Shown: positions 1 to 32,929 of the stretch, in pieces
Layout of the letters: each line of letters begins with the position of its first letter
Numbering within the stretch: position 1 is the stretch's first letter
NCBI RefSeq assembly: GCF_000337215.1
Contig: NZ_AOHZ01000049.1
Location: 1-32,929 of the forward strand
DNA: 32,929 bases
Source: Natronolimnohabitans innermongolicus JCM 12255
Lineage (GTDB): Archaea; Halobacteriota; Halobacteria; Halobacteriales; Natrialbaceae
Direction: 5' to 3'
The notes under the pieces: model-generated
Told to the model about the DNA's origin: nothing
The model's input: the letters and a program-made list of their open reading frames with translations, nothing else
Database searches by the model: none
Translations under genes and position numbers: made by a program

Positions 1-30
1 AGCCCGCTCAGAGATGTGTATAAGAGACAG
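1..30. other. Nextera/Tn5 adapter sequence (artefact)
   Basis: Bases 12-30 are AGATGTGTATAAGAGACAG, the 19-base Tn5 mosaic end. Bases 1-11 (AGCCCGCTCAG) match, from memory, the end of the older Nextera read-2 linker. This is library sequence and not genome. It creates false open frames whose peptides begin MCIRDS or MYKRQ, or end VSYTHL. Confidence 0.97.
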
Positions 31-1061
31 CCGTCGGCCTCGTCGTTCTCCGCTTCGTCGTCGTCAGTCTCATCGCCCTCCGATTCGTCGCCGTCGGTTT
101 CGTCATCCGCTGACTCGTCGTCACCGGGCGGCCCAGCGTGTTCCGGCGGACCGCGGTCGGCCTCGTCATCGTCGCCTTCGGTGTCCTCACCGGGCGGGCC
201 GGCGTGGTCCGGCGGACCGGCGTGGTCGGGCGTATCACCTGGGTTGTTCGCGACGACGAAACTCGCCAGCGCGAGTCCGAACGGACCGTCGGTGTCGTCG
301 CGTTCGTCGTCGATGAACGACGAGACGATCGAGCCGAAGGTCGGCGGTTCGTCGTCGGCGCCGTCAGTCTCCTCGACCGACTCGAGCGTCACCGTCGTCT
401 CGACGGTGCCGTTCTCGAGGGCAGCCTCGAGCGCGACGGTGACGCTTTCGGTACCGGTCGGCGCCGCGAGCGAGAAGGTTCCGTTCTCGTCGGCCACGTG
501 GGTGCCGTTGTCGGCGTACGTGGCGTTCTCGTCGACCGGTTCGACGGTGACGGTCGCGTTCGCGGCACCGTCGCCGGCGAGCGAAACGAGGACGTCGCCG
601 TCGTCCTGACTGACGTCGATCGAGCCGTTCGCCTCGTCGGCGTCGGACTCGGTGCCGTCGTCAGCCGCGTCTTCCTCGTCGTCGGTCCCGTCGTCCGCGA
701 CGGGTTCGAGCGTGACCTCGGTTTCGGCCGTCTCGTCGCCAGCCGTCGCGACGACGCCGACGGTGACGGTCTCGTCGGGGGCGGGGAGTTCGACCGTTCC
801 GTTCGCGTCGGTCGCGTACTCGCCCGTGCCCGCGTACGAGTCGTTCTCGTCGATCGTCGTCACGTCGACGGTCGCGTTCTCGACCGTCTCGTTCGTCTCG
901 TTCGTTTCAACCGTCACGGTCACCTGTTCTTCGTGAGCGACCGACACCGAAAGCGCGTCGCCGTCATCGTCCTCGAGCGTCGCCGCCGCGCCGAGCGGGG
1001 CCAGCGCCGAGAGAATCATGACGGCAGCCAGTGTCGTCGCCAGCAGTTGTGTTCCTCTCAT
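31..1061 (-). CDS. secreted protein with two tandem beta-sandwich-like repeats and acidic HAGPP-rich tail, 3' end missing
   Basis: About 343 codons are visible; the frame is open to the adapter, so the C-terminus is missing. The ATG start is at 1061-1059. The protein opens with a Sec-type signal peptide (MRGTQLLATTLAAVMILSAL, then an Ala-rich cleavage region). Two related segments of about 65-70 residues follow, each with an NATV..., DEN.(S/T)YA...G and D.NGT...L(P/A)AP pattern. They look like tandem Ig or carboxypeptidase-regulatory-like beta sandwiches separated by an Asp/Glu linker. The tail has three HAGPP motifs between runs of Asp and Glu. Many N-x-T/S sites suggest surface glycosylation. 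I do not recognise a named family. A role as a cell-surface or exported protein is inferred from the signal peptide and composition only. The track of long reading frames misses it because it has no stop before the adapter. Confidence 0.8.
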
Positions 1062-1148
1062 CCCGCTCGAGACATTCAGGAATTCGTGAATAAACCCCCA
1101 CTGCCGTTCTCGACGATTCTGGCACTCGAGGGCGACCTGAGAGATCGT

Positions 1149-1190
1149 TTGAACGTTTATAATCCGTTCTGAGCGTTCAGATTCCGTTCA
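1149..1190 (-). promoter_or_regulatory. candidate promoter with CGTTCA repeats for the secreted-protein gene
   Basis: On the minus strand a TATA-like ATTATAAA lies at 1163-1156, about 95 bases before the start at 1061. It is flanked by TGAACG (1150-1155, plus strand) and two CGTTCA copies (1174-1179 and 1185-1190), that is, inverted and direct copies of one hexamer around the box. This arrangement would suit an operator. A short leader is implied. No experiment supports the start site. Confidence 0.35.
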
Positions 1191-1229
1191 GGTGTGAGTC
1201 GAAAACCGGCGTCGTTCCCGCGGCCGCGT

Positions 1230-2528
1230 TCACTCCTCAGCGCGTGCGATCAGGTCGTCGGCGGACTCGGTCGCGCGCTCGCACACCGCCGCCTCGTCGA
1301 GTGCCAGCACCTCGCGGTCGCGCATGAGCACCTGCCCGTCGCAGATCGTGTGTCGGACGTCCGACGCCGCGGCCGCGTACGCGAGGTGACTCACGAGGTC
1401 GTTGCGCGGCGTCAGGTGGGGCGACTCGAGGTCGAGTACGGCGATATCGGCCGGCGCGCCCGCCTCGAGGCGGCCGCTGTCGACGCCGATTGCCTCGGCA
1501 CTGCCCCGCGTCATCATCTCGACGACCGCCTCGGCGGGGACGGCGCTCGCATCGTCGGCCGCGAGCTTGCCGATCATGGCGGCGTCGCGGGCCTCGTCTA
1601 ACATCGAGAGGTCGTTGTTCGAGGCCGCGCCGTCGGTCCCGATTCCGACGGTGACGCCCGCCTCGAGCATGCGCTGAACGGGCGCCATCCCGCTCGCGAG
1701 TTTCATGTTCGAGGCCGGGCAGTGGATCACGCTCGTGCCGGCCTCGGCGAGCAGGCCGATCTCGCTCTCGTCGACGTGGACGCCGTGGGCGACGAAGTCG
1801 CCGTCCTCGAGCATCCCCTTCTCGGCGGCGTAGGCCAGCGGGCGGACGCCGTGTTCGTCGACGATCGGCGCCACCTCGTCTGCCGTCTCGTTGGCGTGGT
1901 AGTGAATCGGCACGCCGAGGTCTCGAGCCTGCGGAACGAACTCCTCGAGGTACTGGCCGTCGACGGTCGTCAGCGAGTGGGGCATAAAGGCAGAGGAGAT
2001 GCGGCCGTCGCCCATGCCGTCGACTTCCTCGGCGACCGCAAGTCCCTCGCGGGCGTCCTCGCGGGCCGCCTCCTCGTCCTTGGCGACGGAGATCACGCCG
2101 TGGCCGAGCCGAGCGCGCAGCCCCGCCTCGGCGACCGTCTCGGCGATCGTCGGCACGAAGAAGTACATGTCCGCGAAGGCCGTCGTCCCGGATTTGATCA
2201 TCTCGAGGACGCCGAGTTCGGTGCCGGCGCGGACGGTGTCGGCGGTCAACTCGGCCTCGACGGGCCAGATGTCCTCCTGCAACCAGGCGTCGAGGGGCTT
2301 GTCGTCGGCGTGGCCCCGCAGCAGCGTCATCGCGACGTGGCAGTGCCCGTTGACGAACCCGGGCGTGACCAGCGATTCCGAGGCGTCGAGCGTCTCGTCG
2401 GCGTCGCCGGCGAGGTCGTCGCCGACCTCGAGGATTTCGCCGTCGTCCTGATCGATCAGTACGTCCGCGCGCGTCACCGTGATATCGGGCAACAGTACCT
2501 GGCCGCCGGTGATCGCAAGCGTCGTCAT
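1230..2528 (-). CDS. 5-methylthioadenosine/S-adenosylhomocysteine deaminase (amidohydrolase)
   Basis: This 432-residue protein is the expected length for the MtaD/SsnA-type amidohydrolases, which deaminate 5'-methylthioadenosine and S-adenosylhomocysteine (and related adenosines) to the inosine forms using one bound metal. The metal and catalytic residues are visible: His62-x-His64 in GFVNGHCHVAMT, His209/His211 with Glu214 in PIHYHANE, and Asp299 in GIGTDGAASNND. The start is set at ATG 2528-2526 (MTTLAITGG), which gives the normal N-terminal beta strand. An upstream in-frame ATG would add 25 Arg-rich residues unlike the family. The FkbM methyltransferase gene lies 87 bases upstream on the same strand. 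Since methyltransferases release SAH, co-transcription would make sense but is inferred. Cytoplasmic salvage of SAM by-products is the likely role. Confidence 0.88.
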   Translation of the reverse strand: MTTLAITGGQVLLPDITVTRADVLIDQDDGEILEVGDDLAGDADETLDASESLVTPGFVNGHCHVAMTLLRGHADDKPLDAWLQEDIWPVEAELTADTVRAGTELGVLEMIKSGTTAFADMYFFVPTIAETVAEAGLRARLGHGVISVAKDEEAAREDAREGLAVAEEVDGMGDGRISSAFMPHSLTTVDGQYLEEFVPQARDLGVPIHYHANETADEVAPIVDEHGVRPLAYAAEKGMLEDGDFVAHGVHVDESEIGLLAEAGTSVIHCPASNMKLASGMAPVQRMLEAGVTVGIGTDGAASNNDLSMLDEARDAAMIGKLAADDASAVPAEAVVEMMTRGSAEAIGVDSGRLEAGAPADIAVLDLESPHLTPRNDLVSHLAYAAAASDVRHTICDGQVLMRDREVLALDEAAVCERATESADDLIARAEE

Positions 2529-2615
2529 GAATCCGCGTTTCTCACGGGAGGGCCTTAGCGTATCGGTGCGCCGTCGTCGCGACGCCGGTCGGCGAGGCCG
2601 CACCCGACGGGCCCC

Positions 2616-3398
2616 TCACTCCGGCGAACACCGCCAGTAGCCATCGAACTCGCCGATCTCGTAGTCGGCGTCCTCGAGGATGGTTCGCGTCTCGCCGGGT
2701 ACGTCGCCCTGGAGTCCCTCGTCGTGAACCTCGAGAAAGACCGTCGGTCGGTGTCGCTCGAGCGTGTCGCGAGCGCCCCGGAGCGCGGCGGGTGCGCCGC
2801 CCTCGACGTCGAGTTTGAGGGCGTCCGGCGGCGGGAGCGGTTCCGCGGCCGACCCGTCCGAACCGACCAGCGCGTCCAGTCGCCGAATCGGAACCGAGCG
2901 CACGGCGGCGACGTCGGCCTCCCACCGAGTCGCGCTCTCGCGGTCGAACGCGGAGCATTCGTGGTACGTCGAGACGTAAAACGGGCGCCGATCCGACTCG
3001 TCGCCGACTCCGCAGGCGCGGATCGTGATCCGCCCCTCGAGGCCGTTCAGCCGGACGTTCGCGCGCAGTCGCTCGACTGTGGCCGTCGCGGGTTCGAACG
3101 CGACGATCCGGCGTTCCGGCGCGTCGGTCGCGAGCGCGAGCGCGTAGATCCCCACGTTCGCGCCGATATCGTAGATCACGTCGTCGGGGCCGCAGTCGGC
3201 CTCGAGCGCCGCGAGCATCGCGTCGTCGCCGTGGCGGGGAAGCGGTTCGTAACATCGGATCACCCCCGCGGGCGTCCGATTCCGGCGCGCGAGGAGTTCG
3301 CGGTCGTAGTTCGCTCGAGCGAGGCGGTAGTAGCTTCGGTAGCCGACGCTGCGGGCGGCGCGAAACAGCCGCGTGCCGACGGCGCCGAGCGGAGCCAT
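2616..3398 (-). CDS. FkbM-family SAM-dependent methyltransferase
   Basis: This is a 260-residue protein. It has a SAM-binding motif I at residues 74-87 (VIYDIGANVGIYAL), the acidic end of strand 2 in VAFEPAT, and the FkbM-type LKLDVEGG segment near residue 200 followed by FLEVHDEG. The family methylates hydroxyl groups, often on sugars or polyketides; the substrate here is unknown. The first 45 residues are basic with a short amphipathic helix, typical of haloarchaeal members. The gene is divergent from the phosphotransferase gene across a 167-base gap and lies just upstream of the SAH/MTA deaminase. Neither neighbour is a glycosyltransferase, so a role in glycan methylation cannot be read from context. 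Confidence 0.85.
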   Translation of the reverse strand: MAPLGAVGTRLFRAARSVGYRSYYRLARANYDRELLARRNRTPAGVIRCYEPLPRHGDDAMLAALEADCGPDDVIYDIGANVGIYALALATDAPERRIVAFEPATATVERLRANVRLNGLEGRITIRACGVGDESDRRPFYVSTYHECSAFDRESATRWEADVAAVRSVPIRRLDALVGSDGSAAEPLPPPDALKLDVEGGAPAALRGARDTLERHRPTVFLEVHDEGLQGDVPGETRTILEDADYEIGEFDGYWRCSPE

Positions 3399-3565
3399 CT
3401 ACCCACAGCCAACGCGCTCCCGGAAGATGTATGTGGGGCTCCCTCGCAGCCGCTCGAGTACGAAACCCGGCGTGCAGTGGACGGTGACGTGCGGAGACGC
3501 GGGGAAGCGAAACGAACCGATTCCGACCCAACGGCTACGGTCGTCGGCGGCGTACTCGAGGCCGA

Positions 3566-4558
3566 ATGGACGAGGACGCGGTCGCGCGGATCGTCGAGGA
3601 CGCACTCGAGAGACCGGTGCAATCGTGCCGGCGGCCGCAATCGGGGTCGGTCGCCGAGACGGTCGTCTGCGAACTGGCCGACGCTGCGACGGGCGCCGAC
3701 GACGACGGCAACCGCGTCGTCTACAAACGCGGCGGCGCGAGCGTCTGGACCGGCGACGTGATCGAACCGGCCGTCTGCGAACTGGTCGGTCGGAGGACCG
3801 GGATTCCGGTTCCCGCGGTGCTCGCGACGGGACGGCTCGAGCGCGCAGCCGAAAGCGACGGCGACGGCAACGACGCGGGGGCGAGCGACGATCCCGACCG
3901 ACGCTGGGCGATTTACGAACACCTGTCGGGAACGAACCCGCGACCCCGGTACGCCGACCTCGAGCCGTCGATTCGGGGGCGACTGGTGGGCGACGCCGGC
4001 GAGCAACTTGGTCGACTCCACGGAACGGCGACGCTCGCGTTCGACCGAGTCGGGGGCCTGTCGCTCGAGACCGATCGACGCTCGGGCGCTCGCGGGCTCG
4101 CGCTGTGCGAGCCGAACGGCTGGCACGCCGTCGATCCCGGTCCCGTCGTCGGCTCGCTGCCGGTCCCGCTGGCTGGCGACGACAACTGTCGGCCCGTCCT
4201 CACCCACGGCGACTACCAGCCGAGTAACCTCCTCGTCGACGGCAGCGGCCGCGTCGGCGCCGTCCTCGACTGGGGCAACGCCCATGTCACCCACGCCGAG
4301 TACGCCCTCGCCCGCGCCGAAGCGCGGTTCGTCGACGTCTACGCGGGCCGACTGCCCGCGCTCGAGCGCCGGCGGCTCCGCGACGCGTTTCGACGGGGGT
4401 ACCGTGAGCACGCGCCCCTCGAGGCCGGCTTCGAGCGCCGAACGCGGATCTACAAACTGCTGTGGCTGGTCCAGTCGGGGGCGAACTACGCCCGGATCGT
4501 CCGCAGCGCTCGCGGCCGACGACAGGTTCGCCGGCAGTTGGGTCGACTGTCCGAGTGA
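3566..4558 (+). CDS. APH/choline-kinase-fold phosphotransferase
   Basis: This 330-residue protein has the catalytic loop LTHGDYQPSN (His214, Asp216, Asn221) and the metal-binding Asp235 in VLDWGN. These are the Brenner-type and DFG-equivalent motifs of the aminoglycoside phosphotransferase/fructosamine kinase superfamily. An N-terminal lobe Lys is seen in VVYKRG. An acidic low-complexity insertion lies near residues 92-112 (ESDGDGNDAGASDDPD). The family phosphorylates small-molecule hydroxyls with ATP; the substrate cannot be told. Drug resistance should not be assumed, since haloarchaea carry many such paralogues. Gene and start look normal, with no cargo or mobile element beside it. Confidence 0.83.
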   Translation: MDEDAVARIVEDALERPVQSCRRPQSGSVAETVVCELADAATGADDDGNRVVYKRGGASVWTGDVIEPAVCELVGRRTGIPVPAVLATGRLERAAESDGDGNDAGASDDPDRRWAIYEHLSGTNPRPRYADLEPSIRGRLVGDAGEQLGRLHGTATLAFDRVGGLSLETDRRSGARGLALCEPNGWHAVDPGPVVGSLPVPLAGDDNCRPVLTHGDYQPSNLLVDGSGRVGAVLDWGNAHVTHAEYALARAEARFVDVYAGRLPALERRRLRDAFRRGYREHAPLEAGFERRTRIYKLLWLVQSGANYARIVRSARGRRQVRRQLGRLSE

Positions 4559-4607
4559 GCGCTCGATCGGCGTCTGCGAACGCGGCGCCGTCCGTCGATG
4601 GCCGGAC

Positions 4608-4623
4608 GGCGGATTTATCCGCC
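4608..4623. promoter_or_regulatory. 16-base perfect palindrome over the TATA box of the SpoIIM-like gene
   Basis: GGCGGATTTATCCGCC is a perfect inverted repeat (7-base arms, two central T). TTTATC at 4614-4619, inside it, sits 25-30 bases before the ATG at 4644, which is the normal place for an archaeal TATA box of a leaderless transcript. A dimeric repressor bound here would block TBP. Operator function is inferred. Confidence 0.5.
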
Positions 4624-4643
4624 AGTTGACCGACTAGTCAGCC

Positions 4644-5699
4644 ATGAGCGACGACCGCGACTGGCCGCCCGATTCGAACGACGAGGACGCGGGTCGAGAC
4701 GATGGCCAACGGAAGGAGTACGGCGTCAACCGCGAGTACGAGCACGACCGCGACTCGAGGGGGACCGATCGTCCGACGGTCGATCTGCAGGACGGTGAGG
4801 GGGAGTCTCGAGCGTCCGAGGAGGACACCGAGTGGGGGCCGGGACGAGATCCCGGGCCGGGCGACGGCGGCACCGAGCCGACGGGGGCGCCGACGCCCGA
4901 CGAGGAGACGGCTCGTCTCTGGGCCGCGCTCACGGCCTCGCTCGCGGTGATCTCGCTGGGTTCGGCCGGCGCGATCGCTCTCGCCTACGACGCGCCGACG
5001 GCCGTCGCCGGCGCGGTCGTCCTCGGACTCGGCTTCGCCGCGATTTCGGTCGTCGGGCGAACGGCGTCGCCCGCGCTGTTCGGCTACCTCGACGAGGCGT
5101 GGGCCGAACACCGACGGTACGTCTGGTTCTCGACCGGGCTGTTCGCCGTCGGGGTCGCACTCGGCGGCCTGCTCTTCGCCGCCGGCGTCGACCTGACCGA
5201 ACTCTTCCTCGAGATTCTCCAGGAAGAGTTCGGCGAGGACGAACTCCCGGGTAACGGCGGCGAACTCGACGGCGAAGAGCAGTTCGAACTCACGGCCACG
5301 TTTTTCATCGTCAACAACACGCCGCCGTTTCTGATCGCCGCCTTCGGCGCGCTAACGCTCGGTCTGATGACGTTCGTAATCATGTTCTTCAACGGCGTCG
5401 TCGTCGGGAACATCGCGGCCGTCACCGGCGCCGAGGTCGGTCTCGGCGTCGTCGTCGCCCTGCTCGCACCGCACGGCATCTTCGAACTCCCGGCGCTGTT
5501 TATCGCCGCCGGCGTCGGCTTCCGGTTCCTCCATCGGGCCGTCCAGCGGATCGCCGGCTCGCGGGACGCGCTGTTCACGACGGGATACGTGGTGCGAACC
5601 GCGGCGCTCCTCGGTTTCGCGTGGCTGATCCTCGTTCTGGCCGCGTTCGTCGAGGCCTACGTCACCTTCCTCGTCGCCGACGCGCTGTTTGGTATCTGA
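4644..5699 (+). CDS. SpoIIM-like (DUF95) integral membrane protein with a long acidic N-terminus
   Basis: This 351-residue protein has a hydrophilic, acidic N-terminal stretch of about 90 residues. Six or so membrane helices follow, starting at about residue 92. The family signature is clear: NNTPPFLIAAFGALTLG, then FNGVVVGNIA, then LAPHGIFELPALFIAAG. Bacillus SpoIIM works with SpoIIP/SpoIID at the engulfing septum, but most members, including archaeal ones, are in non-sporulating cells and have no known job. No partner gene (such as a RDD or MoxR/DUF58 gene) is adjacent. The acidic N-terminus is presumably cytoplasmic and looks disordered. The start at 4644 is supported by the TATA box 25-30 bases upstream. 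Confidence 0.85.
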   Translation: MSDDRDWPPDSNDEDAGRDDGQRKEYGVNREYEHDRDSRGTDRPTVDLQDGEGESRASEEDTEWGPGRDPGPGDGGTEPTGAPTPDEETARLWAALTASLAVISLGSAGAIALAYDAPTAVAGAVVLGLGFAAISVVGRTASPALFGYLDEAWAEHRRYVWFSTGLFAVGVALGGLLFAAGVDLTELFLEILQEEFGEDELPGNGGELDGEEQFELTATFFIVNNTPPFLIAAFGALTLGLMTFVIMFFNGVVVGNIAAVTGAEVGLGVVVALLAPHGIFELPALFIAAGVGFRFLHRAVQRIAGSRDALFTTGYVVRTAALLGFAWLILVLAAFVEAYVTFLVADALFGI

Positions 5700-5728
5700 G
5701 CAGCGGCGGCGGCTGAACACGACGGTCG

Positions 5729-6424
5729 TTACGGTTCGGAGTCCGCTCGCTCGCGATCGGTTCGCGACGCGACTGACGCTCGAAGTGTCTGCACCCAGTA
5801 GGCGCCGACGACCGCCGTCGGAACCAGCCAGAGCGCACTGAAGGGCGCGTACCACTCGAGGCTCCGGGGCGGCGCGCCGGCGACGAACTGGCCGACGCCG
5901 ACGGCCGTGACGACGACCGTCACCGTAACGACCAGCAATCGGTCGGTGTCGATCGCGGCGCCTCGAGGCGGCCACAGCGTTCCGGTCCGCCGGACGTCGG
6001 TCGCGTACAGTGCGAGCGCCGCGGCGGAGCCGGCGACGGTCAGCGCGATCGCCGTATCGGTCCGGAGGACGTACTGGCCCGCCGCGAGGTCGCCGAGGGC
6101 GACCGGGACCAGCGGCATCGCCGCCGCGAGCACGGGTCCGCCGTTCCAGGCCGCGTAGACGAACGGCACGATCGCGATCGTCGCCGTCGCGAGCGCGATC
6201 AGGTACGTGCTGACCGTATCGAACCGCGCGGTCACCGTGTCGAGGGTCGAGCCGCCGACCGTGACCGTCGTCCCCGCGTAGCTGAGCGCGAAGAGACCGA
6301 CGAGGACGCCGAGATAGGCGAGCGCGATCGTCGTCGGTCGGCGCCGATCGCCGAGCAGCGGATGCTCGAGGAAGGGAAGATCGGGAAGTCGACGGCCGAA
6401 GCCGTAGCGGTCGTCGGTGCTCAT
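5729..6424 (-). CDS. multi-pass membrane protein of unknown function
   Basis: This protein has 231 residues from ATG 6424-6422 (MSTDDRYGFGRR). About six or seven hydrophobic helices are visible, for example ALAYLGVLVGLFALSYAG, YLIALATATIAIVPFVYAA and LLVVTVTVVVTAVGVG, with polar Arg/Glu-rich ends. No enzyme motif or named family is recognised. The ATG overlaps the TGA of the upstream Tat-protein gene as ATGA, so translation of the two is probably coupled and the products probably work together in or at the membrane. A longer in-frame start at 6760 would run through the upstream gene and is not credible. Confidence 0.72.
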   Translation of the reverse strand: MSTDDRYGFGRRLPDLPFLEHPLLGDRRRPTTIALAYLGVLVGLFALSYAGTTVTVGGSTLDTVTARFDTVSTYLIALATATIAIVPFVYAAWNGGPVLAAAMPLVPVALGDLAAGQYVLRTDTAIALTVAGSAAALALYATDVRRTGTLWPPRGAAIDTDRLLVVTVTVVVTAVGVGQFVAGAPPRSLEWYAPFSALWLVPTAVVGAYWVQTLRASVASRTDRERADSEP

Positions 6425-7101
6425 CGGTCGCCCTCCGTGATGACCGGCGCCGTCCCGTCGTAGTCGCGCTGGGCGTTGTCGAGGTCGATCGCGGCCGGCG
6501 AAACGTTCCAGCCGGCGGCGTCGAAGGCCGTCTCCATCGCCTCGAGGCCGCGTTCGTAAGAGGCGATCCCGTGTTTCGGCCGCGCGCCCGTGTCTTCGTG
6601 GGCCTGCATGGAGACGATCCCCTCGAACGACCAGCAGCGGACGTGGAGGCGGCCGCTGGTGCCGTAGTAGGTTTCTGCGGCCGTCGCCTGCTGGCGAACG
6701 AACTCGGAGGCTTCCCGGTCCCAGGCGTAGCGGGTGTACTCCTCGGGGTCGCGCAGCCACCCCTCGTCGTCGAGGACGGTCATAACGCGCTCGAGGCCAG
6801 CCGCGTCAGTGTCGGCGTCGGGGACGAGGACGACGTTGATCGGCGCGGTCGCGACGAAGGCGTCGAAGTCGCTCGTGTCGACGTCGTCGATCGGTCGATA
6901 CTGGTAGCGGACCATCGGCGAGTCGGTCTCGCCGGTGATCGGCTCGTCGGTCCACTCCGCGATCGAAGGCGGCACCTCGCTGGCCTCGACAGTCCGATCG
7001 AGCGGCGTCGCGTCGGGCGGGGAGGGCAACGCGACGATGGCGGCGAGGGTGCCGGCGCCGGCGAGCGCGCCGGTTCGGAGGAACGAACGTCTCGATGGCA
7101 T
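6421..7101 (-). CDS. Tat-exported protein of unknown function
   Basis: This 226-residue protein begins MPSRRSFLRTG followed by an Ala/Gly-rich hydrophobic stretch, which is a twin-arginine signal; most haloarchaeal secretion uses Tat. The mature part has a conserved-looking centre (RLHVRCWSFEGIVSMQAHED) followed by HGIASYERGLEAMETAF. No catalytic motif is recognised; the single Cys lies in that centre. It forms a two-gene operon with the downstream membrane protein (4-base overlap). The role is unknown. An export or envelope function is inferred from the signal only. Confidence 0.78.
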   Translation of the reverse strand: MPSRRSFLRTGALAGAGTLAAIVALPSPPDATPLDRTVEASEVPPSIAEWTDEPITGETDSPMVRYQYRPIDDVDTSDFDAFVATAPINVVLVPDADTDAAGLERVMTVLDDEGWLRDPEEYTRYAWDREASEFVRQQATAAETYYGTSGRLHVRCWSFEGIVSMQAHEDTGARPKHGIASYERGLEAMETAFDAAGWNVSPAAIDLDNAQRDYDGTAPVITEGDR

Positions 7102-7199
7102 CGCTGATCAGGGCGCGGGCGGTAGACGGCGGTCGTCGGCTCGAGTCGACGGCGAGCGCGAAATTACACGGGACCGCGCCGTCCGGAAAGACCAGGGGC

Positions 7200-7265
7200 G
7201 GTTGGAGTGTACCATAGCGATATTCTTGTAACCGAATATACAACAAGATCTTATATATCTTTTCG
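7200..7265. promoter_or_regulatory. AT-rich divergent promoter region between Tat-protein gene and alaS
   Basis: The 289 bases between the two divergent genes include an AT-rich patch with TTATATATCTTTT at 7251-7263 and GAATATACAA at 7234-7243. On the minus strand the latter gives TTGTATATTC, a TATA candidate for the Tat-protein/membrane-protein pair. It implies a leader of about 100 bases. alaS itself more likely uses the closer box at 7359-7366. Confidence 0.35.
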
Positions 7266-7358
7266 AGTGCTATGAACGGGCGAAACGAAGCGTGTCAATA
7301 CGTGACGAACGGAGGCGGTCACGGCGGTCAATTCCACCCGAATGAACGTTGCGGAACT

Positions 7359-7366
7359 GTTTTAGG
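7359..7366 (+). promoter_or_regulatory. TATA box of alaS
   Basis: TTTTAGGC lies 25-32 bases before the alaS ATG at 7391, the spacing expected for a leaderless haloarchaeal transcript. No Shine-Dalgarno site precedes the ATG. Confidence 0.45.
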
Positions 7367-7390
7367 CGCTGGCTGGTCAACAGATAGGTA

Positions 7391-10168
7391 ATGAGCGAAC
7401 TCGCGGAAGCGTACCGCCTCGAGTACTTCGAGGAGGAAGGATTCGAGCGCAAGGAGTGTCCCTCCTGTGGCGCACACTTCTGGACCCGCGACCACGATCG
7501 GGAGACGTGCGGTGAGCCGCCCTGCGAGGAGTACGGCTTCATCGAGAACGCCGGGTTCGACGAGGAGTACAGCCTGTCGGAGATGCGGGAAGCATTTCTC
7601 TCGTACTTCGAGGCCAACGACCACGAGCGAATCGACCCCTACCCCGTCGCCGCGAACCGCTGGCGCGACGACGTCTTGCTGACGCAGGCGTCGATCTACG
7701 ACTTCCAGCCGCTGGTGACCAGCGGTCAGACGCCGCCGCCGGCGAACCCGCTGACGGTCTCTCAGCCGTGCATCCGGATGCAAGACATCGACAACGTCGG
7801 GAAGACGGGCCGCCACACGATGGCCTTCGAGATGATGGCCCACCACGCGTTCAACACGCGCGAGGACGTCGACGAGGGCGAGTACGCCTACCACGGCGAG
7901 GTCTACTGGAAAGACGAGACGGTCGAACTCTGTGACGGCTTCTTCGAATCGCTTGGCGTCGATCTCGACGAGGTCATCTACATCGAGGATCCGTGGGTCG
8001 GCGGCGGCAACGCCGGTCCCGCGATCGAGGTTATCTTCCGCGGCGTCGAACTCGCCACGCTCGTCTTCATGTCCATGGAACAGGATCCCGACGGCGAGTA
8101 CGAGATGAAAGACGGGAACCGCTACAGCCCGATGGACACCTACATCGTCGACACGGGCTACGGCCTCGAGCGCTGGACGTGGGTCTCCCAGGGCACCCCG
8201 ACCGTCTACGAGGCGGTCTACCCCGACATGATCTCGTTCCTCAAGGAGAACGCAGGCCTCGAGCACACCGACGAGGAGGAGGAACTCGTCCACCGGGCCG
8301 CGAAGCTGGCGGGTCACATGGACATCGACGAGGCCGAGGACATGGAGACCGCCCGCGGCGAGATCGCCGGCGAACTCGGCGTCGACGCGACCGACCTCGA
8401 GGAGTTGATGGAACCCCTCGAGTCCATCTACGCCATCGCAGACCACTGCCGCACGCTCGCGTACATGCTCGGGGACGGCATCGTCCCCTCGAACGTCGGT
8501 ACGGGCTATCTCGCCCGGATGGTGCTCCGTCGCACCAAGCGGCTCTGTGATACCGTCGGCGTCGACGCGCCGCTGGACGAACTCGTCGACATGCAGGCCG
8601 AGCGCCTCGCCTACGAGAACCGCGACACCATCCGCGACATCGTCCGCACCGAGGTCGAAAAGTACCGCGAGACCCTCGAACGAGGGGGCCGCCGCGTCGA
8701 GAGCCTCGCCAAGGAGTACGCGAAAACGGGCGAACCGATCCCGACCGAGGAGCTGATCGAACTCTACGACTCCCACGGGATCCAGCCCGACATGGTCGCC
8801 GAAATCGCCGACGAGGCCGGCGCCGAGGTCGACGTGCCGGACGACTTCTACAGCCTCGTCGCCGAGCGCCACGACACCGTCGAGGCCGCCGGAGAGAGCG
8901 AGGACGACGAGGACGAGCGCCTCGAGGACCTGCCGGAAACCGAGAAGCTCTACTACGACGACCAGCAGCGCACGCAGTTCGAGGCGATGGTGCTCGACGT
9001 CTTCGAGCGCGAGGACGGCTACGACGTCGTCCTGGATCAGACGATGTTCTACCCCGAAGGCGGCGGCCAGCCGGCCGACCGCGGGACGCTCTCGACCGAC
9101 GACGCGACCGTCGAGGTCGAAGACGTCCAGATCGAGGGCGGCGTCATCCTCCACCGAACCGACGAGAACCCCGGCAAGGGCGAGTTCGTCAACGGACAGC
9201 TAGACGCCACCCGCCGCAGGCAGCTGATGCGCCACCACACGGCGACCCACATCGTCATCCACGCCGCTCGACAGGTCCTCGGCGAGCACATCCGCCAGGC
9301 CGGCGCCCAGAAGGGAGTCGACAGCTCCCGGATCGACGTCCGCCACTACGACCGGATCTCCCGCGAGGACGTCAAGCGAATCGAATCCCTCGCGAACGAG
9401 ATCGTGATGGACAACACCGCCGTCACCCAGGAGTGGCCCGACCGCCACGACGCCGAAGCCGAACACGGCTTCGGCCTCTATCAGGGCGGCATCCCGCCGG
9501 GTGAGCAGATCCGACTGATCCACGTCGACGAGGACGTCCAGGCCTGCGGTGGCACTCACGTCTCCCGGACCGGCGAGATCGGCACGATCAAAGTGCTCAA
9601 CACCGAGCGCGTCCAGGACGGCGTCGAGCGGCTCACCTTCGCCGCCGGCGACGCCGCCCTCGAGGCGACCCAGCGCAAGGAGGACGCCCTCTACGAGGCC
9701 GCCGAGATCTTAGACGTTTCCCCCGAGGACGTCCCCGAGACCGCCGAGCGCTTCTTCGAGGAGTGGAAGGCCCGAGGCAAGGAGATCGAGGACCTGACCG
9801 AACAGCTCGCGGCGGCTCGAGCGGGCGGCGGCGGCGACGCCGAGGAGGTCGAGGTCGGCGAGCGGACGGCCGTCGTCGATCGCATCGACGCCGACGTCGA
9901 CGAACTGCGCGCGACGGCGAACGCCATCAGCGACGAAGGCAAGATCGCGGTGCTGGGAAGCGGCCAGAACAGCGCTCAGTTCGTCGTCTCCGTGCCCGAC
10001 GGCGCCGGGATCAACGCCGGCGAGGTCGTCGGCGAACTCGCCTCGAGGGTCGGCGGCGGCGGCGGCGGTCCGCCGGACTTCGCACAGGGCGGCGGCCCGA
10101 ACGTCGAGGATCTGGACGAGACGCTCGAGGACGCGCCGGACGTGTTGCGTCAGGTTCAGGACGCCTGA
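7391..10168 (+). CDS. alaS: alanyl-tRNA synthetase (archaeal type)
   Basis: This 925-residue cytoplasmic class II synthetase charges tRNA-Ala. It has the archaeal N-terminal cysteine-rich segment (CPSCGAHFW...[11 protein letters not shown]) before the catalytic core. The core includes [13 protein letters not shown] and [10 protein letters not shown] and the long helical tRNA-recognition region. The editing domain carries HHTATH (zinc ligands His616 and His620) and CGGTH (Cys719, His723), the four zinc-binding residues that clear mischarged Ser-tRNA and Gly-tRNA. The C-terminal DHHA1 domain ends in a Gly-rich loop ([15 protein letters not shown]). Length and all motifs are normal. It stands alone, with a T-rich stop signal about 50 bases after the stop codon. 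Confidence 0.97.
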
Positions 10169-10216
10169 CAGCTTCGCAACGAGACGCCGCGGTGAGTTTC
10201 GGTTCCGGTTTCGGAA

Positions 10217-10229
10217 ATCACTCTTTTTG
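10217..10229 (+). terminator. T-rich terminator after alaS
   Basis: AATCACTCTTTTTGC follows the alaS stop by about 50 bases. Archaeal termination often needs only a T-run. No stable hairpin is beside it. Confidence 0.3.
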
Positions 10230-10433
10230 CAAGTGGGCTCGAGAGCGCTTTCACTCGAGTCGATACGACCGCTGCTCTACGGTGAGAGAGATCGGGAACG
10301 GTCGTTTCCGGTGATCGTTGATGGGGTGGGTTGCGCCGGACGTCATTCCCGACTCTCGCGCTCGAGGGGTTCCGTTCACCAGCCGTAGATATTGTGTGTT
10401 TTGTAATTCGATTATCGTACAGTATAACCGAAA
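10230..10433. other. intergenic, no gene seen
   Basis: The stretch between alaS and the CPBP gene becomes AT-richer towards 10390-10440. I see no RNA gene or convincing small reading frame. It marks the left edge of the accessory block. Confidence 0.5.
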
Positions 10434-10442
10434 GCTAAAAAG
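10434..10442 (+). promoter_or_regulatory. TATA box of the CPBP gene
   Basis: GCTAAAAAG sits 25-33 bases before the ATG at 10467, which supports that start over an upstream in-frame GTG at 10446. Confidence 0.45.
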
Positions 10443-10466
10443 TAGGTGTATTGTGATTATCACGGC

Positions 10467-11189
10467 ATGGTTGAAACAATATACAGCCGGGCCGCAAGGC
10501 GAATCGGACACGGCAAGCAGATCGGCATCGCGGCGGCGCTCACCATCGTCGCCGTTCTCGTTGCGGGGATGTTCAGTGCGATCGGAATGCAAATCACGGG
10601 CCGGTCCGACCCGTCACCGTACACGTCATTTCTTGCGACTGGGTTCGGATTCGCGGCTGTGGCACTGGCGTATCTGACTTACACGAATCGTGGACTCGGG
10701 TATATCGACGGCGCCGTGCCGACAGCGCGATCGATCTCGTTGGGCGTCGGACTGGGCGTTGGTATCTTCACCGCACAGACGGCGATCGATCTAACCGCCC
10801 GAATAGCTGGCGTGTCGATGGGCGTCGATCAAGCGGCGAGTCAACTGACCGGATCGGTACCGCTTCTTGTCGCTGCCATCGCGATCAATCTCGCTTTGAT
10901 CGGTCCGGCAGAGGAGTTATTTTTCCGAAACGTCCTTCAGAAACGACTCGCGGAGTCCTTCCGGACAGGTACTGCGATCGGTCTGACAAGCCTCATATTT
11001 GCTCCGCTCCATCTCGGAAACTTCCACGGTCAATCGGCTCTTGCGATCGGTGTCTCCCTCAGTGGCGTCGTTATCGCATCGGTTCTTCTCGGCATCGCGT
11101 TCGTCCGGTACAACCGACTCGAGGTCGTCGGAATCGCACACGGAATTCAGAACTCACTCGTTCTCGTTACGGTGTATCTGTTCTTGTGA
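10467..11189 (+). CDS. CPBP (Abi/CAAX-like) intramembrane metalloprotease
   Basis: This 240-residue protein from MVETIYSRA has about eight membrane helices. It shows all three CPBP motifs: EExxxR in GPAEELFFRNVLQ, a His in IFAPLHLGN, and HxxxN in GIAHGIQNS. These residues bind the metal in the Rce1/MroQ class. Known members cleave prenylated proteins or process peptides, and in lactic acid bacteria members of this family encoded in bacteriocin loci give self-immunity. The gene is AT-richer than alaS. Downstream, convergent, is a small membrane protein gene, and beyond that the two tiny peptide genes. A part in peptide processing or immunity is inferred from that setting. Confidence 0.86.
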   Translation: MVETIYSRAARRIGHGKQIGIAAALTIVAVLVAGMFSAIGMQITGRSDPSPYTSFLATGFGFAAVALAYLTYTNRGLGYIDGAVPTARSISLGVGLGVGIFTAQTAIDLTARIAGVSMGVDQAASQLTGSVPLLVAAIAINLALIGPAEELFFRNVLQKRLAESFRTGTAIGLTSLIFAPLHLGNFHGQSALAIGVSLSGVVIASVLLGIAFVRYNRLEVVGIAHGIQNSLVLVTVYLFL

Positions 11190-11445
11190 GCACTCACACT
11201 CGTCCGCTCGCGAGCGTCGTCGTTGCCCCCTTCGGGAACGGGACGTCACACCTCACAGTCGGCGGTTCGGTTGAACGACGACCGCCGGGTTCGGGAATCG
11301 GTGAGCGACGATGGGTGCGCGGTCGGCCGGTCCGGAAAGCGAGAGCGGAGCGAGGGCGGTACGGGGTACCGTCGCCGAAAGTGCTACCAGAGTCTCTCCT
11401 GGCACGTTGTCCGGGGTTCGGTCGCTGGGACGCGGTCGGAGTGCG
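11190..11445. other. intergenic between convergent genes, no gene seen
   Basis: This holds the 3' ends of the CPBP gene and the convergent small membrane protein gene. Short open frames here have no start signal, no SD site and untypical composition. I see no RNA gene. Confidence 0.45.
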
Positions 11446-11661
11446 TCATACGGCACCAGTCGCGTCTCGGTCGGCCACTGTGAGTAGCCAGTAGATGATG
11501 GCGAACGTTGCGATCAGGAAGGCTACTCGAACGGTTCCTGATTCGAATATATTCGGGAGTGGTGAATACAGCATTCCGACGAAGAATACCACTCCAGTAC
11601 CAATTCCGATACCAAACCACGTGGTGGCCGTTATCGATTTTGCTAGTTCTATTATCGACAT
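11446..11661 (-). CDS. small two-helix membrane protein
   Basis: This 71-residue protein has two clear membrane helices, about residues 13-32 (WFGIGIGTGVVFFVGMLY) and 45-63 (VAFLIATFAIIYWLLTV), with a short polar loop between and a charged tail (ADRD). The minus-strand sequence AGTTTTTTG, about 25-32 bases before the ATG at 11661, could be its TATA box. No family is recognised. Small two-helix proteins of this kind are often immunity or holin-like proteins. It lies between the CPBP protease gene and the tiny peptide genes and shares their strand. It could also be an unrelated hypothetical protein. Confidence 0.62.
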   Translation of the reverse strand: MSIIELAKSITATTWFGIGIGTGVVFFVGMLYSPLPNIFESGTVRVAFLIATFAIIYWLLTVADRDATGAV

Positions 11662-11699
11662 GCATTAGTATATGGCAGTAATAGACAAAAAACTATCTC

Positions 11700-12150
11700 T
11701 TGGACGGAGATCTTTGACCGACGTGTACCGGGAACCGCTCACGCACTGACAGTGTGCCATAGTGACTATTCAACCGATTCGCACACGGATCGCACAGTTT
11801 ATTCACGGGTCGCTTCGCTCCCCCTTTTCCTCGCAGTTCTCGCTCACGTCGCCCGCTCGAACTTCCCCCCAGTCGTGCGATCAGATGTGGTTTGGCGTTC
11901 AGCGGCTACGATAGCTGAGGCTGTCTACTTCGTTCTCTACGATTGATCACGTAAACAGAGACTACCGAGAAAATGCGGCCGGTTCGGCCTTCGACGTGGA
12001 TACGCGTACCACGCTCGGACCACGACAGAAACTCGATAGGTCGACTGGGAGACAGCCGCTCGCGGCGTAATCGCTTCGGTATTCACTTTCTCGGCCGTGA
12101 AAAATGGGCACCGTTTACGCCAGCGGAGGCGAAAACGAACGCGATTCTGT
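11700..12150. other. 450-base stretch without a supported gene
   Basis: Short frames on the plus strand (64 and 62 codons) have mixed composition, no membrane or domain pattern, and no start signal. The sequence could be a decayed gene but I cannot match it to one. No direct repeats or insertion-sequence ends were seen. Confidence 0.4.
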
Positions 12151-12168
12151 CGGTGGGATAACCCACCG
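12151..12168 (-). terminator. hairpin after the tiny peptide genes
   Basis: CGGTGGG-ATAA-CCCACCG is a perfect 7-base stem with a four-base loop. It starts 22 bases after the stop codon of the second peptide gene. On the minus strand it is followed by a T-containing stretch (GTTCGTTTTCG). This fits a terminator or a stable 3' end of a short peptide mRNA. Confidence 0.6.
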
Positions 12169-12190
12169 GTCTTCGTGTTCGATACGACTG

Positions 12191-12307
12191 TTAGTCGGTT
12201 ACGCCGTCGCCGTGATAGGCGTCGTACAATTCGTTGGTCGCGGTAGCACCACCAACGAATCCGCCGGCGAAAGCGGCGGCAGCGACGGGGGCAGCGAGTA
12301 CGTTCAT
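12191..12307 (-). CDS. tiny Gly/Ala-rich peptide, 38 residues (peptide B)
   Basis: This gene is too short for usual gene finders. The peptide runs from ATG 12307-12305 to TAA 12193-12191. It opens MNVLAAPV, then a hydrophobic Ala-rich run (residues 8-14), two Gly pairs at 15-16 and 19-20 (GGFVGG, giving GxxxG spacing), then a polar, acidic end with Tyr28, Tyr31, His32 and Asp38. It has no Cys. It shares its opening Met-Asn-(Ile/Val)-Leu with peptide A, whose stop is 30 bases upstream. No Shine-Dalgarno site of its own is seen, so it may be translated by reinitiation. A hydrophobic core with GxxxG and a charged end recalls class II bacteriocin peptides. Alternatives are a small membrane regulator or a chance frame. 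Confidence 0.62.
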   Translation of the reverse strand: MNVLAAPVAAAAFAGGFVGGATATNELYDAYHGDGVTD

Positions 12308-12337
12308 GATTTTGTGGGATGTTCTGGTAAGGGATAG

Positions 12338-12457
12338 TTACGCACCTTCACGAAGTCCGACGACGGTCGCGGCGCCCGCTGCGGCACCCGCAGCACCGGA
12401 CTTGCACGCGGTGCTGGCCAAGCATGCGCCGACCACCTTTGGCGATAAGATGTTCAT
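12338..12457 (-). CDS. tiny Cys/Gly/Ala-rich peptide, 39 residues (peptide A)
   Basis: The peptide runs from ATG 12457-12455 to TAA 12340-12338. It has a perfect Shine-Dalgarno site seven bases upstream, rare in this mostly leaderless genome, so it is very likely translated. It opens MNILSPKVVGACLAST, with Cys12 and Cys18 six residues apart, then a Gly/Ala core (residues 20-30, with Gly21, Gly24 and Gly28 forming small-xxx-small spacing), and ends VVGLREGA. The two Cys could form a disulfide or a thioether; no radical-SAM or lanthionine enzyme is nearby. Together with peptide B it forms a two-gene transcript ending at a hairpin. The divergent ABC exporter starts 271 bases away. A halocin-like two-peptide product is inferred, not shown. 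Confidence 0.72.
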   Translation of the reverse strand: MNILSPKVVGACLASTACKSGAAGAAAGAATVVGLREGA

Positions 12458-12464
12458 ACTGGTC

Positions 12465-12472
12465 TCACCTCC
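12465..12472 (-). promoter_or_regulatory. perfect Shine-Dalgarno site of peptide A
   Basis: GGAGGTGA on the minus strand pairs fully with the archaeal 16S rRNA 3' end and is seven bases before the ATG at 12457. It is the strongest such site noticed in the window and decides that a gene this short is real. A seven-codon frame (ATG 12477) overlaps it and ends at an ATGA overlap with the gene start, possibly by chance. Confidence 0.8.
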
Positions 12473-12502
12473 ACCATGACTTGATACAAACGGTATCGTG
12501 CC

Positions 12503-12540
12503 ATAAGCGATCAATGGTGATTGGTCAAAGATACTAAAGT
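12503..12540 (-). promoter_or_regulatory. candidate promoter of the tiny peptide genes
   Basis: On the minus strand CTTATGG at about 12510-12504 lies some 25 bases before a start near 12480, which would give a leader of about 25 bases containing the SD site. A second AT-rich box, CTTTAGTATC at about 12539-12530, lies further up. Exact use is unknown. Confidence 0.35.
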
Positions 12541-12693
12541 TTTCTGTATCGTGTTACATTTAAATCATATCCGCCACAACACGAGCAGGTCAGGTAGTTC
12601 TCTCACGAACAAAACGCAGAGTCGGTAACGACGACGCATGACGCCGTTTCAAGCAGTAGCAGGCCACTTCATCATACCTGACAATATAGAAAA

Positions 12694-12701
12694 GTTTTTT
12701 A
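12694..12701 (+). promoter_or_regulatory. TATA box of the ABC exporter operon
   Basis: TTTTTTAT lies 28-35 bases before the ATG at 12729. This placement supports the ATG (MVSAEGSN) over the in-frame GTG at 12708, which would overlap the expected transcription start. Confidence 0.5.
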
Positions 12702-12728
12702 TCTTCGGTGCACCCGGGAGAACGTATA

Positions 12729-13781
12729 ATGGTCTCTGCCGAAGGATCGAATCCGGTAACCGGGGGCGATGCGAACGCCGAATCCGCTGTTTCGGTCTCG
12801 AACCTCGAGAAGGAGTACGGGAGCGGAGACGACGCGGTGCAAGCCGTAAACGGCGTGAGCTTCGACGTGGAACGGGGGACCGCGGTCGGCATTCTCGGAC
12901 CGAACGGCGCGGGGAAGACGACCACGATCAAGTCGCTCCTGTCGTTGATCTTCCCGTCGGAAGGAAACATCTACGTCGAGGGTATCAACGTCCACAAGGA
13001 ACCGAAGCAGGCGTTTCGCCACATGGGTGCGATGCTCGAGGGAGCACGAAACACCTACTGGCGGCTCACCGTTCGTGAGAATCTCGAGATCTTTTCAGTT
13101 ATCGCAGGACTCGATTACCGCGAACGCGGCGACCGAATCGACGACCTCCTCGAGCAGTTCGGCATCGACCACAAAGCCGATACCGTCGTTCGCGAACTCT
13201 CGCGGGGGCAAAAACAGAAGGTTTCGCTGGCGACGGCGATGGCTCGCGACGCCGACGTCGTCGTTCTCGACGAGCCGACGCTCGGCCTCGACGTCGAAAG
13301 CTCGCTCGAGTTGCGTCGCGAGCTTCGTCGACTCGTCGAGGACGACGGAATCACCGTGTTGCTGTGCAGCCACGATATGGACGTGATTCAGGACGTGTGC
13401 GACCGGGTCATCATCATGAACGACGGCGAGATCGTCGCCGACGACACGGTCGGAAATTTACTGGATCTGTTCGACACGCAGGCGTACGAAGTAACCGTCG
13501 AAGGCGAACTGGACGACGCCGACCGTCGGCGACTCGAGACTGCGTTCGATCTCACCGATTTCGATCGGCGACGCGGGTCGACGACGTTTCAGGCCCACGT
13601 CACCGGTGACGATTTTTACTCGCTGGTCGAATCGCTTCGTGCGATCGGGGCGGCGGTAGAGGCGTTCGACACCGTCGAACCCGACCTCGAGGAGGTTTTT
13701 CTTCGAATTACCGACGACGAGGAGGACGAACGGCCGACGGAGACACCGGTGGCACAAGCAGCTAGCGGTGGCCCTCGATGA
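12729..13781 (+). CDS. ABC transporter ATP-binding protein (ABC-2 exporter type)
   Basis: This 350-residue cytoplasmic ATPase is of the DrrA/CcmA-like class. It has Walker A GPNGAGKT at residues 57-64, the signature motif LSRGQ at 157-161, Walker B with Asp181-Glu182 in VVVLDEPTLGLD, and the switch His in LLCSHDMD. After the ATPase core comes a C-terminal domain of about 100 residues common in drug, lipid or peptide exporters, ending in an acidic tail. Its stop overlaps the permease start by four bases (ATGA), so the pair is one operon. The operon is divergent from the tiny peptide genes. Cargo is not shown by the sequence; peptide export or self-protection is one possibility and lipid export another. 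Confidence 0.9.
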   Translation: MVSAEGSNPVTGGDANAESAVSVSNLEKEYGSGDDAVQAVNGVSFDVERGTAVGILGPNGAGKTTTIKSLLSLIFPSEGNIYVEGINVHKEPKQAFRHMGAMLEGARNTYWRLTVRENLEIFSVIAGLDYRERGDRIDDLLEQFGIDHKADTVVRELSRGQKQKVSLATAMARDADVVVLDEPTLGLDVESSLELRRELRRLVEDDGITVLLCSHDMDVIQDVCDRVIIMNDGEIVADDTVGNLLDLFDTQAYEVTVEGELDDADRRRLETAFDLTDFDRRRGSTTFQAHVTGDDFYSLVESLRAIGAAVEAFDTVEPDLEEVFLRITDDEEDERPTETPVAQAASGGPR

Positions 13782-14632
13782 GTGCACCGACGGTCGACGA
13801 CGCCGCGGCCGCCGACGGAGCGCAACCTGACGAGCGGGACGCCGGCGTGTTGCTGTTAGTGTGGACAATCCTCCGCATGAATTTCCTGCTCATGGTCAGG
13901 TACCGCGTGAATTTCGTCGCACAGATCGTGGGGATGTACCTCTTTTTCGCGGTCATCTTCTTCGGCGGACAGGCTGCCGTCGAGAACGTCGGCGAGGGTG
14001 GAATCGGTTCGCTCGGATCGACGCTCGACGCGCTCATCGTCGGCTGGTTCCTCTGGACGATGGCCCAGAGCGCGTACTTCAGTCTCTCGGGTGAAGTGAC
14101 TCAAGAGTCGCGCTGGGGGACGCTCGAGCAACTGTACATGTCTCCGTACGGCTTCGGAACGATCATGCTCACGAAGGTCTTCGTGAACATGCTCTTGAGC
14201 CTCGTCATGGGCGGGATCATGCTGGCGCTGATTCTCCTCACGACCGGCCGAACGCTCTCGCTCGACGTGATTACGGTCCTTCCGATCGCCGTCCTGGCGT
14301 TGCTCTCGGTGGTGGGTATCGGGTTCGTCTTCGCCGGACTGACGCTCATCTACAAGAAACTCGGGAGCGTCTCACAGCTCATGCAGTTCGTTATTCTCGG
14401 GCTCGTCGCCGCGCCTGCGGCGGAGTTCTCCGTGCTGAATCTCCTGCCGATCACCCAGGGATCTGCGATGTTACAGGAGGCGATGCGAAACGGCGTCCGT
14501 CTGTGGGAGTTTTCGGCGGTGGAGCTCGCCGTTCTCGTCGGAACCGCCGTCGTCTACTTCTCCATCGGGTACGTCGTGTTCCAGCTCTGTTCGCACGTCG
14601 CCCGAAAACGCGGTGTGATGGGCCACTACTGA
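13778..14632 (+). CDS. ABC-2 type transporter permease
   Basis: This 284-residue protein has six predicted membrane helices. Examples are FVAQIVGMYLFFAVIFFGG, NMLLSLVMGGIMLALILL, VLALLSVVGIGFVFAGLTLI and LVGTAVVYFSIGYVVFQL. A conserved polar stretch (EVTQESRWGTLEQLYMSP) follows helix 2; it resembles the coupling region TLE.L..SP of ABC-2 permeases such as DrrB. A polar N-terminus of about 25 residues precedes helix 1. It is coupled to the ATPase gene by ATGA overlap and is followed by a GC hairpin. A dimer of this protein would form the channel. Confidence 0.9.
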   Translation: MSAPTVDDAAAADGAQPDERDAGVLLLVWTILRMNFLLMVRYRVNFVAQIVGMYLFFAVIFFGGQAAVENVGEGGIGSLGSTLDALIVGWFLWTMAQSAYFSLSGEVTQESRWGTLEQLYMSPYGFGTIMLTKVFVNMLLSLVMGGIMLALILLTTGRTLSLDVITVLPIAVLALLSVVGIGFVFAGLTLIYKKLGSVSQLMQFVILGLVAAPAAEFSVLNLLPITQGSAMLQEAMRNGVRLWEFSAVELAVLVGTAVVYFSIGYVVFQLCSHVARKRGVMGHY

Positions 14633-14637
14633 GGCTG

Positions 14638-14656
14638 GGCGGCTCGGTTCGCCGCC
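14638..14656 (+). terminator. GC hairpin after the ABC operon
   Basis: GGCGGC-TCGGTTC-GCCGCC lies 5 bases after the permease stop codon. It is a 6-base GC stem without a clear T-run, so it may act as an mRNA end rather than a true terminator. Confidence 0.4.
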
Positions 14657-14748
14657 ATTCCGTCGAGACCACACGAGAGATCCTCCGTCGAAGACGGCCT
14701 CGGCCAAAAATCGAAACGCTCGCCTCGCTTCGTCCCCTCGAGTCAGTC

Positions 14749-15543
14749 ATGCCCACCGCGACGAACGGAGCCATCTCGCTGTACTACGACCGCGCGGGCG
14801 AGGGAAACGAGAGAGCGGCCCCCGTCGTCTTCGTCACCGAAGCCGGCCTCGGCGGCTGGCTGTGGGGCTGGCAACACGCCGCGCTGGCCGGCCCCCACGA
14901 GGTCGTCGTCTGGGACCTGCGCGGCACCGGCCGCTCGGACGCCCCCGACGGACCGTACTCCCTCGAGACGCTCGTCGGCGACCTCGAGGCGGTTCTCGTC
15001 GACTGCGGCTTCCGGAACGCCCACCTCGTCGGCTGCGGTCTCGGCGGGGCCATCGCGTTGCAGGCCGCCCGAACCTCGAGTCGCGTGCGGACGCTGACGC
15101 TGTTCGGGACCGCCGCTCGGGGCGAGGCGTTCGACCTCGAACCGCTGTACGCGTCGCCGGACGATCGAGACGCGCTCGACGAGTCGCTCGCGGCCGGCCT
15201 CTCCGCGGACTTCCTCGAATCCCAGCCCGATGTTCGGGAGGGCATCGTCGACTGGCGAGCCGACGGCGACGCCGACTACGCGGAGTTCGAGGCGCAGACG
15301 GCGGCGCTCGAGGGCTTCGACGCGACGGACTGGCTGGTCGAGGTGACGCAGCCGACGCGGGTGATTCACGGCGAGGCGGACGAACTGGTCCCGGCCTCGG
15401 CGGGCCAGGACCTGGCGAACGGGTTGCCACGCGGGGAGTTCGTCGGTCTCGAGGACGCCGGTCACCTCTGTTTCATCGAGCGATCGCGGACGGTCAACGA
15501 TCTGTTGTTGGGCTTTCTCGAGAACCGGACTGACGATGAATGA
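14749..15543 (+). CDS. alpha/beta-hydrolase fold protein lacking the nucleophile
   Basis: This 264-residue protein has the alpha/beta-hydrolase plan: an oxyanion-region segment (VTEAGLGGWLWGWQ), strand-turn DLRGTGRSDAP, the elbow LVGCGLGG at residues 93-100, an acid Asp211 in HGEADELVP, and His239 in EDAGHLCF. In active members the elbow reads G-x-S-x-G; here the Ser position is Gly97 (codon GGT). Catalysis by the normal triad is therefore not possible, though Cys96 is next to it. The gene could encode a binding protein, a relic, or an enzyme with another mechanism. The start at 14749 (MPTATNGA) begins the first core strand; upstream in-frame codons are Arg-rich and not credible. The next gene downstream is the degenerate AMP-binding protein. 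Confidence 0.82.
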   Translation: MPTATNGAISLYYDRAGEGNERAAPVVFVTEAGLGGWLWGWQHAALAGPHEVVVWDLRGTGRSDAPDGPYSLETLVGDLEAVLVDCGFRNAHLVGCGLGGAIALQAARTSSRVRTLTLFGTAARGEAFDLEPLYASPDDRDALDESLAAGLSADFLESQPDVREGIVDWRADGDADYAEFEAQTAALEGFDATDWLVEVTQPTRVIHGEADELVPASAGQDLANGLPRGEFVGLEDAGHLCFIERSRTVNDLLLGFLENRTDDE

Positions 15544-15893
15544 ATTCTCTTTCGAGAGGGAGTCGCGGACTCGAGTCAACGGTGTCGTTCGGACTCGAGG
15601 ATGAGAACGACGCCTCTACAAGGTGAGACCATCCGCTGCAATCGTGGCAATGGGGAGTGCCACGTCCTCCCCAACCGATTCGCTCGGTCACTGGCTCACG
15701 GTCTTCGACCGGTCGCCATTTCGCGGCGCTTCGCGCCGCGCTCGCGTTCCCTCACTCATCCCTCGCGCTTCGAACCGGGATTCGCTTTCGCTCATCCCGG
15801 TTCAGCGCGCCGAAGTGATCGGAGCACAACGCGACGCCCGTGCTTGCGCTCGAGCCCCTAGCTTTGAGGGATGTCGGCGTCGCACGTGCTACC
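15544..15893. other. 350-base intergenic block with two strong inverted repeats
   Basis: No supported gene. GGGGAG-(9)-CTCCCC lies at 15652-15672 and CGCGGCGC-TTC-GCGCCGCG (8-base perfect stem) at 15722-15740. The surrounding sequence is rich in TCGCTCGG/TCACTGG-like words and looks unlike the coding DNA on both sides. It may be a terminator region or a relic of a palindrome-ended (IS200/IS605-like) element; I see no transposase part or target duplication. Confidence 0.4.
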
Positions 15894-17135
15894 GTGACGC
15901 TCTCGCTGGCACGCCGCGCGGAACGGTTTCCGGAGCGGACGGCGGTCGTCGATATCTCCGAGGAGCGGCTGTACGCCCCCGCGGAGACGATCCACGAGAA
16001 CCGCGTTTCCTACGGCGAACTCTCGAGGATGGCCGAGCGAACCGCCGAACACCTCTCGGCGCTCGGCGTTGGGGCGGGCGACGTCGTCTGCCTCGTGACC
16101 CGCAACCGCGTCGCCTCGCTCGCGTCGCTCTTTGCCTGCCGCCGACTCGAGGCCACGCTATTTCCGATCTCCCACTGGCTGACGCCCGCCTCGGTCGAGC
16201 GACCGTTCGAAATCGTCGATCCCGACCTCGTCGTCTCGGAGGCCGCCCAGCGGGACCTCGTGCGATCGATCCCCTACGACCGGACGGTGACCCTCGAGGA
16301 ACTGGCCGATGCGGACCGCGAAGACGTGCCCGACCGCGAAGCGCGCGGTCGCGATTTCGCCGCCGACGCGCCGCTCCTGTTGCTCCACGGCGACGACGGT
16401 CGTCCGGTCGCGAAATACTCCGCGGACGCCCTCGAGCGAAACTGCTGCGCCGCACTCGTCGCCTGGGGGCTTTCGGCCGCCGACGTCGCGCCGCTGACGG
16501 CGCCGCTCTCGAGTCCGGACGGCCTCGTTCGTGCCGCGCTCCCGTTGCTCTACGTCGGCGCAACGGTGTTGCTCGACCGGGCGTTCGATCCCGGCGACGC
16601 GCTGACCGCCATCGAGGCCGAGAACGCGACCGTCCTCCTCGGTCGCGGACGGACGGTCCGGGACCTCGCGGCCGAATCCGACTTCGACGCGGCGGTCGAC
16701 ACCCTCCAGCGCGTCGTCTACGAGGGGGCGCTCGACGGAGACGACGTTCGGACGGCATATCGCGAGCGGGGCGTGGCGCTCGCGCGTGCGTTCGGCCGCC
16801 TCGAGTGTCCGACGGTGTTCGGCCAGTCGGTGTCGCCGAGCGACCGGGATCCAGCGCCCGGATCCGAAGCCGAAGCAGCCGACACAACCGCCGTCGGCCC
16901 CCCGATGCCGGACTGTCGCGTTCGACTGGTCGATTCGGACGGGGCCGTCCTCGAGGCGGAGGACGAAGCGGAAGCCGAGGGGAGACTCCAGCTTTCGGGG
17001 CCCACTCTGGCCGACGGTTACGTAAACGCTGCCGGTACCGACGACGAGAACGATCGCGGTCGCTTCGAAGAGGGGCGGATCACGCTCGAGGAGACGGTCC
17101 GGCGCGACGCGGACGGAAACTACCACCTGCCGTGA
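15894..17135 (+). CDS. truncated, degenerate AMP-binding (ANL/acyl-CoA synthetase-like) protein
   Basis: This protein has 413 residues from GTG 15894 (MTLSLARRAERFPERTAVVD), the usual first helix of the family; an in-frame GTG at 15840 would add 18 residues. It follows the ANL large domain: VSYGELSRMAERTAEHLSALGVGAGDVVCL, then ATLFPISHWLTP. The ATP P-loop normally read as (Y/T)SGTTGxPK is here LLLHGDDGRPVAKYS (His165 on), and the Y-G-x-T-E motif is FGRLECPTVF. It stops at RRDADGNYHLP, exactly before the hinge and the C-terminal domain of about 110 residues that carries the catalytic Lys. Adenylation activity is unlikely. The reading frame is intact, so it may have a new role or be recent decay. 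Confidence 0.72.
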   Translation: MTLSLARRAERFPERTAVVDISEERLYAPAETIHENRVSYGELSRMAERTAEHLSALGVGAGDVVCLVTRNRVASLASLFACRRLEATLFPISHWLTPASVERPFEIVDPDLVVSEAAQRDLVRSIPYDRTVTLEELADADREDVPDREARGRDFAADAPLLLLHGDDGRPVAKYSADALERNCCAALVAWGLSAADVAPLTAPLSSPDGLVRAALPLLYVGATVLLDRAFDPGDALTAIEAENATVLLGRGRTVRDLAAESDFDAAVDTLQRVVYEGALDGDDVRTAYRERGVALARAFGRLECPTVFGQSVSPSDRDPAPGSEAEAADTTAVGPPMPDCRVRLVDSDGAVLEAEDEAEAEGRLQLSGPTLADGYVNAAGTDDENDRGRFEEGRITLEETVRRDADGNYHLP

Positions 17136-17267
17136 ACGAGCCCGTCGGGAGACAGATACGACGACCTGCGAACCGCGAATCGCGACGGTCGACTCGCCGT
17201 CGGAAGTTGCGGCAATGCCGGTCCGGGACAGAAGGCCTATCTTCCCCGAGTCGTCAGTAGGGGACGA

Positions 17268-18005
17268 ATGAGTCAGCTCCGTATTGCCGTCCTGAACGCG
17301 GCCCAACGGGACGAGAACACGACGCGAAACTTTCGGCGCGAACTCGACGCCTCGATCTCCGAGTTCGACGCCGCAAGCGGCGTGGTGCCGGACGATTTCG
17401 ACTACGACGGCGCGGTCGTCACCGGCTCTCGAGCGTCGGTGTACTGGGACGAAGAGTGGATGCAGCCGGTCAAAAACTGGGTGTCGGACGCGATCGATCA
17501 CGGACTTCCGTTCCTCGGCGTCTGTTGGGGTCACCAGCTGCTGGCGGACGTCCTCGGCGGCACCGTCGCGGATATGGGCGCCTACGAGGTCGGCTACAGC
17601 CGGGTCGAACAGTTCGGAGCGTCGCGGCTGTTCGACGGCATCGACGAGGAGTTTACGGCCTTTACCAGCCACTCCGACGAGGTCGACGAACTCCCGCCCG
17701 GCGCCGAGCCGATCGCCGAGAACCACTACTCCAACCACGGCTTCCGCAAGGACCGCGTCTTCGGAGTGCAGTTCCACCCCGAGTACGATACCAAAACCGC
17801 CCGCGAACTCGTCCAGCGAAAGGACCTCTCCGACGAACGCCGCCAGTCCGTCCTCGAGGAGATCACCGAGGAGAACTACCGCAGGGCCTGCGAGGCGAAA
17901 CTCGTCTTCGACAACTTCCTCGAGTTCGTCCGCGAGGTGAACGCGGTCGACGTCTCCGCCGACGCCAGCGCCGATGCGTCGGCGTCGCTTGGCTGTTCTG
18001 ACTGA
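17268..18005 (+). CDS. class I glutamine amidotransferase
   Basis: This 245-residue protein has the full catalytic triad of the class I fold: Cys86 in LGVCWGHQLLA, and His170/Glu172 in GVQFHPEYD. Its architecture is that of standalone GMP-synthase-like or GATase1 proteins that release ammonia from glutamine for a partner synthetase or hydrolyse gamma-glutamyl compounds; no partner gene is adjacent. The C-terminus has a short repetitive Ala/Ser/Asp tail (DASADASAS) after the last helix. The frame and start are unambiguous. The next gene is convergent. Confidence 0.87.
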   Translation: MSQLRIAVLNAAQRDENTTRNFRRELDASISEFDAASGVVPDDFDYDGAVVTGSRASVYWDEEWMQPVKNWVSDAIDHGLPFLGVCWGHQLLADVLGGTVADMGAYEVGYSRVEQFGASRLFDGIDEEFTAFTSHSDEVDELPPGAEPIAENHYSNHGFRKDRVFGVQFHPEYDTKTARELVQRKDLSDERRQSVLEEITEENYRRACEAKLVFDNFLEFVREVNAVDVSADASADASASLGCSD

Positions 18006-18212
18006 CGGTCTATTTTCGATTCGTCTCCTCGCATCCGCCGAACACAGCGGTATCGAGTCGTACTCAGTTCCGACGCTGGATCTCGATGGTTTCGTGATCG
18101 AATCGATCCAACGACAGTCGACGGCGTGTGACGCTCCGCTCGCTCGAGTCCGACTCCGTCGGTTCAAAAAGAATCAGCGCAGTTCAATCGGGTCCGGCCT
18201 GACTCGGGGAGT

Positions 18213-20426
18213 TCAGTCGGCCGCGACCTCGAGGTTTGCCTTCTCTTCGGCGCCGATAGCCTCGACGATGAGTTCGGCGACGTCGACGATTTCGATCTCC
18301 GCTTCGTAGCCGCCGGTCTTGCGACCGTCCTCGTACATCGTCATGCACATCGGACAGGCGACGACGAACTTCTCGACGTCGGGGCCGTTGTCGGTGTCCT
18401 CGAGGGCTTCCCGAATCCGTTCTTCGCTGGGCTTGGGCTCCTCTTCGAAGTCCATCCAGAGGCCGCCACCGCCGCCGCCACAACAGAAGGAGTTGTCGCG
18501 GTTGCGGGGCATCTCGTCGAGTTCACAGCCCGTCGCTTTGATGAGTTCGCGCGGGGCCTCGTACTCGTCGTTGTACCGGCCGAGGTGACACGGATCGTGG
18601 TAGGTGACCGTGTAGTCGAGTTCGGTCCCATCGAGGTTGAGTTTGCCATCGGAGACGAGTTCCTCGACGGCCTGGGTCCAGTGGTAGACCTCGATCTCGC
18701 CGTCTTCGTTCCACTGCTCGTCGTACTCGAAGGGCATCATCGGGTCGTCGGCGAACTCGTCGAAGTTGAGTTCCGGATACTCGTTTTTGAACGTGTTGTA
18801 GGAGTGAGGGTCCGTACAGACGATCTTGTCGAACTCGCAGTCCTCCCAGGTCTCGACGTGGTGGCCGGCCAGTTCGACGTAGAGCAGTTCCTCGCCGACG
18901 CGACGGATGTCGTTACCGTCGAACTTCTCGTCGTCGAAGAGGATGCCGAAGCTGACGTCAGCTTCCTTCAGAATGGTCGCCAGCGAGCGGGCGACCTGCT
19001 TGTTGCGCTCGTCGTAGCTCGGGAAGTCGCCGACGTACCAGAGGTAGTCGACTTCCTCCTCGCGGGCGTCGGTGACGTCGAACTCGAGGTCGTCGCTCCA
19101 GTCGCCCCGGTTGCGTGGGGAGTCTCCGAACGTGTTGCCGTTTTGCATGACGTTCTGGAAGACGTCCTGCATGCTGGGGGCGACGTCGCCCTGGTCGGTC
19201 ATCTGGCGGTTGAGTCGAGTGAAGGACTGCAGGTGCTCGATGTCGACCGGACAGGCGTCCATACAGGCCATACAGGCCATACAGGACTCCATCGTCTCGG
19301 TGTTGATCACGGACGTGCCGCCGTCGGCGATGATCGGCTTCTCCTCGCCGCCGGCGTCGAGGTCCTCACGGTATTTCTTCAGATCGAGGATGACGTTTCG
19401 TGGATCGAGCGGTCGGTCGGAAGCCTTCGCGGGACAGACCGACGAACAGCGACCGCACTTCGTACAGGCGTCCTGATCGAGAATTTCCTTCCAGGTGAAG
19501 TCCTCGATGGACTCGGCGTTCGTCGCGTCGAGGTCCGACGGGACGTTCGGCAGGCGCTTGCCCGCCTTCTCGTCGGCCGTGACGACGTTGGCGAACGATG
19601 AGATCATGTGGAACGGCTTGGCGTAGGGGATCCACGCGATGAAAAACAGCGCCAGCAGCGAGTGAGACCACCAGAACAGCCAGTGAATCGTTTCGGCGTT
19701 GTAACCGAGGTCGCTCACCGCACTGTAGTCGGCGCCGTTGAGCGTCGCCTCGACCGCGGCACCGGTCGTCGGCACGTCGATCGCATGGAACACCATCGCG
19801 ATTCCATAGCCGACGAAACTGACGACCTCGTGGTCGGGCATGCCCGTCGCGTAGATACGGGCGCCCTCGAGGAGGAAGCCACCGACGCCGAGACCGAACA
19901 GCGTCCAGATGAAGATGTCGTCCTCGTTGGAGGTGTGACGACCCCAGAGGCGGTGATTACGGACCCAGTAGCGCCGGTAGATCGCCATCCCGATCCCGAC
20001 AACAAAGAGCAGGCCCATCGCGTCGACGATAAACTGGTAGGAGAGGTAGAAGTCGCCCTGCCAGAACTGATAGTCGAAGAAATTATCCGTCGCGTACAAC
20101 TGGAATCCGATAATCAACGTTGCGATGAACAACGTCAGAAATCCCCAGAGAATAAATGAGTGCATCAGACCGCCGTAGAGGTCTCTGTTGAAATTCTTCT
20201 CGTTAGTGATGACGGTCCTTGCTGCGCCAACGATACGACCTGGTAGATCGTCAAGCCGCGTGAACGGATCGTCGTCCCCCTGAGCGTACCGGCTGAAACG
20301 CCGGTAAATGCCGTACGCGAGGACGGAAAGCGTAATTACAACGAGGAGATAAAACAGCGCGTAGCCGACGCTGCTTATACCCAGATAGGTTTCTCTCCCC
20401 ACATCCGACTGTGCTATGACGTTCAT
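18213..20426 (-). CDS. membrane-bound Fe-S oxidoreductase (HdrDE/CCG-domain fusion)
   Basis: This protein has 737 residues from ATG 20426. Its N-terminal half has about six helices with His residues of a NarI/HdrE-like cytochrome b domain (LMHSFILWGFLTLF, WWSHSLLALFFIAW). It is followed by two 4Fe-4S ferredoxin motifs: Cys321-324-327-331 (CTKCGRCSSVCP) and Cys382-385-388-392 (CMACMACMDACP). The C-terminal half carries CCG domains of heterodisulfide-reductase D or GlpC type (YHDPCHLGRYNDEYE, then SFCCGGGGGG at about residues 646-655). It thus joins quinone-side membrane chemistry to a cytoplasmic thiol/disulfide or organic-acid site. Haloarchaea make no coenzyme B/M, so the true substrate is unknown. 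It is transcribed alone from its own box. Confidence 0.88.
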   Translation of the reverse strand: MNVIAQSDVGRETYLGISSVGYALFYLLVVITLSVLAYGIYRRFSRYAQGDDDPFTRLDDLPGRIVGAARTVITNEKNFNRDLYGGLMHSFILWGFLTLFIATLIIGFQLYATDNFFDYQFWQGDFYLSYQFIVDAMGLLFVVGIGMAIYRRYWVRNHRLWGRHTSNEDDIFIWTLFGLGVGGFLLEGARIYATGMPDHEVVSFVGYGIAMVFHAIDVPTTGAAVEATLNGADYSAVSDLGYNAETIHWLFWWSHSLLALFFIAWIPYAKPFHMISSFANVVTADEKAGKRLPNVPSDLDATNAESIEDFTWKEILDQDACTKCGRCSSVCPAKASDRPLDPRNVILDLKKYREDLDAGGEEKPIIADGGTSVINTETMESCMACMACMDACPVDIEHLQSFTRLNRQMTDQGDVAPSMQDVFQNVMQNGNTFGDSPRNRGDWSDDLEFDVTDAREEEVDYLWYVGDFPSYDERNKQVARSLATILKEADVSFGILFDDEKFDGNDIRRVGEELLYVELAGHHVETWEDCEFDKIVCTDPHSYNTFKNEYPELNFDEFADDPMMPFEYDEQWNEDGEIEVYHWTQAVEELVSDGKLNLDGTELDYTVTYHDPCHLGRYNDEYEAPRELIKATGCELDEMPRNRDNSFCCGGGGGGLWMDFEEEPKPSEERIREALEDTDNGPDVEKFVVACPMCMTMYEDGRKTGGYEAEIEIVDVAELIVEAIGAEEKANLEVAAD

Positions 20427-20449
20427 GTACAATGACGTGGTGTGCTGTG

Positions 20450-20457
20450 ACTTAATT
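20450..20457 (-). promoter_or_regulatory. TATA box of the Fe-S oxidoreductase gene
   Basis: The minus-strand sequence AATTAAGT is 24-31 bases before the ATG at 20426, which supports that start over an in-frame TTG six bases upstream. Confidence 0.45.
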
Positions 20458-20614
20458 CTTGTTACACCGAACCAATTCTCGATCCGACGCCGTCTATCGA
20501 AAACGTTCCATCTATTCTTAGTTCATAATGGATAGACACTCAGACGTTCAGAATAGTACTGTTAAATATAAACCAATACGTCGTCGGTGAAATGGACTCG
20601 GTCGAGAGTCGTAC

Positions 20615-21487
20615 TCACAGCGGGACGTCGACGAGGTAAAACAGTCCGAGCCACGCATAGCTTCCGACGACGTACCACTCGACGGCATGCCGGACCGTCG
20701 TCGGACCAACACGATTTCTCCCGAAGGAGAACGTCGCGACCAGCGTCCCGGCGAGCAGCACCACCGGGAGAACGATCGACGGGAGTCCCTGATGAAAGAA
20801 GCCGAGCAGAATCGCCATCGAGACGGTGAGACTTACAGCGATCGTCCCCGCGACTGCGGCCCGTGAGAAATCGCGCCCGAGCGAGGCTATGCCAGCGCGT
20901 CGGTCACCGTCGCTGTCGAGATACGCACCGATCGTATCGTGACAGATGTCCCACAGCCATGTCGCAGCGAAGATCGCCACCAATCCGGCCGTGAGTCCGC
21001 CGTAGACGGTCCAACCCATCACGCTGAACATCGAAATACTAGTCACCGTCACGAGCGTCGAGATGCCGGTGACGTCCAGATGGTTGAAGACGAGCGGGTC
21101 CGCGATCAAGATCACGTACAGGAGCGTCGCGGCCGCAAGAAACGATTGCCCGACGAGCGCCGCCAGTCCCAGTCCGCCGGCGAGCATCGCAGCCCCCATC
21201 CAGAACGCCTGCGTTTTGGTGACCAGCCCCGACGGGATCGGACGGTACGGTTTCTCGATCGCGTCGGATTCAGCGTCGAAATAGTCGTCGTGAGTGAGGA
21301 TGCTACCACGGACGAGGAGCATACTCGCGAACGCGATCCCTGCAGTGAGGTCGAGTCCGCCGTCCTGGACGGTAATCGCCAGGGGCAACCCGAACAGGAC
21401 CACGTCGATCGCGAAGTAGCGGATCGGTGTCACCCGATTGAACGTCACGAACGCGCGGAACGCGTCACTCGTCGACGACGTTGACAT
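20615..21487 (-). CDS. UbiA-family prenyltransferase (first)
   Basis: This 290-residue membrane protein has eight or nine helices. The two Asp-rich motifs that bind prenyl diphosphate through magnesium are present: DDYFDAESD at residues 67-75, followed by KPYRPIPSG, and DxxxD at Asp180/Asp184 with Asp191 in LWDICHDTIGAYLD. KPxRPIPSG is typical of the geranylgeranylglyceryl-phosphate and chlorophyll/homogentisate branches. The usual Asn before the first Asp is His66. It transfers a prenyl chain to an acceptor that cannot be told from sequence. The gene overlaps the upstream phosphoribosyltransferase gene by 23 bases, so they are one operon. A second UbiA gene lies 2.3 kb away. Confidence 0.88.
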   Translation of the reverse strand: MSTSSTSDAFRAFVTFNRVTPIRYFAIDVVLFGLPLAITVQDGGLDLTAGIAFASMLLVRGSILTHDDYFDAESDAIEKPYRPIPSGLVTKTQAFWMGAAMLAGGLGLAALVGQSFLAAATLLYVILIADPLVFNHLDVTGISTLVTVTSISMFSVMGWTVYGGLTAGLVAIFAATWLWDICHDTIGAYLDSDGDRRAGIASLGRDFSRAAVAGTIAVSLTVSMAILLGFFHQGLPSIVLPVVLLAGTLVATFSFGRNRVGPTTVRHAVEWYVVGSYAWLGLFYLVDVPL

Positions 21488-22073
21488 TGTTCCCCTCGAT
21501 CTCGATAGCGATCGATGTCGTTACCTCGATCCCGGTCTCCTCCGCGACGCGATCGACGCCGTTTTTTCGCGTCTTTTCGACGATGCAGTGGGCTTCCTCA
21601 ACCGTTGCACCAGCCTTCTCGATGGCCTTGATCATCGCGATCATCGTCCCACCGGTACTAATCGTGTCGTCGACGATCGCGACCGCGTCGCCCGGTTCGA
21701 TGCCATTCAGGTAGAGGTCACCCGAAAAGTACTCGGAATCGATGTCGACCGCTGACTGACGGTCGGCATTTATCTCGTACGTATACCAGCGAGCGACCGC
21801 GAGTGGCAGCGAATACTCCCGTGCGATCAGTACTCCGAACGGAAGTCCCTTGTCCTCTTCGACTGCGAGTTTGTCGACGTTGAACGAGCCCGACGCCGAA
21901 AGCAACGCTCTCGCCGCCTCGAGTGTCCGGGGCTGCAGTGCCGGAAGCTGGTCGGTTAACTGATTGACCGTCGTCGCGTGCTCACCCGAATGGGTTACGT
22001 CAGCGCTCTCGTAGACCGCGGTAATTTGTTCCGTAGCTGCTTCTAAATCCAACTCGGTGTGTTTCACCGACAT
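21465..22073 (-). CDS. phosphoribosyltransferase (APRT/OPRT-like, type I fold)
   Basis: This protein has 202 residues from ATG 22073-22071 (MSVKHTELDL). The PRPP-binding motif VDDTISTGGT is at residues 134-143, and VEEDKGLPFG at 71-80 is the loop near the flexible hood. It has about 55 N-terminal helical residues before the fold, as in haloarchaeal regulators of the GfcR/PurR type, but no clear helix-turn-helix. It may salvage a base, or sense PRPP. The 23-base overlap with a UbiA gene is notable, because one UbiA branch (decaprenylphosphoryl phosphoribose synthase) uses PRPP as substrate; a functional link is only inferred. An upstream in-frame start at 22367 would read through the divergent promoter and is rejected. 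Confidence 0.82.
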   Translation of the reverse strand: MSVKHTELDLEAATEQITAVYESADVTHSGEHATTVNQLTDQLPALQPRTLEAARALLSASGSFNVDKLAVEEDKGLPFGVLIAREYSLPLAVARWYTYEINADRQSAVDIDSEYFSGDLYLNGIEPGDAVAIVDDTISTGGTMIAMIKAIEKAGATVEEAHCIVEKTRKNGVDRVAEETGIEVTTSIAIEIEGNNVNVVDE

Positions 22074-22352
22074 TACGCACAAAGAATAATATGTTTGTTT
22101 AAATATTTTTCTATTATAATTGAATATAATATAGTACGGATTTATATGTCGGCCGGACAAGCGGGCTGGCAACCAGCGACTCCCATCCGTGAACTGGGTC
22201 GCGAGACGACGGTCGGAGTAGACTCTCCCACAGCTCCGTCGTGGAGTGAACGCCAGCATTGCCCCACCGGAACATATACATCCATGCTGTAATATAAAAC
22301 TCAAAATAACTATATAGTTAGTAGAAATCGGTTTGGGACGAACTAATTGCCG
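22074..22352. promoter_or_regulatory. divergent regulatory region between phosphoribosyltransferase and P450 genes
   Basis: The region is AT-rich at both ends with a GC-richer middle. On the phosphoribosyltransferase side, minus-strand ATATTTAAAC at about 22108-22099 is a TATA candidate 26-35 bases before the start, and ATTATA-(6)-TATAAT (22113-22130) is an inverted repeat behind it. On the P450 side lies the palindrome described at 22307-22320. The middle (22150-22280) has no gene. Confidence 0.5.
22307..22320 (+). promoter_or_regulatory. 14-base palindromic TATA region of the P450 gene
   Basis: TAACTATATAGTTA is a perfect palindrome centred 40 bases before the P450 ATG at 22353. It includes TATATA and so could be both the TBP site and a repressor operator. 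It implies a leader of about 14 bases. Confidence 0.45.
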
Positions 22353-23750
22353 ATGACGAGAACACACGCAAGGAAGAATACGGAACCTGCGGCAAACGCT
22401 GTTGACCGACCACCCGGTCCCGACGGATTACCGGTCATCGGGAGTACGGTATCGTTCGTCCGTGATCCGCTCGACTTCGTCCGATCGATCGGTGAGTACG
22501 GAGACGTCGCGAGCTACGAGGCATTCGGTCGCGAGTTCGTGGCGGTCTCGAATCCCGAACTCGTCGAGGCTGTTCTCGTTTCCCGTGACGACGAGTTCTG
22601 GAAAGGAGAGTTCGAGAGTGAGTTCGGTGATATCGTCGCCCCAGACGGCGTGTTCTACGCCGAGGGTAGTGACTGGCAGCGGCAGCGGCGTCTTCTGCAG
22701 TCACTGTTCACGCCGAAACGGATCGAATCGTACGCGGCCGACATGGTCGATGAGACGGTCCGGCTAGTCGAAGGGTGGGCCGACGGAACGGTCGTGAACG
22801 TTCGAGACGCACTGTCCATGCTCACCCTGGGTGTGCTGACCCGATCGCTGCTCGATCTCGATCTCGACGACGAGCGCGCGGACGTCGTCGTTCGGATGGT
22901 TCATGCCCTCGGCGAGTACGTCGACGCCGAGATGCTCGGCGTCCGAGCAGCACTCCCGTCGTGGCTGCCGAGCAAACCGGAAAGGAAATTCGATCGAGCG
23001 ATGGCCGACCTCGACGCCCTCGTTGAATCGCTCGTCCACGACCATCGCGAGTCGAAAACGGAAAGTGACGATCTGCTTTCGCTGCTCGCGATGGCCGAGT
23101 ATCCCGACGGCACGAAGCTCTCGCCGAGCGCAGTGTCCGATCAACTCGTTCAGTTTCTCGTCGCCGGACACGAGACGAGCGCAACCGCACTGACGTATTC
23201 CTGCTGGCTAATCGCCAATAATCCCGCGACCCAGCGGCGTCTCGCGTGCGAAGTCGATACCGTCTGTGGAGACCACGACCCGACGATCGACGACCTCGGT
23301 TCACTGACGCTCTCGGAAGCCGTAATCAACGAGTCGATGCGTCTGTATCCACCGTTTCCCTTCATTCACCGTCAGCCCCACGAACCGACCACGCTCGGGG
23401 GATATCGAATTTCGCCGGAGTCGACCCTCCAGTTACCGTTGTCTTCTGTTCATCTGGACGAACGCTGGTGGCACGATGCCGAATCGTTCCGTCCGGATCG
23501 GTGGCTTCCGGAGGCGGAACAGAACGGCGATTGGAACCGTGACAGGCCCGAGTACGCGTACTTCCCGTTCGGAGGTGGACCGCGTCACTGTATTGGCATG
23601 CGATTTGCCATGACCGAATTACAACTCGTACTCGCGACAATGGTCCGCCGAATGGAATTCGAACCCGTCACTGAGTCTATCGACCCCACGTGGAAGGTTT
23701 CACTCGATCCGGGTCCGGTCAAGCTTCGGGTCCATGTCCGTGACCGATAA
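22353..23750 (+). CDS. cytochrome P450
   Basis: This soluble P450 has 465 residues. The proline-rich start PPGPDGLPVIG leads into helix A. The I-helix oxygen-activation motif is AGHETS at residues 271-276, ExxR is Glu327/Arg330 in NESMRLYPPFP, and the heme loop FPFGGGPRHCIGMRFA has ligand Cys413. It resembles bacterial CYP102/CYP4-like fatty-acid or terpene hydroxylases in layout, with an I-helix and proximal loop near consensus. Ferredoxin and reductase partners are not in the window. It is flanked by two UbiA genes and a membrane methyltransferase, so an isoprenoid substrate is a fair inference. The gene is divergent from the phosphoribosyltransferase operon and convergent with the second UbiA gene. 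Confidence 0.93.
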   Translation: MTRTHARKNTEPAANAVDRPPGPDGLPVIGSTVSFVRDPLDFVRSIGEYGDVASYEAFGREFVAVSNPELVEAVLVSRDDEFWKGEFESEFGDIVAPDGVFYAEGSDWQRQRRLLQSLFTPKRIESYAADMVDETVRLVEGWADGTVVNVRDALSMLTLGVLTRSLLDLDLDDERADVVVRMVHALGEYVDAEMLGVRAALPSWLPSKPERKFDRAMADLDALVESLVHDHRESKTESDDLLSLLAMAEYPDGTKLSPSAVSDQLVQFLVAGHETSATALTYSCWLIANNPATQRRLACEVDTVCGDHDPTIDDLGSLTLSEAVINESMRLYPPFPFIHRQPHEPTTLGGYRISPESTLQLPLSSVHLDERWWHDAESFRPDRWLPEAEQNGDWNRDRPEYAYFPFGGGPRHCIGMRFAMTELQLVLATMVRRMEFEPVTESIDPTWKVSLDPGPVKLRVHVRDR

Positions 23751-23780
23751 CGGTTTCGCGCATTAACGCGCTAAAATACC

Positions 23781-23808
23781 GATAGATAGAGATCGATAGA
23801 TAGAGATC
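23781..23808. repeat. perfect 14-base tandem duplication
   Basis: GATAGATAGAGATC occurs twice head-to-tail in the 73-base gap between the convergent P450 and second UbiA genes. It is probably slippage. No function is suggested. Confidence 0.7.
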
Positions 23809-23823
23809 GCGCGTACGACGGAG

Positions 23824-24744
23824 CTACGACAGATAGAACGCGACTGCAAACGAAACGAAAAACACTGCGTTGATGACCGTGACAGCGCGGTCCGTAGCCT
23901 CTCCCCCGTCCCACGACCAGAGAATATACGACCCGAACCCGCCGAGAACGGCGAAAAACGGGACGACGTAGTAGACGCCGAACAGTATTGGGGTAAGAAC
24001 GAACGTAGACGGCAACGCGACGACCAGTATTCTGGTGAGGCGGTCTTTCCCGTAGCGAACGACGAGATTATCGACACCGGCTTTCGCATCGTGCTCTGCG
24101 TCTTTGAGGTCCTGGTACGAGATCGTAAGGATAATTACGAGCGCCAACACCGTCGCTATTTGCCACGCATCGGCCGATAGAGAGGTTCCGACGGCCGCAC
24201 TACCGAGGATTACGGAGAGGAATCCGCCGATACCGAAACAGAGGAGACTCGAGATCGCTCCGTTTTTTAGACGAATCGGCGGGACCGTGTATACCATCGC
24301 GGCGAGAACCCACGCCAGTGTGCTCAGGAATCCGAGGTAGTTGACGGTGGCGCCATATGCGACGGCGAATCCCATCAACGTCACTCCGACGGCAATCGCT
24401 TCACGTTCCGAAATGAGTCCCTGTGTGGTGGCCCTGTCGGCGTTGGACTCCTTATCGATCTCTTTGTCGGTGATATCGTTTATGAACCATTGCCCCCAGT
24501 GTGCGAGCGTCATCGCGATAATCACTCCGACGAGATTACTCCATTCCATGCCCCCGGGACCGATCGGTTTCATCGCCACCACGATTCCAACCCCGGTCAA
24601 CGCAACCCACGCGAGCGTGATCGGGAGCATTTTCGATATTCGTCGCACCGTCAGGAATGCCGTTTCAGTCGACCAGGCGAAGTAAATCCCGACGAGTAGC
24701 ACGAACGCTGCATTGAGGACCGCTTGGTTCGATATACCTTCCAT
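23824..24744 (-). CDS. UbiA-family prenyltransferase (second)
   Basis: This 306-residue protein has about nine membrane helices. The first Asp motif is NDITDKEID (Asn89, Asp90, Asp93, Asp97) and the second is DLKDAEHD (Asp212, Asp215, Asp219) in SYQDLKDAEHDAKAG. It differs clearly from the first UbiA protein: the segment after motif one is SNADRATTQG rather than KPYRPIPSG, and a hydrophobic N-terminal helix (AFVLLVGIYFAWSTETAF) precedes the core. It is thus a separate subfamily and not a local duplicate. The DxxxD layout fits chlorophyll-synthase-like or MenA-like members. The methyltransferase gene lies 66 bases upstream on the same strand. Product unknown. Confidence 0.88.
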   Translation of the reverse strand: MEGISNQAVLNAAFVLLVGIYFAWSTETAFLTVRRISKMLPITLAWVALTGVGIVVAMKPIGPGGMEWSNLVGVIIAMTLAHWGQWFINDITDKEIDKESNADRATTQGLISEREAIAVGVTLMGFAVAYGATVNYLGFLSTLAWVLAAMVYTVPPIRLKNGAISSLLCFGIGGFLSVILGSAAVGTSLSADAWQIATVLALVIILTISYQDLKDAEHDAKAGVDNLVVRYGKDRLTRILVVALPSTFVLTPILFGVYYVVPFFAVLGGFGSYILWSWDGGEATDRAVTVINAVFFVSFAVAFYLS

Positions 24745-24749
24745 GTGCT

Positions 24750-24793
24750 ATAGATATAAATCAATCATTTATATTATTAATGATTATTGATGG
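24750..24793. promoter_or_regulatory. AT-rich inverted repeat between methyltransferase and second UbiA gene
   Basis: The 66-base gap holds TCAATCATT...AATGATTATTGA, whose core AATCATT-(9)-AATGATT is an inverted repeat at about 24763-24785, and minus-strand TTTATATC close to the UbiA start. It could be a terminator for the methyltransferase, or an operator and promoter for the UbiA gene. Confidence 0.4.
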
Positions 24794-24810
24794 CTCGATC
24801 ACCGTTCGGC

Positions 24811-25395
24811 TCAGCTCCGGTCTTGCACGTCCTCGAGAAGCCGACGGAAGGTCCGACTGTCGACGAATCGGGGAACGTTTTCGCAGTATTCCTCGTACTC
24901 GCCCCCGTACTGCTCTGCCAACCACGTTTCCTCGGGACGAGGGTGGATCCACAGCCAGGCAATACAGAGCGTCAACAGCGGAACGAGTAGCTCCGCGGCC
25001 GCCGTCGCTATCAGTCCCACTGCGACCCCGATGAACCCGACGTACTGTGGATTCCGCGTGTATCGGTACGCACCGCCGGTGTACAACTGCCCCTCGAGTC
25101 CGAGCGTTGCGGTTCGAATATAGTACGCCGAGACCGCGGTGAATACCACACTGAACGCGAGAACGGCACCGCCGGCGTATCTGATCCACAGTGGTATCGC
25201 GAGGGTCCCGCTATTCAGAACCGCGAGCACCAGAACCGACCCGGTGAAGATCGTACTCGCCGTCCAGTACGTCCAGAAGCGCCAGTCTCTGTCGCCCGGC
25301 GGCCAAAAGGAAAACGAGTCGCTGACCACCGTTCCGACGATACCGACGAGTAGCACTATTTGTGCGCCGAGCCCAGCGACAAACACTTCGTCCAT
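24811..25395 (-). CDS. isoprenylcysteine/phospholipid-type membrane methyltransferase
   Basis: This protein has 194 residues and five predicted helices. The C-terminal signature of the ICMT/PEMT superfamily is present: GAYRYTRNPQYVGFIG, the RxP.Y..G part that binds SAM, and then RPEETWLAEQYGGEYEEYCE with the final VPRFV. The family methylates isoprenylcysteine carboxyls, phospholipid amines, steroids or quinone-like lipids at the membrane; the archaeal substrates are not known. Its position beside a UbiA prenyltransferase and a P450 suggests methylation of a prenylated lipid. The start at 25395 has an AT-rich box about 25-35 bases upstream. Confidence 0.85.
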   Translation of the reverse strand: MDEVFVAGLGAQIVLLVGIVGTVVSDSFSFWPPGDRDWRFWTYWTASTIFTGSVLVLAVLNSGTLAIPLWIRYAGGAVLAFSVVFTAVSAYYIRTATLGLEGQLYTGGAYRYTRNPQYVGFIGVAVGLIATAAAELLVPLLTLCIAWLWIHPRPEETWLAEQYGGEYEEYCENVPRFVDSRTFRRLLEDVQDRS

Positions 25396-25660
25396 TCGTA
25401 TACATTAATCTGAATATTACATAAATAAAAATTTTGAACTGGGCAACAATCACGTTCGCCGTCGTCGTAGTACGGATCAAGAATGAGTAGACGTCCCCAG
25501 TCCGTCCCGGCGAACTCGAATGATCGACTGAGCCGTCGAAGGGATTTTCGGCTATGGCAACGCTTACGACGTCGAACGCAGGTTACGATTCTCGCGCGTT
25601 TTCGAGCCCGGTGACACCTCGATAGTGTCCGCATCCGTACCAAGGCTACACGGCAACAGC
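25396..25660. other. intergenic, right edge of the prenyl block
   Basis: The first 45 bases are AT-rich and hold the minus-strand TATA candidate of the methyltransferase gene (TTTTTATTTATG, about 25433-25421). The rest is GC-rich with no supported gene or RNA. Confidence 0.45.
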
Positions 25661-25668
25661 CTTAAATA
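25661..25668 (+). promoter_or_regulatory. TATA box of the HTH protein gene
   Basis: CTTAAATA lies 25-32 bases before the ATG at 25693, a standard leaderless promoter. Confidence 0.6.
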
Positions 25669-25692
25669 GCCGCCCGTCGGGAGTGTCCACTC

Positions 25693-26286
25693 ATGAACGA
25701 CAAAACCGAGGAACTCCGAGATATCTTCACCGACGTCACCGACGGCGAAGAGACCGTCACCGAATCGCAAGAAGACACCCGCGGGTCGCTCGAGCGCGAC
25801 GAGCGGTCGACCGAAGAGCGCCTCGAGAGCGTCGTCCAGCAGATGCGCGAACGGTACGGGTTCGACGACGTCTCGCTGTCGGACGACGAGCTCATCACGG
25901 TCGCGAAGTCCTTCTACGAAGGCGACAGCGACGCCGAGATCGCCGACGCGCTCGGCGTCGAGCCCGAAACCGTCTTCGAAGCCCGAATGGCGTTGCACCT
26001 CGTCGACGAGGACGACGCCGACGAGGTCGACCTCGCGGCGATCCGCAACCGCGAGGAGGACGACGCCACCCTCGCCGACGAGTACGACGTCGACGAAACT
26101 CAGATTCGGCGCTACCGCCGCATCGCCGCCGCCGAAGACGAGTCCCGGACCGCAAACGACCGCTACCGCGACGAGTTCGACAGCGTCCTCGCCGACTCCG
26201 AACTCTCCGAGCGCATGACCACCGACGTCCGCGAAGACGGCCTCGAGGACGCGACGGAGGGCATGGAGACGGACGTGGAGTTCTAA
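25693..26286 (+). CDS. haloarchaeal HTH protein, conditioned-medium-induced protein 4-like
   Basis: This 197-residue, very acidic protein opens NDKTEELRDIFTDVTDGEE. From memory this fits the conserved haloarchaeal family annotated as conditioned medium-induced protein 4. Two helix-turn-helix-like segments are visible: residues about 60-90 (LSDDELITVAKSFYEGDSDA followed by EIADALGVEPETVFEARMAL) and 115-145 (LADEYDVDETQIRRYRRIA). It probably binds DNA or a transcription partner. Name and role are by recollection of the family; the HTH reading is from the sequence. The gene stands alone with its own promoter, and is followed by hairpins. Confidence 0.75.
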   Translation: MNDKTEELRDIFTDVTDGEETVTESQEDTRGSLERDERSTEERLESVVQQMRERYGFDDVSLSDDELITVAKSFYEGDSDAEIADALGVEPETVFEARMALHLVDEDDADEVDLAAIRNREEDDATLADEYDVDETQIRRYRRIAAAEDESRTANDRYRDEFDSVLADSELSERMTTDVREDGLEDATEGMETDVEF

Positions 26287-26307
26287 GAACCGAACTTTTT
26301 CCTCTCG

Positions 26308-26326
26308 GGTCGGCCGAAGGCCGACC
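26308..26326 (+). terminator. hairpin after the HTH protein gene
   Basis: GGTCGGCC-GAA-GGCCGACC is a perfect 8-base stem with a three-base loop, 22 bases after the stop codon. A second inverted repeat CCGAGCGC-(11)-GCGCTCGG follows at 26356-26382. Together they isolate this gene from the next one. Confidence 0.5.
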
Positions 26327-26455
26327 GCTCGAGCAAAAACTTCGATGAAAAAAGGCCGAGCGCTCGCTTCGCTCGCGCTCGGTACAATCGTCTACGGCAT
26401 ACAGCACAGATATTCAACTCGCGGATAGCTACGCGTCCTCCGTTTTTGGACGAGG

Positions 26456-26465
26456 CTTTTTATAC
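26456..26465 (+). promoter_or_regulatory. TATA box of the Cas4-like gene
   Basis: CTTTTTATAC lies 22-31 bases before the GTG start at 26487, which supports that GTG as the first codon of a leaderless mRNA. Confidence 0.55.
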
Positions 26466-26486
26466 CAAGGGACGGCCAGACCGTCC

Positions 26487-27173
26487 GTGTCTCGAGCTCG
26501 CGTCCCTTTCAGCGACCTGCGGACGGCCGCCTACTGCCCGCGGAAGTGTTACTACCAGCGAACCGACGACGAGTACGACCGGGAGCCGCCACCGGCGGTC
26601 GAGTCGATACGCGCGCTCGCGTATCGATATGATGAATTGCTCGAGTCGCCTGCTGGCGCCCTCGAGTCCGAACCGATCGCCGTCGCCGCGGGTCGGTACC
26701 GGGACCGACTGCGAGCGACCCGCGATCGACTCGTCGAGTGCGGTCGGTGGGACCAGTTCCGAGAGCCCGAAGCGAGAGGCGTCCTCGCAACCGGTCGCCA
26801 CTGTCGCGGGATCGTTCACAAGGTCCTCGAGGATCCGCTCGAGCCCGTCCTGATTTCGACCGGTGAACCGCCCGACGAAGGCGTCTGGGAGGCGCAGTCG
26901 GTCCACGCCGTCGCGGCCGCGAAGGCGCTGGCCTGGGAACACCAACAGCGGGTCACCCGGGCGTGGCTCGAGTATCCCGCCTACGGCGAGATCCGCTCGG
27001 TCGACCTGACGACCCGTCGAAAAGCCCGGTATCGCCGGACGCTGCGGACGGTGCGTGAACTCGATGGCCCGCCAGCCAGAATCGATAACCGGGCCAAGTG
27101 CGACGCCTGCGAGTTCGCCGCCCAATGTGGCGTCCGGACGCGGACGCTTCGGTCGCTGCTGAGACTCGACTGA
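26487..27173 (+). CDS. standalone Cas4/Dna2-like protein with altered nuclease motifs
   Basis: This protein has 228 residues from a GTG start (MSRARVPFSDLRTAAYCPRK). The four-cysteine Fe-S cluster frame of Cas4/AddB-type nucleases is present: Cys17 or Cys21 near the N-terminus (AAYCPRKCYY) and Cys205, Cys208 and Cys214 near the C-terminus (CDACEFAAQC). The RecB nuclease residues are not: where G-x-x-D would be, the sequence is GIVHKVL (residues 108-114), and the E-x-K strand reads PVLISTG. The QxxxY-like helix is WEAQSVHAVAAAKAL. No cas genes or CRISPR repeats are in the window. I recall similar standalone haloarchaeal proteins, so the change may be family-wide. A structural or DNA-binding Fe-S role is more likely than nuclease activity. 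Confidence 0.78.
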   Translation: MSRARVPFSDLRTAAYCPRKCYYQRTDDEYDREPPPAVESIRALAYRYDELLESPAGALESEPIAVAAGRYRDRLRATRDRLVECGRWDQFREPEARGVLATGRHCRGIVHKVLEDPLEPVLISTGEPPDEGVWEAQSVHAVAAAKALAWEHQQRVTRAWLEYPAYGEIRSVDLTTRRKARYRRTLRTVRELDGPPARIDNRAKCDACEFAAQCGVRTRTLRSLLRLD

Positions 27174-27320
27174 CGGGGCGATCCAGCGTGATCGAGGAAA
27201 TTCGTGCGAACGGAAAACACAGCTAATGGCGCCTGAAACTAACGTATTCGGACGTTTCGATCGTCAGGCCAAGCCGATACCGAGAGACTTTTACTCGAGT
27301 TCGAGTAATGGGTTTTACCG

Positions 27321-27680
27321 ATGGTGTGGCAAGACTTCATCTTCCTGGCTGGTAGCGTCCTCTCGATCGCGTTCCTCGCACCGACGGTTCGAAACTCGAG
27401 TGCGTGTGTGCCACTCGGCTCGAGCGTGCCGTCGATGACGATCGGGGCGATCTACGCGTTCACCTACGCGACGATGGGTATGACCTTCTCTGCGGCGGGC
27501 TCCATCGGCGTCGCGACGATGTGGTCGCTGATCGCGTTCTACCGGGCACCGGGACCCGTAACCGGTCCGAAAGCGATTCTTCGGTTCGTCGAATCGCTGC
27601 CGCGACAGGCGCTCGATCTTCTGTCCGGCGCTCGCGGCAACCCACAGGGAACGGCGGATCACGACCAGGCGGCGGACTGA
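27321..27680 (+). CDS. small membrane protein of unknown function
   Basis: This 119-residue protein has three predicted helices (FIFLAGSVLSIAFLAPTV, SMTIGAIYAFTYATMGMTF, GSIGVATMWSLIAFYRAPG) and a polar C-terminal tail of about 40 residues. TTTTACTC about 25-33 bases before the ATG is a plausible TATA box. No family is recognised; it looks like a conserved haloarchaeal hypothetical. It is convergent with the threonylcarbamoyl-AMP synthase gene. Confidence 0.65.
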   Translation: MVWQDFIFLAGSVLSIAFLAPTVRNSSACVPLGSSVPSMTIGAIYAFTYATMGMTFSAAGSIGVATMWSLIAFYRAPGPVTGPKAILRFVESLPRQALDLLSGARGNPQGTADHDQAAD

Positions 27681-27751
27681 CTTTCGCGCGAGCGGTACGG
27701 GGCGAGTCACCGGCGGGTCAGGGTAGTCGCTCGAAAAGAAGAGACGCGGCG

Positions 27752-28336
27752 TCACCGCGTCGTGAACCAGCGTTCGATCTCGTCGGCCAGTGCGCCGCGC
27801 CGGTGGATCGTCTCCGTCGAGACGTCGACGACGGTACTCTCCGTCCCCTCGGTCCGACCGCCGTCTAGCACGACCGCGGCTGCGTCGCGGATTTCGGGAT
27901 CGAGATCCTCGAGGCGGCGAACGCTCTCCCGGCCGCTAACGTTGGCGCTCGTCGACGTGATCGGCGTCCCGGCCCGCTCACAGAGCGCCAGCGCGAGGTC
28001 GTGGTCCGGAACGCGAACGCCGACCCGGTCGTTGCCCGCGGTGAGCGCGTCCGGAACGTCCTCGCGGCGACGACAGAGGACCGTCACGGGACCGGGGAGG
28101 AACGTCGCCATGAACCGACGTTCTCGCTCGGTCGCGCGGACGTGTTGCAGCGCCGACGGCACCGACGGGACGGCAACGGAGATCGGCTTCGATCGGTCCC
28201 GTCCCTTCACCTCGAACACTCGTTCGACGGCGTCGGCGTCGAGCGCGGCCCCGGCGAGGCCGTAGACGGTTTCGGTGGGGTAGACGACGAGTTCCCCCGC
28301 TTCGATCGCGGCCGCCGCACGGTCGAGTTCGCTCAT
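27752..28336 (-). CDS. tsaC: L-threonylcarbamoyladenylate synthase (YrdC/TsaC type)
   Basis: This 194-residue protein makes threonylcarbamoyl-AMP from threonine, bicarbonate and ATP, the first step of the t6A37 tRNA modification. YrdC-domain hallmarks are PTETVYGLAGAA near the N-terminus, the KGRDRSKPISV loop, and TSTSANVSG. It is the short YrdC/TsaC form and lacks the extra Sua5 domain. The start ATG at 28336 (MSELDRAAAA) is preceded by a minus-strand ATTTTTTGC box at about 28367-28359. Upstream in-frame codons to 28477 are Arg-rich and rejected. Essential household gene with normal motifs. Confidence 0.92.
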   Translation of the reverse strand: MSELDRAAAAIEAGELVVYPTETVYGLAGAALDADAVERVFEVKGRDRSKPISVAVPSVPSALQHVRATERERRFMATFLPGPVTVLCRRREDVPDALTAGNDRVGVRVPDHDLALALCERAGTPITSTSANVSGRESVRRLEDLDPEIRDAAAVVLDGGRTEGTESTVVDVSTETIHRRGALADEIERWFTTR

Positions 28337-28404
28337 TCGGCTCCAACTCGGCTCATCGCGGCAAAAAATGTATCGTCTGCTCCGAGGGCGACGACGCCGT
28401 GCGA

Positions 28405-28920
28405 CTACGCCTCGAGTCCGAACCGTTCCTCGAGGTCGTCGTAGGGCGGGAACTCGGGCCACTCGTCGGCGACCCACGCGTCAGCGACGGTCAGGTCGGG
28501 CTCGAGGACGAAAACGGCCATGCGTGGTTCGCTGATCCCCTCCATTCCGTCGAGGTCGTGAACGATCCCGTACTCGCCGGCGACGTCGTTCGCCGGGTCG
28601 GCGAAGACGGCGAACGGGTGGTCGTTGTCGTCGAGGAACGCGGAGATGGCGTACGGCGTCGCCGCCGAGAGTCCGACGATGCGGTCGGCGCGGTCGAACC
28701 AGTCGCGCTCGGCGAGTTCGTCCCAGACGTACTTGCTGGTGTAGGCGCCGATCATCGACGTGAACACGAGGATCGTCCGGCCCTCGTCGGCAACGACGTC
28801 GGAGAGGCTGCGGTCCTCCCAGAACTCGTCGGTGACCAGCGGTCGCGTGAAGTCGGGCGCCGTCTCTCCCCGTTCGGGGGAGTCTGCGGCGTCGAAGTCG
28901 ATGACGTCGAAGTCCGGCAT
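28405..28920 (-). CDS. redoxin-fold (AhpC/TSA-like) protein without cysteine
   Basis: This 171-residue protein has the thioredoxin-like fold of peroxiredoxins (GETAPDFTRPLVT, then TILVFTSMIGAYTSKYVWDE, then FAVFADPANDVAGEYGIVHD). The peroxidatic Cys, normally in the position of residues 58-63 (GAYTSK), is absent, and the protein has no Cys at all. It therefore cannot act as a thiol peroxidase. Its start overlaps the stop of the glutaredoxin-like gene by one base (TGATG), so the two are co-translated. It may be a binding partner or a chaperone-like redoxin. The loss of Cys is seen directly; whether relatives share it I cannot check. Confidence 0.82.
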   Translation of the reverse strand: MPDFDVIDFDAADSPERGETAPDFTRPLVTDEFWEDRSLSDVVADEGRTILVFTSMIGAYTSKYVWDELAERDWFDRADRIVGLSAATPYAISAFLDDNDHPFAVFADPANDVAGEYGIVHDLDGMEGISEPRMAVFVLEPDLTVADAWVADEWPEFPPYDDLEERFGLEA

Positions 28921-29243
28921 CAGTCCTCACCCCCGGTTTCAGCCGCGGTTGCGTCCGTCTCTGGGGCCGTTCCGTCTCCGTAGGTCGACTCGAGGTAGTC
29001 GACAATGTTCGCACTCTCGGCCATCGTGGCGCCGGTCTCCGCGTCGACGATGACGGGCACCGATCGGACGCCCGCGACGCGTTTGACGACGTCGCGCTCG
29101 GAGTGCATCGCGTCGACGAACCGCGATCGGTACGCGAGGTCGTAGGCCTCGAGCAGTCGGGTGACGCGCTCGCAGTACGGACAGCCCTGGAGCCGGTAGA
29201 ACGTGATCTGTGCGCCACCGGCGTCGCTGGCGGATGCTCCCAT
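28920..29243 (-). CDS. glutaredoxin/GST-N-like thiol protein
   Basis: This 107-residue protein has the CPYC active site at Cys21-Cys24 (QGCPYCERVTRLLEAY), the cis-Pro at residue 63 in RSVPVIVD, and ESANIVDYL at 76-84 for ligand contact. This is the glutaredoxin or glutathione-transferase N-terminal layout. Haloarchaea use gamma-glutamylcysteine in place of glutathione, so it probably works with that thiol or a protein partner. A disordered acidic tail of 18 residues follows the fold. It leads an operon with the cysteine-free redoxin gene (one-base overlap). Confidence 0.88.
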   Translation of the reverse strand: MGASASDAGGAQITFYRLQGCPYCERVTRLLEAYDLAYRSRFVDAMHSERDVVKRVAGVRSVPVIVDAETGATMAESANIVDYLESTYGDGTAPETDATAAETGGED

Positions 29244-29330
29244 ACGACGGTGTTCGAGAAACGAGCGGGTAAACGTGTCGTCGCCGGCGGGTTGGACCGC
29301 GAATCCGGCACGAAACGGGAAAATGGTAAA

Positions 29331-29340
29331 CGGTTAACCG
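29331..29340 (+). promoter_or_regulatory. palindromic TATA region of the CNNM-like gene
   Basis: CGGTTAACCG is a perfect 10-base palindrome 25-34 bases before the ATG at 29365. It serves as the TATA position for a leaderless mRNA and could hold a regulator. Confidence 0.4.
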
Positions 29341-29364
29341 ATCCGGCCGTTATGCTCGACATCA

Positions 29365-30765
29365 ATGGCGTTCTCTCCGCCCCTCGAGGTCGTGTTTGCC
29401 GTCTACGAAGTCCCGGTCGTCGGGCTCGAGCTAGCGCAGTCGACGGTGACGATTCTCGGCACCCTCGCCGTCGTCGTCCTCATCGGGCTCTCCGGCTTCT
29501 TCTCCTCCTCGGAGATCGCGATGTTCAACCTCCCGAAACACCGTATCGAGGGGATGGTCGAAGACGAGGTGCCGGGCGCGGCGCTGGTCAAGGCGCTCAA
29601 AGACGACCCCCACCGGCTGCTGGTGACGATTCTGGTCGGTAACAACATCGTCAACATCGCGATGTCCTCGATCGCGACGGCGCTGCTCGGACTCTATTTC
29701 GGCGGGCTCGAGGCCGTCCTGCTGGCGACGTTCGGAATCACGGCCATCGTCCTTCTGTTCGGTGAGAGCGTCCCCAAATCCTACGCGGTCGAGAACACCG
29801 AGTCGTGGGCGATCCGTATCTCGAAGCCGCTGAAGGCCACGGAGTACCTGCTCTACCCGCTGATCGTCCTCTTCGACTACCTCACGCGGCAGGTCAACAA
29901 ACTCACGGGTTCGACGGGCGCCATCGAGTCTCCCTACGTTACCCGCGACGAGATCCAGGAAATGATCGAGTCCGGCGAGCGTGAGGGCGTCTTAGAGGAG
30001 GAAGAACACGAGATGCTCCAGCGCATCTTTCGGTTCAACAACACCATCGTCAAGGAGGTGATGACGCCTCGACTCGACATGACCGCCGTCCCCAAAGACG
30101 CCGACATCGACGAGGCGATCGAGACCTGTATTCAGAGTGGCCACGCCCGCGTGCCAGTTTACGAAGGCAGTCTCGACAACGTCCAGGGCGTCGTCCACAT
30201 CCGCGATCTCGTCCGTGATCTCAACTACGGCGAGACCGACGCCGAAGACCTCGAACTCGAGGACCTCATTCAGCCGACGTTACACGTCCCCGAGTCGAAA
30301 AACGTCGACGAACTGCTGACCGAGATGCGCGAAAACCGGATGCACATGGCGATCGTCATCGACGAGTTCGGCACCACCGAGGGGCTGGTGACCGTCGAGG
30401 ACATGATCGAAGAGATCGTCGGCGAGATCCTCAAATCCGGCGAGGAAGAGCCGATCGAGTCCCTCGACGAGCGGACCGTCATCGTCCGCGGCGAGGTCAA
30501 CATCGAGGACGTCAACGAATCCCTCGAGATCGACCTCCCCGAGGGCGAGGAGTTCGAGACCATCGCCGGCTTCATCTTCAACCGCGCGGGCCGGCTCGTC
30601 GAGGAGGGCGAGGAGATCACCTACGACGGCGTCCGCATCACCGTCGAGAACGTCGAGAACACCCGGATCATGAAGGCTCGCCTGCGGAAACTCGAGGAGT
30701 CGCCCGAAGCGGACGCCGACGACGAGGACGGCGAAGTCGACGAGGAGTCGGTAGCCCGGGACTGA
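29365..30765 (+). CDS. CNNM/CorC (HlyC-like) membrane protein with CBS pair
   Basis: This 466-residue protein has an N-terminal DUF21 membrane domain with four helices (TVTILGTLAVVVLIGLSGFF, LVGNNIVNIAMSSIATALL, AVLLATFGITAIVLLFGESV). The conserved SSSEIAMF and NNIVNI stretches are those of the CNNM/CorC ion-transport family. It is followed by a CBS pair (residues about 225-350; VMTPRLDMTAV, HARVPVYEG, MHMAIVIDEFGTTEGLVTVE) and a C-terminal CorC_HlyC domain (ETIAGFIFN...GVRITVE). An acidic tail ends it. Members export magnesium or sodium and are gated by ATP at the CBS domains. Its length is normal. Confidence 0.92.
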   Translation: MAFSPPLEVVFAVYEVPVVGLELAQSTVTILGTLAVVVLIGLSGFFSSSEIAMFNLPKHRIEGMVEDEVPGAALVKALKDDPHRLLVTILVGNNIVNIAMSSIATALLGLYFGGLEAVLLATFGITAIVLLFGESVPKSYAVENTESWAIRISKPLKATEYLLYPLIVLFDYLTRQVNKLTGSTGAIESPYVTRDEIQEMIESGEREGVLEEEEHEMLQRIFRFNNTIVKEVMTPRLDMTAVPKDADIDEAIETCIQSGHARVPVYEGSLDNVQGVVHIRDLVRDLNYGETDAEDLELEDLIQPTLHVPESKNVDELLTEMRENRMHMAIVIDEFGTTEGLVTVEDMIEEIVGEILKSGEEEPIESLDERTVIVRGEVNIEDVNESLEIDLPEGEEFETIAGFIFNRAGRLVEEGEEITYDGVRITVENVENTRIMKARLRKLEESPEADADDEDGEVDEESVARD

Positions 30766-30781
30766 CCGCCGTGAGGGCGCC

Positions 30782-30817
30782 GGTGTCGTCGGTGTCGTCG
30801 GTGTCGTCGGTGTCGTC
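30782..30817. repeat. four tandem copies of a 9-mer
   Basis: GGTGTCGTC is repeated four times without change in the short gap between the convergent CNNM-like and thioesterase genes. It is probably slippage in GC-rich DNA. Confidence 0.75.
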
Positions 30818-30843
30818 GAGCGTCGCTCGATCGCGATTCGTTC

Positions 30844-31287
30844 TCAGGTACCGTCTTCGACCTCGAGCATTCGTTCTCGAAGCTCCCGTCCGCGGTCAGT
30901 TTCGACCGTCAACTCGGGGACGGGAACCGAGCTCCCGTCCTCGTCGATGGCGACGAACGTAAACGAGGACTCGGTCGTTTTCTCCGTCTCGCCGGTTCGG
31001 GGCTCCTCGCGCCAGGCTCGGAGCCCGACGTGGACGCTCGTTCGACCCGCGTCGTAAACGAACGCTTCGACCAGCGCCGTGTCGCCGATCCCGATCGGTC
31101 GCTCGAAGTCGAGTTCGTTCACGCGGGCGGTGACGCAGGTTTCGCCGGCGAAACGCATCGCCGACATCGCGGCGACCTCGTCCAACCACTTCATCAGGTT
31201 CCCGCCGTGAAGCGTCTCGTTGTTGTTCGCGTGGTTCGGCTGAACGCGAAATCGGTTCTCGATGTGCGTCTCGAGGACGGTCGGCAT
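30844..31287 (-). CDS. hotdog-fold acyl-CoA thioesterase
   Basis: This 147-residue protein is of the YciA/BACH type, with the family stretch HANNNETLHGGNLMKWLDE at residues 19-37, the active-site Asn/Asp helix AAMSAMRFAG, and a second strand block around VNELDFERPIGIGD. It hydrolyses acyl-CoA thioesters, in the cytoplasm and probably as a hexamer or trimer of hotdogs. Minus-strand GCTTTTTTCC about 23-32 bases before the ATG is a likely TATA box. An SD-like GGAGGTGG is only two bases from the start, too close to act normally. Confidence 0.9.
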   Translation of the reverse strand: MPTVLETHIENRFRVQPNHANNNETLHGGNLMKWLDEVAAMSAMRFAGETCVTARVNELDFERPIGIGDTALVEAFVYDAGRTSVHVGLRAWREEPRTGETEKTTESSFTFVAIDEDGSSVPVPELTVETDRGRELRERMLEVEDGT

Positions 31288-31331
31288 ACCACCTCCTACG
31301 GGGGACAGGAAAAAAGCGGTCGGGCCGGCAG

Positions 31332-32336
31332 CTACGCGTCTCGGCCCAGTTCGGCCAGCAGGTGCGAGACGTGAATCCGATCGCTCGACCCCTCCTGCAT
31401 CTCGAACTCGATATCTGCGGCGAGTCGGTGCATCCGCGCCAGTTTCTCGCCCTGGTATCGCTTGCGCGAGAGCCGCAGAACCGAGTCGAGAACTTCCTCG
31501 CCGTCGAGTCCTTCGTCGACGAGCAGGTCGTCGAGGGTGCTGCGGGCGTCCGTGAACTCGCCCGCCTCGGCGTCGTCTAACAGCTCCTCGATCTCGTCCT
31601 CGAGGCCGACCTCGCCGATGGTCTCGTAGGCCGCCTGCATCGTGAGTTCGCCCTCGTCCTCGACGGTCGTCTGGGCCGCCAGGATCGCCTGCCGGAGGTT
31701 ACCGCCCGCGTAGCCCGCGACGAACTCGAGGCCGTCCGCGTCGTACTCGACGCCCTCTGCCTCGACGATGCGCTCGAGGACGCCCACGATCTCCTCGCTG
31801 GCGGGAGCGCGCACGGAGACGGGGAAACACCGCGAGCGGATCGGCGGAATGAGCTTCGTGGGCTGGCGGGTGGCGATGATAAACTGCGTCGTTCGGTGGT
31901 GTTGTTCCATGATCCGGCGCAGGGCCTGCTGGAAGTCCTCGCGGACGTCTTCGGCGTTGTCGAGCAGGATCGTCTTGTACTCGCCGGAGACGGAGGCGTA
32001 GCTCGCGGATTCTTTGAGGACGTGGTTGATCATGTCCCGCTTGGACCACGACGAGCGCCCTACGAGAAACTGTGCGAAGCGCGGATCGTTCTTGATCTCC
32101 GTCTTCGTCCGGCCGAAGAAGTCGGCGACGTTGATCTCGATCAGGTCGTTGTCCGGGTCCGCGTGTGCCTCGCGGGCGAGTGCACGCGCCGCCGCCGTCT
32201 TGCCGCTGCCGGGCGGGCCCTGCAGGAGGAGGTTGATCGGCTCGTCGACGGCCCGCGTTAGGTACTCGCGGGCGTCGTCCTGTGGCAACTCGGCCAGCTC
32301 GGGGGCGTGGGTATCGGTCCACAGCGGCGCGTCCAT
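31332..32336 (-). CDS. rfcC: replication factor C small subunit homologue (RfcC-like clamp loader)
   Basis: This 334-residue AAA+ protein is part of the PCNA clamp loader. It has Walker A GPPGSGKT at residues 40-47, the RFC SRC motif (Ser168-Arg169-Cys170) in PPIRSRCFPV, and the C-terminal helical collar domain. The Walker B reads LLDNAED (Asp126, Asn127) where most small subunits read LDEAD, so the catalytic Glu is replaced by Asn. Haloarchaea carry two small-subunit genes and this fits the second one (RfcC), which is diverged; I recall a similar Walker B there. It may bind ATP without hydrolysis and act as a structural subunit. Neighbours are unrelated. Confidence 0.86.
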   Translation of the reverse strand: MDAPLWTDTHAPELAELPQDDAREYLTRAVDEPINLLLQGPPGSGKTAAARALAREAHADPDNDLIEINVADFFGRTKTEIKNDPRFAQFLVGRSSWSKRDMINHVLKESASYASVSGEYKTILLDNAEDVREDFQQALRRIMEQHHRTTQFIIATRQPTKLIPPIRSRCFPVSVRAPASEEIVGVLERIVEAEGVEYDADGLEFVAGYAGGNLRQAILAAQTTVEDEGELTMQAAYETIGEVGLEDEIEELLDDAEAGEFTDARSTLDDLLVDEGLDGEEVLDSVLRLSRKRYQGEKLARMHRLAADIEFEMQEGSSDRIHVSHLLAELGRDA

Positions 32337-32401
32337 CGCTCGGCCGTAGGGTCGGGTCGGGTAAGAATCGGTCGGTTGGAAGCGAGGATCGGCGGTCGCG
32401 T

Positions 32402-32901
32402 CTAGTCGTCCGCGTCGTCTTCGTCGTCGGTCTCGTCTCCGTTTTCATCCCCGTCGTCGGCATCCTCGTCGACGTCGTCCGGAAGCGCGTCGATCGTGAA
32501 CGTCGATTCGACGCGCTCGCCGTCGTCGTCCTCGAGCGCCGTCGCGTCGTCGCGGTCGTCCGACTCGCCCTCGTAGAGGACGGCGGTAAGTTCCTCGTCG
32601 TCCGCGACGTCGACGTCATCGTCGAGTTCGACGGTGACGTTGCTATGCTCGCCGGGATCGATGTCGTCGCTTGCACCGATCACGTCGCCGTCGTCGTCTT
32701 CGATCGCGACGAATCCTTCGGCGGGAATCGCGACGTCCGCCGTGATTTCGTCGTCGGACGCGGCGACGACGGAAACGTCGGGGGTGGTGTGGAACTCGAG
32801 GTCGATCGACTCGAGTTCGCCGTCACCGTCGGTGAAGACGCCGATCGTCCGCTCGCCGGGTGCCACACCGGTCGTCTCGACTTCGAAGCTGATCTCGGCG
32901 C
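32402..32901 (-). CDS. surface protein with DUF7282-like domain and acidic tail, 5' end missing
   Basis: About 165 codons are visible; the frame is open into the adapter at the right end, so the N-terminus and any signal peptide are missing. The visible part ends a first domain (SFEVETTGVAPGERTIGVF) and contains a DUF7282-like domain (VAIPAEGFVAIEDDDGDVIG, then DIDPGEHSNVTVELDDDV and ELTAVLYEG). This domain is found in exported and S-layer-linked haloarchaeal proteins. The last 25 residues are almost all Asp, Glu and Gly. The in-frame ATG near 32866 is internal and is not the start. An exported role is inferred from family and tail. Confidence 0.8.
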
Positions 32902-32929
32902 CTGTCTCTTATACACATCTCTGAGCCTG
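32902..32929. other. Nextera/Tn5 adapter sequence (artefact)
   Basis: CTGTCTCTTATACACATCT at 32902-32920 is the Tn5 mosaic end in reverse, followed by nine bases of linker-like sequence (CTGAGCCTG). It is not genomic. Confidence 0.97.

Follow-up and report, generated by a model that had tools for sequence, protein, structure and literature searches.

The window analysed in this study, a stretch of 32,929 nucleotides from the 4.6-Mb genome of the haloarchaeon Natronolimnohabitans innermongolicus JCM 12255, carries two very small frames in tandem on its reverse strand. Peptide gene 1 (12338-12457, ATG at 12457) has 39 codons and specifies a peptide of 39 residues, MNILSPKVVGACLASTACKSGAAGAAAGAATVVGLREGA; peptide gene 2 (12191-12307, ATG at 12307) has 38 codons and specifies 38 residues, MNVLAAPVAAAAFAGGFVGGATATNELYDAYHGDGVTD. 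The lengths of the frames and the 30-base gap between them (12308-12337), as reported in an earlier note on this DNA, were borne out in the sequence, and so were the Met-Asn-(Ile/Val)-Leu opening common to both peptides and the two Cys residues of one of them, which proved to be peptide 1. The perfect Shine-Dalgarno site GGAGGTGA also lies where it had been placed, at 12472-12465 on the same strand, with a spacer of 7 bases between it and the ATG of peptide 1. Peptide 2 lacks such a site. A possible TATA element, TTTAGTA (12532-12538, reverse strand; the alternative is TTTAAAT at 12558-12564), can be proposed from the sequence only.

Both peptides are hydrophobic, and neither is strongly cationic or amphipathic. 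Single-sequence structure models are helical, with low confidence, and were given little weight. Other features emphasised in the earlier note stood only in part. GxxxG spacing is present in both peptides, but it is expected by chance from their composition and is not significant. A perfect 7-bp hairpin does follow peptide 2 (12151-12168, reverse strand), but its presumed role as a terminator is unsupported, given that the window contains 45 such hairpins and that no T-run follows this one on the peptide strand. The two peptides resemble each other weakly (local P 0.18 and global P 0.02 in comparison with shuffles). The case for the pair gains little from the hairpin, from the GxxxG spacing or from the opening that both peptides share.

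The pair is located within an accessory insertion (10169-14709) flanked by alaS on one side and by an alpha/beta hydrolase gene on the other. This insertion is absent from the sister species Natronolimnohabitans sp. A-GB9 (genome G001), a member of the same genus, in which the two flanking genes are separated by about 60 bases, compared with about 4.5 kb in the window. No clear target-site duplication was seen by eye at the ends of the insert. On the forward strand it encodes a CPBP/Rce1-like (CAAX-type) intramembrane protease (10446-11189), which matches PF02517 (E 2.2e-14) and contains all three motifs of the domain, EExxxR, FxxxH and HxxxN, at residues 156, 185 and 232, so that its membership of this group is clear; relatives of the protein, among 61 genomes, share only 29-37% identity with it. 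The strand of the pair also carries a possible 71-residue hydrophobic membrane protein (11446-11661), for which the case is weak and in favour of which a 93-residue frame (11384-11665, reverse strand) was dropped. Divergent from the pair are the forward-strand genes of a DrrA/NodI-like ABC transporter ATPase (12729-13781), whose domain matches are confined to ABC_tran and the general AAA domain, and of an ABC-2 type permease (13778-14632; Pfam ABC2_membrane_3). The earlier reading of the pair did not take in this protease and exporter insert, and it is because of the insert that a functional reading can be offered.

Comparison of the alaS/hydrolase junction with its counterparts at L129, L130 and L133-L135 shows that it is variable in the family. 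G001 and G018 have little or nothing there, and other genomes hold a different cargo of about 1-7 kb, for example (as judged by reading translations) a tricarboxylate-transporter-like set and an HD-domain protein. In another part of the window, 12.55 kb (18215-30765) are 98.9% identical to G001 (L128, 6025-18574), while the flanking genes show only 76-90% identity at the DNA level; this points to a recent exchange, by transfer or recombination, between two species within the genus.

Relatives of the exporter and of the peptides

The best match of the window's ATPase is found in G001 (64% identical), and the permeases share 69% identity. In G001 the exporter genes are part of a 7.4-kb stretch; in the window's genome, 424 bases separate the sequences that flank it. 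Taken together with the comparison at alaS, this places the exporter at a different site in each species, with none at the other's site, a pattern that fits gain as well as loss. The G001 ATPase gene is preceded, in the same direction, by a 21-codon frame, MLGGILPDIDLGLGLGLEIDG, which has AAAGGAGGTGA shortly ahead of its ATG. Judged by the rate in the window's genome, about 0.006 sites of this kind would be expected in 700 bases. No CPBP gene was identified in the G001 exporter insert.

At the end of the exporter-carrying stretch of G001 lies a copy of a repeat of about 100 bp (L045, 11365-11466), which is present in about 30 copies (75-94% identity) in the window's genome. Beside the G001 exporter (L045, 6758-11313) are the genes of three large proteins, of unknown family, that carry Arg-Arg signals at the N terminus, together with a signal-peptidase-like gene.

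The exporter family is common (239 of the 391 genomes examined across the class), and about 50 other loci of the family, when examined, showed no tiny frame between genes that followed a perfect Shine-Dalgarno site. These loci led us to reject the general rule that the exporter family is always accompanied by tiny peptide genes. The association is therefore limited to the genus, with two cases, and an exporter from so common a family need not be a dedicated one.

Convincing relatives of either peptide were found neither in 199 close genomes nor in the 391 genomes across the class (an overlapping set), although with short Gly/Ala-rich queries only fairly close relatives are detectable. Plasmids yielded no relative by DNA or protein, neither peptide was matched in Pfam or NCBIfam, Rfam gave nothing near threshold, and viral contigs contained no exact DNA match and no relative of the permease. 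Several weak candidates were discarded: a 43-bp DNA match on contig 31 is a chance similarity of Ala codons within a larger membrane-protein gene, the protein matches to peptide 2 (E 0.007-0.09) fall within much longer frames, and the single match to peptide 1 (E 0.04) is interrupted by a stop. Evolutionary proof of coding is thus lacking for want of homologues. Because the sister species lacks the insert as a whole, the peptide frames are absent there and not broken.

Evidence for translation

The window contains two copies of GGAGGTGA, and the copy that does not belong to peptide 1 sits inside a gene. Genome-wide, the pattern GGAGGTGA-N3-10-ATG occurs 40 times, compared with three occurrences of a reversed control pattern. 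When the sequences at 29 of these sites were read, 26 were found to open frames of at least 66 residues, several of which are plainly genes. The other three open small frames, which is as many as chance would give; two of them lie within larger frames or at their ends, and that of peptide 1 is intergenic.

Codon usage was assessed by log-odds, with codons scored against the off-frame codons of the window's genes and with simulated frames of 33-60 residues as the null distribution. Peptide 2 scores within the top 0.1-0.3% of the simulated frames and ranks first among all frames in the gene-poor stretch 10150-12760, and peptide 1 is in the top 5-7%. In their synonymous-codon use both are intermediate between random and native, like the CPBP gene of the insert. 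A 77-residue antisense frame with one hydrophobic stretch (12104-12337, forward strand) overlaps peptide 2 and has a codon score of 0.01, against 0.21.

The proposal that genes below the usual annotation size are translated here is thus supported by the genome-calibrated Shine-Dalgarno signal, by codon usage, and by the tiny frame with its perfect Shine-Dalgarno site beside the related exporter of the sister species. In our judgement peptide 1 is likely to be translated and peptide 2 nearly as likely; both overlooked genes, of 39 and 38 codons, are probably real. A TTTA-rich element is located about 80-110 bases upstream of the ATG at both tiny-gene loci (the pair of the window and the 21-codon frame of the sister species), and if it acts as a promoter, leadered transcripts would result. 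Leaderless mRNAs account for 72% in H. volcanii (PMC7531240).

Comparison with known peptide systems

The combination of hydrophobic peptides, a CPBP protease, an exporter and a strain-specific insertion resembles a bacteriocin cassette. Proteases of the CAAX/CPBP type belong to bacteriocin cassettes, where they play a part in immunity (PMC4517551), and in leaderless two-peptide bacteriocins an ABC transporter serves both export and protection (PMC9865063). It should be borne in mind that neither a double-glycine leader, nor a C39 peptidase domain, nor a known immunity gene was found for the pair or the insert, which counts against such a likeness.

A close parallel is with the leaderless two-peptide bacteriocins, that is, enterocin DD14 and its relatives (PMC9865063), which consist of two small adjacent peptides with a linked ABC transporter and with no leader or modification enzymes; no leader was recognisable in the window's peptides and no modification enzyme was found in the insert. 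The pair may, by analogy, work like a leaderless bacteriocin. In contrast to enterocin DD14, the host is an archaeon, the insert has no DdE/DdF-like PH-domain proteins, and there is no sequence similarity. Moreover, the DD14 peptides are highly related to each other (PMC9865063), whereas the two peptides of the window are not.

Class IIb and blp cassettes (PMC4517551) share with the insert a variable cassette character, tandem small peptide genes, a CAAX-type protease, a membrane protein and an ABC transporter. The two peptide genes are adjacent on one strand, separated by the short gap described above, and both peptides have the GxxxG spacing of this class, though composition predicts it. Peptide 1, however, has no Gly-Gly, the Gly-Gly pairs of peptide 2 (residues 15-16 and 19-20) are not preceded by a canonical leader, and the Pfam matches of the ATPase and the permease include no C39 domain. 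The pair therefore falls outside the class IIb definition. No two-component regulator was seen in the insert.

Among haloarchaeal peptides, the pair would resemble the microhalocins (H6/H7, R1, C8, S8, U1; PMC3831642) if it were secreted and active, and its size agrees with their limit of less than 10 kDa. Halocin C8 and its immunity protein, however, are produced from one gene (PMC3831642), while the peptides of the window are separate tiny genes with no carrier protein. Archaeal lanthipeptides (archalans; PMC10105419) are likewise ribosomal peptides of haloarchaea, and at least one archalan is active against other haloarchaea. They require a LanM synthetase, and Cys together with Ser/Thr in the core peptide, whereas no LanM/LanC-like Pfam match was obtained among the genes of the insert and peptide 2 contains no Cys, so that the pair is not a lanthipeptide by definition.

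Competing explanations and biological meaning

The anatomy of the pair, its calibrated start signal, its codon bias and the insertion in both species are established. Building on these, the explanation we favour, and consider quite possible, is that both micro-genes are genuine and belong to a mobile, bacteriocin-like cassette whose leaderless peptides evolve fast and have a function deduced from context. Transcription, secretion, killing, immunity and the cooperation of the two peptides are what we infer for such a cassette. A single leadered transcript would carry both peptides, with the Shine-Dalgarno site driving translation of peptide 1, and the short hydrophobic peptides would be produced with no cleavable leader. 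The ABC exporter would pump them out, and keep them out, after which they might insert, perhaps as a pair, into the membranes of rival haloarchaea. Protection of the producer, or processing of the peptides, may fall to the CPBP protein and possibly also to the 71-residue membrane protein. If peptides of this kind turn over fast, the absence of homologues would be explained.

Alternatively, the pair may encode intracellular micro-proteins instead of exported antimicrobials, either membrane peptides that bind or regulate the neighbouring ABC transporter or a stress or toxin-antitoxin-like peptide. That the peptides are hydrophobic, shorter than 40 residues, next to a membrane transporter and devoid of an export leader agrees with this, as does the fact that no function is known for most of the haloarchaeal micro-proteins that have ribosome support (PMC12482152). 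We nevertheless regard it as unlikely, because the regulator of a conserved transporter should be conserved with it, whereas the exporter of the sister species (64-69% identical) is accompanied by a different peptide and those of other relatives by none; in addition, a search of limited depth revealed no antitoxin-like RNA or gene.

It is improbable, too, that these are chance frames in a non-coding spacer, in which a coincidental Shine-Dalgarno match precedes frames that merely happen to be open. DNA of this kind is rich in frames of 33-60 residues (4.6 per kb, both strands), neither peptide has homologues, and the number of small-frame sites equals chance expectation. Against coincidence, however, the two other small-frame sites lie within larger frames or at their ends, the codon scores (above all that of peptide 2) are high, and the tiny frame beside the sister's exporter is an independent case of a perfect Shine-Dalgarno site. 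We consider it very unlikely that the frames are regulatory leader peptides or an attenuator-type RNA, in which translation would control the neighbours and the peptides themselves would be inert, for although the 21-codon frame of the sister species runs in the direction of its ABC gene and directly precedes it, the window's pair is divergent from its ABC gene and cannot act on it in cis, the next frame after the pair on its strand is weak and about 530 bases away, a tandem of frames whose codons look like those of coding DNA is atypical of a leader, and Rfam gave no match.

The bacteriocin-like reading leads to a broader and more tentative proposal, which we put forward as a minority possibility, that of a mobile haloarchaeal cassette in which unmodified, leaderless, fast-evolving antimicrobial (or signalling) micropeptides are combined with an ABC-2 exporter and a CPBP protease. 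In the literature searched we found no description of such an archaeal bacteriocin class. Annotation would miss cassettes of this kind because their precursors have fewer than 40 codons and no homologues; orphan genes of such size escape standard gene callers as well as homology mining. Few archaeal peptide antibiotics are known at the gene level. If the proposal is true, the insert would be directly testable in a haloarchaeal laboratory host, and the coincidence of a strain-specific ABC-2 exporter insertion with an intergenic frame behind a perfect Shine-Dalgarno site would provide a search rule for archaeal peptide antibiotics.
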